From: Aquimarina agarilytica ZC1
Lineage (GTDB): Bacteria; Bacteroidota; Bacteroidia; Flavobacteriales; Flavobacteriaceae
Assembly (NCBI RefSeq): GCF_000255455.1
Contig: NZ_JH621259.1
Coordinates: 1 to 64,000 of the forward strand
Length of the DNA stretch: 64,000 bases
Direction: 5' to 3'
Positions 1-64,000 of the stretch are shown here, one piece after another. The stretch's first letter is position 1, and every line of letters starts with the position of its first letter. A program made the translations under genes and the position numbers. The notes beneath the pieces were generated by a model. The model ran no database searches and was not told the DNA's origin. It saw nothing but the letters and a program-made list of their open reading frames with translations.

Positions 1-55
1 ACCTCTATGAGTGGCACTGTTTGACCGAAATCACTGGCATGGTCACTCCGAAATA
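1..55. mobile_element. Probable terminal repeats of an IS21-family element
   Basis: Two 21-bp units at 11-31 and 34-54 share TGGCA near the start and CCGAAAT at the end, with a 23-bp period; a weaker third unit may follow. Repeated 'TGGCA...CCGAAAT' blocks of this kind are typical of the multiple terminal repeats of IS21-family elements in Bacteroidota. The transposase itself would lie left of the window, so this is a recognition from pattern only. Confidence 0.4.
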
Positions 56-474
56 GCCAATTTGGATTGTAGATTCGGTTTTAATCCTCTATTAACAATA
101 ATATTACCCACTTTTTGTACCCTTGGCATCAAGCATATTTCTATATAAACTGGCTGCTCCTCTTGATCATAATGAACCAAAAAAACTTCTAGCCTAGCCT
201 TTTCAAATTCAATATCGTAAAGTTTTTTATCACCAGAATCTTTTGTCCTAAACACGGAAATTTTTCCATTAATAGGAATCCCCTTTTCGCCTAAATTATT
301 TAAAATTGAAATACTACTTTCTTTTATTTTTAAGTGAAGGTGTAAGTCTCCAAATAAAGGAACAGCCATTTGATGTACCATAGATTTCGATTTGGGAACT
401 ATAAAAGATGTTGGGTTTAAAACAGAAAATTCTAAACCGTTTAAAACAAGTATTGCCTTGGTCATAAGCTTCAT
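43..474 (-). CDS. TssD/Hcp-like type VI secretion tube protein, possibly truncated
   Basis: The 143-residue product resembles the Bacteroidota TssD (Hcp-like) tube family. It has an N-terminal 'KAILVLNGLEFSVL' strand like KAxLxxxGxEYxVL, a central 'GKISVFRTKDSGDKKLYDIEF' hairpin like the family's GxIxFxKxDxxxxLKELxF block, and a final 'QPVYIEICLMPRVQKVGN' like SEPMTxxxxxSAxxIxxGN. The usual early GRPS-type turn is missing, so it is divergent. TssD proteins form the hexameric tube of contractile injection systems and may carry C-terminal effector extensions. Here the extension after GN is short and its last codons run into the IS21-like end, so the true C-terminus may have been cut off. Start could be 474 or 465. 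No other T6SS gene is present in the window. Confidence 0.45.
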   Translation of the reverse strand: MKLMTKAILVLNGLEFSVLNPTSFIVPKSKSMVHQMAVPLFGDLHLHLKIKESSISILNNLGEKGIPINGKISVFRTKDSGDKKLYDIEFEKARLEVFLVHYDQEEQPVYIEICLMPRVQKVGNIIVNRGLKPNLQSKLAISE

Positions 475-840
475 TTTTGCAAAAGAAAAAGGCGGAACTT
501 CAACTTATTGTCCGAGAGGCACGACCAAATGCCCTGTAACAAATAAGAGAAGCCCACCCCATAAACGAAGCGGGCGTTCTGCTTATAATTCTTGTTACAA
601 TTTTTTTGGTCGTTTTCTCGAACAGAATTATAGCGAAACGCTACGTGAACTATTTATATGTTAAAATTCTATTCTCTTTCCTATGGGTTACTAATTTGGT
701 TTAGACCAAAGTAATTAATTATGCTGAGTCTACAAAAGAAAGAATTTATAGTATTAAGTATTGATAGAGGAATGAACTAATTTGAGATTATCATTAGTTA
801 TCTTAATCTTAAAGGTTAAACATGCTCAAAAAACGGTTGC
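475..840. other. Gene-free stretch of 366 bp
   Basis: I see no convincing gene here. An open frame on the plus strand (392-664) has no family resemblance and runs through a large palindrome. The main content is that palindrome (511-627, listed separately); a short hairpin TAGCG-AAA-CGCTA lies near 632. The rest, to 840, is AT-rich and shows nothing I recognise. Confidence 0.5.
511..627. repeat. Large imperfect palindrome with bulged stem
   Basis: Nested complementary arms are visible: ACGACCAAA at 521-529 with TTTGGTCGT at 605-613, TGTAACAA at 535-542 with TTGTTACA at 592-599, ATAAG at 543-547 with CTTAT at 582-586, AGAA at 548-551 with TTCT at 577-580, and GCCC at 552-555 with GGGC at 572-575. 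Single unpaired G residues at 576 and 581 bulge from one arm. Weaker pairing extends to about 511 and 627. It could be a MITE, a hairpin recombination site or a strong transcript hairpin; seven T residues at 601-607 follow the inner stem. Confidence 0.6.
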
Positions 841-2043
841 CTAGACACAAAAAAAATGTAAATATTTAGTTCCTAATTTCTCAAAATACTCAATCAAATT
901 AATTCTGTAGCATGTATAAAAACAAAATAAACAGAATAAGAAAAGTAGAGTAATAAATAGAGCTCTCAATATTAACTTAAGGTTTGAGATTTTAACTTTA
1001 ATTTTTTCAAAATCACGTTTAAAATCTTCATAGATTTTATTGTAGGATGTTTTTATTAATTTTTCCTCTTCTAAAACATCCTCATTTAAACAGGAAATAT
1101 TGTATTTGGTAATTCTTAAAATTAAGAATGCAATTATAGTATAAAGAAGGTAAGCAATTAAAATCAATAAGAGGATTTTAGGATCATTTTTTACTTTGTA
1201 ACTTGCAAAAACAGAAGCAGCAAAGGTTAAAGGAAACGAAACAACTTGCTTACTTATTGAATCTATATTTTTATCAATATCTTCGAAATACTTTTGTCTT
1301 TCTTCTTTAAACTCAGTCTTAACTTTATCGAAAGCAAAGCTTTCTACATAAGTCTCATAATCCCTATCCGTTAAACTTATAAGAGCTTCTAAGTTTTCTA
1401 AAAGAGCTGAAAATCTTAAAGACTCACCATATGAATGTATGACCGTAATAACATTTTCTTTAAAAAAATGAATAAATTCCTTTTTACTAAAATTGGATTT
1501 TAATAGGTCTAATTTTCCACTCATTTCTTTTTCATAAAAAAACTTAAAACTAGGAAGAGTGTATCCTACAGTAAAAATTCCATTCTGTTTACTGATAATT
1601 GTAAATGAATTGTTTGACTCATCAACAAATGGAGTGAAATCATGATTATTTGATAAATACTTTTTTATTTCATAAAACTGTATGAAATTTTCGGTAAAAA
1701 GCTTTGAGCTTTGAATTCTATTATCTGAAGACCTAGAATATTGTGCTTTTAATATTAAATGATTTGAATTTTCCTCTTGTATGTCAAAAATTGAAACAAA
1801 ATTTTCTTCATTGTAATAGAACTTAAAATTATCTAATCTTGATTTAATCAGATTTATTTCATAAGTCTCGTTGATTAATTCTTCCAAAAAAAAGAATTTA
1901 TTCAATAAACTTTTGGTTCTAATTTTATCCTTTAAGATTGAAAATACTATTTGATAACCGTTAAAAGTTTTCTCTTTAAAAATCTCTTGGTCATTAATAA
2001 TATCTACTAAATTTTCTAAATCTTGTTGATAATTACTCATCAT
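841..2043 (-). CDS. Membrane protein paired with NdpA-like gene
   Basis: This 400-residue protein is unrecognised. Residues 1 to about 250 are charged and probably soluble and helical. Hydrophobic segments follow at roughly 258-275, 283-310 and 362-388, so it is probably anchored near its C-terminus with the large N-terminal part cytoplasmic. A coiled-coil-like acidic and basic stretch lies between the last two segments. The gene begins two bases after the stop of the NdpA-like gene, so the two are almost certainly cotranscribed and act together. I prefer the ATG at 2043 to the TTG at 2049, which would overlap the upstream stop. There are no catalytic motifs I can name. Confidence 0.75.
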   Translation of the reverse strand: MMSNYQQDLENLVDIINDQEIFKEKTFNGYQIVFSILKDKIRTKSLLNKFFFLEELINETYEINLIKSRLDNFKFYYNEENFVSIFDIQEENSNHLILKAQYSRSSDNRIQSSKLFTENFIQFYEIKKYLSNNHDFTPFVDESNNSFTIISKQNGIFTVGYTLPSFKFFYEKEMSGKLDLLKSNFSKKEFIHFFKENVITVIHSYGESLRFSALLENLEALISLTDRDYETYVESFAFDKVKTEFKEERQKYFEDIDKNIDSISKQVVSFPLTFAASVFASYKVKNDPKILLLILIAYLLYTIIAFLILRITKYNISCLNEDVLEEEKLIKTSYNKIYEDFKRDFEKIKVKISNLKLILRALFITLLFLFCLFCFYTCYRINLIEYFEKLGTKYLHFFCV

Positions 2044-2045
2044 AT

Positions 2046-3080
2046 TCAAGCATTTTCAATAAGCACTTGTTTTTCTCTTTTTATTATACTTGGTAATTTA
2101 TCTGAATAAATAATTATCCTATCACTTTTTACATCAACATTACTTGAATTTAATTTATCTAAATCGACTCTTAATTCAATGCCTGGAACTTTCGCTCTTA
2201 TCGTTATTAACTTTTTCCAATGTTGGCCGGACACCTTAAATTCAGGATCAATTACAACTCCTGAGGTTTCTGCATAATCCTTTATTTTCGAAGAAAGAGT
2301 TTCTCCATAAAAATGAGATGAGATATCATAAATATTGACTTTCCCTTTGTGTTCTGTTTTCACATAATCATGCACTCTTTTTTGAAATTCTAATTGATCA
2401 ATAGAATCTCCCTTTTCATCCAAAGGTGGGTCAATAGTCTTAAGTAAATTTATTAGATGTTGTGTGTTCTCACTATTCTTGATTAACCCATCTGCTAAAA
2501 TCCATTCTTTAAAATATCCAGATACATTTCCATCAGCTTGTGTTGTAATTATAGAAAGATATTTTCTGTCGTCAAATTCAGACTTAAATATTGTAAAATT
2601 CAAACGAGCAGCCATTGCTGTTTTCTCAATATTTACATTCTCAGTTTTATCTAATATATAATTATCTTCTTTTCTAATGATATTAATCCCTGATCGCTTT
2701 CTTAAAAGTACAACCATAACAAAATGTTTGGAATCTACACTATAATCACAAAAAAGGAAATAGCCACCTTTCGCAAAATTCTGTTTCTGGATTTTCTGTC
2801 TCAAGATTTCTAATGAATAAGAGAATTGGATAAACCTATCATCAGAAGAATCATCTAAATACTTTAAAAGATCATCTTTAAAACTATTTGACTCATTCTC
2901 TTTAAATGTCGCATTTTTCTTACTAGAGCTATCGCTAATAGAATTATGCAACTCTAATATTAATTGCTTCGCAAAAGCATCAATCTTTAGTAAATGTTCA
3001 GAATATTCAATTGATGCTTTTGTGCTTTGTTCCTCTTTTTCTAAATGGTGTACAACAACTCTAGTAATTTTTAGACTCAT
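2046..3080 (-). CDS. NdpA/YejK-family nucleoid-associated protein
   Basis: The 344-residue product matches the layout of the 37-kDa nucleoid-associated protein family (NdpA, YejK; PF04245). It starts with 'ITRVVVHHLEK', has a middle 'GGYFLFCDYSVDSKHFVMVVLLRKRSGINI' segment equivalent to the family's GYLLFxxYxxxxxxFLLVxLLxxKxG core, and a later part with 'YLSIITTQADGNVSGYFKEW', typical of the family's YLSFIxGRxxxxVSxYF region. Chromosomal members bind DNA, but this copy sits on a mobile element directly before a membrane protein gene, so a cargo role such as defence is more likely than nucleoid packing. The start is taken as the ATG at 3080 rather than a TTG at 3086. Identification is by motif memory only. 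Confidence 0.7.
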   Translation of the reverse strand: MSLKITRVVVHHLEKEEQSTKASIEYSEHLLKIDAFAKQLILELHNSISDSSSKKNATFKENESNSFKDDLLKYLDDSSDDRFIQFSYSLEILRQKIQKQNFAKGGYFLFCDYSVDSKHFVMVVLLRKRSGINIIRKEDNYILDKTENVNIEKTAMAARLNFTIFKSEFDDRKYLSIITTQADGNVSGYFKEWILADGLIKNSENTQHLINLLKTIDPPLDEKGDSIDQLEFQKRVHDYVKTEHKGKVNIYDISSHFYGETLSSKIKDYAETSGVVIDPEFKVSGQHWKKLITIRAKVPGIELRVDLDKLNSSNVDVKSDRIIIYSDKLPSIIKREKQVLIENA

Positions 3081-3141
3081 ATTCAATAAATTATGAATAT
3101 AAATCTAACATACTATTCTAAAATACAAAAGGTTATATGAC

Positions 3142-3654
3142 TTATTTATTAAAGTTTGTAACTATAGAATATCGATATCTAAATACACTAGTGCGCACCA
3201 CTCTAAATTGCCCTATGGTAGTATCCCAACCTAGTGGAGTAACTAACCCCATTTTTTTAAGTTTAGAACGACTTACATTCTCATTCTCTTCTGATTTGAT
3301 AAGTTGTTCTAAAATCCTCTCGTCTGGAGATAACATAGGTTTCTTGGGCATAGGCCTCTGGGATTCAATTGGTTTTTCTTTTACTTCTTCTAAAACAGGT
3401 TTAGATTCAGCAATAGCTTCCTCGATTTCGTTGAACTCCATGCGGTCTGCATATTCTTCTTCGATATCTTCCACAATTTCTAAATCTAAGGCTTCTAGTT
3501 CAGTCAGTAAATTTCCTTTTTCACATTCAGAAACTGTATCCAATAGCTTTTGCATACGATTGAAAATCTCAATTTTCTCTTGAATGGGCTGCAAAAGTAA
3601 GGATACTTCTAATTGATTTCGCTTTAAAAATAATTGATGTTCGATACGTTTCAT
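3142..3654 (-). CDS. Conserved-looking unknown protein, 170 aa
   Basis: I do not recognise this protein. The N-terminal half is helical and acidic (a run rich in Glu and Asp around residues 50-75), the middle is Pro and Lys rich (residues 88-108), and the C-terminus (about 110-170) is a small basic domain that may be a helix-turn-helix or OB-like DNA-binding fold. It is the last gene of a tightly packed leftward series that starts near 17.6 kb, lying 10 bases after the small membrane protein gene. The acidic linker suggests a modular protein that bridges two partners; that is inference. Confidence 0.6.
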   Translation of the reverse strand: MKRIEHQLFLKRNQLEVSLLLQPIQEKIEIFNRMQKLLDTVSECEKGNLLTELEALDLEIVEDIEEEYADRMEFNEIEEAIAESKPVLEEVKEKPIESQRPMPKKPMLSPDERILEQLIKSEENENVSRSKLKKMGLVTPLGWDTTIGQFRVVRTSVFRYRYSIVTNFNK

Positions 3655-3664
3655 AAAGTTAGAA

Positions 3665-3916
3665 TTAAGCGGTTACTAATTGGGGAGTTAAGTTTTCACT
3701 AGATTCTAGTGATTTTTCGATAATACTAGATAATGCCGCAGTAGCCACAGAAGTAGCTAAGACAATACCTGTGGTTTTCAGTAGCTCTTTTCCTTTAGGC
3801 ACTTGAAATTTGAATTGCTCTTTATTGGAATTCTTACCTAGATTATAATAGATCAGAGCTTCTGCCAGTCCAATAGCCAATCCTGCTCCTGTAATGATTA
3901 ATACCTTTTTATTCAT
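3665..3916 (-). CDS. Small membrane protein with two hydrophobic helices
   Basis: The 83-residue product has hydrophobic segments at residues 5-25 and about 48-66, both rich in Gly and Ala, separated by a basic loop. It fits a small inner-membrane hairpin protein. It has only three bases between it and the upstream gene, so it belongs to the operon-like block. No family is recognised. Confidence 0.6.
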   Translation of the reverse strand: MNKKVLIITGAGLAIGLAEALIYYNLGKNSNKEQFKFQVPKGKELLKTTGIVLATSVATAALSSIIEKSLESSENLTPQLVTA

Positions 3917-3919
3917 GTG

Positions 3920-4498
3920 TTACTTTTTATCAATTACTTTTTCAAATTTTTCTTTAATCTGCTCCTGCCCTTTTTCAATACGGAGGTCACTCATTTTGAA
4001 AGTATTCATAATATTGCGATGTGCTCTAAGTAGTATTTTTCTTGCTTCCTTTTGTACCTCTTTATTTTCTTTTAAAGTAGGAGGAATCAGATTGGCTATA
4101 GAAATAAAATGACCTTTAATCTTAGCATGTCGAGTTGGTTTTGGCTTTTGGGGCTTTCCTTTTCTTTTCTCATCATTGTATGCTCGAATCTTTGCTCGAC
4201 AAGCTTTAATATCGGCATCTAATAACTTCAAATCTTCATCTATAGATTTGATGGTAGCCTTATCCTTAGATTCTTTTTTAGAAGTACCCTCTTTCTTAGG
4301 TTTTTCTTTTTCTAAAGCTTCAGGAGCGCTTCGTTCTACCATTTTATAGACCTTCTCGATATTCTCTTTAGCAATTGTTTCAAAGGCTTTTTTATCTGCT
4401 GTATTTTCATAATCTTCTAATAAAGATTTGACAGCAGCTTGTAAAAGGGTCGGTTGCACTTTTTCTAAATCCAGTGCTTGTAATTGTTTTATCGTCAT
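3920..4498 (-). CDS. Lysine-rich unknown protein, 192 aa
   Basis: This is an unrecognised, strongly basic and helical protein. A Lys/Glu-rich linker lies around residues 70-95, followed by a helical heptad-like segment (about 98-120), a basic patch rich in Lys and Pro (122-140) and a C-terminal amphipathic helix. The composition suggests nucleic-acid or coiled-coil contacts. It is packed between neighbours with three-base gaps on both sides, which points to one transcript. Confidence 0.6.
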   Translation of the reverse strand: MTIKQLQALDLEKVQPTLLQAAVKSLLEDYENTADKKAFETIAKENIEKVYKMVERSAPEALEKEKPKKEGTSKKESKDKATIKSIDEDLKLLDADIKACRAKIRAYNDEKRKGKPQKPKPTRHAKIKGHFISIANLIPPTLKENKEVQKEARKILLRAHRNIMNTFKMSDLRIEKGQEQIKEKFEKVIDKK

Positions 4499-4501
4499 GG
4501 G

Positions 4502-4813
4502 TTATGCGGCTATTTGTAATTCTAGTTCTAACAAGACTAAGGCTCTAGCACGTTCTTGTTCCTGGATTCGTAGGTATTCTTGGGTATCTTTTGATTTTGG
4601 AGACTTACTGCTCTTTTGATAAATTTCGTAGAGTAAGGCGTCAGCCTCTAAGGCTTTATCATCAGCCTTTTGAAAGTGTCCTGAATTATTTCGAATCACT
4701 TCCCAAGCTTTGACTAAATCAAGAGGGCTTCCCGTGAGTTCTTTGATTTCTTTTTGATTGGTAATACTTACTTTTTTGAGTTCCTTTGGAGTAAAATCTT
4801 TAGTTTTGTACAT
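4502..4813 (-). CDS. Unknown small protein, 103 aa
   Basis: A short soluble, mostly helical protein with a Lys-rich N-terminus and a Glu/Leu-rich C-terminal helix. No motif or family is recognised. Its reality is supported by tight spacing (two to three bases) with genes on both sides in the same direction. Confidence 0.55.
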   Translation of the reverse strand: MYKTKDFTPKELKKVSITNQKEIKELTGSPLDLVKAWEVIRNNSGHFQKADDKALEADALLYEIYQKSSKSPKSKDTQEYLRIQEQERARALVLLELELQIAA

Positions 4814-4815
4814 AA

Positions 4816-5130
4816 TTATAAGGTGTGATCTATGGCGTATTGTTGTTGATATACAGGTTCTAAAGACCAGAAAAAAGCATTTGCTTCTTCTTGGTTACTG
4901 TAATGAATAGAACAAAGTTGCGGTGTTCCATCTAATTCGAAACATTCGTAGCGATAGCATTGTTTCGGATTATCAAAATCAGTAAGATCAATACAGTTCC
5001 ATTGTAAAATCAAGGCATCAGGACGCATTTTAGAAATCATGATTCTAAAATCTCGACACTGATTTGGTGTTGCTTTATTGATTTCAATGGCTCGATTCAT
5101 TATGATATTGATGACTTCTTTTTTAAGCAT
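4816..5130 (-). CDS. Unknown small protein, 104 aa
   Basis: An unrecognised protein with a mixed alpha/beta appearance and several aromatic residues in the second half. The Cys residues are spaced irregularly and do not form an obvious zinc site. Its ATG overlaps the last codons of the VWA-like gene by eight bases, which implies translational coupling with that gene. Confidence 0.55.
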   Translation of the reverse strand: MLKKEVINIIMNRAIEINKATPNQCRDFRIMISKMRPDALILQWNCIDLTDFDNPKQCYRYECFELDGTPQLCSIHYSNQEEANAFFWSLEPVYQQQYAIDHTL

Positions 5131-6139
5131 GAGTGTTAGGATTATTGGAACTGTAATTTTCTAGAATGGTAGTGACCTCTCTTACGGCTGCTTCAATAGA
5201 GTAACTTTGTTCAAAAACAAAAGCTTTAGGGTTGATCTGCTTTACAAATTCATTCCCCATCTTACTTTCGATACTCCCTAAACTATTTGGGATATTAAGT
5301 CCAAAATAATTTGATATAGAGATGAGACTTTTAAAACCTTTATACCTAAAGAATCTAGGATCTGAAGCCAATAAGAGCAGCTGATTTTTATCTAATGGAT
5401 CTTGAAAACGTTTTACACAAACAACATTCATCAGCTTGTGTGTATTAAAACTCGTACCAAGAAGTACATTTACCTGAACTGGGATTTGACGTTGTTCTAA
5501 AAAATCTACAAGTTCACCACAAGCCAGTCCTACATACAATAATTGATCTCCACCCAACTGCGCATTTGCTCCAGCTAATAAATAAAGTTCTATCGCTGGA
5601 AGTTGATTTTGTTTTTGAGAAAAAGAAGTATAAACTTCCTTAACTGAAGTATGAAATGATATCTTTTGTAACTCCACATTCATCTGACTGATTCTAGTAT
5701 CGATGGGTGCTGATGTATTTATAGCATATTGCTTCGATAGTGCCATAGCCGCTCTATCGAAAGAAAATATTCCTAAACCTTTATTGTTGTAATCAAGTTT
5801 TGGTTTTAGAAGCTTTTGATCTGCTAACTTGTATAGATAAGGTTCGAGTTTTCCTTTTAGTTTGGGACGTACTTTCTCAAGCAAATACATTCCTAAAAAC
5901 TGTTGATGATTCTCTAATTCATCTACACTTTTAGGAATTGGTGTTCCAAACCAATTCTTTCCTTGCTGTATGAATTCGCTTGCGGCACCCTCAATACGAT
6001 TCCAAACCTCTTTATTGCTAGCGTTCAACTGCTGAATTTCAACATTACAAAAAGCATGGAAATCTACTATACTATTGAATTGTAAATAGTGGTAGGTTTC
6101 TTGCCTTTTGCTGATGGTATGTTTCTTTGGTCGTCTCAC
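5123..6139 (-). CDS. Possible VWA-like partner of the MoxR-type ATPase
   Basis: This 338-residue protein begins with a GTG codon. The N-terminal half contains 'AASEFIQQGKNWFGTPIPKSVDEL', close to the entry region of phage and plasmid VWA-like proteins found beside MoxR ATPases. The C-terminal half alternates strands and helices ('IELYLLAGANAQLGG', then a helix, then 'IPVQVNVLLG') and ends with 'PLDKNQLLLLASDPRFFRYKGF', which resembles the closing segment of those VWA-like folds. The MIDAS signature DxSxS is not visible, so metal binding may be lost. The nearby leftward AAA ATPase gene supports the pairing. This is a fold guess from sequence pattern and context; an unrelated protein is possible. 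Confidence 0.45.
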   Translation of the reverse strand: MRRPKKHTISKRQETYHYLQFNSIVDFHAFCNVEIQQLNASNKEVWNRIEGAASEFIQQGKNWFGTPIPKSVDELENHQQFLGMYLLEKVRPKLKGKLEPYLYKLADQKLLKPKLDYNNKGLGIFSFDRAAMALSKQYAINTSAPIDTRISQMNVELQKISFHTSVKEVYTSFSQKQNQLPAIELYLLAGANAQLGGDQLLYVGLACGELVDFLEQRQIPVQVNVLLGTSFNTHKLMNVVCVKRFQDPLDKNQLLLLASDPRFFRYKGFKSLISISNYFGLNIPNSLGSIESKMGNEFVKQINPKAFVFEQSYSIEAAVREVTTILENYSSNNPNTHA

Positions 6140-6231
6140 TTGTTTTAAAATTATGAGATAACCGAATTTTTAAAAGGTCTTTATTTTGTAATTCAGTACG
6201 CTTGTTGATATATTTAATCGAAAATCGATTG

Positions 6232-6921
6232 ATGTACAGGAAGATCCATATTGACTTTCAAAAAGATGAATACTGCTATTTTTGCAATTCCAATAAATTA
6301 TTAAAGAAGGGAATTCTATTAATAGATACTCAAACCAATAAGAGATATATTTCAAGCTTGACATGTATTGAAAAGGTCAAAAATGAAATCTATAATTACG
6401 ATGAAAAAATTCCTGATTTAACAAGAGGTGTTATTTCTTTGGCTTCTAACTCTATGGGAAGCACTAAAAACCCTAGCAACGAATTAGTAAGAATAATGCC
6501 TCCTTTAGAATATCTAATATTAAGACAAAACAAATTACAAGACTTTAAAGGAATATCTTATTGGAAAATCGAAGATATTTATCAGTATTATTCTAAATTT
6601 TTTATTATCACTCCACAGCAAGAAAAAAGATTACTTGGATTAATTCAAACTACTAAAGCCAAATTTCCCCATTTAGCTCCCCGAAATTTACAAAAAGTCT
6701 ATGCAGCCTCATATTGGCTGAATTATTCTATTGAAAAGCAATACAACAAAAAATCCAAGGACTTCTTAAATAGTGTTTTACAATTTTATAAAACTAAAGG
6801 TTTTGTAACAACAGCTCAAGAAAAATATGTTCAAAAAACTTTAGAATGGCTGAATGATTCTTTAGATAACAAATTCAAAAAAGTTCCTAGAATTGAATTT
6901 CCTCAGTTTTGCTCGCAATAA
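6232..6921 (+). CDS. Unknown protein, lone rightward gene in the block
   Basis: A 229-residue soluble protein that I do not recognise. Near the N-terminus it has a CxxC pair (residues 15 and 18) and a third Cys at 45, which may be a small zinc knuckle; the rest is helical and basic. It is the only rightward gene between 3142 and 17623, inserted between the VWA-like gene and the ATPase gene, and it converges on the ATPase gene with five bases between stops. The start is the ATG at 6232 just after an AATCGA-AAA-TCGATT inverted repeat; an upstream TTG at 6202 is less likely. It may be a later insertion with its own promoter. Confidence 0.6.
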   Translation: MYRKIHIDFQKDEYCYFCNSNKLLKKGILLIDTQTNKRYISSLTCIEKVKNEIYNYDEKIPDLTRGVISLASNSMGSTKNPSNELVRIMPPLEYLILRQNKLQDFKGISYWKIEDIYQYYSKFFIITPQQEKRLLGLIQTTKAKFPHLAPRNLQKVYAASYWLNYSIEKQYNKKSKDFLNSVLQFYKTKGFVTTAQEKYVQKTLEWLNDSLDNKFKKVPRIEFPQFCSQ

Positions 6922-6926
6922 TATAT

Positions 6927-7877
6927 TTAACCAATCCTCCTTTTAAACTCGGTAATAAACTCCTGTTTCATAGTACTTCCTTTATATGAATTCAAAAAGG
7001 TTTCCAAATTGATTTCTTCTTTGATATGCTTTGCTTTTTCTAGATTTATAGCTAAGAAATAACTCTCAATCGCATCTTTTAAAGTTTTACCATTAGGAAT
7101 TTTACGAAAGGTTTTTCCAAACTCATCTTTCATTCCCGTTTCTCGTTTCATCTCTAACTCGTAGATGCGCTCTAGGTTCAGCATAGTACGAAGGGTCATG
7201 ATATCCTCCGTATCATCATCACTAATAGATCGTCCTTCGTAATTTAGAATCGCTTTTCTAATGGCTACACAAATATTGAAAACCGCAGGATACACAACAG
7301 ATCGCTCTAAGGTTTCATTGTAACCAATTCTGTAAATACTTCCACTAAAACGATCTAATAAAGAAGCATCTTGCTTATTATTCCCTATATAATTGGTACT
7401 CATTCCTTTCCCAAGAACATTACCCGTGGCAATACATCCAAAATTCCGATGCTTCTTTATAGGTTCATTTTTACCATTGAAAATGATTGCTTTCTCTTTA
7501 GCGCTTTTAGCTAAGGCATCATTGAGTAATCCTGCGGTATTGGGATCGAGCTTGGGCAGCTCATCTAAAATGAGAATTTTACCATCGCGCCATGCTTCTA
7601 TCAAAGCCCCTTCTTTATAGCCTTCCATGGTCTGCCCTCCTTTGATATCAATGGGAGAAGTCCATTGATTGCAATTCACCGTCACAAAAGGAAGCCGTTT
7701 TCCATCATTTTCATTGCGACCGAAAAGTGCGTAGGCTACTTTTTCTCCGAGGGTACTTTTTCCTGTTCCGGCGCTTCCCACTAAGAAAGCATTATTTCCA
7801 ACACTAAGATCATCCACAATTTTCATAAAATTTGGAATCTGTTCTATTTCGGGGATATCTAATTTTAAATGGTTCAT
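6927..7877 (-). CDS. MoxR-like AAA+ ATPase
   Basis: A 316-residue AAA+ ATPase. Walker A is GSAGTGKS at residues 34-41, Walker B is ILILDE at 101-106, and a polar sensor region 'CIATGN' follows near 150. The size, the short N-terminus and the DEL-type Walker B fit the MoxR/AAA_5 group, whose members work as chaperone-like motors, usually with a VWA-domain partner; a candidate partner is encoded next in the same direction at 5123-6139. Its ATG overlaps the stop of the giant helicase gene as ATGA, so the two are translationally coupled. A DNA-processing or protein-remodelling role with the helicase is inferred from context. Confidence 0.85.
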   Translation of the reverse strand: MNHLKLDIPEIEQIPNFMKIVDDLSVGNNAFLVGSAGTGKSTLGEKVAYALFGRNENDGKRLPFVTVNCNQWTSPIDIKGGQTMEGYKEGALIEAWRDGKILILDELPKLDPNTAGLLNDALAKSAKEKAIIFNGKNEPIKKHRNFGCIATGNVLGKGMSTNYIGNNKQDASLLDRFSGSIYRIGYNETLERSVVYPAVFNICVAIRKAILNYEGRSISDDDTEDIMTLRTMLNLERIYELEMKRETGMKDEFGKTFRKIPNGKTLKDAIESYFLAINLEKAKHIKEEINLETFLNSYKGSTMKQEFITEFKRRIG

Positions 7878-10800
7878 CGTAAAGCAAGTTGTAATTGATT
7901 AATAAGTTCATCTATATCGGCAATGGCAGCTATGGTATCTTCATAAAAGACCCTTCCTAATTCTTGTGGACTATACCTACCAAATACAAATTCAGGGTTT
8001 CCATCTTCATGAGGGTGATTCAAAATAAAATATCCCAAACTTTCAATAGCATCTTGTAGCGATAACTCCATCGCCTTTTGAACTATAGTATTATAATCTT
8101 TCTTTAAAGCTCCAGCTAACGTAGCTGCTTTCCATTGAGCGTACGGGATTTCAGCACTTTTAAAAATGGGAATTAATGAATAGTTGTAACGCTCTTTATC
8201 TGATAGTGAGCGATTATATACTACTATACCATTCGGATATATTTGATCAGGTTCCTGGTAACTCACAAAACCAGCTGCAGGATTACTTTCTTGTCCATAA
8301 GGTCTTCCCAGTTCATATTGATATTTTCCTTTTTGAGAAGCAGTTTTGTTTTTCCAGTCCGTTTCGTTTTCTATTTCCCAATCTTCTAATTCCTTAGCTG
8401 CTCCCATATATTTTACTCCATAGAAATTCAGACGCCTTAAAAAGGCTGCTACATTTTCCTGATGTAATGCTGCTGTCATTTCTCCAGCATTTTGAACAAA
8501 ATCAGCTAACTCATCTTTATCCTGACCTTCCTCTTTTTTAATAAGCTTTCGAAGTAAGGGGTCTAAAGCAGCTTTATACAATTGTGCCTTGTTTAGATAC
8601 ACCTGAAAATAGTTAGCACTAATTCGCTTGATGGTAAAAACTAGTTCATGATCTTTAAAGAAATCATCGACTTCTAAAGTGGAAATAACTGATAGCGCAT
8701 CGCCAATAGAAAGTAGTGCCGTTTCTGTTTCCCCATCCTTACCATATTCCCTAGACATCAGTATACCATTCTTAATCAACCCATCTTTAGTATTGAACTT
8801 AATGAGTTTGTTTTGCGTTCCAATCTGATTTGAAGCACCAACGATATTTTCTGTTAAGATTTGGCGTCGCTCTCTTTTGGAAGAAGCTTTTTTTATCAGT
8901 GCATTCCATTCCAACTGCACATACTGAATATCCTCTTTGGTAATATCTCTACTTGCTGTGTAAATCTGACTGATAAAAGCTTGCTCGGCAGGTTGTAAAC
9001 TATACGTCAATAATTTTCTAGAATCTGCAACTACAAATTTGAAATGTATATTGCTATAGGTATATGGATTCTTCCCTTTCCCAATACTCATACCAAGAAA
9101 TATTCCCCATGAGGGAGTCAACGTACTTCCAACAAAAGGTACTTTCACTACATCGCCAATCACCCAGAAGTTCAAATAACGACTAATCGTTCGCTGTATA
9201 TTTTCTAGTCCTGCGACAAAAGTAGCTAGCTCCCTTGTTTTTTGGTGAATCAGTTCTTCGTGACGATTCCAGTCCGCAAGTATCTTTTCATTTTCTTCTA
9301 CAGTAGTACCACTTCCTCGCTTTGGCAATTGCTCTCGCTCCGCTTTTAAACGTTCAATCACTTGGAGCTTGGCTGCCTTTCGTTTTTCAATAAGCTTAGG
9401 GTACTCTTGATTCAGCACATCTTCTTGACGCAATCGAATTTGGAGTGGCTTTTCTCCACCAAGGATTTCTTCCAAACGATCATCCACTTGCTGTTTGGTA
9501 AATGGTCTCTTCAAATTATTGATGATAGTAACATCACGAACAGTATCTTTTCCAAAAGGCGTTGTTCCTCCATTTCCTTTCTGAAATAGAAAACGCTTTT
9601 TAATTGCTGCATCTAATGGTAAAAACTCCGTTTCTAAATCATACGTCCCTTGTTGCTTCTCTAAAGTTACTTGATGTTGATAGCGTTCTAGTAAATCATC
9701 ATACAAAGCATCTTGGTCTTCTACTTTCAAAAGTCCTGCTCTACCAGTCAATTGTCGAATAGCCCCTTGCTTAGTTTCTTGACGCTCATAGAAAATATTT
9801 CCATACTTGCCTGTTTTCTTGTAATACGTAGGATGTCCTAAACGCTCTAAATACTGGGGGTTTTCATCTATCCAGTTCCAAGCAGCGATGTCCCCATATT
9901 TATTTAAGAAGTCTGCACTTTTTAGTGTTTCATCATTGGTCTTTTGAGAACCTGTAGTATTGGCATCTAGTGATTTCAGCTTGGCTTTTAGCATAGTCAT
10001 TAGTCGCTTTTCTGTAGGAATATCACTGGTGATGTAGTAATATTCTGGCATTACCACCTGTCCTGTACGGTTGATACGACCTCGCTTTTGAATCTCGGTA
10101 TTGATATCCAACTCAAACTGATGTACAATCATGGCTCGTTGACGTTGATCTTTAAAATCTTTACTCGCATGAGCTGATGATCCTGTACTACCGCTTTGAT
10201 TGATTAACAACACATCAAATTCCCCTCTATTAAAAAGTCGGAAAGAACGTTCTGTATTACTTCGAAAAGCTTCTACACGAGGTATCTTTTCTGAAAGGTT
10301 GACACGTTGATTTCTACCTGTAACCTCAGTTACCTTAAAATACGCTTCTTTATGACCACCTAAATACTTTGGTTTCTTAGCTTTTTGAATGCTGTGAATC
10401 AATGCATCAATAGGAGAAATATTAAGACCCGAAGCTTCTAAAAGCATTCGTTTCTTTAGATCGTGATAGGCTTTTTGCCCCATTTCTGGTAATACTTCTA
10501 AAGGAATTTTCTCTTTAGTTTTAGTGCCATCAATTTGAGTATAGTTATAATGGAATATTCCGTCTAATCCTTTAACTAGCGTCCTAACAAAATCAATATC
10601 TTCTTTAGGAATTTCATCTCCACTAACTAAATTCAAGTCTTTTAAAAATGACCCCATCGTAGATTTAAAAGCAATCACTACTTTTTTGTCTTCCTTGAGA
10701 AGCTTGATTGTAAAATCTGCTACCTCTTCTACCTTCAACGCAAAAAGCATCTGGTCTACAATATTGAATACTCTTGAAAAGTAAGGAGATTGTTTCACCC

Positions 10801-12127
10801 CTAGCCCTCTAGGCTTAGATTTTAAATGTTCTCCTTGAGCTTTAGCATCGGAGTGAATTTCGATAAGAATCGGAGCTACATATTCTCGCTCGAATTGCAC
10901 CACCTCATTCATCAGTACAATGATTCGATTGACACTTTCTCTATTTTTACTACGTTGTGGTTCTTTATCTAAGGTGATATAATCTACTTTGATCCCCTCA
11001 TTAGAACGTTGTCTACGAATCAATTGCCCACTTTCTGCTAGATTCGCTGCTACAATTTCTTGTAAGGCTAAACCTCCGCTAGTCATTGATCGCACAAATG
11101 CTCCATCAGTAAGCCCTGTCTCTGAAATTGCCGTCTTCTTAGCATAAAATGGCATCACCTCTGGATATTTAGCAAAAGTGGCACTTAAAAAGCAACAAGC
11201 TTTAGTGTCTGGTAATACCTTTCGCATCCATGTACCAATATTAGATTCGAAACCTCCTGCCATGTGAGATTCATCTAAAATGAAAACCACTCGCTTATAT
11301 TTTTTGCTTCCTTCAACTCCTCGGCTCACCAAACTTTCTAACCATAATCGCTTATAGGGATGTGCTGCCTGAATCTGAGAATAGGTAGCAAAGATCATAT
11401 CATATCCTTCTGGTAAATAATCAATGGGTTCTGCAATAGAAACCGTAGGATGCGTTGATGGATTAGGAAGGTTCTTTCCCACTTTTCGATGCCAATCCAT
11501 AGACTCTTGGCTTTCCGTAGGATATTCCATTTCATTAGCAATAAGCTCGTATTGTTCCTTACTAGATAAAGGGCTATAAATGACAGTTCCATCAGCATCC
11601 TTAATTCGAGCCTGACTATCTGTATTCAAGATAAAAGGATGAATATCGTCAAAGCCAATTGCCTTTAAATCTCGATACATATCGGTAAATAAATCTGGCT
11701 TTTTAGTAAAAAATACAGGTAAGTAACCTTGCATAACTGCATGACGAATTACTGCTGCTGCTTGTCTTCCTTTTCCAATTCCCGTCTGATCAGCAATGAT
11801 GATTCCTTGCTCATTCTCAAATTGCTTTAAATACAATCCCACCGCATCTACTTGTTCGGCGCTTAATGCTTTCCATAATTTCTTAGTAGAATCGTATTTC
11901 AACTGATTACGAACAAAATGATCTATATTTCCTTTTTCCTTGACTAGGCGGTTCATAGACTTCTGTACTTCATAAGCCATATTTCGTGGAATCAAGGTTT
12001 CCATGCGAAAAGTCGCTTGCGATTTAGGTTCATAAGGAACTAATGCACTTTGTTCAGCAACAATAGCATTCACTTGTGCTTTGTCTACACTCGTTTCTTC
12101 TTGGATTTCAATAGTGGTTGTATTCAT
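7874..12127 (-). CDS. Strawberry-notch-type superfamily 2 helicase, 1417 aa
   Basis: A very large helicase-like ATPase. Residues 112-121 read ADQTGIGKGR, the distinctive Walker A of the strawberry notch family; the DExH box is DESH at 285-288, motif III 'LSATF' follows near 314-318, and motif VI is QKRGRINRTGQ at 680-690 after 'LLINQSGSTGSSAHAS' (640-654). The C-terminal 700 residues have no motif I can name. Prokaryotic members occur on phages, plasmids and integrative elements, often fused to or beside a DNA methyltransferase, as in the DarB anti-restriction protein of phage P1. Here the methyltransferase is a separate gene nearby. ATGA overlaps at both ends show coupling to the ATPase gene and to the small gene upstream. 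Confidence 0.9.
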   Translation of the reverse strand: MNTTTIEIQEETSVDKAQVNAIVAEQSALVPYEPKSQATFRMETLIPRNMAYEVQKSMNRLVKEKGNIDHFVRNQLKYDSTKKLWKALSAEQVDAVGLYLKQFENEQGIIIADQTGIGKGRQAAAVIRHAVMQGYLPVFFTKKPDLFTDMYRDLKAIGFDDIHPFILNTDSQARIKDADGTVIYSPLSSKEQYELIANEMEYPTESQESMDWHRKVGKNLPNPSTHPTVSIAEPIDYLPEGYDMIFATYSQIQAAHPYKRLWLESLVSRGVEGSKKYKRVVFILDESHMAGGFESNIGTWMRKVLPDTKACCFLSATFAKYPEVMPFYAKKTAISETGLTDGAFVRSMTSGGLALQEIVAANLAESGQLIRRQRSNEGIKVDYITLDKEPQRSKNRESVNRIIVLMNEVVQFEREYVAPILIEIHSDAKAQGEHLKSKPRGLGVKQSPYFSRVFNIVDQMLFALKVEEVADFTIKLLKEDKKVVIAFKSTMGSFLKDLNLVSGDEIPKEDIDFVRTLVKGLDGIFHYNYTQIDGTKTKEKIPLEVLPEMGQKAYHDLKKRMLLEASGLNISPIDALIHSIQKAKKPKYLGGHKEAYFKVTEVTGRNQRVNLSEKIPRVEAFRSNTERSFRLFNRGEFDVLLINQSGSTGSSAHASKDFKDQRQRAMIVHQFELDINTEIQKRGRINRTGQVVMPEYYYITSDIPTEKRLMTMLKAKLKSLDANTTGSQKTNDETLKSADFLNKYGDIAAWNWIDENPQYLERLGHPTYYKKTGKYGNIFYERQETKQGAIRQLTGRAGLLKVEDQDALYDDLLERYQHQVTLEKQQGTYDLETEFLPLDAAIKKRFLFQKGNGGTTPFGKDTVRDVTIINNLKRPFTKQQVDDRLEEILGGEKPLQIRLRQEDVLNQEYPKLIEKRKAAKLQVIERLKAEREQLPKRGSGTTVEENEKILADWNRHEELIHQKTRELATFVAGLENIQRTISRYLNFWVIGDVVKVPFVGSTLTPSWGIFLGMSIGKGKNPYTYSNIHFKFVVADSRKLLTYSLQPAEQAFISQIYTASRDITKEDIQYVQLEWNALIKKASSKRERRQILTENIVGASNQIGTQNKLIKFNTKDGLIKNGILMSREYGKDGETETALLSIGDALSVISTLEVDDFFKDHELVFTIKRISANYFQVYLNKAQLYKAALDPLLRKLIKKEEGQDKDELADFVQNAGEMTAALHQENVAAFLRRLNFYGVKYMGAAKELEDWEIENETDWKNKTASQKGKYQYELGRPYGQESNPAAGFVSYQEPDQIYPNGIVVYNRSLSDKERYNYSLIPIFKSAEIPYAQWKAATLAGALKKDYNTIVQKAMELSLQDAIESLGYFILNHPHEDGNPEFVFGRYSPQELGRVFYEDTIAAIADIDELINQLQLALR

Positions 12128-12546
12128 TTTCCAAAAGCACTTAAAGTTTCTAAATAGCTACGTAGGGTGATTTGAGCATATTTTTGCGTGATTTCTTCTT
12201 CAGATATCCCTTGTCCGAAGAATAATCCTTCTTCTACTGTATCTCCTTGCTTTTGATGCCAGCTTTCTTTTAGCATTCCAAGAGCGGATTGCATGGTATC
12301 GGTATGCATCAGAAAATCTGAAATCTCATTTACCATATTACCATCATTGTAACTTACCTCTAAATAATCTTCGATTAAAGCAATAGGCATTTCGCCTTCG
12401 GCTATAGCTTGTTTGATAAGCTCATTAAGATGGAAATGAAGGGCTGCTTCGTGATCTTCATAACGTTCAAAACTCTCTGGATTTGAAACTATAAATAAAG
12501 TGATAGCTGCATCGTCTGGCATCAGCTGTGGGTTATAGTATATCAT
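12124..12546 (-). CDS. Unknown acidic protein between helicase and methylase
   Basis: A 140-residue acidic, helical protein that I do not recognise. It overlaps the methyltransferase stop by one base (TAATG) and the helicase start by four bases (ATGA), so it is made in step with both. Such a position suggests a structural or bridging subunit of the same complex, but that is inference from gene order only. Confidence 0.6.
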   Translation of the reverse strand: MIYYNPQLMPDDAAITLFIVSNPESFERYEDHEAALHFHLNELIKQAIAEGEMPIALIEDYLEVSYNDGNMVNEISDFLMHTDTMQSALGMLKESWHQKQGDTVEEGLFFGQGISEEEITQKYAQITLRSYLETLSAFGK

Positions 12547-14861
12547 TAAAGTTGTGCTGTTTTTAGTTGTTGAATAAGTGTAGGTACACTAGGTCTAAGG
12601 TGAAGACTTACTTCTTCCCATAAATCCATAAAGCTATCGATGACTTTATCTAAATGTGGAGTTTCATGTTTGGTAGGTGCAACCCCATTGGGTATCAACT
12701 TTCTCCCATTAATAAGCACTAGCATAGTCTGTGTTACTGCTCCTTGTTTATTGTAAAGCTTAAAACTATTGAGATTGATAATATCATCCACATAATAGTG
12801 TCGGTATAACCAATTAAAGAAAGGACGATATTTGGCTATGAATCCATAGTTATCAAAATACACATGCCCCATTAGCATAAGCGCACCTCTTCCTTCATCC
12901 TTCATACTGTTTAGGGCAATAGCTGACATCAAATGTTCCAATCTCAGATGTCTTGGTAGTATATGGTGCTTCCCAAAATATTTATGGATGATGCGCATTT
13001 TATCAAACTCCGAAGCTTCCCACTTAGCAAATGGTGGATTGGTGACCACCACATCATAGGCTTTAGTCATAGAAGGAATAAAAGGCTCGGCGGCATTGAG
13101 CCTAGTAACCTCTTTAAACCCTTGAAACCTCAGAGATTTCTTTCGACTCTTATCAATCTCATTAACATGAGTCTTATTAGGATCAGCGCCCATAACCAAT
13201 AATCCATTTCCTGCACTAGGCTCGAAAATGAGATCAGCAGCTTTCATATTGGTATATTCTGCAATCATGGCCCCAATGGGACATGGAGTAGAATACTGCT
13301 TGTAGAGTTCTTTGCTACTATCGGAATACGCATAAGTAGGTTGTACCTTCTCCCAAAAATGAATTATCTTTTGCAGTCTAGCTTCAAAAGAAATAGGCTC
13401 TCGATATAATTGTTTGTACCACAATAGCCAACTTAGTTCTACTGCTTCCCACAGCATACCTAGATTTGGAGAACCTGTAGTTTCTTTAAGGGCTTCTATT
13501 TTCTTTTTAGACAAGCGTTCGTCCTTTTCAAAATGTTCGTGCATTGTGGCAACCACACGATCTAGATAATCCTTATTTTCTTGAGAATTTTGCTTTGTAG
13601 CTTTTAGCTCTTCTTGTTGCAGAGTTTCTTTAGGACTAGGCTTTTCTTGACTTGCTGTTGAATCTAAATACTCTTGTAGAACCTGTTTCGAAGCCTCTAC
13701 TCTTTCAATATCCCATTGTAGTTCTCGATATTTTTCTTTGGATTCCTTGTTAGATTTAGGTTTTCGAGTTTTAGAGTTTGTGTATTCCTCTTGCTGTTCT
13801 ACAAGCTCTTGTAAAACTTCTTCTGTAAGCGCAATTCCCTTTTCAATATCTGCTACAGGTCGCCAATTATCCGCTACACCCCACCACGAAGGAGTTCTTG
13901 AAAATTTAAAAAGTACTTTTTCTAAGCGTTCTACACTTTTATATGTTGTATTAATATTTACATAAGGGTAATTCAGATCCGTTGGAAAACCGATTTCTTT
14001 AAAAACACTTTCCCCTCTATTATCCCATTCACTAAGCAACGAAGATCGATTCACATCGATATCGTAATCCGTCGGATGAGATAGTTGTATCAATTGAAAT
14101 AGCTGTACTGCTGACGCTTTAGATAAATCTTCATTCGAAATGTTGTACAACTCCTTAAAACGATGCTTTAGAAACTGAGTAGCACCAATGGTAATATTTC
14201 CAGATTGAAAAGGCTCTTTAGCCTTTATGGGTACTAACACATTCCGTACCTGATATCCTCGTAAGAAAATATCCTTGGGTTTAGAGGTGGTTGTAGGAGC
14301 TTCATTTTCTAAATCAAGTGCTGTTTGGACTTCTTGTGGAGTTGGTATTTCTACCTCCTTAGGAGAAGTTTTTTCGATGGTAGTGACAATCTTCTGTTCT
14401 CCGAAAAGTTGACGAGCTCTCTTTTTATAGTTTCTAGGAAAGACTTTTATTTCTTGTAAACTATCTCGATACTTTTCCTCTCCAAACTTCTGCGCTATTG
14501 CGTAAGCAACCTTTTTATAAGAATCAAATACTACATAACTTTCCTCTCTTGTACCATCGGATGTATTAAAACAAAAAGTAACTACACTAAACTTGTTTTG
14601 ATCTATGTTTTCTAAGGAAGAAGAAAAAGAAGGTCGAAGTGGAATGGCTTCCCATGAATCTCCATTAGTAATCGCCTCTTTTAGATCATTAGCATAAGTC
14701 ATATATGCTGGATGCAGATCTGCATACCATTCTTTTGTTGAGCTAAAGGATTCTTTAAACCCAACTTCTTTTAAGTAAATAGCAAGTGCCTTAGGAAGTT
14801 CTTCTTGAAATTTCAATTCCAAGCGATTCTTAACACTATTTTTTACAACTTCTAAATTCAT
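12546..14861 (-). CDS. N6-adenine methyltransferase-like protein
   Basis: Counting from the ATG at 14861, this is 771 residues. The SAM-binding motif I is FEPSAGNGLL at about 546-555 and the catalytic motif is NPPF at 608-611, which together indicate a class I N6-adenine DNA methyltransferase. Residues 1-400 lack recognisable motifs, and residues 345-435 are Glu/Lys rich and probably coiled coil. No restriction endonuclease domain is visible. A longer frame starts at 14894 but would begin inside a hairpin (14865-14893), so the ATG directly after that hairpin is preferred. The enzyme precedes the strawberry-notch helicase in one transcript, as in DarB-like anti-restriction or DNA-modification sets. 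Confidence 0.8.
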   Translation of the reverse strand: MNLEVVKNSVKNRLELKFQEELPKALAIYLKEVGFKESFSSTKEWYADLHPAYMTYANDLKEAITNGDSWEAIPLRPSFSSSLENIDQNKFSVVTFCFNTSDGTREESYVVFDSYKKVAYAIAQKFGEEKYRDSLQEIKVFPRNYKKRARQLFGEQKIVTTIEKTSPKEVEIPTPQEVQTALDLENEAPTTTSKPKDIFLRGYQVRNVLVPIKAKEPFQSGNITIGATQFLKHRFKELYNISNEDLSKASAVQLFQLIQLSHPTDYDIDVNRSSLLSEWDNRGESVFKEIGFPTDLNYPYVNINTTYKSVERLEKVLFKFSRTPSWWGVADNWRPVADIEKGIALTEEVLQELVEQQEEYTNSKTRKPKSNKESKEKYRELQWDIERVEASKQVLQEYLDSTASQEKPSPKETLQQEELKATKQNSQENKDYLDRVVATMHEHFEKDERLSKKKIEALKETTGSPNLGMLWEAVELSWLLWYKQLYREPISFEARLQKIIHFWEKVQPTYAYSDSSKELYKQYSTPCPIGAMIAEYTNMKAADLIFEPSAGNGLLVMGADPNKTHVNEIDKSRKKSLRFQGFKEVTRLNAAEPFIPSMTKAYDVVVTNPPFAKWEASEFDKMRIIHKYFGKHHILPRHLRLEHLMSAIALNSMKDEGRGALMLMGHVYFDNYGFIAKYRPFFNWLYRHYYVDDIINLNSFKLYNKQGAVTQTMLVLINGRKLIPNGVAPTKHETPHLDKVIDSFMDLWEEVSLHLRPSVPTLIQQLKTAQL

Positions 14862-14864
14862 AAA

Positions 14865-14935
14865 TGCGGTACTTCTCAGCGAAAAGTACCGCACTAGTAC
14901 TCTTTTTTAAAAGTTCATAATGGTACCTAAGTACC
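14865..14935 (-). promoter_or_regulatory. GTAC-rich hairpins before the methyltransferase gene
   Basis: A perfect 10-bp stem (TGCGGTACTT at 14865-14874 with AAGTACCGCA at 14884-14893, nine-base loop) ends three bases before the methyltransferase ATG. A second inverted repeat GGTAC-CTAA-GTACC lies at 14922-14935, and an AGTACT lies between them. The arrangement could hide or expose the start codon, or be a repressor site. In the plus direction the first hairpin is followed by a T run, but both flanking genes read leftward. Confidence 0.5.
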
Positions 14936-14937
14936 TC

Positions 14938-15537
14938 CTAGGAGAAACTTTTTTTAACTAAGGCTTCACGCTCTAGGTTCTTGGTTTCGTAATCACCATA
15001 ATTTTCTGCAAACCATTCGCCTTGTTTTTTGTGGGTACTGATGTGCCCATTCAGTTGCTTGGCAATAGCAAAACACTCTCCACATTCAGGGCACTTAAAA
15101 GGCTTCATTTCTATTTGGATTCCTGCTTCTAGGATTGCGTGAATACGCTTTACTTCTAGCGAGGACTCGCTGCGAACTTCAGTATTTTCAGTAGCTCCCA
15201 ATTTATCCCCTGAATAAAATAGATGACTAAAACTGAATATCGTTGCCGATAGCATCACACAAATCAGTAACGCACTCCAAACACTTTCTGGATAGAATTG
15301 ATATACTAAATTGTGAGCTAACGTACCGAAGAAATAAGCTATCGCTACTTTTTTCCATCCCTTAACAGTAAAAATTAAAACGGCTAAATCGACACCGAGG
15401 GCATACGCCCAGCTCCACCAAGGAGCATGGTACTGACTATTAATTTTAAAAACATAAACGGTATGCGCTACTTGGGGAACTAATAGTAAACTGAGAGCAA
15501 AAATTCCAAAAGCTTCGTTAAGAATGAGTTTTTTCAT
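14938..15537 (-). CDS. Membrane protein with a single C2H2 zinc finger
   Basis: A 199-residue protein with about four hydrophobic segments (roughly residues 9-30, 42-58, 63-82 and 85-107), then a soluble tail carrying one C2H2 finger: Cys149, Cys152, His165 and His169, spacing C-X2-C-X12-H-X3-H. The tail is predicted to be cytoplasmic. Classical C2H2 fingers are rare in bacteria but occur in small proteins of Bacteroidota mobile elements. A membrane-tethered nucleic-acid or protein-binding finger is unusual. It lies between the methyltransferase gene and a run of three genes upstream. Function is unknown. Confidence 0.65.
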   Translation of the reverse strand: MKKLILNEAFGIFALSLLLVPQVAHTVYVFKINSQYHAPWWSWAYALGVDLAVLIFTVKGWKKVAIAYFFGTLAHNLVYQFYPESVWSALLICVMLSATIFSFSHLFYSGDKLGATENTEVRSESSLEVKRIHAILEAGIQIEMKPFKCPECGECFAIAKQLNGHISTHKKQGEWFAENYGDYETKNLEREALVKKSFS

Positions 15538-15545
15538 GTGACCAC

Positions 15546-15830
15546 TTATTTGAAGGAATTTTCTACTGCTAAGGATTTCTCATCTCCTTCATAGAACTTA
15601 GCTAAAACTTCACCAGATTGCTTATCGTAAATAGCAATAGTACCTGCTAATACACCGTATTTCTTGATGAGCTTTTTAAAACGTTGCATTCCCAATTGTT
15701 GGTCTTTTTGCTTGGAAAATTTGTGCTTCCAATCAATCGAGTACATGGTACGTACATTGCCATCTTTAAACCAAACAATCATTTTCATAGAAGAATCTTC
15801 TCCCAATTTCCATCCTTTTCTATCACTCAT
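15546..15830 (-). CDS. Unknown small protein, 94 aa
   Basis: A basic protein with several short predicted strands and one helix ('QQLGMQRFKKLIKKYG'). I do not recognise it. It overlaps the upstream gene by four bases (ATGA), so it is part of the same transcription unit. Confidence 0.55.
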   Translation of the reverse strand: MSDRKGWKLGEDSSMKMIVWFKDGNVRTMYSIDWKHKFSKQKDQQLGMQRFKKLIKKYGVLAGTIAIYDKQSGEVLAKFYEGDEKSLAVENSFK

Positions 15831-16315
15831 CTTTTAAAATATTTAATGATTTGCTTTAACGGAATGGTTTCTAAATGCGTAGCATAGCTAAACATGTTGA
15901 CTTGAATTTCTTGCTCCTTAACACCAATTCTAACTCGTAAATATTCTAAGGGAATATTTTCATTAGTAGCATAATTCTTTAAATAAGAAACTATACCACT
16001 AACCACTTTTTTAGAAAGCCTTTCATCGAGTTCGACCAAAGAGGTATCCATAAAAAAAGGCACTAGCTCCTTAGGAGTTAAAACCATTAGGGCTCTTTTT
16101 TCATCATGCAAAAAAGCTTTGACACTGCCTCGATGTAAAAAAATTCTAAGTTGTAATCGTTCACTTGATATGCGGAGTTTATCACTATACCAACAAGTAT
16201 GGTTTATGATATTACTTCTAACCGTTTTCTCATAACCAAAGATGTCAACAGACAAATCAGCTACCGCTTCCTTTAGCTTTTTGCTAAGGGAAGACTTTCC
16301 TTTTAGTAAGGTCAT
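15827..16315 (-). CDS. Unknown protein, 162 aa
   Basis: A soluble alpha/beta protein with no motif I can name. It is coupled by overlap to the 94-residue gene downstream and lies nine bases after the winged-helix gene upstream. The three genes 16325, 15827 and 15546 form the promoter-proximal part of the leftward block. Confidence 0.55.
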   Translation of the reverse strand: MTLLKGKSSLSKKLKEAVADLSVDIFGYEKTVRSNIINHTCWYSDKLRISSERLQLRIFLHRGSVKAFLHDEKRALMVLTPKELVPFFMDTSLVELDERLSKKVVSGIVSYLKNYATNENIPLEYLRVRIGVKEQEIQVNMFSYATHLETIPLKQIIKYFKR

Positions 16316-16324
16316 ATTGAAATA

Positions 16325-17623
16325 TTAATGTGAAAATTGATAACTCTGGGATTGTAATACCGAAGCATGGAAAGCCTGAAGAAGCTCTGGTTTTCCTAGT
16401 TCTCCTAAACGGGTTTCGCACTGCCTGAACACTTCTAAAGAAGATTGTTTTTTATGTTCAGGTTGCTTTTCGTTACGTTCAAACTTGCGTATTTGATGCT
16501 TCAAAATAAGCTGTAAACGCACTTCTTCCTCTCGTACTTTTTGCTTAAAATACCACTCCCTAGTTCCTTTAAATCCATAAGGGTTTTCAAGATCAAAGTA
16601 CTTGTCGGGAAGAGAAGCATATCTGTTCTCAGGGTCTTTAGCAATGTATTTTTGAACTAGCCCAATACGGTCCAAATACACCTGATGAATTCTTAAAAGC
16701 TCCTTTTCCGAATCGAACGGAGCATACCATTTTTCTAAATGTTCCCTAGCGCGTGTTTTTTGATATTCAGTCAGATGATAATCTTTATACAACACATTTT
16801 CAGCATACTGCCATAACTTCAAAGCAAAAGTAGATCGGGAAGCAGAAAGAGCCACATCCTCGGACGACTTCTCGCCGCTAGTGTGTGATGTGACCCGTTT
16901 TTTCTGCGCATTTCCCTCTGCATCTTCGGTGCTTACTTTATCACCTGCTAAGAAGTCCTCATTTTTTTTGTCGCCTGTTTTATTGGAAGTATCGTTTTTT
17001 TCGGGGCATTTTTCCTCTGTGTATCCTGTATCCTTGTTTCCAGTAACGTTGCGTGACTCTTTTCCTACCGTGAGCGGGAGCGAACTCATTTTTTTCGACA
17101 ACTTATCTACTGCTATTAATATATTAGTTGTGTAACTATTGTTACTAGTATCTGTATGAGGACAAATTGTACGATGCTCTTCTTTAAAATTTTGATTATC
17201 AGCAGCTAAATTTTCTTCCCCTTTAGCGACATTTTTAGGGTTATTCACAGCCTTTTTAAGGTTTTCCCATAAAATATTGGAGTTTATAAACAACTCATAA
17301 CTAGAGTTGCTACCATGCCAAATTTTATTAGTAATAAAACCTGCTTCTTGTAATCGTTTTAAATGCCTGGCGATGGTTCTCGGGCTGGCATTCCCCATTT
17401 TTCCCAATTGAACATTATTAGTTCTTAGAGGAGGTAGATTTTCAGGACTTATGGTAGATATACTTTTCGCTTTTAACAACGAAAGTCCGTAGAGTTTGAT
17501 GATGTTTTGTGCTGTAAAGACAATAGCTTGTCTTAACTGCTCTTTGAGCACATGAGCATCGTTGTAGTGTTTTACATAAGTATCTAGTCTTTGAAATGCA
17601 CTAGAATAATGAATAGGTTTCAT
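16325..17623 (-). CDS. Winged-helix DNA-binding protein
   Basis: A 432-residue protein. The segment 'GNASPRTIARHLKRLQEAGFI' near residues 75-100 is a typical winged helix-turn-helix recognition helix region with a following wing. The middle (about 130-260) is low complexity, polar and probably unstructured. The C-terminal third is helical and basic ('EWYFKQKVREEEVRLQLILK'). This layout resembles helix-turn-helix proteins found at the head of maintenance modules in Bacteroidota plasmids and elements, so a replication or partition role is possible but not shown. The ATG at 17623 is preferred to a TTG at 17635. It is the first gene of the long leftward block. Confidence 0.6.
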   Translation of the reverse strand: MKPIHYSSAFQRLDTYVKHYNDAHVLKEQLRQAIVFTAQNIIKLYGLSLLKAKSISTISPENLPPLRTNNVQLGKMGNASPRTIARHLKRLQEAGFITNKIWHGSNSSYELFINSNILWENLKKAVNNPKNVAKGEENLAADNQNFKEEHRTICPHTDTSNNSYTTNILIAVDKLSKKMSSLPLTVGKESRNVTGNKDTGYTEEKCPEKNDTSNKTGDKKNEDFLAGDKVSTEDAEGNAQKKRVTSHTSGEKSSEDVALSASRSTFALKLWQYAENVLYKDYHLTEYQKTRAREHLEKWYAPFDSEKELLRIHQVYLDRIGLVQKYIAKDPENRYASLPDKYFDLENPYGFKGTREWYFKQKVREEEVRLQLILKHQIRKFERNEKQPEHKKQSSLEVFRQCETRLGELGKPELLQAFHASVLQSQSYQFSH

Positions 17624-17728
17624 AAGTAACGTCAAAAGTCCTACCTCAGTTATTTGAAACTGTCAGTAAAGACAATGCGTACAGGGTGCGCTATTGGCTG
17701 CCTTTTTCTCTTTTCTTAGAGAAGCTTT

Positions 17729-17974
17729 TTAGTTTTCTAAAATTTCCTTGCTACGTGCTACAAGTGCTTTTCGCTTAGTTTCTTTAGCTTCTATTAAATC
17801 CAAACAAAGCTCATATATTGTTTCTTCACTACTAGGACGCACTTTTTCTAGATTGAAAAATTTAGAAACTGTAGGTCGAGATAACTCTGTTCGCTCCATG
17901 ATTTCTTTCACAGGACTATCATATAATCCATGCATCCTAGAAACCACTTTTTTGGCTTCCTCTAATAACTCCAT
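17729..17974 (-). CDS. Small XRE-type helix-turn-helix regulator
   Basis: An 81-residue protein dominated by a helix-turn-helix ('VKEIMERTELSRPTVSKFFN', residues 22-41) of the XRE/Cro sort. It is transcribed away from the regulator gene at 18128, with the two promoters back to back between them. It probably controls the divergent promoter region or the leftward block that follows it. Confidence 0.7.
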   Translation of the reverse strand: MELLEEAKKVVSRMHGLYDSPVKEIMERTELSRPTVSKFFNLEKVRPSSEETIYELCLDLIEAKETKRKALVARSKEILEN

Positions 17975-18050
17975 AAATTAAAGTATTTCTATTTGACATA
18001 ATATTTACAATTTATTTCAATTAAAATTCAATATTTCATTTTAATAATGC

Positions 18051-18068
18051 CAAATATATGTATTTTTG
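18051..18068. promoter_or_regulatory. Divergent pair of Bacteroidota -7 boxes
   Basis: CAAATATA (18051-18058, a TATATTTG box on the minus strand) and TATTTTTG (18061-18068, plus strand) both fit TAnnTTTG and are separated by two bases. Start sites would be near 18044 (leftward, towards 17974) and 18075 (rightward, towards 18128). No clean TTTG -33 element is seen for either at the usual distance. Use of the two may be mutually exclusive. Confidence 0.5.
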
Positions 18069-18127
18069 TTTTTTATAAAACATAATAAACCCAAATTATT
18101 ATCAACTAACCTAATCTTAAAAAAATT

Positions 18128-18826
18128 ATGAAAAGCACTCCCGAATATGATCATATAGACTTTCAATTCATTAAGGCAGTAGACGAAATCATTGAAGTAA
18201 ATAAAAAACTAGGTCTAAAGCCTATTAATGATAGTGCACTAGGAACTGTTATCTACCCGACGAATAGAAGCATAATATCTGCTGTAAGAAATCGTCAAAA
18301 ACACATTCCTCACATGGCACTTATTAATCTAGCTAAAGAATTCACCCTTGATATGAATTACTTCTACTCTAATGAAGCAACTCCTTTAAACTACCAACCA
18401 AAAACACTGAATAATATTCATATTCATAAAAACGGCATTAGTAGTACTGGAGATAATGCGATGAATATTCATGCTGGAAAAGGAAAAATAAAGCGTATTC
18501 ATACTGCTGAAGCTGGCTCAAAAAATACGCTTGTTGAAACAGTTAATGTAAATAATATGATCAATCATTTTATTTCTAATATGGATAATGAGCGTGTAAA
18601 ACAGTTCATGAATATTATCGCTTCGATTCAGTCAGAACACAAAGCTACCTCAGCAAAAATGGAAGCTGTCATGAACGAAAAGTCTGCTGAAATGAAAGAG
18701 ATAAAAAATACATTTAAAGATGAATTAAAGTCTGTGAAACTAGAATTAAAAGAAACTAGAGAAAAACTTGATGCCTCGGTAGTAAGAGAGATGGAACTAC
18801 TAAGAAAAATGATAGAACAAAAGTAA
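18128..18826 (+). CDS. Putative repressor-like regulator with coiled-coil tail
   Basis: A 232-residue protein. Residues 1-80 have the helical pattern of an XRE/cI-type DNA-binding domain ('NDSALGTVIYPTNRSIISAV' with a following 'ALINLAKEF' helix). A His- and Gly-rich linker (about 95-130) follows, and residues 150-232 form a long charged coiled coil. It is divergent from the small helix-turn-helix gene, so a two-regulator switch like a phage immunity region is plausible. It is followed by an 81-residue gene after one base, in the direction of the recombinase. Confidence 0.6.
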   Translation: MKSTPEYDHIDFQFIKAVDEIIEVNKKLGLKPINDSALGTVIYPTNRSIISAVRNRQKHIPHMALINLAKEFTLDMNYFYSNEATPLNYQPKTLNNIHIHKNGISSTGDNAMNIHAGKGKIKRIHTAEAGSKNTLVETVNVNNMINHFISNMDNERVKQFMNIIASIQSEHKATSAKMEAVMNEKSAEMKEIKNTFKDELKSVKLELKETREKLDASVVREMELLRKMIEQK

Positions 18827-18827
18827 C

Positions 18828-19073
18828 ATGAAGCAAAAACTACTTACTGATAAAGAAATTCGTGTTGTTGAGATGTTACGAAATGAAAATTTTGAGAGCT
18901 TAAAGGTTCTAAAGCGAAATGGTAAAATAGACATCATAGAAGGCATCGAAAAGATTAAGGATACTAAAAAAATCGTTGACCTTCTAAAACAATATGAATT
19001 TCAGAATTTAGAAATAAAACAAAATGACGGGCGTATTGTACATATTAATCGTACTGTTCGAGAAAAACAATAA
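18828..19073 (+). CDS. Unknown small protein, 81 aa
   Basis: A charged helical protein with no recognised family. The ATG follows the stop of the regulator gene by one base (TAACATG), so it is cotranscribed with it. It may be a partner of the regulator or of the recombinase downstream. Confidence 0.55.
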   Translation: MKQKLLTDKEIRVVEMLRNENFESLKVLKRNGKIDIIEGIEKIKDTKKIVDLLKQYEFQNLEIKQNDGRIVHINRTVREKQ

Positions 19074-19094
19074 ATTAAAAAGACCTATAGTGTC

Positions 19095-19154
19095 ATGAGT
19101 ACAGTTTCTGTAGTGACTAACTTTATATTAGAGCTACGGATAACCAACTCCTAA
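19095..19154 (+). other. Possible 19-codon upstream reading frame
   Basis: A short frame ATG...TAA whose stop touches the GTG start of the next gene (TAAGTG). It could be a leader peptide that couples translation into the small gene, or a remnant. It contains a TACAG-TTT-CTGTA hairpin. Weakly supported. Confidence 0.2.
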
Positions 19155-19322
19155 GTGTCAAAATCATTAGCACAAGTAAAAGCCAATAGTAATTTTAATG
19201 CTACTTGGTTGAAGAAATTTAAAGGATTCGAAAATTATAGCGATAAGCAAGCTGAAGAAACGGTAAAAGTTCTCCAAGAACTAGCAGCAATTGCTTGTCG
19301 CCATATTCAAAATACAAGTTAA
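19155..19322 (+). CDS. Small protein directly upstream of the recombinase
   Basis: A 55-residue protein starting with GTG, sequence beginning SKSLAQVKANSNFNATW and ending HIQNTS. Its stop is two bases before the recombinase ATG, so the two are coupled. Small helical proteins of this type often precede large serine recombinases in Bacteroidota elements, where they may help as directionality or accessory factors; that role here is inference. Confidence 0.55.
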   Translation: MSKSLAQVKANSNFNATWLKKFKGFENYSDKQAEETVKVLQELAAIACRHIQNTS

Positions 19323-19324
19323 TA

Positions 19325-20941
19325 ATGTCTGATTTATCAATATTTAATCAATTTGCAAAGAAATCTAATACTCCACAACTAAAAACGGATGGTAAAGCGG
19401 TAATCTATACACGTGTTTCTACCAAAGAACAAGCTGAAAATAATGCCAGTCTTGAGACTCAGCTTAAATACTGCAAGGAATGTGCTTCTAAAAAGGGATT
19501 AGAAGTCATAGAATACTTTGGAGGGACTTACGAATCCGCTAAAAGTGATGAGCGTAAAGAATTTCAAAAAATGCTTTCTTATGTAAAGCGTAGAAAGAAT
19601 ATCGGTTATATCATTGTTTATTCTTACGACCGTTTTTCAAGAACAGGTGCTAATGGAGCTTACATTAGCGATCAGCTTAAAAAACAAGGAATAGTTACGA
19701 TTTCAGCAACCCAAGAAGTAGATACATCTACAAGTGCTGGGTCTTTTCAACAGAATCTATACTATATGTTTTCTCAATTCGATAATGAATTAAGAAGGGA
19801 TAAGTCTGTATCAGGTATGAAAGAAAAGCTTAGAAAAGGATATTGGGTTGGCGGATTCCCTTTCGGATATTCCAACAGAAACCCTGGTAAAGGAAAGAAC
19901 CCTGATCTTTATATCAACGAAAAAGGAAAGCTTTTAAAACAAGCATTTGTCTGGAAGGCTGAACTAAATATGTCTCATGTAGAAATAGCAAAAAAACTTC
20001 AAGCAAAAGGGGTAAAAACCAACGATAAAAGAATTAGTGATATGTTTAGAAACCCTTTTTACTGTGGATTAATAGTAAATTCATTGATACCAGGGGAAGT
20101 TATTGAAGGGAAGCATCCTCCACTCATCACTAGGGAAATGTTCTTAAAAATTCATAATTTGTTAGAAGTAGGAGAAGAACCTAGAGCTTATAGTATGGAT
20201 GATGAAAACCTTCCACTTAAGATCTTTTTACGATCAACAACATGTGGAACTCCCCTTACTGGATATATCGTCAAGAAAAAGAATCTTTACTACTATAAAA
20301 ATAGGCGAAAAGGCAGTCGTGAAAATAAAAGTGCAAAAAAATTACACTTACAGTTTGAAAGCTTGTTGAGTCAATATACTATTCAAGACAAAAAATATAT
20401 AGCGCCTTTAAAGGAGATCATCTACAAAGCATTTGTAGATATGAATAAAGAGCGAATCAGAGAAAATGAAATTGTAGTAAAAGCAATTAAAGAGATTGAT
20501 AAAAAACTAGACCGATTAGAAGAAAGATTCGTTTTTGAAGAAATTAATAGTGACCAATACAAAAGATTCAAAGGTAGACTCGAATCTGAAAAGGTTGAAA
20601 AAGAAAATTTATTATCATCTTCTGAGTTTAATAGTTCGAACCTTAAAAAAGCAATAGAAAGAGCTTTAAAAATAGCTCTTAACCTACCTAAAATGTGGAG
20701 TTTAGGAGATATTGAAACCAAAAGAAAAATTCAATATATGCTATTTCCTGAAGGTTTGGGGTATGACTTCGAAAACGACCGAGTTCGAACTTTTCGAGTA
20801 AACTCAATTTTCAACGTAATCAGCAGTATTTCAGACAAAAAAGAGTCAAAAAAAAAGCGAAATCAACACTATAAAAGTGAAGATTCCGCTTTGGTGACCG
20901 CGGAGGGATTCGAACCCCCAACCCTCAGAGCCGAAATCTGA
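19325..20941 (+). CDS. Large serine recombinase (integrase) ending in tRNA-Arg
   Basis: A 538-residue large serine recombinase. The catalytic Ser32 lies in YTRVSTKEQA; the resolvase domain runs to about residue 165 ('YDRFSRTGANG' is the typical DRFSR block), followed by a recombinase domain (about 175-275) and a long C-terminal coiled coil (about 375-470). The zinc-ribbon region near 304-331 is degenerate: only Cys307 remains and the other expected Cys positions are Ser304, Asn326 and Ser331. The last 15 codons (VTAEGFEPPTLRAEI) are read antisense through the tRNA-Arg gene, so integration is into that gene. The start is the ATG at 19325; the TTG at 19295 would overlap the small gene. Serine recombinases using tRNA genes are less common than tyrosine integrases. 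Confidence 0.9.
   Translation: MSDLSIFNQFAKKSNTPQLKTDGKAVIYTRVSTKEQAENNASLETQLKYCKECASKKGLEVIEYFGGTYESAKSDERKEFQKMLSYVKRRKNIGYIIVYSYDRFSRTGANGAYISDQLKKQGIVTISATQEVDTSTSAGSFQQNLYYMFSQFDNELRRDKSVSGMKEKLRKGYWVGGFPFGYSNRNPGKGKNPDLYINEKGKLLKQAFVWKAELNMSHVEIAKKLQAKGVKTNDKRISDMFRNPFYCGLIVNSLIPGEVIEGKHPPLITREMFLKIHNLLEVGEEPRAYSMDDENLPLKIFLRSTTCGTPLTGYIVKKKNLYYYKNRRKGSRENKSAKKLHLQFESLLSQYTIQDKKYIAPLKEIIYKAFVDMNKERIRENEIVVKAIKEIDKKLDRLEERFVFEEINSDQYKRFKGRLESEKVEKENLLSSSEFNSSNLKKAIERALKIALNLPKMWSLGDIETKRKIQYMLFPEGLGYDFENDRVRTFRVNSIFNVISSISDKKESKKKRNQHYKSEDSALVTAEGFEPPTLRAEI
20892..20941. other. Attachment-site region (right end) within tRNA-Arg
   Basis: The recombinase frame overlaps the 3' half of tRNA-Arg from 20892 to its stop at 20941. 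Since the tRNA is intact, the incoming element must carry an equivalent 3' segment, and the crossover lies in or near this stretch. The exact core cannot be set without the other end. Confidence 0.5.
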
Positions 20942-20968
20942 TATTCTATCCAGTTGAACTACGCAGCC
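20892..20968 (-). tRNA. tRNA-Arg (anticodon TCG)
   Basis: The minus strand folds as a full cloverleaf. The acceptor stem GGCTGCG pairs with CGCGGTC (one G-T pair at each of positions 2 and 4), followed by A and an encoded CCA. The D stem is GTTC/GAAT, the anticodon stem TCAGA/TCTGA, the loop TTTCGGC with anticodon TCG (reads CGA, Arg), and the T stem GGGGG/CCCTC with loop TTCGAAT. It is complete at 77 bases and serves as integration target of the element on its 3' side. Confidence 0.95.
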
Positions 20969-20973
20969 ATTAT

Positions 20974-21033
20974 GTTGTTAGTTGTTAGTTGTTAGTTGTT
21001 AGTTGTTAGTTGTTAGTTGTTAGTTGTTAGTTA
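20974..21033. repeat. Heptanucleotide tandem repeat (GTTGTTA)8
   Basis: Eight perfect copies of GTTGTTA run from 20974 to 21029, then a partial copy. The array begins six bases from the 5' end of tRNA-Arg, on its promoter side, so copy number would change the distance between the tRNA and any upstream promoter. Confidence 0.95.
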
Positions 21034-21154
21034 GATGGCAACAAATCCTTTATTTTTTTATTGCTTTATAATTTAACTTTTTCTAATAAATTACAAACTA
21101 CTTAGTGTTAATCAAACACACAACATACAACCGACAACTCTCAACCAATAGTAA

Positions 21155-21607
21155 CTACGATGATAATTTCGCTTTTACTATGGTAGAAATAGTTTTCCCA
21201 TCGGCTTTTCCCGCTAGTTTCCCTGAAACTTGCCCCATTACTTTACCCATATCTTTCATCCCTTCTGCTCCTGTAGCGGCTATTACTTCTGCTACTACTT
21301 TGGCAACTTCTTCTTCACTTAATTGAGCCGGTAAAAATTTAGCGATTACTTCGGCTTGAGCCAATTCTGGTTCTGCTAAATCATTTCTGCCTTGTTCTGT
21401 AAAAATAACAGCACTATCCTTACGTTGTTTTACTAACTTCTGTAAAATTTTTAATTCTTGATCTTCGGTTAATTCTTCCTTAGACCCTGTTTCTGTTTGT
21501 GCTAATAAAATAGCTGACTTTACTGCTCGTAATGAAGCTAAAGCATTTTGATCTTTCGCTTTCATAGCCTCTTTCATGGCAGTCATGATATCTTTTGATA
21601 AACTCAT
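21155..21607 (-). CDS. GatB/YqeY domain protein
   Basis: A 150-residue YqeY-family protein. It has the typical start 'SLSKDIMTAMKEAMKAKD' followed by 'ALASLRAVKSAIL' and an 'ELAQAEVIAKFLPAQLSEEE' middle, ending with the GatB C-terminal-like helical domain ('MGKVMGQVSGKLAGKADGK'). This domain binds tRNA in the GatB amidotransferase subunit, but the stand-alone protein's role is not settled. It lies downstream of ftsZ in the same direction with a 94-base gap. Confidence 0.95.
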   Translation of the reverse strand: MSLSKDIMTAMKEAMKAKDQNALASLRAVKSAILLAQTETGSKEELTEDQELKILQKLVKQRKDSAVIFTEQGRNDLAEPELAQAEVIAKFLPAQLSEEEVAKVVAEVIAATGAEGMKDMGKVMGQVSGKLAGKADGKTISTIVKAKLSS

Positions 21608-21701
21608 TTTATTTAAGTATTAAGTAGCCAGTACAAAGTACGTAGACTTTTCTCTTTATTAATTAATTGAAACCGAAGCTAACACCCCCAATGAAGGAAG
21701 T

Positions 21702-23684
21702 CTAATCTACATTGTCATGAAGAAATGAATTATTTCTTCTTAATTGTAAATCATCATTGCTATCGGTACTTAGTGTGGTTCGTGAAACTACACTGCCATC
21801 TTTATTTTTATCTAAATCCAAGCCTGCTCTTTTATACGCAGGTTGTCTTTCAATATCATCAATATTGGAAGCGCTTGATCTAAATTTATAATTAAAATCT
21901 TTCATATGAGCACGACGCTCGGAGGCTCTTGATCGTAATACTTCCGATATCGGTAAATCCAATGGATCTCCCGTTTCATCAATACTAGTTTCTGGAGTCA
22001 AAGGTGCTACAGTTTTCTTTTCAAAAGTAATTTCACTTTCTTCCTCTTTAGCTACAGCTACTTCCTCGGGTTCTTCTTCCAATTGATAACGTACTACTTG
22101 AGGTTCTTTATTCACTTCAGCAACTACTACTGGAGCAACTTCAAGCTCTTCTTTTACTTCTACTTCAGCTGCTGCAGCGACAGGCTTTATTTCAATTTCA
22201 TCATTAACCTCAATCGCTTTAGTCGATTCTGGTGTAGTTAAATCAAAAGTGAATGTCATCTGTTCATTCTCTTCTTCAAAAACAGGTTCCACCACCTCAA
22301 CATCCTTTACCTCTATTTCATTAATGATTTCCTGTGTATTAATAATCACAAAATCATCATTCATTGCCTTTTCAGTAAATCCACTTACTTCTTCATGGTC
22401 TACTACATCTAAGTTTTTTATAAACTCTGTTGAAGGCATTAACAAGCTTTCTTTAATTGGAGTTTCTTCTATTTCTTCAAAAAGATCGTGTACAATTATT
22501 TCAGGCTTCTTTTCCTCTACTTCCTTAGGTGCTTCCACTACTTTTGGCTGCGTAGGTATGGTTGCTTCAGGAGTTACTTTTTGCGAAGGTAATTCTGCAG
22601 CACTTGTATTTACCGATGATAATTGTTGCTCTGCCTTTTGGTCTTCGCTCAGCGAATGAATAATTTTTCGCGTCTCTGTATTTACAATATCATCTTGCTG
22701 CTCTGCATCAAAACCTGTAGCTATTACGGTTACCGAAATAGAATCATCCAAACTTTCATCATCACCAACCCCCATAATAATGTTGGCTCCATATCCTGCT
22801 TCACTTTGAATATGATCATTGATCTCTCCTATTTCATCAATAGTAATTTCTTCTTTACCCGAAACAATTAAAAGTAATACATTTTTAGCTCCAGTTATCT
22901 TGTTATCATTTAATAATGGTGAATCTAAAGCTTTAACAATAGCATCATGAGCACGTTGCGCTCCCGAAGCATTAGCAGATCCCATAATTGCAGTTCCACT
23001 ATTACTCAATACCGTTTTTGCATCGCGCAAGTCAATATTTTGAGTATAGTGATGTGTAATCACTTCTGCAATTCCTCTTGAAGCTGTTGCCAACACCTCA
23101 TCAGCTTTAGAGAATCCTGCTTTAAATCCTAAATTTCCATATACTTCACGAAGTTTGTTATTATTAATAACAATAAGAGAATCTACTTCACTACGCAATT
23201 TTTCAACACCTGCTTGAGCTTGCTGATTACGCATACGGCCTTCGAACTGAAAAGGGACAGTTACAATACCTACGGTTAGTATATTAAGCTCACGAGCCAT
23301 TTTTGCAATAATAGGAGCTGCACCAGTTCCGGTACCTCCACCCATACCAGCTGTAATAAATACCATTTTAGTATTTACCCCTAACATGCTTACAATATCC
23401 TCATAACTTTCTAGAGCAGCTTGCTCACCAATTTCAGGATTAGCTCCTGCACCCAAACCTTCGGTTAAGGATACCCCTAACTGAATTTTATTTGGAATAC
23501 CACTATTCTCTAATGCTTGAGAATCTGTATTACAAATGACAAAGTCTACCCCTTTAATTCCTTGTTGAAACATGTGGTTAATGGCATTACTACCACCACC
23601 TCCAACACCAATCACTTTTATCACATTGGATTGATTTTTTGGCATGTCAAAAGAAATGTTTGCTAACCCATCTTGAGTATTCAT
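21702..23684 (-). CDS. ftsZ: Cell division protein FtsZ
   Basis: The tubulin-like GTPase that forms the Z ring. The signature GGGTGTG is at residues 115-121 and the T7-loop acidic residues appear as NxDxxD at 216-221. The folded part ends near residue 325. The remaining half, to residue 660, is a long acidic, Val/Glu/Pro-rich linker ending with a conserved peptide-like tail 'LQLRRNNSFLHDNVD' that should bind FtsA. Long linkers of this size are usual in flavobacteria but far exceed the E. coli length of 383. It is the last gene of the dcw cluster. Confidence 0.98.
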   Translation of the reverse strand: MNTQDGLANISFDMPKNQSNVIKVIGVGGGGSNAINHMFQQGIKGVDFVICNTDSQALENSGIPNKIQLGVSLTEGLGAGANPEIGEQAALESYEDIVSMLGVNTKMVFITAGMGGGTGTGAAPIIAKMARELNILTVGIVTVPFQFEGRMRNQQAQAGVEKLRSEVDSLIVINNNKLREVYGNLGFKAGFSKADEVLATASRGIAEVITHHYTQNIDLRDAKTVLSNSGTAIMGSANASGAQRAHDAIVKALDSPLLNDNKITGAKNVLLLIVSGKEEITIDEIGEINDHIQSEAGYGANIIMGVGDDESLDDSISVTVIATGFDAEQQDDIVNTETRKIIHSLSEDQKAEQQLSSVNTSAAELPSQKVTPEATIPTQPKVVEAPKEVEEKKPEIIVHDLFEEIEETPIKESLLMPSTEFIKNLDVVDHEEVSGFTEKAMNDDFVIINTQEIINEIEVKDVEVVEPVFEEENEQMTFTFDLTTPESTKAIEVNDEIEIKPVAAAAEVEVKEELEVAPVVVAEVNKEPQVVRYQLEEEPEEVAVAKEEESEITFEKKTVAPLTPETSIDETGDPLDLPISEVLRSRASERRAHMKDFNYKFRSSASNIDDIERQPAYKRAGLDLDKNKDGSVVSRTTLSTDSNDDLQLRRNNSFLHDNVD

Positions 23685-23808
23685 ATTTTTTCTTTTTGTG
23701 TTGTGATCCTCTTTGAAAACTTCAAATCAGATATTATATATCCCTTTATTCTCTTTTACTACTTTGATCCTGTAACAGATCTACAGTTTACTTGAACAAC
23801 AACTTGTT

Positions 23809-25173
23809 TTATTCTGCGTTGTCCAAAAACTCTTTAAATTTATCCGCCCAACGTTCCAACATTCCTTTTTTAGGCGCCGAAATTGGTCTGGACTGTACTG
23901 GAGGGGCTTCATTTTCCGGCTCATCTATAAATTCTTCCGGTGCTACAGCTCCTTCTTTTTTAAGCTCCTCAGTAATAGTATTAATAGGTTGTGCTTCTTC
24001 TTCCAAACGTTTTTTGGCTTCCAAATTATCCATAACCAAACCAACAGCAGTCGCATATAAAGGACTTGTTGTTTCGGGATCACTATCACCTGCTAAATGC
24101 TCGTTTGGATATCCAATACGCGTATCCATTCCCGTAATATATTCCACTAACTGCTTTAAATGCTTTAGCTGTGCTCCTCCACCAGTTAAAACAATACCTG
24201 CTATAAGTTGCTTTTTGGTACTCTCATGTCCATAATTTTTTATTTCCTGAAATACCAATTCAATAATTTCAACTACACGCGCATGAATTATTTTTGATAA
24301 GTTTTTTAATGAAATCTCCTTTGGTTCGCGACCACGCAAACCTGGAATACTTACGATTTCATTATCCTTATTTTCACCAGGCCAAGCTGATCCAAATTTT
24401 ACTTTTAATAATTCAGCCTGCTTTTCAATAATTGAGCAACCTTCTTTAATATCTTCGGTAACTACATTTCCTCCAAAAGGAATCACAGCTGTATGACGAA
24501 TAATTCCATCTTTAAAAATGGCTAAATCAGTGGTTCCTCCACCTATATCAATTAAGGCTACACCCGCTTCTTTTTCTTCTTGACTTAATACCGCATTTGC
24601 AGAAGCTAAAGGCTCCAATGTTATTCCAGATAATTGTAATCCCGAACTTTTTACACAACGCCCAATATTACGAATGGAAGTAATTTGCCCCACAACTACA
24701 TGGAAGTTAGCTTCTAACCGGCCTCCATACATTCCGATAGGCTCATTAATTTCAGCCTGCCCATCTACTTTATATTCTTGCGGAAGCACATGCAAAATTT
24801 CTTCCCCTGGTAGCATCACTAATTTATGTACTTGATTACACAAGTTCTCAATATCTGCACCATCAATTACCTCTTCCGAATCATTACGAACTATGTAATC
24901 ACTATGCTGTAAACTGCGGATGTGTTGTCCTGCAATTCCAACAGTTGCATCTTCTATTTTAATTCCGGCAACACTCTCAGCCTCTTGAATAGCTTGTTGA
25001 ATAGACTGAATGGTCTGCGTAATATTATTCACTACACCACGGTGCACACCCAAACTTTTGGACTTGCCAATACCTAAAACCTCCATTTTGCCATACTCAT
25101 TGTAACGACCAACCATAGCTACTATTTTGGTTGTTCCAATGTCTAAGCCTACTGCAATATTCTGCTGTTCCAT
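23809..25173 (-). CDS. ftsA: Cell division protein FtsA
   Basis: An actin-like ATPase that tethers FtsZ to the membrane. The first phosphate motif GLDIGTTK is at the N-terminus, and 'ALIDIGGGTTDLAIF' and 'GIVLTGGGAQL' are the second phosphate and adenosine motifs. The C-terminus 'MLERWADKFKEFLDNAE' is an amphipathic helix suited to membrane binding, reached through a Pro/Glu-rich linker. The ATG at 25173 (MEQQN) is chosen because a start at 25191 would overlap ftsQ; this gives 454 residues. Confidence 0.97.
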   Translation of the reverse strand: MEQQNIAVGLDIGTTKIVAMVGRYNEYGKMEVLGIGKSKSLGVHRGVVNNITQTIQSIQQAIQEAESVAGIKIEDATVGIAGQHIRSLQHSDYIVRNDSEEVIDGADIENLCNQVHKLVMLPGEEILHVLPQEYKVDGQAEINEPIGMYGGRLEANFHVVVGQITSIRNIGRCVKSSGLQLSGITLEPLASANAVLSQEEKEAGVALIDIGGGTTDLAIFKDGIIRHTAVIPFGGNVVTEDIKEGCSIIEKQAELLKVKFGSAWPGENKDNEIVSIPGLRGREPKEISLKNLSKIIHARVVEIIELVFQEIKNYGHESTKKQLIAGIVLTGGGAQLKHLKQLVEYITGMDTRIGYPNEHLAGDSDPETTSPLYATAVGLVMDNLEAKKRLEEEAQPINTITEELKKEGAVAPEEFIDEPENEAPPVQSRPISAPKKGMLERWADKFKEFLDNAE

Positions 25174-25175
25174 TA

Positions 25176-25892
25176 TTAAATTTTTGTACAAATTACCTGA
25201 TTTGTAATTCCCAGATTAACGAGTGCATACGAATCAAATAAATTGTCTTTTTGAGCCTTTGCATAAAATGCTTTAAGGTTTTTAAATTTTAGATCAAGTT
25301 GTGATACATCACCAATACGTATCAAAAAATCATGATTCCGAAGGCGTAAACTATAATCATCACCAGACAAGCAATTCACTCCTACTACTAATTTTTCTAA
25401 AAAATAATCTTCCTTAATTTTTTTTAAGAGTACTAATAAATTTGCTTTATGTTTTGGTGTAAAATAATACACCAATGGCACCCTCACCGAATTATTTTTT
25501 GATAACGGCATCAATTCACCGCTAACATCAATATATTTTGGTTGAGCACCGTAAATTCTTGCGATAGGCACACGCTGCTCTACCTGAGCACTAATACGCC
25601 CATTAACAGACATATAAACCTCGGCATTATCAACATAAACCTCATTTTTTATTAAGTCCTCCTTCTCCTTCAAAACTAAAGTTTCTTTTGTAGGAATACT
25701 ATCATTTTTTACTTTTTGTATCAACAGTTTATTAACGAAATCTTCCGATAAAAAAAGTCGCTGATCGCCAATAAATTCCACTTTATCCTGTACTATTTTT
25801 CTTCGATTATTTCGTTTTTCGGCAAACGCAAATAGTAACATTAAGATCCCTAATGCAAGTACAATTCCTATATTGTATTTGATCTTTTTCAT
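25176..25892 (-). CDS. ftsQ: Cell division protein FtsQ
   Basis: A bitopic divisome protein of 238 residues with one N-terminal transmembrane helix (about 7-24) and a periplasmic part with a weak POTRA-like region and the FtsQ beta domain ('ARIYGAQPKYIDVSGELMPL'). It is divergent, as is normal for Bacteroidota FtsQ, and is called from its place between murC and ftsA. The ATG overlaps the murC stop by four bases. Confidence 0.9.
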   Translation of the reverse strand: MKKIKYNIGIVLALGILMLLFAFAEKRNNRRKIVQDKVEFIGDQRLFLSEDFVNKLLIQKVKNDSIPTKETLVLKEKEDLIKNEVYVDNAEVYMSVNGRISAQVEQRVPIARIYGAQPKYIDVSGELMPLSKNNSVRVPLVYYFTPKHKANLLVLLKKIKEDYFLEKLVVGVNCLSGDDYSLRLRNHDFLIRIGDVSQLDLKFKNLKAFYAKAQKDNLFDSYALVNLGITNQVICTKI

Positions 25893-27232
25893 GCTAATAG
25901 CGCTTCTTTAATTTTTGAAACCTCAGCCCCAATATCACCTGCCCCAATAGTAACAATCACTTCGGCATCGCTTTGTTTAACCAAATCAATTAATGCTTTT
26001 TTAGAAACTAAACTTTTGTTTTTATTAGCAACTAGTGACAATAACCATTCCGAAGTTACCCCCTCCATAGGCAATTCCCTCGCCGGATAAATATCCAACA
26101 ACAACAACTCATCAAACAGACTCAAACTTGTTCCAAACTCTTCTGCAAAGTCCTTTGTTCTACTAAACAAATGAGGCTGAAAAATGGCTAAAACTTTTTT
26201 ATTCGGATGCATTTGCCTCACTGCCTGATGTAGCGCCTTTATTTCGGTTGGATGATGCGCATAATCATCAATATACACCAAATCAGATGTTTTTATTTGA
26301 TAACTAAAACGACGTTGCACCCCCTTAAACGTTAATAAAGCCTTTGCTAACTTTTCGGCCGGGGAACCGTATTTTAAAGCCATAGCAAAGGCTGTAATTG
26401 CATTCAGCAGGTTATGAAAACCTGGTAGGCTTACATGCAAATTTTTTATAAGTTGCTCTGGTGTTTTTAAATCAAACACATAGCTTCCATTATCTATTTT
26501 TATATTTTGTGCCACATAATCCGCATCGGTATCAATCCCTATAGTAACTCCTTGCATAGGCAAGCCTTTTACTACAAATAATTCATTTTTTGTTAGAGCT
26601 GCAAAAGCATTAAAAGAATCTGTTAAAGCCTCATGCGCTCCATAAATATCTAAATGATCAGCATCCATTGAGGTAATAGCAGAAATATTGGGAAATAACT
26701 GCAAAAATGAACGATCAAATTCATCTGCCTCAACCACCACAACTTCATTTCCGCTACTTATATAATTCGAATTATAGTTTTCACTTATACCGCCTAAAAA
26801 AGCGGTTACTTTTTCACCCGATGCGTATAACAAATGAGCCAATATACTCGAAGTTGTCGTTTTTCCATGTGTACCTGCCACCGCTAGTGTAAACGTATCC
26901 TTCGTAATAAAACCTAGCACTTTAGCTCGTTTGTGCACCTCAAAATTATGGTCTTGAAAATACACCAATTGTTTATGTGTCGCTGGAACTGCCGGCGTAT
27001 ATACAACCAATGTGTTTTTTGCATTTAAAAAATTTTGAGGAATTTCTGCAACAGCATCATTAAAAGTTATATCCACTCCCAAATCAACTAAAGCCTTTGT
27101 AATAGCTGTTGGTGTTTTATCATATCCCGCTACTTGTTTACCCACACTTACAAAATAACGTGCAATGGCACTCATACCAATACCTCCGACACCGATAAAA
27201 TAAACGTTTTCTATGTATTCTAAACCTCTCAA
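25889..27232 (-). CDS. murC: UDP-N-acetylmuramate-L-alanine ligase MurC
   Basis: A cytoplasmic Mur ligase that adds L-Ala to UDP-MurNAc. The N-terminal Rossmann motif is FIGVGGIGMS (12-21), the ATP loop is GTHGKTTTS at 120-128, and 'YIDDYAHHPTEI' marks the conserved C-terminal His region. It begins with a TTG codon five bases after the murG stop; no ATG lies before the Rossmann motif. It is 447 residues, a normal size. Confidence 0.97.
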   Translation of the reverse strand: MRGLEYIENVYFIGVGGIGMSAIARYFVSVGKQVAGYDKTPTAITKALVDLGVDITFNDAVAEIPQNFLNAKNTLVVYTPAVPATHKQLVYFQDHNFEVHKRAKVLGFITKDTFTLAVAGTHGKTTTSSILAHLLYASGEKVTAFLGGISENYNSNYISSGNEVVVVEADEFDRSFLQLFPNISAITSMDADHLDIYGAHEALTDSFNAFAALTKNELFVVKGLPMQGVTIGIDTDADYVAQNIKIDNGSYVFDLKTPEQLIKNLHVSLPGFHNLLNAITAFAMALKYGSPAEKLAKALLTFKGVQRRFSYQIKTSDLVYIDDYAHHPTEIKALHQAVRQMHPNKKVLAIFQPHLFSRTKDFAEEFGTSLSLFDELLLLDIYPARELPMEGVTSEWLLSLVANKNKSLVSKKALIDLVKQSDAEVIVTIGAGDIGAEVSKIKEALLA

Positions 27233-27237
27233 CTAAC

Positions 27238-28329
27238 CTATTCCTTAATTAATTTTTCAATTTCATTTACTATGTGTGCTGTAGCCTCTGGTTTGGACAG
27301 CTTTTTAAAATTTGAACTCAAATTTTCAATAAGTGCTTTATCATGTAATAATGCTAATATTTGAGCATCAAATTTTGCTTCAAATTCCGATTGTTTAATC
27401 ATACATGCTGCATTTGCCTTAACTACAGCTTCGGCATTTTTAGTTTGATGATCTTCTGCCACATAAGGCGACGGAATAAACAATACAGGTTTCCCTACTA
27501 TAGCTAATTCCGAAACAGAGCTTGCCCCCGCCCTTGAAACAATACAATCAGCCATTCCGTAGGCTAAATCCATACGATCTATATAAGCTACAATCTTTAT
27601 GTGTGCTGTAGCTAAATGTTTAAACCTTTCATAATACAATTGGCCACATTGCCACAATACTTGTACATTATTTTCTTTAAAAAAAGCAATTCTCGAAGCT
27701 ACCAACTCATTAATCGCTTTAGCGCCTAAACTTCCTCCAAGGACCAAAATCGTTTTCACCCCTTCATTTAATTCAAAATAATTAAATGCTTCCGCAGAAG
27801 AAATATCCTTGTTTAATATATCTTGACGTACTGGGTTTCCTGTTTGTACTAATTTTTCTGCAGGAAAAAATCGCTCTAAATCAGGATAGGCTACGCATAT
27901 TTTTTTAGCATTACCTGCCAACCACTTATTGGTAATTCCTGGAAACGAATTTTGTTCCTGAATTAATGTCGGCACCTGCATCCAACCAGCCATTTTTAAC
28001 AAAGCAGCACTTGCATACCCACCTGTCCCAATAGCTATTGTTGGCTTTTGTTTTTTTATAATTTTATACGACTTCCATAAACTACTCACTAACTTAAATG
28101 GCAATAATAGATTTTTGGTCGATAATTTTCGTTGTATTCCGCTTATCCACAGCCCTTCTATTTCATAACCTGCTTTGGGTACCTTTTGCATCTCCATACG
28201 ATCACTTGCCCCAACAAACAAAAAATTGGCCTCCGGATACTTTTGTTTTAAAGCATCGGCAATGGCAATGGCAGGGTAAATATGCCCTCCAGTACCTCCT
28301 CCTGATATCACAAATGACAACTGCCTCAT
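27238..28329 (-). CDS. murG: UDP-GlcNAc transferase MurG
   Basis: A GT28 glycosyltransferase that makes lipid II from lipid I at the inner membrane. The N-terminal GGGTGGH (10-16) and 'QEQNSFPGITNKWLA' are family signatures, and 'VSRAGASSVSELA' is the UDP-GlcNAc-binding loop. It is 363 residues. Its ATG overlaps the ftsW stop by four bases. Confidence 0.98.
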   Translation of the reverse strand: MRQLSFVISGGGTGGHIYPAIAIADALKQKYPEANFLFVGASDRMEMQKVPKAGYEIEGLWISGIQRKLSTKNLLLPFKLVSSLWKSYKIIKKQKPTIAIGTGGYASAALLKMAGWMQVPTLIQEQNSFPGITNKWLAGNAKKICVAYPDLERFFPAEKLVQTGNPVRQDILNKDISSAEAFNYFELNEGVKTILVLGGSLGAKAINELVASRIAFFKENNVQVLWQCGQLYYERFKHLATAHIKIVAYIDRMDLAYGMADCIVSRAGASSVSELAIVGKPVLFIPSPYVAEDHQTKNAEAVVKANAACMIKQSEFEAKFDAQILALLHDKALIENLSSNFKKLSKPEATAHIVNEIEKLIKE

Positions 28330-29555
28330 ATAGTTTCGCTTAAAATATCCAACGGATTCGCTTCACTTTCTTCTTTCTCTTTTGGTGTCGATTTTACACT
28401 TACACTAATCACAATACCCAAAGCTAAGCAGGTCATCCAAATAGATGTCCCTCCACTACTTACCAAAGGCAAGGTTTGTCCCGTTACTGGAAATAACTCA
28501 ACTGCCACGGCCATATTAATAAGCGCCTGAAAAACAATAGGCAAACCAACCCCCAACACTAATAACTTCCCAAAAACATCTTCACATTTATGCGAAATAA
28601 TAATTAATCGAGCCAGTACTAATAGATAAGCAAACATAATCCCTACAGCCCCTAACAAACCAAACTCTTCCACTACTATCGCATAAATAAAATCTGAAGA
28701 TGACTGCGGTAAAAAGTTTTTTTGTACACTTTTTCCTGGTCCCTGACCTATTAAACCACCAGTAGCAATAGCAATTTTAGCTCGCTCTATTTGATAATTA
28801 TCTTTTTGATTTTCACTATCGTCTAAAAAATTCTCAATACGACTAGTCCATGTATCTACCCTATTGGAAAATGCTCCCGGAAATGCCTTTGCCGCTAATA
28901 TAAATAGCGTTAAAAACAATAAACCTGTAGCAAAAATAATAGCCAAATACTTTAACGGATAGCCACCTATAAACACCAACATTATCACCATAGAAAAAAT
29001 AATAGCAGCCGTTGAAAAATTGGCAGGGAAAATACAAGCAACCACCAACATTACTGGCAACCACCAAATACAAGCAACCACCAACATTACTGGCAACCAC
29101 AATGGCACCAATGTCTCTTTAAATGTATAGGCTTTTGATGCTATTTTTGCCAAATACCGTGCGACAAAACTAAGCAACACCACCGACGCCAATGTCGAAG
29201 TTTGAAAAGTAACTCCAACTACAGGAATTCGTATCCATCGACTTGCATTAGCCCCCCCAATTGTGGTTCCCTGTGCAATAGTTACAACCAATAAAACTAC
29301 CGCAATAGGCAACATAATCATAGAAAGCCCTTTAAAATAGTTGTATGGAATTTTATGTACTCCATATACTATTAAAAAACCTAAACCTAAATGCACCGCA
29401 TGTTTAATTAAATACTTAAACGTATTTCCATCCCCATACAAATAAGCTAAATTACTGCTCGCACTATACACAGGCATAAATGAGAATAGTGCCAATAGAC
29501 CTGCAATAGCCCAAAGCACTTTATCTCCCTGTATATTTAATAAGGCTTGTTTCAT
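28326..29555 (-). CDS. ftsW: Lipid II polymerase FtsW (with internal duplication)
   Basis: A SEDS-family septal peptidoglycan polymerase of 409 residues with about ten membrane segments. Conserved features include the 'FLPQSSSDFIYAIVVEEFG' loop with the catalytic Asp region and 'LPLVSSGGTSIWM' near the C-terminus. Residues 152-163 (LWLPVMLVVACI) are repeated as 164-175 (WWLPVMLVVACI), which lengthens one membrane segment by 12 residues. The rest of the protein looks intact and the frame is open, so it is probably functional. It sits between murD and murG as expected. Confidence 0.95.
   Translation of the reverse strand: MKQALLNIQGDKVLWAIAGLLALFSFMPVYSASSNLAYLYGDGNTFKYLIKHAVHLGLGFLIVYGVHKIPYNYFKGLSMIMLPIAVVLLVVTIAQGTTIGGANASRWIRIPVVGVTFQTSTLASVVLLSFVARYLAKIASKAYTFKETLVPLWLPVMLVVACIWWLPVMLVVACIFPANFSTAAIIFSMVIMLVFIGGYPLKYLAIIFATGLLFLTLFILAAKAFPGAFSNRVDTWTSRIENFLDDSENQKDNYQIERAKIAIATGGLIGQGPGKSVQKNFLPQSSSDFIYAIVVEEFGLLGAVGIMFAYLLVLARLIIISHKCEDVFGKLLVLGVGLPIVFQALINMAVAVELFPVTGQTLPLVSSGGTSIWMTCLALGIVISVSVKSTPKEKEESEANPLDILSETI
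29030..29102. repeat. 36-bp in-frame tandem duplication within ftsW
   Basis: Thirty-five identical bases recur at a distance of 36 bp (29030-29064 and 29066-29100). The duplication adds exactly 12 codons and falls in a transmembrane segment of FtsW. The near identity suggests a recent event. Confidence 0.95.
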
Positions 29556-29558
29556 TTA

Positions 29559-30914
29559 TTACAACTTATGTACTGCAGTTTTAAACTGATCTCCACGATC
29601 TTCATAATTTTTAAACAAGTCAAAACTTGCACAACATGGCGATAATAATACCGTATCATTACGCTCACCTAAAGCATATGCAATTTTAACAGCCTCTTGC
29701 ATAGATTGCGTTTCCACAATGGTATCTACACAATTTTCAAATGAGGCCACAATACGACTATTGTCCACTCCTAAGCAAATAATTGCTTTCACTTTTTCAT
29801 TAACAAGTTTATACAATTCGCTGTAATCATTCCCTTTATCCACTCCACCAACAATCCATACTACTGGTGTTTTAACAGCTTCCAATGCAAAATATGTAGC
29901 ATTCACATTAGTTGCCTTGGAATCATTAATGTACTGCACATTATTGATTTTCAATACCATTTCTAATCGATGCTCCACTCCTTGAAAATTTGTTAAACTT
30001 TCACGAATTGTTTGTTTTCGTATACCAATTAATCTAGCTGACATTGCTGCCGCCATTGCATTTTTGGTATTGTGTCTTCCTTTTAAAGAAAGACTACTTT
30101 CTGATATGATAATATCTTGTTCGTTGTTCATACTTATTACGATATGGTTGTTTTTTATAAATACCCCTTGCTCCAATTCTTTTTCCAATGAAAAAGGAAA
30201 ACATTGCGCTTTAGGCTTATGCTTTTTTAAATAATTTTGAATGTCCTTATCATCTGCATCATAAATGAAATAATCATTATGAGTTTGATTTTTTATTAAT
30301 CTAAATTTTGCCGCGATATACTTATCATAGCTGTACTCATAGCGATCTAAATGATCTGGAGACAAATTAGTTAGTATGGCGATTTTTGGACAAAAATCTT
30401 CCACTCCATCTAACTGAAAACTACTCAACTCTAACACAAATGTGTTCGTCTGATCATCCAATACCGCCTTAGCAAAACTATCTCCGATATTTCCCGCCAT
30501 GGTAACCCCTTCCATTCCCGAAGAAAGCACATGACCCGTAAGCATGGTAGTCGTCGTTTTTCCATTGCTTCCTGTTATACCGACAACAGACGCTTTAGTA
30601 TATTTTACAGCAAATTCAATTTCAGAAATTACCGGAATCCTCTTTGACACTATTTTTTTAACTATAGGTACTGCATCTGGAATCCCAGGGCTTTTTACCA
30701 CTACATCGGCATTTAAAATCAATGCTTCAGTATGCTGTTCTTCTTCAAAAGCTAATCCAGCTTCAGCTAAAATTGAAGTATACTTATCTGTTATTTTCCC
30801 AAAATCCGACACAAAAACATCATATCCTTTAGCCTTAGCCAAAAGCGCAGTACCCACACCACTCTCTCCAGCACCAAGCACCACAAGTCTTTGTATGTTA
30901 TTTTGGTTATTCAT
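29559..30914 (-). CDS. murD: UDP-MurNAc-L-Ala-D-Glu ligase MurD
   Basis: The cytoplasmic Mur ligase that adds D-Glu. The ATP-binding loop is GSNGKTTTT at 115-123, with an N-terminal VVLGAGESG Rossmann motif and 'LSPDHLDRY' and 'YINDSKATN' as further Mur ligase blocks. It is 451 residues. It starts eight bases after the mraY stop. Confidence 0.98.
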   Translation of the reverse strand: MNNQNNIQRLVVLGAGESGVGTALLAKAKGYDVFVSDFGKITDKYTSILAEAGLAFEEEQHTEALILNADVVVKSPGIPDAVPIVKKIVSKRIPVISEIEFAVKYTKASVVGITGSNGKTTTTMLTGHVLSSGMEGVTMAGNIGDSFAKAVLDDQTNTFVLELSSFQLDGVEDFCPKIAILTNLSPDHLDRYEYSYDKYIAAKFRLIKNQTHNDYFIYDADDKDIQNYLKKHKPKAQCFPFSLEKELEQGVFIKNNHIVISMNNEQDIIISESSLSLKGRHNTKNAMAAAMSARLIGIRKQTIRESLTNFQGVEHRLEMVLKINNVQYINDSKATNVNATYFALEAVKTPVVWIVGGVDKGNDYSELYKLVNEKVKAIICLGVDNSRIVASFENCVDTIVETQSMQEAVKIAYALGERNDTVLLSPCCASFDLFKNYEDRGDQFKTAVHKL

Positions 30915-30921
30915 TATATAA

Positions 30922-32154
30922 TTACCTAAGTTTAAGCGTTACTACAGTTAGAATTGCTAACAAAATGCCTACAATCCAAAAACGGGCTACAATTTTACTT
31001 TCGTGAATACCCTTCTTTTGATAGTGATGATGTAAAGGAGACATTAAAAACACCCGTTTACCCTCACCAAATTTCTTTTTTGTGTACTTAAAGTATGAAA
31101 CCTGAATAATCACCGATAGTGTCTCCACAAAAAAGACTCCGCACAACAAAGGAATCAACAACTCCTTACGAACAGCAATAGCAATTACTGCTATTATTCC
31201 ACCAATAGTTAAACTTCCTGTATCGCCCATAAACACCTGAGCTGGATACGTATTGTACCACAAAAACCCAACTAAAGCTCCCGTAAATGCCGCTATAAAA
31301 ATGGTCATCTCACCCGTATGGGGTATGTACATCACATTCAAGTAATCGGAAAAAATAATATTCCCCGAAATCCACGCAAAAGCACCTAAAACAACAACCA
31401 TAATTGCCGATGTACCTGCTGCCAAACCATCAATCCCATCCGTTAAATTTGCTCCATTTGACACTGCGGTAACAATAACAATCACTACCGGAATGAAAAA
31501 TAGCCAAGCATATTTTTTTAAGCCTGGATTAATCCACTCCAACAGCTTTGCATATTCAAACTCATTATTTTTTAGAAAAGGAATGGTTGTTTTCGTTGAT
31601 TTTGTTTCGGGTTTAAATTCAGACTCATTACTCCCAGTTGCTCTTATTTGCGCAATAACCTCCGGAGATTTTTCTTCTTTAATCGTTATATCCTTATGGA
31701 AATACATCACTAAACCAACAAAAATACCCAGTCCAACTTGACCTATAACTTTAAACTTTCCGGCAAGACCATCTTTATTTTTCTTTTTTATTTTTAAATA
31801 ATCATCTGTAAAACCAATAGCTCCCATCCAAAGTGTGGTAACTACTAATAATATGATGTATATATTTTCGAGTTTCGCAAAAAGAAGCACTGGTATTAAT
31901 GTGGCTAGAATAATTATAATTCCACCCATAGTCGGTGTCCCAGCTTTTTCTGTCTGCCCTTGCAAACCTAAGTCTCGTATACTTTCGCCCATCTGTTTTT
32001 TTTGTAAAAAAACAATGATTCGTTTTCCGTAGGTCACCGAAATCAACAGAGAAACTAATATGGCTAAAGCTGCTCTAAAACTTAAAAAGCCAAACAGACT
32101 TGCTCCCGGGAACTGAAAGTTCTGCTCTAAATAATCAAATAAATAGTATAACAT
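30922..32154 (-). CDS. mraY: Phospho-MurNAc-pentapeptide translocase MraY
   Basis: A ten-helix integral membrane enzyme that makes lipid I. The catalytic Asp pair is D117-D118 in [11 protein letters not shown], and [10 protein letters not shown] holds D239 and D242; the '[11 protein letters not shown]' loop is also present. A hydrophilic insert of about 45 residues (158-205) between these blocks is typical of Bacteroidota MraY and explains the 410-residue length. The ATG shares one base with the murE stop (TAATG). Confidence 0.98.
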
Positions 32155-33614
32155 TAGCCAATTAATTTTAAATAATTCTGCACCACTTCCATATCACTGA
32201 AAGCTGTTTTTTTTCCTTTTACATCCTGATAGTTTTCATGTCCTTTTCCTGCAATTAAAATAATATCATTAGGATTTGCCATGCTTACCGCAGTTTTAAT
32301 AGCCTGCTTACGATCTTGGATTGTAAGTGTTTTTTTAAAATCTTGAGGTTGTACTCCCGCCTCCATGGCATTTAAAATATCTTGAGGTTCTTCAAAACGA
32401 GGATTATCATTGGTAAAAATGACTTTATCACTTAATTGTGCAGCAATTGATGCCATAATAGGTCTTTTCAATTGATCACGATCTCCTCCGCAACCAACCA
32501 CGGTAATTAAGGTTTCATTACGTGTTCGTATTGAATTTACTGTATTCAATACATTTTTAAGCGCATCCGGTGTATGAGCAAAATCAACTATTGCTGTAAT
32601 TTTTTGATCCGACACCACATATTCAAACCTCCCGTTCACACTTTCAAGATTACTCAGTAATTGTAAAATCTCTAAAGATTCCAAGCCAAGCATTTCTGCA
32701 CAAGCATAAACCGACACCAAATTATAAGCATTAAAATCCCCTATGAGCTTACTCCAAAACTCCTTATCATTAATTTTTAAAAGCAAACCTTGAAAACTAC
32801 TTTCCAACACATTGCCTCTATAATCTGCAAAAGACTTTAAAGCATAAGTGATTTTTTTTGCTTTTGTATTCTGAAGCATTATTGGACCATTTTTATCATC
32901 GGAATTTGTTAATGCAAAAGCCTTTTGAGACAATGAATCAAAAAAAGATTTTTTAACATCGCGGTACTCTTTAAATGTTTCATGGTAATCCAAATGATCA
33001 TGCGACAAATTAGTAAACACACCTCCCACAAACTCTAAACCCAAGGTCCTTTTTTGATGAATTCCATGCGAACTCACCTCCATAAAACAATAAGTCACCC
33101 CGGCAGTAACCATATTGGCTAAATGCTTTTGTAATTGCAATGCATCGGGTGTAGTATGCGTTGCAGGAATTTCTTTATTATGAATGCACACTTTTACAGT
33201 AGAAATCAAACCTACTTTATAGCCTGCATTTTTAAACAATTGAAATAGTAAACTTGTTACTGTTGTTTTTCCATTAGTCCCTGTTACTCCAACTAATTTT
33301 AGCTTACTCGAAGGGTTTTCATAAAAATTACTCGCCATAACCGCCAACGCAACTTGCGAATCAGCTACTTTTATATAAGTAACACCATTGACAATATGTT
33401 CCGGAAAAACTTCACAAACAATTACCAAAGCACCTTGATCTATAGCTTTTTTTATAAATTGATGCCCATCGACTTGCACTCCACGAACGGCTACAAAAAC
33501 ATCATTTAACGCCACTAAACGCGAATCGAATTGCAATGAATTTACACTTACATGTGTATTCCCCATTACCGCCTCAATGGATACCTTATATAATATGTTA
33601 GTTAAACTACTCAA
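32154..33614 (-). CDS. murE: UDP-MurNAc-tripeptide ligase MurE
   Basis: A cytoplasmic Mur ligase that adds the third stem residue. The ATP loop is [10 protein letters not shown] at 112-121. The DNPR motif in '[10 protein letters not shown]' indicates meso-diaminopimelate as substrate. It begins with TTG overlapping the ftsI stop (TTGA), and its N-terminus from there matches the usual family start. It is 486 residues. Confidence 0.97.
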
Positions 33615-35602
33615 GATAAAATAATGCTAATATGTTTACGATTTCCTATTTTTTCTCCCTGCGGAATAGACTGCTCTTTTACTTTTCCTTCACCTGATAC
33701 CTTTACATCTAATCCTAAATTTTCCAATAATGGCAACACATCCATTAATGTCATCCCTTTTACGTTCGGCATTATGGTTTTATACTTCTGCGAAAGCGTA
33801 TAAAAATTAGTATAATCTGCTCCTGATTTTTCTACTGAAGCCAGACTCACTTGATCTACAATTGGTGTTGCCCTGTATATTTTTTCAGCAATTTTTTTGA
33901 ACACTGGAGCCGCCACTACATTTCCATAGAAGCCCAATTCCTTTTTAGGCTCATGCACCACAACTATACATGAATACTTTGGCGCGTCTGCCGGAAAATA
34001 GCCTACAAAAGATGAAATGTATTGCAAATGCTTTTTCCCTTTTCCGTAATTTTTTTGACAAGTCCCCGTTTTCCCGGCAAAGGGCATATACTTTGACTTT
34101 ATATTTTTGGCTGTACCGCGTTCCACTACATTTTCCATCATCGTTTTTACCATTCCAACCGTTTCTTTTGAACATAGCGCTGGATTAATCACCTCTTTCC
34201 CAAATTGTTCTTCGACCGCATCCCAAGCACGCACTTGTTTTATAAATTGTGGCTTTACCATTTCGCCATTATTGGCAATCGCATTATAAAATGTTAGTGT
34301 TTGTAAAGGCGTTAATGAAATTCCGTAGCCAAAGGCCATCCATGGCAATGTAGTACCGTACCAATCTTTATCACCTGGATAAGGAAATTTAGGATCTCCT
34401 TCCCCTTTAATTGGTAAGCCCAAAGGCTTGTTTAACCCCATATTATAAAAGCGATTTAATAACTTTTTAGGGTTACTCTTGTAATGCTTGTTAACAATTT
34501 TAGCAAAGGCTGTATTGGATGACAATTCAAATGCCTTTGCGGCAGTAATTTTTCCGTACCCACCCCAATGAGAATCATACACCGTGCGGTCATAAAATTT
34601 TACACGTCCATTTTCGGTATCTACCACATAACTTGAATCAATCGCCTTATCCTCCAATAAAGCCACCATTGACATCAATTTAAATGTTGATCCTGGCTCA
34701 TGCGATTCCCCAACAGCATAATTTAGTCGCTCATAATATTTTCCTTTTGACGTACGTGCTAAATTTGAAATTGCTTTAATATCGCCAGTTTTGGTTTCCA
34801 TTACCACCACACACCCATGATGCGCTTCAAACTTTTCCAACTGCTCCAACAAGGCGTGATGTGCAATATCTTGTACATTTACATCAATTGCTGAAACCAC
34901 ATCATAACCATCTTGCGGTTCTACCTCATTGTTATCCGATACGGGTTTCCATTGCCCTTTTGATATCTTTTGCTTTAAACGTTTCCCTGCTTTACCTCGT
35001 AAATAAGGTCCATAAGCACCTTCGAGTCCAACTCTGGTATAATAGCCTTTTTCATCTTGACGCTCATAACCTACTGTTCGTTCTGCTATTTTCCCTATAG
35101 GATGTTCCCTTACAGTTCGTTGTTCTATAATTAATCCGCCTTTATTAGCTCCTAATTTTAAAATAGGGAAGTTTTTAACTCGCATATAACGCGAGTAGCC
35201 TACATTTCGACAAATTAATAAATACCTGTTTTTATTAGCTCTAGCCTTGTTAAAAAGCTTTGAATAATATGAAGTAGATTTCCCAAACTCCTTAGACATC
35301 GCCTTAGCTAGGTTTTGTATTTCTTTTTGAAAGGTTTCCTTTTTGACTGTTACCGCGTCAAATCGAATATTGTATTTAGGCACCGAAGTAGCCAGTAAAT
35401 TATAATTAGCATCGTAAAGATTTCCTCGATTTGCAGGAATTACAAAATCTTTAAACACCCTCTTACGAGCTATTTCGCGATATTTATCTCCCTCAACAAC
35501 CTGAATTTTAAACAAATTAAACAACACAAAACCTGCAAAAAGCAACAGACAACCTGCCACTAAATACGATCTGTTTGATATGTTTTTGATTGTTGTTTCC
35601 AA
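33611..35602 (-). CDS. ftsI: Septal peptidoglycan transpeptidase FtsI (PBP3-like)
   Basis: A class B penicillin-binding protein with one N-terminal transmembrane helix (about 13-33), a dimerisation domain and a transpeptidase domain. The active-site motifs are STFK (Ser305), SSN (361-363) and KTGT (511-514). A C-terminal PASTA domain (about 600-663) is present. The start codon is TTG; no ATG occurs before the membrane helix. It is 663 residues and is the partner of FtsW in the cluster. Confidence 0.97.
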   Translation of the reverse strand: METTIKNISNRSYLVAGCLLLFAGFVLFNLFKIQVVEGDKYREIARKRVFKDFVIPANRGNLYDANYNLLATSVPKYNIRFDAVTVKKETFQKEIQNLAKAMSKEFGKSTSYYSKLFNKARANKNRYLLICRNVGYSRYMRVKNFPILKLGANKGGLIIEQRTVREHPIGKIAERTVGYERQDEKGYYTRVGLEGAYGPYLRGKAGKRLKQKISKGQWKPVSDNNEVEPQDGYDVVSAIDVNVQDIAHHALLEQLEKFEAHHGCVVVMETKTGDIKAISNLARTSKGKYYERLNYAVGESHEPGSTFKLMSMVALLEDKAIDSSYVVDTENGRVKFYDRTVYDSHWGGYGKITAAKAFELSSNTAFAKIVNKHYKSNPKKLLNRFYNMGLNKPLGLPIKGEGDPKFPYPGDKDWYGTTLPWMAFGYGISLTPLQTLTFYNAIANNGEMVKPQFIKQVRAWDAVEEQFGKEVINPALCSKETVGMVKTMMENVVERGTAKNIKSKYMPFAGKTGTCQKNYGKGKKHLQYISSFVGYFPADAPKYSCIVVVHEPKKELGFYGNVVAAPVFKKIAEKIYRATPIVDQVSLASVEKSGADYTNFYTLSQKYKTIMPNVKGMTLMDVLPLLENLGLDVKVSGEGKVKEQSIPQGEKIGNRKHISIILS

Positions 35603-35614
35603 TTTATTGCTAGC

Positions 35615-35926
35615 TTATTCCTTGACTACTAATTTTATTGGGGGTTCTTTTTTTAAGTCTACTCCTATTTCCTTGAGCCTCTTTTTTATTTGTGACTCCA
35701 TTTTTAATTTCATTAACCTCGATCTTCCATCCACAAATCGGGTCCGATACTCTTTTACTTCATTATTCTTTTTAGCAATCTCATGAATTTTCCGTTCCGC
35801 ACTATGTGAACTCGCAATCATTATTAAAGCCAACAACGACAAAAACAAAAGCATGACCCAATTTTTTGCCGAATCATCCGACAATAAAAGCCTTCCTTTT
35901 AATATGTCATACAACTTATCCTTCAT
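35615..35926 (-). CDS. ftsL: FtsL-like divisome protein
   Basis: A 103-residue bitopic protein with one membrane helix (about 22-40) and a following periplasmic heptad-like coiled coil, as in FtsL. Sequence identity in this family is low, so the call rests on layout and on its place between rsmH and ftsI. Confidence 0.85.
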   Translation of the reverse strand: MKDKLYDILKGRLLLSDDSAKNWVMLLFLSLLALIMIASSHSAERKIHEIAKKNNEVKEYRTRFVDGRSRLMKLKMESQIKKRLKEIGVDLKKEPPIKLVVKE

Positions 35927-35929
35927 CCA

Positions 35930-36838
35930 CTAATCTTCAATCCGCTCTGCTATTCTTAGCTTAGCACTTCGTGCTCTATTATTTACAGCAATTTCATTTG
36001 CATCGGGTACAATAAGCCCACCTTTCTTTTTAAAAGGCACCGACATTTTTCCAAATAAATCCTTTTCAGGCTCTCCTTCAAAAAGACCATTTCTTATAAA
36101 CCGTTTCACTAATCGATCTTCCAAAGAGTGATATGATATCAAACTTAATCTGCCACCTGGAGCTAATAATTCTTTTGTCTGCTCTAAAAATTCCTTTAAC
36201 ACAGCAATTTCCTGATTTACCTCAATACGAATTGCCTGATACACTTGTGCCAAAATTTTATGTTCCTTTCTTTTAATCATACAAGGCGCTAAAATTGCTT
36301 TTAACTGCTCACTTGTTTTTATGGGCGCTACCTCACGTGCCTCCACTATTAAACGAGCCATTTTTGCTGCGCTGCGCACCTCTCCATACTGCGACAATAC
36401 TTGTTTTATTGCCAGCTCCTCGTAATTATTGATTACATCATTAGCTGAAAGTGTCGATGTTTGATCCATTCGCATATCCAATTCCGCCTCAAAACGAGTT
36501 GAAAAACCACGATCTGCCTCATCAAACTGATGTGATGACACACCAAAATCACCTAAAATTCCATCCACCTTTTTCACTCCATAAAAGCGCAAAAAACGCT
36601 TTATAAACCTAAAATTATGAGGCACTAATTGAAATCGATCATCATCTAGTGCATTTTTATGTGCATCCTGATCTTGATCAAAACCAAACAATTTCCCATT
36701 AGGTCCTAACCGAGACAATATCTCTTTTGAATGCCCTCCGCCACCAAAAGTAACATCGACATAAATCCCATCCGGCTTTATTGCTAAGCCATCAACAGTT
36801 TCATGTAACAACACTGGTATATGATACTTATTCTCCAT
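35930..36838 (-). CDS. rsmH: 16S rRNA m4C1402 methyltransferase RsmH
   Basis: A SAM-dependent methyltransferase of 302 residues that N4-methylates C1402 of 16S rRNA. The SAM motif is YVDVTFGGGGHS, and 'GDFGVSSHQFDEADRGFS' and 'SYHSLEDRLVKRF' are family hallmarks. It overlaps mraZ by 11 bases and is the second gene of the dcw operon. Confidence 0.98.
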   Translation of the reverse strand: MENKYHIPVLLHETVDGLAIKPDGIYVDVTFGGGGHSKEILSRLGPNGKLFGFDQDQDAHKNALDDDRFQLVPHNFRFIKRFLRFYGVKKVDGILGDFGVSSHQFDEADRGFSTRFEAELDMRMDQTSTLSANDVINNYEELAIKQVLSQYGEVRSAAKMARLIVEAREVAPIKTSEQLKAILAPCMIKRKEHKILAQVYQAIRIEVNQEIAVLKEFLEQTKELLAPGGRLSLISYHSLEDRLVKRFIRNGLFEGEPEKDLFGKMSVPFKKKGGLIVPDANEIAVNNRARSAKLRIAERIED

Positions 36839-37298
36839 CCATTACTATATCATCAAAACCCATTACCTCTTCAGCTAAATCTGCAAAATCATCTGCAGCT
36901 TCATCAATTGCTTTTTCGTAACGTGTTTTATCCCAAATTTCAATTATATTTATTGCCGAAGACAACACTAATTCTTTTTCTATTCCTGCAAAAGCCACCA
37001 AATCTTTAGGGATTAAAATTCGCCCTGTGGCATCTACCTCAATCTCCTTTACTCCTGCCGTAAAACGACGAATAAAATCATTATTCTTCTTTTTAAATCG
37101 ATTCAGCTTATTCATTTTCTGCATCAGCTTATCCCATTCTTTCCTTGGATACAACTCCACACATGGCTGAAACACCGATCGCTTTAACACAAAACCTTCC
37201 GACAATACACTGTCCAACTGCTTTTTAAAGCCCGAAGGAAGCATCAATCGGCCTTTTGCATCCGCTTTACACTCGTATGTTCCAATTAAGTTTACCAC
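36828..37298 (-). CDS. mraZ: Transcriptional regulator MraZ
   Basis: A 156-residue MraZ protein made of two SpoVT-AbrB-type repeats, each with a DAKGRL/DATGRI core ('KADAKGRLMLPS' near residue 12 and 'EVDATGRILIPK' near 88). MraZ forms ring-shaped oligomers that bind repeats in its own promoter and repress the dcw operon. The start codon is GTG, and that codon sits inside one of the candidate MraZ boxes. It is the first gene of the leftward division cluster. Confidence 0.97.
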   Translation of the reverse strand: MVNLIGTYECKADAKGRLMLPSGFKKQLDSVLSEGFVLKRSVFQPCVELYPRKEWDKLMQKMNKLNRFKKKNNDFIRRFTAGVKEIEVDATGRILIPKDLVAFAGIEKELVLSSAINIIEIWDKTRYEKAIDEAADDFADLAEEVMGFDDIVMDGE

Positions 37299-37382
37299 TA
37301 TTTATCTAGAATTAGTCAAAGATATTGAAAATATTACCACATTTTACCACATTATACCACATTGTTAATAAGTTTTACCACT
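37293..37382 (-). promoter_or_regulatory. Candidate MraZ operator repeats and promoter
   Basis: On the minus strand, GTGGTA occurs at plus positions 37293-37298 (start codon), 37335-37340, 37345-37350, 37355-37360 and 37376-37381. The spacings are 42, 10, 10 and 21 bp, close to whole helical turns. Three units read TGTGGTA with A/T-rich spacers. A Bacteroidota -7 box TATCTTTG lies at 37317-37324, with the cluster of three covering the -33 region. MraZ binds GTGG-type direct repeats in other bacteria, so autoregulation by this set is likely. Confidence 0.7.
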
Positions 37383-37539
37383 CAACTAATCAAATCACAG
37401 CTTCCATCAAACCTCAACCCTAGCCTAAAAAGAAAAAAATCAGAAAAAAACATCACCGAAAAAAAGTAACAGAAGAACGAGAAGCAAATCTTAAAAAAAG
37501 AGTTCTTCAAAAAAATTCTGTTCCTGTTTGTTAAAATAT

Positions 37540-37547
37540 TATATTTG
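37540..37547 (+). promoter_or_regulatory. -7 box for the alpha/beta hydrolase gene
   Basis: TATATTTG matches TAnnTTTG. The predicted start site near 37554 lies after the upstream candidate start codon at 37545 and before the ATG at 37572, which supports the latter. Confidence 0.5.
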
Positions 37548-37571
37548 CGTTTCAGTCATGCCAAAGCATTA

Positions 37572-38336
37572 ATGAACGAAAACTTAATAAAAGAAGGAAA
37601 ATTTATATACGCTAGTTCTGGTGAAGGAACACCTTTAGTTGTACTTCACGGACTTATGGGAGGTTTAAGTAATTTTGAAGGAATGTTCTCTCACTTCCCT
37701 CAACACGGATATCGTGTTATTATCCCTGAACTCCCTATTTATGAACTTCCATTGATTAAGACTAGTGTTAGTAATTTAGCCAAGTTTTTAAAGGAATTTT
37801 TAGATTATTTAGGATATACTAAGGTTACATTAGTAGGAAACTCACTTGGAGGACATATCGCCCTGGTGTTTCAAAAAATGTATCCCGAGTTTACTCAAGG
37901 ATTAGTACTTACCGGAAGTTCGGGACTATACGAAAGCGGTATGGGAGAAAGTTACCCTAAACGTGGTGACTACGACTATATAAAGCAAAAAGCACAAGAC
38001 GTATTTTATAAACCCGAAACTGCCACTAAAGAAATGGTTGACGAAGTTTACAATACGGTAAATGATCGTTACAAGTTAGTCAGAACCATAGCAATTGCAA
38101 AAAGTGCCATTAGACACAATATGGCTAAGGATTTACCAAAAATTAAAGCTCCAGCTTGTATTATTTGGGGAAAAAACGATATTGTGACTCCTCCAGATGT
38201 TGCTAGAGATTTTGAAAGACTTATCCCTAACTCAAGCCTTTATTGGATTGACGAATGTGGACACGCAGCTATGATGGAACATCCAGAAACATTTAACAAG
38301 TACCTACATGAATGGCTTGTTAAAGAAAATATTTAA
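37572..38336 (+). CDS. Alpha/beta hydrolase
   Basis: A 254-residue alpha/beta-fold hydrolase. The nucleophile is Ser91 in GNSLGG, the oxyanion region is VLHGLMGG, and the catalytic His is in 'ECGHAAMMEHPE' near the end. The substrate cannot be inferred. It precedes engB with a short gap and is divergent from mraZ, an arrangement seen widely in flavobacteria. The start is set at 37572 from the promoter position. Confidence 0.92.
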   Translation: MNENLIKEGKFIYASSGEGTPLVVLHGLMGGLSNFEGMFSHFPQHGYRVIIPELPIYELPLIKTSVSNLAKFLKEFLDYLGYTKVTLVGNSLGGHIALVFQKMYPEFTQGLVLTGSSGLYESGMGESYPKRGDYDYIKQKAQDVFYKPETATKEMVDEVYNTVNDRYKLVRTIAIAKSAIRHNMAKDLPKIKAPACIIWGKNDIVTPPDVARDFERLIPNSSLYWIDECGHAAMMEHPETFNKYLHEWLVKENI

Positions 38337-38347
38337 AACACTTTAGT

Positions 38348-38962
38348 GTGAAAATTTCAAGTGCCGATTTTGTAATTAGCAACAGTGATGTTGCCAGATG
38401 TCCTAGTAACCCTTTTCCGGAATACGCCTTTATTGGGCGCTCAAACGTGGGAAAATCTTCATTGATTAACGCACTTATGAAACGAAAAAGCCTTGCTAAA
38501 ACCTCTGGTAGACCTGGAAAAACACAACTTATTAACCATTTTTTAATTAATAAAAATTGGTTTTTAGTTGATTTACCAGGTTATGGGTATGCACGTACAT
38601 CAAAAAGCACAAAAAAAACGTTCCAAAAATTTATTACCAATTATTTTAAACAACGCACGCAATTAGTAAGCGCTTTTGTTTTAGTCGACTGCAGGCATGA
38701 ACCTCAAAAAATTGACCTAGCTTTTATGGAATGGCTGGCCACCAATAGCGTCCCCTTCTTTATCATTTTTACAAAAGCAGACAAATTAACCCCTAATACA
38801 CTTCCTAAGCATATTGAAAATTACAAAAATAAAATGCTTGAATTTTGGGAAGAAATGCCTCCTTATTTTATTACCTCCTCTTCATCCAAACAAGGCTGTG
38901 ATGAAGTATTAGCCCATATAGACCACTTAAATCAAGCGTTTTTTAAAGAGACTAGAGACTAG
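38348..38962 (+). CDS. engB: Ribosome biogenesis GTP-binding protein EngB/YsxC
   Basis: A 204-residue TrmE-Era-EngA-EngB-type GTPase needed for assembly of the 50S subunit. G1 is GRSNVGKSS at 30-38, G3 is DLPGYG and G4 is TKADK. It starts with GTG. The last codons and the stop lie within the first two units of a 7-bp tandem repeat, so the C-terminal residues KETRD come from the repeat. Confidence 0.97.
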   Translation: MKISSADFVISNSDVARCPSNPFPEYAFIGRSNVGKSSLINALMKRKSLAKTSGRPGKTQLINHFLINKNWFLVDLPGYGYARTSKSTKKTFQKFITNYFKQRTQLVSAFVLVDCRHEPQKIDLAFMEWLATNSVPFFIIFTKADKLTPNTLPKHIENYKNKMLEFWEEMPPYFITSSSSKQGCDEVLAHIDHLNQAFFKETRD

Positions 38963-38999
38963 AGACTAGAGACTAGAGACTAGAGACTAGAGACTAGAG
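38947..38999. repeat. Heptanucleotide tandem repeat (AGAGACT)7
   Basis: Seven perfect copies of AGAGACT (38947-38995) followed by a partial copy. The engB stop codon lies in the second unit, so additional units fall outside the protein, but loss down to one unit would remove the stop. Confidence 0.95.
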
Positions 39000-39062
39000 T
39001 AAACAAACTCTTGAACTTACCTATTGCACAAGCAAGCTTATTTCTTTTAGTATAAATCTCAA

Positions 39063-39413
39063 CTATTTATTTCTATCCAAAACAGCAATAAGCTCATCTA
39101 AGGAACTTAGCTCCTTTAATTTTTTTGAAGAAAGTACCATTTTCAACCCATTTGAAGTAACAGCAAAAATCACTGGATAACTCACCTTTATATCGGGAAA
39201 TTGCGTTTCAAATTCATTTTTATAAATGAATTTCATGGGTGTTTTTTGAGATGCTCTGAATGACCTCCACCTATCTGTTTCCCCAAAATTACCATGTGTT
39301 AATGCACACAGACTACATTCATATGTATTGGGACTTAAAATTTTATGCGCAAAGTCTATTTTTTTATTCCAAAATCCAGATGAGGCATTATATACAAACA
39401 GTAAGCTATCCAA
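39063..39413 (-). CDS. Conserved hypothetical protein, 116 aa
   Basis: A small protein with the pattern 'LLFVYNASSGFWNKKIDFAHKILSP' and 'TYECSLCALTHG', which I know as a conserved but uncharacterised family; the CxxC pair may bind metal or be redox active. The start is a TTG, with no ATG nearby. It follows gldC by eight bases, so it is probably cotranscribed with gldB-gldC. Confidence 0.75.
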   Translation of the reverse strand: MDSLLFVYNASSGFWNKKIDFAHKILSPNTYECSLCALTHGNFGETDRWRSFRASQKTPMKFIYKNEFETQFPDIKVSYPVIFAVTSNGLKMVLSSKKLKELSSLDELIAVLDRNK

Positions 39414-39421
39414 AACTGAGG

Positions 39422-39760
39422 TTACTTCTTTTTTAAATCTAATTTTTCAGCAAAGTAATCCGTAAAATCGCGCATAGTCTCAGCCATTTTTACATCTTGA
39501 GTAGCACGCTGAAAAGTATCCGTCATAGCCACTAAAGTTTGATGAAAAAACAGCTTCATTTCATCAACAGGCATATCCTTTGTCCATAAATCAATTCGTA
39601 AACTCTCCTTGGCTTTAGCGTCCCATACCGAAAGTAAAAAAGCTTTTGCTTGTTCATCCGTTACACCGCCATCTTGAGCTGTCCATGATAGTGCTTCAGG
39701 CACTTTATTTTCATCTAATCCAACTTTTATTTTAATTTCAGAAGTATGTGTAACAGCCAT
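39422..39760 (-). CDS. gldC: Gliding motility protein GldC
   Basis: A 112-residue protein with the GldC family pattern ('SEIKIKVGLDENKVPEALSW' and 'ESLRIDLWTKDMPVDEMK'). GldC is a small cytoplasmic-type protein linked to flavobacterial gliding; it stabilises or supports the GldB step, though its exact role is unclear. It lies 11 bases downstream of gldB. Confidence 0.93.
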   Translation of the reverse strand: MAVTHTSEIKIKVGLDENKVPEALSWTAQDGGVTDEQAKAFLLSVWDAKAKESLRIDLWTKDMPVDEMKLFFHQTLVAMTDTFQRATQDVKMAETMRDFTDYFAEKLDLKKK

Positions 39761-39771
39761 TTTATTCGCGA

Positions 39772-40731
39772 TTATTTTTGGGGTTTATATGTTGACATTT
39801 CAAAAATGGATTTACTATCCATTTCCATAAGCTGCTGCAAAGATACATTCTTCTTTTCCATGAATGCAAGTACTATTTGATATCCTATGTATTGCCCCAC
39901 CTTGTCTGGCGCTTGCTGATCTATTGACAAATAAAACTTTGAAAAAGGTGCCGGATATACAAAACGAGGTAACAAGTCCTTATCCGTACTAAAAAGCATC
40001 TCTTTCTCAATAAAATAACGCCAAATAAAAGATTCATTATCCATTAACCAATCCATTTCCCTTTTGGAATACCCAAAAATATCCGAAAGCTCCATTTTTG
40101 GCAATAATGTACGTAGCAAATACCTCCTTTTCCCAAATAATATCATTTGAGCTAACAAGTCACGCCCATCTGCTCTTGGAACAATTTTTTGAGCATATGC
40201 CATAGCGATATTAGGCACCAATTGAGAAGGTTCAAAATCGTCCTTAATATATTTTGAGATATCCTCATAAAAGTAATGCTCGCCACCTAAATAGGTATCT
40301 AAGGATAACAGTAACAATTCTTTTCGGAGTACTACATTATTTTTATAATCCACATCCGAAATCAGGGAAATTATCCTAGGAACCTTTACTGAGGGGTAAT
40401 AATAAATAAGATATTTATAAAATGATATCAATTCAGCGTTCACCTCATTTAAATCTGGAAATACTTTTTCAACTTCATTCACCAGCTCTTGATGTAATGT
40501 GTCTTTTGATTTTTTTAACCAGAATTTATCTTCATATTTTGTAGGAAATAAAAAAGGGTATTTTTTCTTCATCCCTAATAGTGTTGTATCACTCAGATTT
40601 ACAAACATTTGATCAAAACGTTCAATAGACACCTCAACTGGAATTGAAGCAATTTCAGCCGGCATTTTATATTCTTTTTTACATGCTAAAAAAATTAAAC
40701 TGAAGCTTGCTAAAAAAATAAATTTATACAT
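39772..40731 (-). CDS. gldB: Gliding motility lipoprotein GldB
   Basis: A lipoprotein essential for gliding in flavobacteria. The lipobox is LIFLAC after a short signal segment, and the body shows the GldB pattern 'VSIERFDQMFVN' and 'AQMILFGKRRYLL'. The ATG at 40731 gives a compact 319-residue form with a proper signal peptide and lies downstream of a -7 box; longer starts at 40755 or 40776 would be too close to that box. It is followed by gldC. Confidence 0.93.
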   Translation of the reverse strand: MYKFIFLASFSLIFLACKKEYKMPAEIASIPVEVSIERFDQMFVNLSDTTLLGMKKKYPFLFPTKYEDKFWLKKSKDTLHQELVNEVEKVFPDLNEVNAELISFYKYLIYYYPSVKVPRIISLISDVDYKNNVVLRKELLLLSLDTYLGGEHYFYEDISKYIKDDFEPSQLVPNIAMAYAQKIVPRADGRDLLAQMILFGKRRYLLRTLLPKMELSDIFGYSKREMDWLMDNESFIWRYFIEKEMLFSTDKDLLPRFVYPAPFSKFYLSIDQQAPDKVGQYIGYQIVLAFMEKKNVSLQQLMEMDSKSIFEMSTYKPQK

Positions 40732-40759
40732 TTTTGAATACTTTGTTTTATTCATGTCA

Positions 40760-40767
40760 CAAAAATA
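40760..40767 (-). promoter_or_regulatory. -7 box for gldB
   Basis: The minus strand reads TATTTTTG, matching TAnnTTTG. Transcription would begin near 40753, favouring the gldB start at 40731. Confidence 0.45.
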
Positions 40768-40879
40768 AACAAACATTAATTCTATACTTTATTAAACGTT
40801 TCTTTTTAATTACTTTTATAAACAAGTAATTCTTTTTTTAGTCCATTTATACTATGTCACTATAAAAAGAAATTTAAAA

Positions 40880-40896
40880 TGATGTTTTGAACATCA
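40880..40896. promoter_or_regulatory. Operator-like palindrome upstream of nadE
   Basis: A perfect inverted repeat TGATGTT-TTG-AACATCA lies 28 bp before the nadE ATG, in the region between gldB and nadE. It could be a repressor site; the binder is unknown. Confidence 0.4.
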
Positions 40897-40924
40897 AAAA
40901 AACACCCTTATAAACTTACATTAA

Positions 40925-41713
40925 ATGAAAACCGAAAAAGTAATAGATCATATAGTAAACTGGCTAAAAGAATATGCTACAAACGCTAATATTAAAGGTT
41001 TTGTTGTTGGAGTGAGTGGAGGAATCGATAGTGGCCTAACCTCCACACTATGCGCTAAAACTGGGCTTCAGACAATTTGTATTGAAATGCCTATTCACCA
41101 AGCCGAAAGCCAAGTCACTCGTGCTCAAGAACATATTTCACAATTAAAAAAGCATTTCCCTAACGTTAGTGATGAACGTGTTGACTTAACTCCGACCTTC
41201 GAAAGTTTTAAAAAACAAGTCCCTGAAATAGCGCCTAGTGCTCAACTTGATCTTTCTTTAGCAAACACACGTGCTCGTTTACGTATGACTACTTTATACT
41301 ATTTTGCTGGATTACATGGCTATTTGGTTGCTGGAACAGGAAACAAGGTCGAAGATTTTGGCGTTGGTTTTTATACAAAATATGGAGATGGAGGCGTAGA
41401 TTTAAGTCCAATTGCAGACTTAATGAAGAGTGAAGTTTATCAGCTTGCAAAAGCATTAGATGTTCCAGAATCCATCCAAAATGCAGCTCCCACAGATGGC
41501 CTTTTTGGAGACAGCCGTAGCGATGAAGATCAAATCGGAGCAAGCTATGATGAACTGGAATGGGCAATGAACCAGCAAGATAAGGGTAAGCATTTTGACG
41601 ATTTTTCTGGCAGAAAACAAGAAGTTTTCAAAATTTACCACCGACTAAATACGGTAAACCAGCATAAAATGCAGCCAATTCCGGTCTGTAAAATACCTCT
41701 TGACCTAAAATAA
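40925..41713 (+). CDS. nadE: NH3-dependent NAD+ synthetase
   Basis: A 262-residue NAD synthetase converting deamido-NAD to NAD. The P-loop is SGGIDSG at 31-37, and 'GTGNKVEDFGVGFYTKYGDGGVD' is the conserved substrate loop. There is no N-terminal glutaminase domain, so it is the ammonia-dependent form. It is followed by a regulator gene in the same direction after 100 bases. Confidence 0.96.
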   Translation: MKTEKVIDHIVNWLKEYATNANIKGFVVGVSGGIDSGLTSTLCAKTGLQTICIEMPIHQAESQVTRAQEHISQLKKHFPNVSDERVDLTPTFESFKKQVPEIAPSAQLDLSLANTRARLRMTTLYYFAGLHGYLVAGTGNKVEDFGVGFYTKYGDGGVDLSPIADLMKSEVYQLAKALDVPESIQNAAPTDGLFGDSRSDEDQIGASYDELEWAMNQQDKGKHFDDFSGRKQEVFKIYHRLNTVNQHKMQPIPVCKIPLDLK

Positions 41714-41813
41714 TACCTTTTAATCGAAACTTGCACTAAAAAACTTTTTTCAATCGCTTTTCTCTATAGTTTTACTGCACGCAAAATCAATTAAATCATC
41801 AATTAATATTGTT

Positions 41814-42443
41814 ATGAAAGTATTAGTAGCAGATCATCACCCAATTACACGTAAAGGGATATTAGAAGCATTGTTTAGCAACAGCAACGATGTTCGATTA
41901 TTACCTGCACTTATAGATGGAAAAAATTTATTTAAGGTCATAAGGAAAGAAATGCCAAATATTGTTTTCTTAGAATTGGATTTACCAAACTCCAATGGAC
42001 TTCAAACCATTAAAGAAATCAAAAACAGATTCAAAGGCGTTAAAGTTTTTGTTTTTAGTCATCAACCTGAGGAAATTTATGCATTAAGCACAATAAAGTC
42101 TGGGGCTTCTGCTTATTTGTGTAAAACAGCATCAATAGATACTTTAAAATTTGCCTTTGACAGAGTTGCTCGAGGTGGTATTTATTTAAATGAAAGACTA
42201 AGCGACCAATTAAATAACCGTAGTTACAGAGGTTCACAATTTAACACTTTCAAAAAATTATCTACAAGAGAAGTAGAAGTACTCAATCTACTTTCGGCTG
42301 GCAGAAGAAACAAAGAAATCGCTAACAAATTAGATATTAACGAAAAAACTGTTAGCACATACAAAACAAGATTGCTAAAAAAATTAAAAGTCGACAACTT
42401 AGCCGACTTGATCCATCAATCAAGAATTTTACACATTTGCTAG
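41814..42443 (+). CDS. NarL/LuxR-type response regulator with altered receiver
   Basis: A 209-residue protein with a receiver domain (1-120) and a LuxR helix-turn-helix (about 145-200, 'LSTREVEVLNLLSAGRRNKEIANKL'). At the site where phosphoacceptor Asp is expected (four residues before Pro58) there is Glu54. The acidic pair is reduced to Asp7-His8, while Ser82 and Lys104 are kept. It may therefore be active without phosphorylation. No histidine kinase gene is next to it. The target genes are unknown. It converges on dnaG with six bases between stops. Confidence 0.9.
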   Translation: MKVLVADHHPITRKGILEALFSNSNDVRLLPALIDGKNLFKVIRKEMPNIVFLELDLPNSNGLQTIKEIKNRFKGVKVFVFSHQPEEIYALSTIKSGASAYLCKTASIDTLKFAFDRVARGGIYLNERLSDQLNNRSYRGSQFNTFKKLSTREVEVLNLLSAGRRNKEIANKLDINEKTVSTYKTRLLKKLKVDNLADLIHQSRILHIC

Positions 42444-42449
42444 ATCATA

Positions 42450-44474
42450 TTATATCACTCGATTTAGCTTTTCCGAAATCACTCGTTTTAAATTTTGATA
42501 TTCAATGACTTCAGATAAGTCCTCTTGAATAGTAGAATTGGAATCGGGTGATTTTTCTTTGATACCATTCATTAAATCTAATATTTTAAGATCTACCAAC
42601 TGTCTACGTAAATTTAAAATGACATCATTTACATACTGAACTACACTTGTTTTCTTTTGCTTCACATATATTTCATTACGTTCCCAGTCATCCAATGCAT
42701 ACTTTTCTTCTTCCATTAGAATATCTGTGATTTCCGTAGATAATTCCGGAGTTAGCATTTGTAAAAACATATCAATCCTAAATTGATCTTCAGCATTTAA
42801 AGTCTCTATTAAAATACCATAGACCTGCTGAAAGCTTGGATGTGTAAACTCAATTTCATCCATTTGCAAATCCAAAAACACCTTTTCATACACCTTTTTA
42901 GTTTGCTCAACAGACACTATTTCCAATTCCTCATCATCATTACGCTGATACATTAATTCTGTAAACACTTCCTCCTGCTGACCATATAACAACAAAATTC
43001 CAATAATGGATCGCTCCAACCTAAACAACACATTGACCTTTACTTCGGTTTCTGTAGGCTCCATGTTATTCAAGTACACCTCCATGGGTGGTTCATTAGG
43101 ATCTACATTGGGATCCATCTTAACAGGTGCTGCTTTTGGCTTTGACTTTGATCTTTTATCTTGATCTTTCTTTGTTGAGGCTACAATTTGAGCTAAACTA
43201 GTAAACAGTACCTCCTCTGAAATTTGCATGATAGAAGCACACTCTCTTATGTATACCTCTTGCTTAATTACATCTGGAATTTTAGCAATACTTGCTACCA
43301 TATTTCGGATGAGTTCCGCTTTTTTTATAGGGTCATCCGCTGCTTCTTCCTGTAATAAACTTGCTTTGAAGCGTATAAAATCCTGCTGATTCGTATCTAG
43401 ATAAGCTTGTAAACTTTCTTTAGTATGCTTTTTTGCAAAGCTATCAGGGTCTTCTCCGTCAGGAAATGTACAAACACGCACATTCATCCCCTGCTCTAAA
43501 ATTAGATCAATTCCTCTTATTGCTGCACGCATTCCAGCAGCATCCCCATCAAAAAGTACAGTAATGTTTTTTGAAAGTCGACTAATTAAACGTATTTGAT
43601 CCGAAGTTAATGCTGTTCCCGATGAGGATACCACATTGGTAATTCCCGTTTGATAAAACTGAATTACATCGGTATAGCCTTCAACTAAATAACAATTATC
43701 CTCTTTAGCAATAGCTTGCTTGGCATAATAAATTCCATAAAGCACTTTACTTTTATGGTAAATATCACTTTCTGGTGAATTTAAATATTTAGCTGCTTTT
43801 GCATTAGTAACCAACAATCTACCACCATACCCCAAGACCCTTCCCGACATGGAATGTATAGGAAACATTACTCGACCTTTAAAGCGATCAAATTGTTTTT
43901 CTTCCTTAACTATACTTAGTCCTGTTTTTTCTAAATATTTTAATAAATAGCCTTTACTAATTGCCGTTTTTGTAAAGGCATCCCAGCTATCTGGCGAATA
44001 TCCTAATTGAAACTTTTCTATAGTTTCGGCAGTAAAGCCACGCTCCTTAAAATAGGTTAAAGCTATAGCTTTACCAGTTTCGGTTTTATGTAATTGCTCT
44101 TGAAAATACGAATTTGCATACTCACTCACCAAATACATGCTTTCGCGCTCATTGGCTTGCTCTTTTTGCTCATCAGATTGCTCAGTCTCCTGAATTTCAA
44201 TTCCGTAGCGTTTCGCTAAGTGCTTTATTGCTTCTGGATAACTGTAATGCTCATACTCCATTAAAAAAGCAATCACATTTCCTCCCTTACCACTACTAAA
44301 ATCCTTCCAAATCTGTTTTACCGGAGACACCATAAACGAAGGCGACTTTTCATCGGAAAACGGACTTAATCCTTTAAAGTTACTTCCTGATTTTTTTAAC
44401 TGAACGTAGTCTCCTATTACCTCCTCCAAACGAGCAGCTTCATAAACAGCATCTATGGTTTGTTTTGCTATCAA
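42450..44474 (-). CDS. dnaG: DNA primase DnaG lacking zinc ligands
   Basis: A 674-residue primase with N-terminal domain, TOPRIM core ('VEGYTDVIQ' and 'LFDGDAAGMRAA') and C-terminal DnaB-interacting region. In the N-terminal domain the usual CPFH...CxxC ligands are replaced: Ser37, Ser40, Asp58 and Ser61 ('GLSPFSDEKSPSF' and 'WKDFSSGKGG'). The rest of the motif, including SPSF and GKGG, is conserved, so the fold appears kept without zinc. I have seen similar changes in flavobacterial primases, so this may be a lineage feature rather than decay. It makes RNA primers at the replication fork. Confidence 0.96.
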   Translation of the reverse strand: MIAKQTIDAVYEAARLEEVIGDYVQLKKSGSNFKGLSPFSDEKSPSFMVSPVKQIWKDFSSGKGGNVIAFLMEYEHYSYPEAIKHLAKRYGIEIQETEQSDEQKEQANERESMYLVSEYANSYFQEQLHKTETGKAIALTYFKERGFTAETIEKFQLGYSPDSWDAFTKTAISKGYLLKYLEKTGLSIVKEEKQFDRFKGRVMFPIHSMSGRVLGYGGRLLVTNAKAAKYLNSPESDIYHKSKVLYGIYYAKQAIAKEDNCYLVEGYTDVIQFYQTGITNVVSSSGTALTSDQIRLISRLSKNITVLFDGDAAGMRAAIRGIDLILEQGMNVRVCTFPDGEDPDSFAKKHTKESLQAYLDTNQQDFIRFKASLLQEEAADDPIKKAELIRNMVASIAKIPDVIKQEVYIRECASIMQISEEVLFTSLAQIVASTKKDQDKRSKSKPKAAPVKMDPNVDPNEPPMEVYLNNMEPTETEVKVNVLFRLERSIIGILLLYGQQEEVFTELMYQRNDDEELEIVSVEQTKKVYEKVFLDLQMDEIEFTHPSFQQVYGILIETLNAEDQFRIDMFLQMLTPELSTEITDILMEEEKYALDDWERNEIYVKQKKTSVVQYVNDVILNLRRQLVDLKILDLMNGIKEKSPDSNSTIQEDLSEVIEYQNLKRVISEKLNRVI

Positions 44475-44482
44475 AGTATGAA

Positions 44483-45463
44483 TTATTTTTTACGGTCAAT
44501 AACGTAATTCACCATTAATTCTAAAGCGCTTTTATAGTCAGAATTAGGGTATTGTTGTAGTATATCTATAGCTTCCATTTTAAAAGTCAACATTTTCTTT
44601 TCCGCATATTCCAAGCCTCCTAAATCTTTCACCTTTTGTATTACTTGCTTTACGCGAAGTTTATTTTTATTGTGATTTTTTACCGAATTAATCATCCAGT
44701 CTTTATCCTTATCTGTTGCCGTATTTAATGCATAAATAAGTGGCAATGTCATTTTCTGCTCCTTAATATCAATTCCTGTTGGTTTACCTATAGCAGTCTC
44801 CCCATAATCAAATAAATCATCCTTTATTTGAAAGGCCATCCCGATCAACTCTCCAAATTTCCGCATTTTTTCAACATGAACTGAATTGGGTTGGACCGAA
44901 GCGGCTCCCAAACTACAACAGGCGGCTATGAGCGTAGCTGTTTTTTGTCGAATAATATCATAATACACTGCTTCCGATATATCCAATTTACGTGCTTTTT
45001 CAATTTGCAGTAACTCCCCTTCACTCATTTCTCGAACTGCTACTGAAATAATTTTAAGCAAATCAAAATCTTCATTATCAATAGAAAGCAACAAGCCTTT
45101 TGACAATAAATAATCCCCAACTAAAACCGCTATTTTATTTTTCCACAAGGCATTTACCGAAAAAAAACCACGTCGCATATTAGAATCATCAACTACATCA
45201 TCATGCACTAAAGTTGCTGTATGGATTAACTCAATTACCGAAGCTCCTCGAAAAGTACGTTCATTTGCCTTTTCATTGTCTGAAAGCATTTTTGCCACCA
45301 AAAAAACAAACATAGGCCGCATTTGCTTCCCTTTTCTGTTCACTATATAATGGGTAATACGGTTGAGCAATGCCACCTTGGAACTCATTGAATTGGAGAA
45401 CTTTTGCTCGAAAGTTTCCATTTCATCTAAAATTGGGGCTTTTATTTGCTCAACTACCTTCAT
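44483..45463 (-). CDS. Polyprenyl diphosphate synthase
   Basis: A 326-residue trans-isoprenyl diphosphate synthase. The first Asp-rich motif is DDVVD at 88-92 and the second DDLFD at 215-219. The size fits long-chain (octaprenyl or similar) synthases that supply the menaquinone side chain; the product length cannot be told. It lies eight bases upstream of dnaG in the same direction. Confidence 0.95.
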   Translation of the reverse strand: MKVVEQIKAPILDEMETFEQKFSNSMSSKVALLNRITHYIVNRKGKQMRPMFVFLVAKMLSDNEKANERTFRGASVIELIHTATLVHDDVVDDSNMRRGFFSVNALWKNKIAVLVGDYLLSKGLLLSIDNEDFDLLKIISVAVREMSEGELLQIEKARKLDISEAVYYDIIRQKTATLIAACCSLGAASVQPNSVHVEKMRKFGELIGMAFQIKDDLFDYGETAIGKPTGIDIKEQKMTLPLIYALNTATDKDKDWMINSVKNHNKNKLRVKQVIQKVKDLGGLEYAEKKMLTFKMEAIDILQQYPNSDYKSALELMVNYVIDRKK

Positions 45464-45509
45464 AATAACACCGCTAAGATAGTTGTTTTTAACATTTTTA
45501 TTAGTAATA

Positions 45510-45710
45510 TTAATTACATACTTCGTTGTAATAACGCAACCAATTATACGCCTTTTCTTTAGTATTATTTACTAACATATGTTGGTAATCGCTTTCCACA
45601 CTTTTGAACGACTTATTGTATATTGATTTAAAATCAGATAGGTCTTGCTCCCACAATTTCGCGAACTTTTCGGGGTTAAAATTCCTCAACAAATAATTTA
45701 CTATTCTCAT
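45510..45710 (-). CDS. Small hypothetical protein, 66 aa
   Basis: A basic, aromatic-rich small protein ('KAYNWLRYYNEVC' near the end) of unknown function. It is between two confident leftward genes and has ATG start and gene-like composition, but no recognisable family. It could be a chance frame. Confidence 0.45.
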   Translation of the reverse strand: MRIVNYLLRNFNPEKFAKLWEQDLSDFKSIYNKSFKSVESDYQHMLVNNTKEKAYNWLRYYNEVCN

Positions 45711-45742
45711 AGAATAACTAGTATCACTGCTATCAAGTGTAT

Positions 45743-46603
45743 TTATTTTTCATTAAACACATGAATATCTCTTTGCGGAAATGGAATTGAAATCCCATTG
45801 GCTTCTAATTGTACTTTAGCTTCTTCTAGCACATAAAAATTTAGTTTCCAATAGTCTTCATTTTTTGCCCAAAATCGCAAAGATAAATCCACAGAACTAT
45901 CCCCTAAATTAGCTACAAAAACTTCCGGGGCTGGATTCTTTAAAGTAGCTTCCTGCCCATTAACGATAGCCAGAAGAATATCCTTCGCTTTTTTAATATC
46001 ACTATCATAAGAAATTCCAATAGTCATCACATTTTTACGATTAGGCTCGGCACTGTAATTTTTAATTGTATCATTTGATAATTTTCCGTTGGGAATAATA
46101 GCTTGTTGATTCCCGGCTGTAAGCAATGTAGTCGTAAATATCGAAATTGATTTAACCGTACCTACCTGACCCTGAGCCTCAATAAAATCTCCTACTTTAA
46201 ATGGTTTAAATAATAATATTAACACCCCTCCTGCAAAATTGGAAAGCGAGCCTTGTAACGCTAAACCAATTGCCAAACCTGCTGCTCCTAAAATAGCCAA
46301 TAATGAACTTGATTGCACCCCTAATTGAGTGATCACCATAATGAACAACATTACTTTCAATCCCCAATTCACTAAATCTGCTATGAATTTCTCAAGCGTA
46401 ATATCGTAATCCTTTTTTGCAAAAAAGTTTCTTAATACTCTATTTATCAATTTAATTAACCAAAGACCGATAATTAAAACCAGTAATGCTGCAATAATTT
46501 TTGGCAAATAGCTCATTACTGAAACCACTAATTTATCGATAGTTTCTTTACTAATTTCATAACCAAAAACAGAAAAACTTAAAAGCGAAATAATAGTCAT
46601 CAT
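45743..46603 (-). CDS. Small-conductance mechanosensitive channel (MscS family)
   Basis: A 286-residue MscS-type channel. Three membrane helices occupy about residues 5-90, the pore helix 'LGAAGLAIGLALQGSLSNFAGGV' is very typical, and a cytoplasmic beta/alpha-beta vestibule follows ('GDFIEAQGQVGTVKSISIF'). It relieves turgor on osmotic downshock. The ATG at 46603 (or 46600) is chosen since a -7 box lies at 46622-46629; the frame start at 46657 would be upstream of it. Confidence 0.95.
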   Translation of the reverse strand: MMTIISLLSFSVFGYEISKETIDKLVVSVMSYLPKIIAALLVLIIGLWLIKLINRVLRNFFAKKDYDITLEKFIADLVNWGLKVMLFIMVITQLGVQSSSLLAILGAAGLAIGLALQGSLSNFAGGVLILLFKPFKVGDFIEAQGQVGTVKSISIFTTTLLTAGNQQAIIPNGKLSNDTIKNYSAEPNRKNVMTIGISYDSDIKKAKDILLAIVNGQEATLKNPAPEVFVANLGDSSVDLSLRFWAKNEDYWKLNFYVLEEAKVQLEANGISIPFPQRDIHVFNEK

Positions 46604-46621
46604 AGTATTAATTTTTTTTCT

Positions 46622-46629
46622 CAAATGTA
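46622..46629 (-). promoter_or_regulatory. -7 box for the MscS-type gene
   Basis: The minus strand reads TACATTTG, fitting TAnnTTTG, with a start site expected near 46615, just before the ATG at 46603. Confidence 0.45.
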
Positions 46630-46718
46630 TGACAGATACATCATTTAAACGATTCAAAACTTAAAAAATTTGAAGTCATTACTTTAATGATATCGCAATC
46701 TACCTACTGCTCACTTAG

Positions 46719-48839
46719 CTATTTATCATTCAACAACTTAAAAGCTGCTTCCACTTCTGTTACTGGGTATTTACATGCATTATTTACACAAATAAATATA
46801 TGTGTATCCTTTTCACTAAACCTATTTTGTAATAATGGTTGATTAGATTCTTTAGCACTCCCTGCTATTATTTTATTTGGATAATATTGTTTTTGAATGG
46901 CTACTCTTTTTTCTTCTGCAGCAGCGCCAACTATAACAACTTCATAAAAATCTTCGGTATAATTCAACATTAAATCCAACCAGTTAGAGTAACCACTTGG
47001 GTATTCCTCAATATTGACTTGTATATTGTGTAGCATTTTTTGAGAATGTTCTAAATATTTTTTATTAGAAAAATAATGAGATAGCTTGTATAAATTTTTA
47101 GCCATCATTGAATTTGAAGCAGGTATTACATTATCCGATGACTCAATGTTTCGGGTTACCAGAGCTGCATCTTCATCCGAAGTAAAGAAAAACAGACCGC
47201 TAGCATCATCATAAAAATGATCAAATACATAATCCGTCATTGTTTTAGACAAATCTAACCACTGTTGATCAAACGTAACTTGATATAATGCAATAAAAGC
47301 ATCAATAGTCGCCGCGTAATCCTCCAAATACCCATTAATCGTACTTTTACCTTCCTTATAATTATGCATCAATTGACCGTTGCTTGCCATTTGCTTATTT
47401 TTAATAAATGCTGCATTTGTCAAGGCTACTTTTAAAAAGTTAGCATCATTAAAAACACTATAAGCATCTGCATATCCCTTTAACATTAAAGCATTCCACG
47501 AGGTTAAGGTTTTATCATCCAAACGTGGTCGTTCTCTTTTGGAACGAATACTTAATAAACGTTGTTTCCATTTTTTTTGCTTTTGCAAGAAGTCACCCTT
47601 GTCAAGCTTATGCTTTTCAATAAAATCAGCATCACTTTCATTTCGAATCAACACATAATTATTATGCTCCCAAATACCATAAGCATTTACATTATAATAA
47701 TCCGCAAAAAGTTTAAAATCCTCTACCCCTAAAGCCGTTTCTAATGCTGGCTTTTGCCATACATAAAAAGCACCTTCTTCTAATTTACCGGAATGTGTTA
47801 CACTATCTGCATCTAATGACGAATAAAATACACCTTCGGCATTCGTTAATTCGCGTTGTACAAAATCTAAAGTTTCATACACCACTTGCTTGTACCATTC
47901 ATTTTTTGTTAACAAATAAGCATCCGAATATAAACTTACTAATTGCGCATTATCATAAAGCATTTTTTCAAAATGAGGCACATGCCATTTTTCATCTGTA
48001 GCATACCTTGCAAAACCACCTCCTACATGATCATAAACTCCTCCATATGAAATTTGATTAAGTGTTGTAATCACATAATCTTTTAACTTCTCATTATTCG
48101 TTTGATGTGCATAACGTAATAAAAAATGATAATTATTAGGCATCATAAATTTAGGCGCATAATCCAAACCTCCTTTTTTATAATCAAATTTTTTAGCCCA
48201 AGTTTCCACAGCACTTTCTATAGTACTATTTTCAAATTTTAATGCATTTGGATTAGGAGTTACTAAACTTACCGATTGAATACCTTCGGTTAGTTTTGTT
48301 GCATATTCTTCCAATTTACTTGGGTCATCTTCATATATTTTCTGAATTTGCTGTAGTGCTCCCATCCATTCTGCTTTTGGATAATAGGTACCACCCCAAA
48401 CAGGCCTACCATCAGGTAAGGCAATTACATTTAATGGCCAACCGCCCCGACCAGTCATTAACTGGACCGCACTCATATATACTTGATCAATATCCGGACG
48501 CTCTTCCCTATCAATTTTTATATTGATATAATTTTTATTCATAACAGCGGCAACCGTAGAATCTTCAAAACTTTCATGTTCCATTACATGACACCAATGA
48601 CAAGCGGCATAACCTACACTAATTAACATCAACTTCTTTTTCTCTTTGGCTTCCTTTAAAGTTTCAGGATGCCAAGCCTTCCAATTTACTGGATTATGTG
48701 CATGCTGCAACAAATAAGGACTTGTTTCATGAATTAAATCGTTAGTAAACTCATGTGTTTCCATAATAGGATCTTTTTGTGTATTACAGCTAGCAAGTAT
48801 TCCTAAACAAATTATTGCTAGAAAAAATCGAAATAACAT
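46719..48839 (-). CDS. DUF255 thioredoxin-like lipoprotein (YyaL family)
   Basis: A 706-residue protein with a lipobox LASC (Cys18), then an N-terminal thioredoxin-like DUF255 domain containing CHWC at 80-83, and a large C-terminal alpha/alpha-barrel like that of glycosyl hydrolase-type proteins ('YDNAQLVSLYSDAY', 'TSWNALMLKGYADAY'). The family (YyaL, spermatogenesis-associated protein 20) has no agreed function. The lipobox suggests it is exported here. Confidence 0.93.
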   Translation of the reverse strand: MLFRFFLAIICLGILASCNTQKDPIMETHEFTNDLIHETSPYLLQHAHNPVNWKAWHPETLKEAKEKKKLMLISVGYAACHWCHVMEHESFEDSTVAAVMNKNYINIKIDREERPDIDQVYMSAVQLMTGRGGWPLNVIALPDGRPVWGGTYYPKAEWMGALQQIQKIYEDDPSKLEEYATKLTEGIQSVSLVTPNPNALKFENSTIESAVETWAKKFDYKKGGLDYAPKFMMPNNYHFLLRYAHQTNNEKLKDYVITTLNQISYGGVYDHVGGGFARYATDEKWHVPHFEKMLYDNAQLVSLYSDAYLLTKNEWYKQVVYETLDFVQRELTNAEGVFYSSLDADSVTHSGKLEEGAFYVWQKPALETALGVEDFKLFADYYNVNAYGIWEHNNYVLIRNESDADFIEKHKLDKGDFLQKQKKWKQRLLSIRSKRERPRLDDKTLTSWNALMLKGYADAYSVFNDANFLKVALTNAAFIKNKQMASNGQLMHNYKEGKSTINGYLEDYAATIDAFIALYQVTFDQQWLDLSKTMTDYVFDHFYDDASGLFFFTSDEDAALVTRNIESSDNVIPASNSMMAKNLYKLSHYFSNKKYLEHSQKMLHNIQVNIEEYPSGYSNWLDLMLNYTEDFYEVVIVGAAAEEKRVAIQKQYYPNKIIAGSAKESNQPLLQNRFSEKDTHIFICVNNACKYPVTEVEAAFKLLNDK

Positions 48840-48869
48840 AGATTTCTTTATTTAGAATAAGTCATAAAA

Positions 48870-48908
48870 ATATAAAAGCGCACTGACATAATCAGTACGC
48901 TTTTATAT
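48870..48908 (-). terminator. Terminator after dodecin gene
   Basis: A stem of ATATAAAAGCG with CGCTTTTATAT plus ACTGA/TCAGT, one C/A mismatch and a five-base loop. Symmetry makes it usable in both directions; it ends leftward transcription from the dodecin gene. Confidence 0.75.
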
Positions 48909-48970
48909 TATTTATTAATCGTATGTATTAGAACATTTAGTACTATTTTACCATTGCTCTATAACAATAA

Positions 48971-49174
48971 CTACTTTACTTCAAAAGTAATTTTTACGTT
49001 TACTCTAAATTCATCAACTTCTCCCTCATCATTAACCGTAGCATTTTGTTCATTCACATATACAGAACGAATATTTTTTACCGATTTTGAAGCATGTTTT
49101 ACTGCTTTACGAGTAGCATCTTCCCAGCTTTTGTTTGAATTTGCTAACACTTCTATTACTTTTAATACTGCCAT
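48971..49174 (-). CDS. Dodecin
   Basis: A 67-residue dodecin: 'VLKVIEVLANSNKSWEDATRKAVKHASKSVKNIRSVYV' matches the family, with the conserved Trp that stacks on flavin. Dodecins form dodecamers storing flavins. It is a stand-alone gene with its own terminator. Confidence 0.92.
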   Translation of the reverse strand: MAVLKVIEVLANSNKSWEDATRKAVKHASKSVKNIRSVYVNEQNATVNDEGEVDEFRVNVKITFEVK

Positions 49175-49280
49175 GATTTTTTAATATTTATAGAATTAAT
49201 AATTAGTTGAATACTAAATATATAACAATATTAACGCTATAACAAATTCATATTAAAAATATATATACTTCCTCAATGGC

Positions 49281-50204
49281 TTACCCATTGATTGCCTCTA
49301 CTGTAGCTATTTTACCTGGCAACATTTCTTTAAGCATATTCTCAATTCCATTTTTAAGGGTAAAAGTTGATGATGGACAGCCACTACAAGCTCCCTGTAA
49401 AATAACTTCTACTTTCTGCGTAGTCGCATCGTAGTTTTGAAATTGTATATTCCCACCATCACTTGCCACCGCAGGCTTTACATACTCATCAATAATAGCT
49501 ATTATTTGTTTAGATACGTCATCTAAATTCTCATCATTCACGTATGACGATTCATTCGCAACTTCGTTTGAAGTTTCTGAAGATTGAGTTTTAAAAGCCT
49601 CTTCTTTAATGACTTCTTTACCTTGCTCTAAATAATCACGTAAAAATTCACGTATTTCATTTGAAATATCATTCCATTCTACTCTATCATATTTAGTTAT
49701 TGACACGTAATTATCATCTAGAAAAACCTCTTTTACAAACGGAAAATTAAACAATGCTGTTGGCAATGGAGCATCTATTGCCTCATCTATATTTTTAAAT
49801 TCCAAGGTTTGAAGTACTAACTTTTTATTTGCCACAAACTTTTGCACACCTGGGTTAGGTGTACTTTCTGCATATACGGTAACCGGAACTTTTTTTGAGC
49901 TTGTATTTACCACATCAATTACTGGATGCCCTTCATTTAAATAGGCTTCTATTTGTTCTGCTACTTCCCTTTGTACATCTGCCCATTCCACAATATCATA
50001 CTTGTTAATAGCTACAAAATTTTGCGCAATATAAATTTGTTTTACAAATGGCAAATGAAATAATTGTTGAGCTAAAGGAGAGATTTTTGCTTCTTCAATA
50101 TTTTCAAACTCATAACTAATATGCTGTGTTAAAAAATAATTTGCCTCAAACTTCATTATGCCTTCATGAGATGTAGGCACTACTTTTACGGTATACTTTT
50201 TCAT
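49281..50204 (-). CDS. Nfu-type Fe-S cluster scaffold
   Basis: A 307-residue protein with two tandem Nfu N-terminal domains (about 8-95 and 108-195, each containing an 'FANYF/FVANKKL' entry and an 'FPFVKxxFxxxxxVxIxKYDxVEW' block) and a C-terminal NifU domain with the cluster ligands Cys273 and Cys276 in CSGCPSS. It likely delivers Fe-S clusters. The doubled N-terminal domain is the normal flavobacterial form. Confidence 0.95.
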   Translation of the reverse strand: MKKYTVKVVPTSHEGIMKFEANYFLTQHISYEFENIEEAKISPLAQQLFHLPFVKQIYIAQNFVAINKYDIVEWADVQREVAEQIEAYLNEGHPVIDVVNTSSKKVPVTVYAESTPNPGVQKFVANKKLVLQTLEFKNIDEAIDAPLPTALFNFPFVKEVFLDDNYVSITKYDRVEWNDISNEIREFLRDYLEQGKEVIKEEAFKTQSSETSNEVANESSYVNDENLDDVSKQIIAIIDEYVKPAVASDGGNIQFQNYDATTQKVEVILQGACSGCPSSTFTLKNGIENMLKEMLPGKIATVEAING

Positions 50205-50311
50205 AGGTATTCAAACTTTACGCAAAGTTACGGAATAGACTACTCATAATGAAGTGCTATTACATAATCCGAGTTAAAATAAAAACAAAAAACACGTCTA
50301 TTTTATGAAAC

Positions 50312-50339
50312 AAAAAACCCGCAATAGTAATTACGGGTT
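50312..50339 (-). terminator. Terminator after small secreted protein gene
   Basis: On the minus strand AACCCGTAAT pairs with ATTGCGGGTT (one mismatch, four-base loop) and is followed by TTTTTT. It is the end of the leftward transcript from 50597. Confidence 0.8.
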
Positions 50340-50363
50340 CACTCACAAACAATTTTGAATCAA

Positions 50364-50597
50364 CTAAGCTAATACTATAAGCTTTTTTATAAAGGGGGAA
50401 TCTTTGTACAACCATTCAAATGCGTAGTAGGAATTGTACGCTATATCACCTTTATCCGATTTTTTTGTTTTTTGAAGATTTTTGTTAACAAGAATATCCT
50501 TCTTTAATTCTAAAGAAAAATCATTGTCAATTACCGTATTTGCTGAAAATGCGGCCATTCCTAAACTGAAAAACAAAACGAATAAAACTGATTTCAT
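50364..50597 (-). CDS. Small secreted protein of unknown function
   Basis: A 77-residue product starting with MKSVLFVLFFSLGMAAFSA, a clear signal peptide, then a short polar mature part. The ATG at 50597 is preferred to the frame start at 50642 because it places the signal peptide at the N-terminus. It has its own terminator, so it is a real transcript. No family is recognised. Confidence 0.7.
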   Translation of the reverse strand: MKSVLFVLFFSLGMAAFSANTVIDNDFSLELKKDILVNKNLQKTKKSDKGDIAYNSYYAFEWLYKDSPFIKKLIVLA

Positions 50598-50722
50598 AAT
50601 CGCGTATTTTAAGTTACTTATACTCAATTCCTTATCAAGCATGGCGCAATATAGCGATTATTTTGGTATTTCAGCGAGTTAAAAAATGTTAAAATTTAAA
50701 AAAGTAAGTAAAAGACTACTGT

Positions 50723-51511
50723 TTATAGCGTTTTTAACACCGTATTTTTTGTTGTCTTAAAACACTTATTTATAATTTTTTCTAAAGTATTGGTATTACT
50801 GTTAGTAAAAAATAACAATTCACCCGTTATGTTTGAATTATTTTTAATGTTTTTAGATTTAAGCACATTATGTGTTTGAAGTGCCACGGCCTCTCCTGAA
50901 TCAATGATTTTAACTCCTTTTGGAAGCAATTTTGTTAATAAAGGAAGTAAATAAGGGTAGTGACTACACCCCAAAACTAAGTAATCTATATCCTTAGCTA
51001 TCATAGGCTCCACATAGTGTTTCAATAAAATTTCAAGTTCCGGGTTTAAAAGATCTCCAGCTTCTATAAATTCAACTAAGCCCTTTCCTATAACCTCAAC
51101 AATTTCGGTATTCTGAGCATATAAATCCGAAGTTTTTGTAAAAAGAGCACTACTCAAGGTGCCTTTTGTAGCCAGAATACCTATTGCCTTTGTTTTTGTA
51201 CCCAATGCCGCAGGTTTAATGGCAGGTTCAATTCCTATAAAAGGAACAACATAAACACGCCTTAGCTCGGCTATCGCATTAGTTGTAGCTGTATTACAAG
51301 CCACTACAATAAGTTTACAGCCTTTTTCCAATAGTAGATCTACATTTTTTTTACATAGCGCTATAATCTTTTCTGGTGACTTTTGACCATAAGGCGCATT
51401 AGCACTATCCGCTAAATAAACCATATTTTCATTAGGCAATAATTTGACTAACTCTTTCAGAATGGAAGTTCCTCCTATACCCGAATCAAATACCCCTATT
51501 GGTTCTTTCAT
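50723..51511 (-). CDS. murI: Glutamate racemase
   Basis: A 262-residue racemase giving D-Glu for peptidoglycan. The two catalytic Cys residues are Cys72 (VACNTATT) and Cys182 (GCSHYPY), with the N-terminal FDSGIGG motif. It follows the ompH genes in the same direction but after a terminator. Confidence 0.97.
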   Translation of the reverse strand: MKEPIGVFDSGIGGTSILKELVKLLPNENMVYLADSANAPYGQKSPEKIIALCKKNVDLLLEKGCKLIVVACNTATTNAIAELRRVYVVPFIGIEPAIKPAALGTKTKAIGILATKGTLSSALFTKTSDLYAQNTEIVEVIGKGLVEFIEAGDLLNPELEILLKHYVEPMIAKDIDYLVLGCSHYPYLLPLLTKLLPKGVKIIDSGEAVALQTHNVLKSKNIKNNSNITGELLFFTNSNTNTLEKIINKCFKTTKNTVLKTL

Positions 51512-51560
51512 TATTTACTTTGCTTTTCTGTTAAGTTATATCTTTTTTAGAAATTACCAC

Positions 51561-51592
51561 AAAAAAAAGGCTGCTCTTACGAACAACCTTTT
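51561..51592 (-). terminator. Terminator after ompH
   Basis: On the minus strand a 12-bp stem (AAAAGGTTGTTC with GAGCAGCCTTTT, including two G-T pairs) with a GTAA loop runs into further T residues. It separates the ompH transcript from murI. Confidence 0.85.
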
Positions 51593-51612
51593 AATTCTAT
51601 TTTATTTCAAAA

Positions 51613-52125
51613 TTACTGAATTCCTAATGCGCTTTTAACATCGTTCATTAAGTCATAACCATCGGCCATGATCACTCCAGTTCCTGTTGTAGAATCTAAC
51701 ACATAGCTATATCCTTTATCACGAGCTACTTTTTGTACTGTCGCTCTTGCCTTTTCAATAACTGGCTTTAATAATTCAACTTCTTTTGTTTGTAAATCCT
51801 TAAGGGCTTTTTGACGGTATTCTCCAACGGACTTTTCAATTCCTTGAACTTCCTGAGCTCTTTTTAAATTTTCTTCTTGTGTTTTTGTTTTTTCTTCTTG
51901 CGTATAAATCTTTACTTTATTTTGTAACTCAGTTGCCATAGTTTTAAATTCAGCATCGTAAGTTTTTTGTAATTTTTCAAGTTCACTCATCGCAGCTTTG
52001 TACTCTGGCATAATATTTACCAATTCCTGAGATGCGATATGTGCTACTTTAGATTGTGCATTTGCCACATTACTCATTCCAAAAATCAAAGCAACTGCTA
52101 CTAAAAGTGTTTTTATTTGTTTCAT
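51613..52125 (-). CDS. OmpH/Skp family periplasmic chaperone
   Basis: A 170-residue protein with a signal peptide (cleavage likely after NAQ), an N-terminal 'VAHIASQELVNIMPEYKAAM' block and a long charged coiled coil, the Skp tentacle layout. It assists outer-membrane proteins on the way to BamA. It is the downstream copy of two tandem ompH genes. Confidence 0.93.
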   Translation of the reverse strand: MKQIKTLLVAVALIFGMSNVANAQSKVAHIASQELVNIMPEYKAAMSELEKLQKTYDAEFKTMATELQNKVKIYTQEEKTKTQEENLKRAQEVQGIEKSVGEYRQKALKDLQTKEVELLKPVIEKARATVQKVARDKGYSYVLDSTTGTGVIMADGYDLMNDVKSALGIQ

Positions 52126-52165
52126 TTTACTAATTTGAATTAATACTGGTTTTCTGTTTTTAAAT

Positions 52166-52954
52166 TTATTTACTTTTTCTTAAAGCTTCTAATGAATCAC
52201 GTTTCTTTTTCCTTTCGGCTAATAATTTATTTCTACGCTCTTCATATTCTTTTATCTTTTGTTGTCTTAACTTATCTCTTTCGGCTTTTTTCTCCGCTAT
52301 CAAACGTTCACGCTCTTTTTGTTTTGCCTCAATTTCACGTTGCCTTGCCTGTAATTCTTTATCCTGAGCAATCGTATTCCCTTCATCATTCTCAATTTTC
52401 CTCTTCTCTGCTTTTGATTGCGCCTGCGTGCGTTTTGCTGCTCTAGTGATATTACGCAATACTAAATCACTAATATCATACCTGTCTGCAGAATACAACA
52501 TTACAACATCTGCTGATTTATCAAAAATAAAATCATATTTTTTTGTTTGTGCTATTGTTTGCACTGCATTAAAAACCTGATCTTGAATTGGCTTTACCAA
52601 ACGCTCTTTTTGTCTCACTAAATATCCTGTAGGACCAAAATGCTGCTGTTGGTAATCAATTATTTCTTTTTCCTTATAACGTATATCTTCTTCTCGTTCT
52701 TCTATCAACTCTTTTGTAAGGAGTACTCTTTCATTCGCCAAGGCTACTTTCATATCCTCAACTTCACTTTGCCTTAATTCAATTTCAGTTTTCCAATCTT
52801 GAACTTTCTTTTCTAATTGTCCTTGGGCCTCTCCATATTCTGCTACATTGTCTAAAATGTAATCCATATCAATATACCCTATTCTAACTCCTTTTTGTGC
52901 AAAAGCTGACATGCTTAAAAAACATGCTACAATTGATAAAATTTTTATACGCAT
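52166..52954 (-). CDS. OmpH/Skp family protein with extended basic coiled coil
   Basis: A 262-residue OmpH with a signal peptide (ending AFAQ) and the family start 'VRIGYIDMDYILDNVAEYGEAQ'. Beyond the Skp region it carries a long Lys/Glu/Arg-rich helix of about 80 residues. It lies between bamA and the second ompH, fitting a role in outer-membrane protein biogenesis. Confidence 0.92.
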   Translation of the reverse strand: MRIKILSIVACFLSMSAFAQKGVRIGYIDMDYILDNVAEYGEAQGQLEKKVQDWKTEIELRQSEVEDMKVALANERVLLTKELIEEREEDIRYKEKEIIDYQQQHFGPTGYLVRQKERLVKPIQDQVFNAVQTIAQTKKYDFIFDKSADVVMLYSADRYDISDLVLRNITRAAKRTQAQSKAEKRKIENDEGNTIAQDKELQARQREIEAKQKERERLIAEKKAERDKLRQQKIKEYEERRNKLLAERKKKRDSLEALRKSK

Positions 52955-52995
52955 TAGTATCTACTTTTAACTTATTGAAATAATCGTGCCACAAA

Positions 52996-55638
52996 TTAAA
53001 ATTGTTGTCCCAAAATAAAATGTATCTCTTGTCCGTGTGGTCCAGTTTCACCAGGCAATGAGTCAAATCCCCAAGCAAAATCAATACCTAACAAACCAAA
53101 GGCTGGCATAAATATACGAATTCCCGCCCCTGCCGAACGGTTTAATTCAAACGGATTAAATTGCTTAAAATTGTCATATGCCGCACCTCCTTCAAGAAAA
53201 CCTAACGCATAAATGGTTGCTGCAGGCTTTAAACTTATAGGGTACCTAAGTTCCAATGAGAATTTATTAAAAATTGTAGAACCTCCTGAATCTGCAAATC
53301 TTGTATTACCAATATCAGTTGTACGAGAAAATACCCTACCATCTGGATACCCACGTAAGGCAACATTTTCAACAGAAGCTAAACCACTATTTCCTCCTAA
53401 TCCACTTCCTCCTAATTGAAAACGTTCAAAAGGAATATCTCCTCTATCCTGGTTATAAGCACCTAAAAACCCGAATTGAAACGCAGAACGCAGCACAAAT
53501 TTTTTAGGCAAACCTGTATACCAATCTCCCGCAAATTTTAATTTATAATATTCCAACCATTTAAAACGCTCTTGATCAATTTCTGCTATACGATCATTAA
53601 CTACTTGTGAGCTTATTTGCGATTGTGTTTCCACTAACGCCGCACGCTCTTCTCTTAAAGCTTTCCAATCGGTTTTTTTGAAAAATGAATAGGGTAAACT
53701 CGTTTTTGCCGTAAAAGAAAATTTTGATCCGGCTGTTGGAAATATTGGACTAATACTCGTGTTATCACGACTGATTCCAAAGGTATAAGTTAAATCATTT
53801 GAACTACCATTCCCAAATGTAAACAATCTACTCACATTAAAATTCTTTAAATTATAATGTCTAAAACCAATGGTTTGAGATAATGTAAAATAATCATCGG
53901 GCCAACGCAAGCGTTTTGCAATTCCTACGCTACCCCCAGTTAATAGGAAACTTTGGTTTTTGTCAACTTCACGTGTTTGGAAATTAAATTGAAATTGATT
54001 TGTGTGCGAAAAGGACACTGATAATTGGTAAGGTCTTTTTCCTCCTAACCATGGCTCTACAAATGACAAACTATAGGTTCTAAAAGACTGACTTGCCTGG
54101 GCACGTAATGCTAAACTTTGTCCATCTCCCGAAGGTAATGGTCTGTAGGACTCTTTGTTAAATATATTACCTATAGAAAAATTATTAAATCGCAAGCCTA
54201 GTGTTCCAATAAAACCTGTACCTCCAAATCCACCTTGTAATTCAAATTGACTCGATCCTTTTTCAACAACAGAATATTCTACATCAACTGTTCCCGAATT
54301 TGGATCTGGGTTTTTAATATTTGGCGTTAATTGTTCCGTGTCAAAAAATGTAGTTTGACCAAGTTCTCTAAGTGTACGAATAATTTTTTGCTTACTAAAA
54401 ATTTCACCTGGCCTTGTTCTTAAATTACGATGCACCACATGATCATTCGTTTTATCATTCCCTATAACGGTAATTTTATCAAAATGAGTCAACTTACCTT
54501 CAATAATACGTAATTCAAAATCTATGGTGTCATTTTTAACATTCACCTCCACTGGATTAATTCTAGAAAAGAAATATCCATTGTTTTGATATAAGTTAGT
54601 AATATCATCTGCATCTGGCTTGGTATTATCTGCAATACGCTTATCTAATAATACCCCATTGTAAACATCTCCTTTTTTCAATATCAATTTACGAGCAATT
54701 TGCTCATCGGTAAATACACTATTCCCTATAATACTAATATCTCCAAAGTAATAACGCCTCCCTTCTTCAACCGATAATTTAAGATCTATAGTATTGTCAT
54801 CTCTTTGTACAATAGAATCTGAAATTATACGTGCATCACGATATCCTTTTTCTTTATATTTCTCTATAATCTTTTTCTTATCCTCCTTGTAGTCCTCGGC
54901 TATATATTTTGAGCGCTTCCAAAAACGTAAAGGAAATTTCTTTTTTGTTTTTTTAAGGTACTTTCTAATTTTTGCATCAGAAAACTTCTCATTTCCTGCG
55001 ACAATTATATCATTCACTTTAACACGCTCTCCTTTATCGACGCGCACCAACATGTTTACTTCATTAGATGCTATAGTATCTTTTACTTCGCTAACATTTA
55101 CTAACACTTTAGCGTTTAAATAGCCTTTTTCTTGATATTTTTTACGAATGTAATTTTTTGTAGTGGTGGTTAAGTTATCAGTTACTTTCACTCCTTTATT
55201 AAGATTATTATCTTTAATAAATTCCTGATTTTTTGACTTCGAAACACCTACTATTTTCACTTCATTAAGCACGGGAACTTGTTGAATGTTTAATTCTATA
55301 TCAGCAACTCCGTCTTCTATTTTAGTGATATATAAATTGATGTTTTTAAATAAACCTAGCTCCCATAATTTTTTTATGGTCTTACTAATTTTATCCCCAG
55401 GCAAATAAATTTCCTCACCAGTTCTAAGTCCGGTATAGGTAATAATGGTCTGTTCATTATATGTAGTTGACCCTGTCACCTCAATTTCCCCTAATATATA
55501 TCTTTTACTAGTTTCAAAAGCAGCATCGTTCTGGCTATACACCTGACCAATACTTATGAAAAAGAATAAAATAAAAATATACTGAATAGAGGTTGAGTTC
55601 AATACTGTTTTAGCTAAGCTGCTCACTCGTTTTTCCAA
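52996..55638 (-). CDS. bamA: Outer membrane protein assembly factor BamA
   Basis: An 880-residue Omp85 protein with a signal peptide, several POTRA domains (about 45-440) and a 16-strand barrel ending in aromatic Phe ('IHFILGQQF'). The 'FQLGGSGLGG' and 'LRGYPDG' lid/VRGY-like region is present. The frame starts with TTG at 55638 inside the end of uppS; a TTG at 55602 after the uppS stop is the alternative, but it would lack the charged n-region of the signal peptide. Confidence 0.95.
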   Translation of the reverse strand: MEKRVSSLAKTVLNSTSIQYIFILFFFISIGQVYSQNDAAFETSKRYILGEIEVTGSTTYNEQTIITYTGLRTGEEIYLPGDKISKTIKKLWELGLFKNINLYITKIEDGVADIELNIQQVPVLNEVKIVGVSKSKNQEFIKDNNLNKGVKVTDNLTTTTKNYIRKKYQEKGYLNAKVLVNVSEVKDTIASNEVNMLVRVDKGERVKVNDIIVAGNEKFSDAKIRKYLKKTKKKFPLRFWKRSKYIAEDYKEDKKKIIEKYKEKGYRDARIISDSIVQRDDNTIDLKLSVEEGRRYYFGDISIIGNSVFTDEQIARKLILKKGDVYNGVLLDKRIADNTKPDADDITNLYQNNGYFFSRINPVEVNVKNDTIDFELRIIEGKLTHFDKITVIGNDKTNDHVVHRNLRTRPGEIFSKQKIIRTLRELGQTTFFDTEQLTPNIKNPDPNSGTVDVEYSVVEKGSSQFELQGGFGGTGFIGTLGLRFNNFSIGNIFNKESYRPLPSGDGQSLALRAQASQSFRTYSLSFVEPWLGGKRPYQLSVSFSHTNQFQFNFQTREVDKNQSFLLTGGSVGIAKRLRWPDDYFTLSQTIGFRHYNLKNFNVSRLFTFGNGSSNDLTYTFGISRDNTSISPIFPTAGSKFSFTAKTSLPYSFFKKTDWKALREERAALVETQSQISSQVVNDRIAEIDQERFKWLEYYKLKFAGDWYTGLPKKFVLRSAFQFGFLGAYNQDRGDIPFERFQLGGSGLGGNSGLASVENVALRGYPDGRVFSRTTDIGNTRFADSGGSTIFNKFSLELRYPISLKPAATIYALGFLEGGAAYDNFKQFNPFELNRSAGAGIRIFMPAFGLLGIDFAWGFDSLPGETGPHGQEIHFILGQQF

Positions 55639-56359
55639 ATCGTCGTTCTCTTTGTTGATAATTTAATAATGCTTCATACAGATCTTCTTCTTTAAAATCT
55701 GGCCATAACACTGGCGTGAAATACAATTCTGCGTAAGCTATTTGCCACAATAAAAAATTACTTATACGCTGTTCCCCGCTTGTACGTATTAATAAATCGA
55801 CATCAGGTATGTTTTTAGTGTACAAATGCTCCTTAATAACGTCTTCTGTTATTAAATGTGGCGAAATTAAATTATTTTTTGCTTTTTCAGCTAATTCTTG
55901 GACAGTATTTACAAGTTCTTCTCTAGCACCATAACTTAGTGCTAATGTTAACACTACCGTATCTAAATCTTTTGTTTTTTCCATAACAGAAAGCAACTCT
56001 TCTTTTGCCTTCTTAGGTAATGCATCAATATTACCTATTACATTTAAGCGAATTCCTCCTTTTATAAAATTAGATAGCTCTCTTTTTAGCGATTTAACTA
56101 GCAAACGCATCAATGTATCTACTTCTAATTTTGGTCTATTCCAATTTTCTGTAGAAAAAGCATAAAGTGTTAAGTATTCAATACCTAAATCACGACATGC
56201 ATCCACTACTCTATTTACTGTTTTTGTCCCACTTTCATGTCCTAGAGCACGTAAAAGACCTTTGCTTTTTGCCCAACGCCCATTACCATCCATTATGATA
56301 GCTAAGTGCTTTGGGATATTTGTATTTAATTGTTCTTTTATACTCATCATACTATTCAT
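55610..56359 (-). CDS. uppS: Undecaprenyl diphosphate synthase
   Basis: A cis-prenyltransferase of about 249 residues. The catalytic Asp24 is in MDGNGRWA, and 'LYAFSTENWNRP' and 'LIRTSGEQRISNFLLWQ' are the substrate motifs. It makes the C55 lipid carrier for cell-wall synthesis. Starts at 56359, 56350 or 56347 are possible. Its 3' end overlaps bamA. Confidence 0.97.
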   Translation of the reverse strand: MNSMMSIKEQLNTNIPKHLAIIMDGNGRWAKSKGLLRALGHESGTKTVNRVVDACRDLGIEYLTLYAFSTENWNRPKLEVDTLMRLLVKSLKRELSNFIKGGIRLNVIGNIDALPKKAKEELLSVMEKTKDLDTVVLTLALSYGAREELVNTVQELAEKAKNNLISPHLITEDVIKEHLYTKNIPDVDLLIRTSGEQRISNFLLWQIAYAELYFTPVLWPDFKEEDLYEALLNYQQRERRFGKTSEQLS

Positions 56360-56624
56360 TCCACCGAAACATTTCCGACTGGATTATATACATTCTCATT
56401 TTAAAATTTAAGCAACTTATTAAAAAGCCACTACAAAAGTAAGTTACTCAAGAAAAAAGCTCACAACTTTTAGCCAAAATTATTTAAAAAATCGAAAAAA
56501 TGCTTACTCTACATTTTTGAATACCCATTTTTGTTTGCTCAACAAACTTAAATGATTTTAACTTATTTTTTAGCTTATTTTAAAGGGGAAAGTGCTTAAA
56601 AATTTATATTGACTCTTATTCTTA

Positions 56625-57347
56625 TTAGAAATTACAATAACAAGGGCGCCTACCAAATGTGTAAGTAAGGGTTAATGCATTAAAAAAATACCAGTCATTA
56701 TTATTTAAATTTCCAAAATTTAAGACCGATGAGCCTCCTGGTAAGCTTAAATTTTCTGGATTACTACCATCTAAGTTATCCGTAAATGTATATCTAGCTC
56801 CTAACTCAAAACCTACAACAAAGTGTCTCCCTAAGTTTGTTTTAATCCCTAAAACAATTGGGATAGCCATAGACCAAGTATCATCAAATGCCAAAAACTC
56901 ACTTGCTGCTGCCCCAGATGTTGTTGTAAAATCTCTTCGAGCTAAATCTCCATAACTAAATGCAGTAATACCGGTATACAAATAAGGAACCATTTGCTTT
57001 TCACCAGTATGTAAATCCCATTCCCAAAAAGTATACTCAATACCCAAAGAAATTTCTTTTATAGAATTATCGAAAAAATATGCTCGTTGTTGCCTTAATG
57101 GATCTGAAGAATCTGGATCACTAGCGCTGATTGGAATATAAGCCGCCGAAAACCGAAAAGAATGACGTTTACTCCTATTCCATTTGGCAATAATACCAAA
57201 ACCTGTATCCTGCGGTCTAATAAATGTTGTATTCCCTATATCACCCACATAGTTAGACACACCAATCACAGCTCCCACCTCATACGTTTGCGCTTGTACA
57301 AGTGAAACTACTAAAATTGTAAGAAGTGTGAAAAAGGTCTTCCGCAT
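56625..57347 (-). CDS. DUF6089 outer-membrane beta-barrel protein
   Basis: A 240-residue protein with a signal peptide (ending VQAQ), alternating aromatic strands of a small barrel, and the ending 'TFGRRPCYC' typical of DUF6089. Its place next to uppS-bamA is conserved in flavobacteria. The ATG at 57347 is preferred as it lies after the -7 box at 57363-57370. Confidence 0.9.
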   Translation of the reverse strand: MRKTFFTLLTILVVSLVQAQTYEVGAVIGVSNYVGDIGNTTFIRPQDTGFGIIAKWNRSKRHSFRFSAAYIPISASDPDSSDPLRQQRAYFFDNSIKEISLGIEYTFWEWDLHTGEKQMVPYLYTGITAFSYGDLARRDFTTTSGAAASEFLAFDDTWSMAIPIVLGIKTNLGRHFVVGFELGARYTFTDNLDGSNPENLSLPGGSSVLNFGNLNNNDWYFFNALTLTYTFGRRPCYCNF

Positions 57348-57362
57348 AATCATCAAAGTTTG

Positions 57363-57370
57363 CAAATATA
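57363..57370 (-). promoter_or_regulatory. -7 box for the DUF6089 gene
   Basis: The minus strand reads TATATTTG, fitting TAnnTTTG; the start site would be near 57356, just before the ATG at 57347. Confidence 0.5.
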
Positions 57371-57602
57371 GAAATTTTGTTTGCTTTATTACGTAAATAT
57401 ACTTTCATTGTAAAAATGTAAAACAGTTTTTGATTGAATTTATTGTGATTTCCATCGAATTCTGCTTTAGATTTTATTGTTCTCAATTAATGTTTAACCC
57501 ATAATTTAACCGTAATGGTGTTATACTAAAACTAAGAAAGTTCTTGATTCTATTAAGCTTTCACTCTTTACAACCAAGTTCTAACACATCCATCATCTAG
57601 AT

Positions 57603-58484
57603 TCAATTCCTTTTATCTTCACCCCAAAGCATTTTTTCTCGGAGTGTTTTTAAAAAACTTTCATCGTTTAATTGCACCATATTAATTTTAAAATCAGCTT
57701 TTCGAATGCGCACTTCGGTATCATTTGGCAACGTATGTGTTCGGGAATCTAATGAAATTAAGTGCTCATCTTCCCTCCCCGAAATCACCAAAGAAAGCTC
57801 ATAGTCATTAGGTATCACTAAAGGCCTCATATTTAAATTATGCGGCGCTATAGGTGTCAATAAAAAACTTGAAGTCTCGGGCATTACTATTGGACCTCCA
57901 CAACTTAACGAATAGCCTGTAGACCCTGTTGGAGTAGAAACAATCATCCCATCGGCCCAATAAGAAGTTAAAAACTCCTCATTCACCTTGGTATGCACTG
58001 TGATCATCGAAGTGGTGTTTTTTCGACTTACCGTAATCTCATTGAGCGCAAAATTAACTTTATCGAAATCATAGCCCGTATCTGAGGTAATTTGCAATAA
58101 ATTTCTAGACGACACGCTATAATTACCTTCAAAAATCTGCTGAACGGATTCTTGAAGTTTTTCCTTTCGAATAGTCGCTAAAAAACCTAAACGTCCTGTA
58201 TTAATTCCAGCAATGGGAATACCCAAATCTCGTACATAAGTAACCGTTTTTAGTATGGTACCATCCCCCCCAATACTAAAAAATAAATCATACGAAGTAT
58301 CTAACTCTTCAAAGGTGCTAAAATGAGAATAATTCTTACTTATACTTTCATGTTGATGAATCAGCTTTAAAAAATTCTTTTCAATAATAACCTCTACAGA
58401 ATTTACGTCTAGCAATTCTAATAATTGTTGAATATATTTTCCTGAATTTTCATGATAAAACTGCCCATAGATACCTACTTTCAT
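57603..58484 (-). CDS. nadK: NAD kinase
   Basis: A 293-residue NAD kinase making NADP. GGDGT is at 72-76 and 'SYWADGMIVSTPTGSTGYSLSCGGP' is the conserved C-terminal substrate block. It lies downstream of the CBS-domain gene in the same direction. Confidence 0.97.
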   Translation of the reverse strand: MKVGIYGQFYHENSGKYIQQLLELLDVNSVEVIIEKNFLKLIHQHESISKNYSHFSTFEELDTSYDLFFSIGGDGTILKTVTYVRDLGIPIAGINTGRLGFLATIRKEKLQESVQQIFEGNYSVSSRNLLQITSDTGYDFDKVNFALNEITVSRKNTTSMITVHTKVNEEFLTSYWADGMIVSTPTGSTGYSLSCGGPIVMPETSSFLLTPIAPHNLNMRPLVIPNDYELSLVISGREDEHLISLDSRTHTLPNDTEVRIRKADFKINMVQLNDESFLKTLREKMLWGEDKRN

Positions 58485-58590
58485 GTGGTGGTAGTGGTTT
58501 GTGTGAATACTTCGCTCCTTTTGATTACCTACTGTTCTCTAATTTTAAATAAAATCGAATGTAGTTATCTAAAATATCTAGTTCAAAAAT

Positions 58591-59244
58591 CTACATATTT
58601 AAATACTTATCCAAATATCTAGAACGCTCTTGTAAGTTTTTTAAAAAAACATCATCATAATGATCTGAAATAATCTCATACCCATACCTTCTAAAGGTTT
58701 GTAGTAACCCATTCATATCACCATCACTTGTTTTCACCGTGGTTTGAACCACATCACGCTCCATATTTGACACATACACAGCCAATACCTTGGTATTATT
58801 TGACTCCACTATTTGACAAATCTCACTAAATGAATGATCATTAATTCCTTTTTGTACTACAATAACGTTTCCATACTCACTCAAAAAAGGCATATCCCCA
58901 TATACGGATATTACTTCTTGCAATTCCACGTATCCCAAATACATTCCTTTATCTTGACTCAATACAGGCATTACATTGGTGTCATATTTTCCTAAGGTTT
59001 CCATTACCTCTAACTCATTTACACCTTCTTTTACAAAAAAACCTTCGTAATCAATTGAAAAATCACCGATTAATTTATCTTTTTCAAAACTGCGTACATC
59101 ATTTTCAGAAAGGCTTCCTAAATATTGATTTCCTTCTACTACAGGTAAGTGAGAAAAAGTTAATTCATTAAATAACAATTGAGCAAACTCTATTCTAGAA
59201 TCTGGTGTTAACGGAGGAATATCATTCAGTATTTCTAAATTCAT
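58591..59244 (-). CDS. CBS-domain protein
   Basis: A 217-residue protein with two CBS-type repeats in the first 130 residues ('FSHLPVVEGNQYLGSL' and 'YDTNVMPVLSQDKGMYLGYV') and a C-terminal ACT-like part ('ISDHYDDVF'). CBS pairs bind adenine nucleotides. It precedes nadK, an order common in flavobacteria, so a link to NAD metabolism is possible. Confidence 0.9.
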   Translation of the reverse strand: MNLEILNDIPPLTPDSRIEFAQLLFNELTFSHLPVVEGNQYLGSLSENDVRSFEKDKLIGDFSIDYEGFFVKEGVNELEVMETLGKYDTNVMPVLSQDKGMYLGYVELQEVISVYGDMPFLSEYGNVIVVQKGINDHSFSEICQIVESNNTKVLAVYVSNMERDVVQTTVKTSDGDMNGLLQTFRRYGYEIISDHYDDVFLKNLQERSRYLDKYLNM

Positions 59245-59345
59245 ATGACTAGATTGAAAAATTATTTTAATCTCATAGGGTTTTATACGATTTACTACAC
59301 AAGACCAAAAATCAAAAAAAGTCCCAACAAGTTTCTATACAATGC

Positions 59346-59366
59346 ACAAACAAGTTTGTACTTTTG
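59346..59366 (+). promoter_or_regulatory. pdxJ promoter with overlapping palindrome
   Basis: The -7 box TACTTTTG lies at 59359-59366. The inverted repeat ACAAAC-AA-GTTTGT at 59346-59359 touches its first base, suggesting a repressor site. The start site would be near 59373, just before the ATG at 59384. Confidence 0.45.
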
Positions 59367-59383
59367 AATAAAATTTTGAAGCC

Positions 59384-60097
59384 ATGACTAAGCTTAGTGT
59401 AAATATAAACAAAATTGCCACGTTACGTAATGCACGCGGAGGCAATATGCCCGATCTTATAAAAACCGCAAAAGATATTGAACGATTTGGCGGGCAAGGA
59501 ATTACCATACACCCCAGACCCGATGAACGTCATATTACTTACCAAGACGCGCATGATTTATCAAAAATTGTGACTACTGAATTTAATATTGAAGGAAATC
59601 CAATCTCTAAATTTATCGACTTAGTACTTGCCATCAAACCCGATCAAGTGACACTAGTTCCCGATGCCATAACTAATATTACTAGTGACGCTGGCTGGGA
59701 TACGCTAAAAAACGAAGCTTTTTTAACCGAAGTAATTTCTGAATTTAAACGGAATAACATTCGTACCTCCATATTTGTAGACCCGGTTAGCTCCATGATT
59801 GAAGGCGCCAAAAAAACGGGCACCGATCGTATTGAATTGTATACCGAAGCTTATGCTAAAAACTATACCAATGATAAAAAAACAGCTATCACTCCTTATA
59901 TAGCTGCCGCAGAAGTTGCCCTTGCAAATGAGTTAGAAATTAATGCCGGACACGACTTATCGCTTGACAATATTGAATATTTCAGCAAAAACATTCCTGG
60001 ACTACTAGAAGTTTCCATAGGACACGCTTTAATCTGCGAATCCCTGTATTTAGGCTTAGAAAATGTAGTCCAAATGTATTTAAGAAAATTATCTTAG
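59384..60097 (+). CDS. pdxJ: Pyridoxine 5'-phosphate synthase
   Basis: A 237-residue TIM-barrel enzyme of vitamin B6 synthesis. The N-terminal 'LSVNINKIATLRNARG' and 'GITIHPRPDERHI' match the family, and 'INAGHDLSLDNI' and 'VSIGHALI' form the phosphate-binding end. Confidence 0.97.
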   Translation: MTKLSVNINKIATLRNARGGNMPDLIKTAKDIERFGGQGITIHPRPDERHITYQDAHDLSKIVTTEFNIEGNPISKFIDLVLAIKPDQVTLVPDAITNITSDAGWDTLKNEAFLTEVISEFKRNNIRTSIFVDPVSSMIEGAKKTGTDRIELYTEAYAKNYTNDKKTAITPYIAAAEVALANELEINAGHDLSLDNIEYFSKNIPGLLEVSIGHALICESLYLGLENVVQMYLRKLS

Positions 60098-60158
60098 TTG
60101 ATACTTGATGTTCAAAATTTCGATTTTATATTACAAATAAAAAAACTTATTACAAAAA

Positions 60159-60929
60159 ATGAAACTACACTCTAACATCATAGGCGAAGGGGATCCATTT
60201 TTAATTCTCCATGGTTTTTTAGGTATGGGTGACAATTGGAAAACTTTAGGAAAAAAATATAGTGAATTAGGCTATCAAGTACATATGATTGACCAACGTA
60301 ATCATGGTCGTAGTCCACATAGTGATCAATTTAGCTATCAACATCTAAGTGATGACCTACTTGAATATTGTAACACACATCAATTAAGCTCTATTATTTT
60401 ACTAGGACATTCCATGGGAGGAAAAACGGCCATGCATTTTGCCTGTGAACATAGCCACCTAGTTGCAAAGCTTATTATTGCAGATATCGCACCAAAATAT
60501 TACGCCCCACATCATCAAGATATTTTAGATAGTTTACTGGCTTTAGATTTTTCTGAAATTACTTCACGAACCGATGCTGAAACTATTTTGAAACAATATA
60601 TCAAGGATACAGGCACACGCTTATTTTTATTAAAAAACCTTTACAGAAAATCAAAAACCGAGTTTGACCTACGTATCAACTTAAAAATACTTAACCAAAA
60701 AGTACACGAAATAGGAAAAGCATTAGATAATACTGCTTTTTTTAACGGAGAGACACTTTTTTTAAGTGGCGAAAATTCCAACTATATTTTAGCCAATGAT
60801 TCCACCTTGATTAAAACTCATTTCCCCAATTCGCAGGTTCAAGAAATATCAAAATCAGGACATTGGCTACATGCAGAAAACCCTGTCGACTTTTTTAATT
60901 ATTCTTCCAAATTCATAAAAACTCCATAA
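60159..60929 (+). CDS. Alpha/beta hydrolase (YbfF-like esterase)
   Basis: A 256-residue alpha/beta hydrolase. The nucleophile Ser85 is in GHSMGG, 'LHGFLGMGDNW' is the oxyanion region, and the catalytic His is in 'SGHWLHAENP'. The pattern 'DQRNHGRSPHSD' matches acyl-CoA esterases of the YbfF group, but the substrate is not known. It follows pdxJ by 61 bases. Confidence 0.93.
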   Translation: MKLHSNIIGEGDPFLILHGFLGMGDNWKTLGKKYSELGYQVHMIDQRNHGRSPHSDQFSYQHLSDDLLEYCNTHQLSSIILLGHSMGGKTAMHFACEHSHLVAKLIIADIAPKYYAPHHQDILDSLLALDFSEITSRTDAETILKQYIKDTGTRLFLLKNLYRKSKTEFDLRINLKILNQKVHEIGKALDNTAFFNGETLFLSGENSNYILANDSTLIKTHFPNSQVQEISKSGHWLHAENPVDFFNYSSKFIKTP

Positions 60930-61030
60930 AAAGCACTTATTTTTAGTAGTATTTTCCATTGTTTTTAAAAAAAAACACAAAATTTAGCTTAAATTTACTT
61001 TAACTATTTAAGAATTTTAAGTTTCAAATC

Positions 61031-62257
61031 ATGAAAAAACTACTATTTTCAATAGCCCTTGGGCTAATTACTTTAAGTGCCTTTGCCGGTGGATACAGGG
61101 TAAGTTTGCAAGGTCAACGTGCCCTAGCCATGGGACACACAGGCGTAGGTGTTGTGGACAGTGCCGAACTTGCTTTTTTTAACCCAGCTGGATTGGTATA
61201 CCTAGAAAACAAACTGAATATAAGTGGTGGTGTGACACTCATTAGCTCAACTGCCAAATACCAAAATACTCTTACTGGCGAAAGCGCAAAAACAGACAAC
61301 CCCCTAAGTACTCCTTTTAACTTATACATTTCATACGGAATTAATGATTGGCTATCTGTAGCACTTGCTGCTTATACCCCATACGGTAGTTCTATTGAAT
61401 GGGAAAAAGACTGGGCTGGATCGGATTTAGTAAACTCTATAAGTTTAAAATCCATTTATATCAATCCTGTAATTTCTATTAAACTTGATGAATCATTTAG
61501 TATTGGTGGTGGTCCTATTTACGCTACTGGAAGTGTAAATTTTGATCGTAATTTGGTAAGAACCCCTGGAGGAACTCCAAATAACCCTAATGTTGAAGTT
61601 GATGCTGATGGTGTAGACAACTGGGGCTGGGTATTTTCAACTATGTTTAGACCTAGTGAAAACGTAGCTATTGGGGCATCATACCGTAGTAAAATTGAAT
61701 TGAATGCTAGAGGTGGTGACGTAACTTTTACCAACATTGATTTACCGGAGACACAATTTAATGCTACCTTACCCTTACCTGCCGAGCTTACTTTTGGAGG
61801 ATCGGTAAAAGTATCTCCTAAATTATTACTTGCGGCTGAATTCAACCGTACGTATTGGAGTACTTACAAATCTTTAGATATTGATTTTACCAATCCTGCT
61901 TCAACAGACTCAAGAAATGCACGTAACTACAAAAACTCTAACATTTATCGTATTGGAGCACAGTATGACTTAAATGATAAACTTACACTTAGAGGTGGAT
62001 ACTATTATGATGAATCTCCAGTACAATCTGGTTTTTATTCCCCAGAGACTCCTCGTAATGACTCTCAAGGATTTACCACTGGTTTTTCGTATAACGTAAC
62101 TAGCAAATTAGCTATTGATGCTTCCTTCCTATACTTATACTTTAGTGAAACTGACGAATCCTACGATTCTAACCCTAACGATACGGTAGAGCGTTTTTCT
62201 GGAACTTATAAATCAAATGCCATAATTGGTGGTTTAGGATTGACTTACAAATTATAG
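61031..62257 (+). CDS. FadL/OmpP1-type outer-membrane porin
   Basis: A 408-residue outer-membrane transporter of the FadL/TodX family. It has a signal peptide (cleaved after FAG), a family N-terminus 'ALAMGHTGVGVVDSAELAFFNPAGLVYL', and a barrel ending in 'GLGLTYKL'. It probably takes up hydrophobic molecules. It precedes a GDSL lipoprotein gene by 51 bases. Confidence 0.95.
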   Translation: MKKLLFSIALGLITLSAFAGGYRVSLQGQRALAMGHTGVGVVDSAELAFFNPAGLVYLENKLNISGGVTLISSTAKYQNTLTGESAKTDNPLSTPFNLYISYGINDWLSVALAAYTPYGSSIEWEKDWAGSDLVNSISLKSIYINPVISIKLDESFSIGGGPIYATGSVNFDRNLVRTPGGTPNNPNVEVDADGVDNWGWVFSTMFRPSENVAIGASYRSKIELNARGGDVTFTNIDLPETQFNATLPLPAELTFGGSVKVSPKLLLAAEFNRTYWSTYKSLDIDFTNPASTDSRNARNYKNSNIYRIGAQYDLNDKLTLRGGYYYDESPVQSGFYSPETPRNDSQGFTTGFSYNVTSKLAIDASFLYLYFSETDESYDSNPNDTVERFSGTYKSNAIIGGLGLTYKL

Positions 62258-62308
62258 GCAGCTACATAGTCAAAATAAGTCCCTTTTTAAACCCAAAAAA
62301 TTACACTC

Positions 62309-63859
62309 ATGAAAAATTACATAAAATATATATCAATACTATCGCTAGCCTTAGTAGCCTGCGAACCCGAATTTGACAACGAAGTAACTGGTACGCCCGC
62401 GCCACAAAGCAGTGGTGAGGCTAACTTTTCTACCTATGTTGCCCTTGGTAATTCCTTAACAGCAGGTTTTGCCGACCAAACACTATATATAGATGGTCAA
62501 AAAGTAGCTTTCCCTGTACTAATCGCCGAACAAATGAAAGCTGCTGGTGGCGGTGAATTTACCGTGCCTTTTATGGCAGATAATGTTGGAGGTTTCCCTA
62601 ACATACCTGAGAGAGACCCTTTAACTTGTGATCCAATCCCAGGAACCTTATTAGCACCACCAAGATTGGTTTTTAATTTGCAAACTGGTTTACCAGAAAC
62701 TATTGAAGGTGAATCTTCTGCAAAATCATTAGAAAGACTAGAAGGTACATTTAACAATATGGGCGTACCTGGAGCTAGAAGTTTTCACTTAGTCACACCT
62801 GGTTATGGGACATTAAATCCCTTTTTTGGACGTTTTGCTTCTTCTGATGAAACAACAGTAATTGCAGATGCATTAGCACAACAACCTACATTTTTTAGTT
62901 TATGGATTGGTAATAATGATATTTTAGGTTATGCAACTAATGGAGGTATAGGAACTAACCAACAAGGAAATAGAGATGCCGCTTCTTACAAGCCTGCTGA
63001 CCTATCTGACACCCAACTTGTTTCAGACATATACGGTCAATTAATTCAAAATTTAACTGCAAATGGCGCCAAAGGACTTCTAATGAATATTCCTGATGTT
63101 CAAACATTACCATTTTTTACTAGGATACCAAATAACGCTCTTGTACTTGATGCTGAACAAGCAGCTAATTTAACGGGTTTTTTTAGAGCATATACTGCCA
63201 TAGTTTCTGGAGGAGCTCAACTAATGGGAACTCCTCAAGCACAGGCAGACGCTTTAGCTAGCCAATACGCATTCACCTTCAACCCAGGACCAAACCGTTT
63301 TATAGTTAGCACACCTACGACACTAACAAATCCAATGGGAATTCGTCAAATAAGTGAAGATGAGTTAATATTACTTACAATAGATCAAAATGCATTAAGA
63401 ACAGAGTTTTATGGATCTGTAGCAGCTACGCCAGAAGTAGTTACTATTTTAGGAAAATTAGCTACTGGAGGTTTACCTACAGCTGCAGAATCTGCTACTA
63501 TTTTTAATGCTGTTAAGCCTATAGAAAACAAAGACTACTTAAGCAATTCTGAAATAGCAGAAATAGAAACTGCTACAACTGCTATAAACACAAGTATTAA
63601 AGCTATAGCAGACGCTAATGATTTGGCTTTTTATGATGCTAATGCGCGTTTAAAAGTATTAAGTACTACTGGTGTTAATGTTAATGGATCAATTGTCACA
63701 AGTGCCATAGGTAATTTCTTTTCATTAGATGGTGTACACCTTTCTCCTCGTGGAAATGCAGTTATTGCCAATGAAATGATGGAAACTATTAATGCTAAAT
63801 ACGGATCAACATTACAACCTGTTGCTTCGGGAGCCTTCCCTACGGTAAGACTGAAATAG
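62309..63859 (+). CDS. GDSL/SGNH-family lipoprotein
   Basis: A 516-residue SGNH hydrolase-like lipoprotein. The lipobox is LVAC (Cys18), the nucleophile block is GNSL with Ser49, 'WIGNNDILG' is block III, and 'DGVHLSPRGN' is the catalytic Asp-His block. It is likely an outer-membrane-linked esterase that works with the FadL-type porin encoded just before it; a link to lipid use is inference. Confidence 0.92.
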   Translation: MKNYIKYISILSLALVACEPEFDNEVTGTPAPQSSGEANFSTYVALGNSLTAGFADQTLYIDGQKVAFPVLIAEQMKAAGGGEFTVPFMADNVGGFPNIPERDPLTCDPIPGTLLAPPRLVFNLQTGLPETIEGESSAKSLERLEGTFNNMGVPGARSFHLVTPGYGTLNPFFGRFASSDETTVIADALAQQPTFFSLWIGNNDILGYATNGGIGTNQQGNRDAASYKPADLSDTQLVSDIYGQLIQNLTANGAKGLLMNIPDVQTLPFFTRIPNNALVLDAEQAANLTGFFRAYTAIVSGGAQLMGTPQAQADALASQYAFTFNPGPNRFIVSTPTTLTNPMGIRQISEDELILLTIDQNALRTEFYGSVAATPEVVTILGKLATGGLPTAAESATIFNAVKPIENKDYLSNSEIAEIETATTAINTSIKAIADANDLAFYDANARLKVLSTTGVNVNGSIVTSAIGNFFSLDGVHLSPRGNAVIANEMMETINAKYGSTLQPVASGAFPTVRLK

Positions 63860-63883
63860 GACTCAACTCCTCATTTATATTTC

Positions 63884-63919
63884 AAACCTCCATCAATTGA
63901 TTTTGATGGAGGTTTTTTT
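63884..63919 (+). terminator. Terminator after the GDSL gene
   Basis: A 13-bp perfect stem (AAACCTCCATCAA with TTGATGGAGGTTT), loop TTGATT, followed by further T residues. It ends the rightward transcript that contains the porin and lipoprotein genes. Confidence 0.9.
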
Positions 63920-64000
63920 ATGCCTTAGCTTTACCAAGTATTATTTTATCCGCAAAATCGTATTAATTAATACAATCAAAAAACAATCTATTAATTACGC

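Follow-up and report, generated by a model that had tools for sequence, protein, structure and literature searches.

A recurring pair of a YejK/NdpA-type gene and a phrog_5023 membrane gene on mobile DNA is a candidate two-component anti-phage module

Introduction

Do the YejK/NdpA-type gene and the membrane-protein gene that follows it in Aquimarina agarilytica ZC1 belong together, and if so, do they defend against phages or serve the mobile DNA that carries them? The two genes lie near the start of a 64,000-nt stretch of contig NZ_JH621259.1 (hereafter the window), and an earlier note, made from the letters of the window, had read them as a mobile DNA-sensing and membrane-effector pair of possible anti-phage function. 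Proteins of the YejK type associate with the nucleoid, and work cited in PMC10561277 reports that they act together with topoisomerase IV. Related genes also occur on mobile DNA: an NdpA-like gene of phage phi2LM21 is mentioned in PMC5537653, in that passage without its partner, and NdpA/YejK genes are described as recently acquired in two Pseudomonas phages (PMC10305613). A link to defence comes from a study that used DefensePredictor and validated 42 anti-phage units in E. coli (PMC13092281, Science 2026); in the part of its text available to us, "a YejK nucleoid-associated domain" is one of 10 domains newly validated in defence, and an E. coli unit with this domain protects against phage. 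No paper naming the pair was found in a search of the literature without preprints and without most subscription papers; the accessible part of PMC12409358, which came up as a candidate, concerns Fis and wonAB instead.

Results

The pair encodes an NA37 protein and a phrog_5023-family membrane protein

Both open reading frames are intact and separated by 2 bases: the NA37 gene starts with ATG at 3080 (with an in-frame TTG at 3086) and its stop codon occupies 2046-2048, and the membrane gene runs from ATG at 2043 to 841 (Table 1). The first protein scores 113.9 bits against PF04245 (gathering score 24.6, E 1.3e-32), with residues 9-324 aligned to positions 1-317 of the 325 of the profile, which places it in the NA37 family and bears out the NdpA assignment of the earlier note. 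It also matches phrog_3767, "nucleoid associated protein" (E 2.6e-42), and its closest solved structure is YejK 9be2 (9be2_A, E 4.1e-14). Its score against the YejK equivalog NF001557, 122.3 bits, lies below the cut-off of 341, and the host genome has a second NA37 gene elsewhere (G000:C32). We propose, from these profile matches, that the first gene would supply the DNA-binding subunit of the pair.

The second protein matches phrog_5023, a family of unknown function, over its full length (E 1.9e-12, residues 6-382 on profile positions 3-403 of 412) and thus belongs to it. It has no match over cut-off in Pfam and none at E 0.01 in NCBIfam, and neither protein of the pair matches any PADLOC family at E up to 10, a search in which the HMMER filters drop most weak matches. 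In a hydropathy profile, residues 286-314 and 350-384, both in the C-terminal half of the membrane protein, stand out as strongly hydrophobic segments, and 9 of the 25 family members examined have an extra weak hydrophobic segment just ahead of them. Alignments show that the N-terminal part of the family is variable and that the stretch preceding the membrane segments is the most conserved; a helix at residues 218-282 is seen only in a low-confidence model. The structure models of the membrane protein (mean pLDDT 43) and of the NA37 protein (mean pLDDT 45) were both set aside as below the quality needed for a fold search, and being this poor they support no interface or channel. Weak Pfam matches of the membrane family (MPC, GtrII, 7tm_7 and others) were rejected, as they differ from member to member, and so were its PDB profile matches, which are scattered and weak (best E 0.0019 and 0.065).

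Table 1. Features of the window and of related Acinetobacter loci
Feature	Position	Strand	Evidence
phrog_5023-family membrane protein, 400 residues	841..2043	-	phrog_5023 match, hydropathy, alignments
NA37 (YejK/NdpA-type) protein, 344 residues	2046..3080	-	PF04245, phrog_3767, solved YejK 9be2_A
Bacteroidota-type promoter-like sequence TTTG-N18-TAGATTTA, upstream of pair	3100..3129	-	relaxed pattern
Large serine recombinase of the pair-carrying element	19295..20941	+	PF00239 94.2 bits, PF07508 44.8 bits
tRNA-Arg (anticodon tcg), overlapping the end of the recombinase ORF	20892..20968	-	ARAGORN
Third gene after the pair, Acinetobacter loci	L017:6648-7352, L019:8671-9333, L020:3814-4452, L063:6983-7615

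The pair appears to be cargo of an integrated element

A large serine recombinase gene lies further into the window and overlaps a tRNA-Arg gene, which is likely the border of the element; from about 21 kb, past the tRNA, follows what we take, from the starts of its proteins, to be a division and cell-wall cluster. The contig begins at base 1 of the window, so the other end of the element falls outside the sequence. The G+C content of the pair is 26.5%, compared with about 35% for the rest. Together, the recombinase, the tRNA overlap and the low G+C content make the pair look like low-G+C cargo of an integrated element, in agreement with the mobile setting first supposed for it. Among the genes between the pair and the recombinase, one encodes a 1417-residue Strawberry-notch-type helicase, another an AAA_5 ATPase, and a third a protein whose Eco57I methylase match is below cut-off. 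A DUF7192 match, likewise below cut-off, is seen in a further protein encoded in the element part 5123-20941, and directly beyond the pair, at 43-474 on the minus strand, is a small Hcp/TssD-like ORF of the kind found in type VI secretion (PF17642, 24.8 bits, cut-off 25.8). Five neighbours on the other side (3145-6139, excluding the ORF at 3665-3916) have no Pfam match over cut-off.

Upstream of the pair is a promoter-like sequence of the form that we assume to be the Bacteroidota-type consensus; with it, the pair could be transcribed as a unit of its own. The relaxed pattern has 7 matches in the window with 6.28 expected by chance, so the match is weak on its own, and a stricter Bacteroidota promoter pattern has no match in the window.

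The pair recurs across phyla and element types

A tblastn search with the membrane protein returned two plasmid records, both with an annotated nucleoid-associated protein gene immediately upstream. Profiles of both proteins were run on nine genome_contigs loci, Bacteroidota genomes, plasmids and phages. With each place counted once and a match in any membrane-family search accepted, there are 37 loci (the window; L004, L005; L012-L025; L059-L065; L072-L079; L081-L083; and the weak hits G053 and G344), L080 being a repeat of L063 and G261 the same place as L025. A same-strand NA37 gene, judged by profiles or, for L081-L083, by annotation, lies directly upstream of the membrane gene at 31 of the 37 loci, or 31 of 34 once weak matches are dropped. 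The loci that lack it are three plasmid loci with shortened and perhaps dead membrane genes (L076, L077 and L079). The discarded weak matches are G053 (E 8.4e-4, three stops), G344 (E 8.4e-4, one stop) and G261 (E 7.3e-4; 1.7e-5 with profile A1 in the longer locus L025, without NA37), at all of which a broader membrane profile is silent at E 10.

Measured in 25 pairs, the spacing of the two genes lies between -41 and +36 bases. Six pairs stand outside this set, which also served for the trees: at L012-L014, L019 and L082 the coordinates give overlaps of 1-11 bases, and at L020, counted as paired, a short NA37 ORF of 276 residues ends 251 bases ahead of the membrane gene. The hosts of the 31 pairs, where known, are Bacteroidota, alphaproteobacteria and gammaproteobacteria, and the carriers are plasmids, islands, temperate phages and E. 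coli prophages. Phages with the pair are Sinorhizobium phi2LM21, Klebsiella P7641 and Kp4865-4, Acinetobacter MD-2021a and two faecal phage contigs. Among 395 Bacteroidota genomes, two membrane-family profiles agree on five (G000, G502, G534, G214 and G350), each with an adjacent NA37 gene. In single-sequence searches, the window proteins have no relative in viral_contigs, and among 199 genomes of the window's own family the membrane protein has a single weak match besides its own gene in the window. The window proteins are about 17-23% identical to those of two gammaproteobacterial pairs. Because the pair recurs in other genomes and phyla, its pairing goes beyond chance, and the conservation on which the earlier note had made its reading depend is found.

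In four Acinetobacter loci the pair is followed by a homologous third gene (210-234 residues with hydrophobic stretches, 25-73% identity; Table 1), a possible optional third component.

NA37 genes also occur without the membrane partner

The NA37 domain occurs in 82 of the 395 Bacteroidota genomes. The 30 loci with the best NA37 scores come from the window's own family and were mostly seen over 1.5 kb per side (almost nothing downstream at L036); none of them has a membrane-family neighbour, and the paired-NA37 profile reports none of these 30 loci even at E 10. With a paired NA37 of E. coli as the query, 68 phage records are found (44 of Vibrio and 15 of Pseudomonas), while membrane-protein queries find at most 7 in the same collection. 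The membrane partner was not found in the four NA37 phages examined (F116, PseuP_224, Vibrio H20 and Vibrio 219E41.2; L104-L107); in Pseudomonas F116 the NA37 gene follows exonuclease and single-strand-binding genes. NA37 on mobile DNA alone is therefore not evidence for the module. The earlier statement that NdpA homologues usually stand alone on chromosomes fits the common Bacteroidota gene, but phages, too, and at least one plasmid carry NA37 without the partner. On that plasmid, Pseudomonas aeruginosa pF023 (L092:3004-5645), the next gene starts 5 bases after NA37 and is annotated as coding for the DNA sulfur modification protein DndB, which may point to another NA37 partnership. In Gayadomonas joobiniege (L012:16491-18628) a second NA37 gene lies about 5 kb from the pair, and the 376-residue ORF that begins 8 bases beyond it matches the BrxHI helicase in part (8.5e-16).

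In a tree of NA37 proteins, 25 of them paired and 12 unpaired, 2 changes of the paired/unpaired label suffice, and none of 500 shuffles gave as low a number; the set is small and hand-chosen, and some branches are long. One supported group (98/95) unites E. coli YejK with five unpaired phage and plasmid NA37 proteins, and the window protein groups with those of two Bacteroidota pairs (99/100). Inner support is uneven, with 7 of the 34 inner branches open. The tree includes six of the eight named housekeeping loci (L035 and L052 are absent), and the common NA37 of the window's own family (L029, L031, L033, L041, L043 and L054) is separated from the other NA37s by a very long branch (3.77). The distances in the trees of the two partners correlate (r 0.89, a value that none of 5000 permutations matched); since linked inheritance could by itself produce this, the correlation supports co-inheritance and not contact.

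These distributions bear on the idea that the NA37 protein regulates its own mobile element by a chromatin-type control, with the membrane protein as a linked accessory. There is a precedent in the available text on PAPI-1, where NdpA2 together with TprA controls transfer of this integrative and conjugative element (PMC8565334), and NA37 relatives are present on 192 plasmid records, of which pF023, the one examined in this respect, lacks the membrane partner, as do the four phages. However, the partner is kept while the type of element changes from plasmid to island to lambdoid and Mu-like prophage, the paired NA37s fall outside the tree group of the unpaired phage and plasmid NA37s, and the five window neighbours described above have no Pfam match over cut-off. 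We consider this explanation improbable.

Copies in E. coli occupy cargo positions of prophages

In a distant blastn search of 5426 E. coli genomes, the pair of Klebsiella phage P7641 matches 39, none over 80% of the query, and its best 20 rows have 69% coverage and 66.6% identity and include both genes. The pair and flank of Kp4865-4 match 939 genomes, at least 14 of them at 80% coverage or more; of six further rows among the matches listed, two cover 17% within the pair and four the end of antiterminator Q alone. Megablast finds the L081 pair in 29 E. coli genomes and that of L083 in 2, with every match at 99% or more. These few matches indicate that the pair is rare in E. coli, as cargo should be.

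At L081 and L082 the pair sits between antiterminator Q and the lysis region and is transcribed opposite to both; at L081 a DNA methyltransferase gene shares this interval. At L083 the pair lies ahead of a putative holin, in a prophage whose gene set we take to be Mu-like, and in Klebsiella phage Kp4865-4 a Q-like stretch adjoins the pair. Slots of this kind in prophages are a common place for genes of benefit to the lysogen. In several phages and prophages a DNA methyltransferase gene is annotated near NA37, whether paired or unpaired (L081:4320-5372, L065:2882-3718, L072:7925-8734 and L104:4386-6969).

The positions between Q and lysis genes, ahead of a putative holin and beside a Q-like stretch would also suit a superinfection-exclusion or lysis-timing pair that serves the prophage and not general defence. 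However, some copies are found on plasmids and other DNA, with Qat and Gabija genes next to them, and the L081 and L082 copies are read opposite to the lysis genes, which leaves this explanation with little probability.

Known defence genes lie near some of the pairs

A PADLOC scan covered 141 of 172 neighbour proteins (at least 150 residues) from 19 pair loci; the 31 left out are mostly short ORFs, transposases and replication genes, with some longer proteins (for example at L023, L060 and L074). At E 1e-8 the two batches of neighbours match 47 and 331 PADLOC families, the latter figure inflated by many overlapping Gabija profiles, and the details given here come from the best 25 of each. Matches attributed to loci are QatA and QatB in L005, GajA and GajB in L059, PDC-S06 in L061 and HerA in L024, and ShosT (9e-96) and ShosA (1.5e-87) fall within L012-L018, with the exact locus unattributed. 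In the attribution scan, 4 of ten neighbour proteins have no match at 1e-20, and 8 of ten neighbour proteins of L012-L016 have none at 1e-12. The control, drawn from four Bacteroidota genomes at ten arbitrary places of 20 kb each, consists of 125 of 126 proteins (one being over the length limit) and matches 17 PADLOC families with a best E of 2.1e-43; mad3, mad8 and AriA matches, seen among the neighbours, also arise in it. PADLOC matches are thus stronger for the pair neighbours than for this small chromosomal control, which is unmatched for host phylum and mobile DNA, so that the comparison is a contrast and not a test. One pair thus has both Qat genes nearby and another both Gabija genes; the neighbours of the window pair, scanned by Pfam and partly by NCBIfam, include no named defence system.

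Discussion

We conclude, with a probability of about two in three, that the two genes form a mobile two-component anti-phage (or anti-mobile-element) module with a DNA-binding and a membrane subunit. This conclusion draws on the neighbourhoods compared with the control, the cargo positions in E. coli prophages and the phage protection reported, in the text available, for the YejK unit (PMC13092281); they lend the defence role first guessed for the window pair support short of proof. Unpaired NA37 on phages and the NA37 regulator of PAPI-1 conjugation (PMC8565334, as far as its accessible text goes) speak against a defence role.

Less probable still than the two explanations weighed above is a toxin-antitoxin-like pair in which NA37 restrains a membrane toxin for element stability first and defence second: the tight order with a DNA-binding-type gene first and a membrane gene second is known from toxin-antitoxin modules, but typical membrane toxins are small, unlike this protein of about 400 residues with its large soluble part, and shortened membrane genes occur without NA37 (L076, L077 and L079), though these are possibly dead.

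If the two genes are a defence module, the soluble part of the membrane protein would tether the NA37 subunit to the inner membrane, and foreign DNA, incoming or newly replicated, would be bound there by this subunit. Our tentative first choice for the next step is that the complex might block use of the bound DNA at the membrane, as described for Kiwa. Ranked second, and rather unlikely, is an abortive outcome in which the membrane protein, triggered by DNA binding, would damage the membrane. A broader and doubtful generalization is that a family of nucleoid proteins has become part of an immune complex, tethered to the membrane, that would recognise a state of foreign DNA and shut this DNA down there; DNA topology is one example of such a state, given the reported action of YejK with topoisomerase IV. 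If this were true, the complex would be a third route beside Kiwa and Zorya, spread over at least two phyla and used by plasmids, islands and prophages against rivals, and should the DNA-binding part sense a property of foreign DNA, immunity would be a new use of the nucleoid-protein family. Meanwhile, a hypothetical gene pair has become a recognisable, widely spread module with tractable copies in E. coli, the phrog_5023 membrane family is now linked to defence, and there is a partner candidate to seek in the YejK-domain system of 2026.

Several known systems resemble the pair in part. ZorA and ZorB homologues of Zorya were not found (no PADLOC family at E up to 10, weak matches mostly filtered). 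With housekeeping YejK/NdpA the pair shares a common domain family, 9be2 being the closest solved structure; it differs in the equivalog score (122.3 bits against 341) and in that E. coli YejK falls in the unpaired tree group. NdpA2 of PAPI-1 is likewise an NA37 protein on a mobile element, but it controls conjugation alongside a ribbon-helix-helix regulator, according to the accessible text of PMC8565334. In Kiwa, as described in the available part of PMC12904381, KwaA is in the membrane and KwaB binds injected DNA without cutting it. The pair has the same layout of two genes, one membrane-embedded and one of DNA-binding type, but neither window protein matches the KwaA or KwaB profiles at E up to 10, and the DNA-binding-type protein here is NA37; the best reading is that the module works somewhat like Kiwa and is not a Kiwa member. 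The DefensePredictor YejK unit shares the YejK/NA37 domain with the window pair. The legend of Fig. 3C of PMC13092281 gives transmembrane (TM) and coiled-coil (CC) labels among its systems, and these would fit the membrane partner described here. The pair is probably a divergent member of the family behind this validated E. coli unit, with the likeness at the level of the domain.
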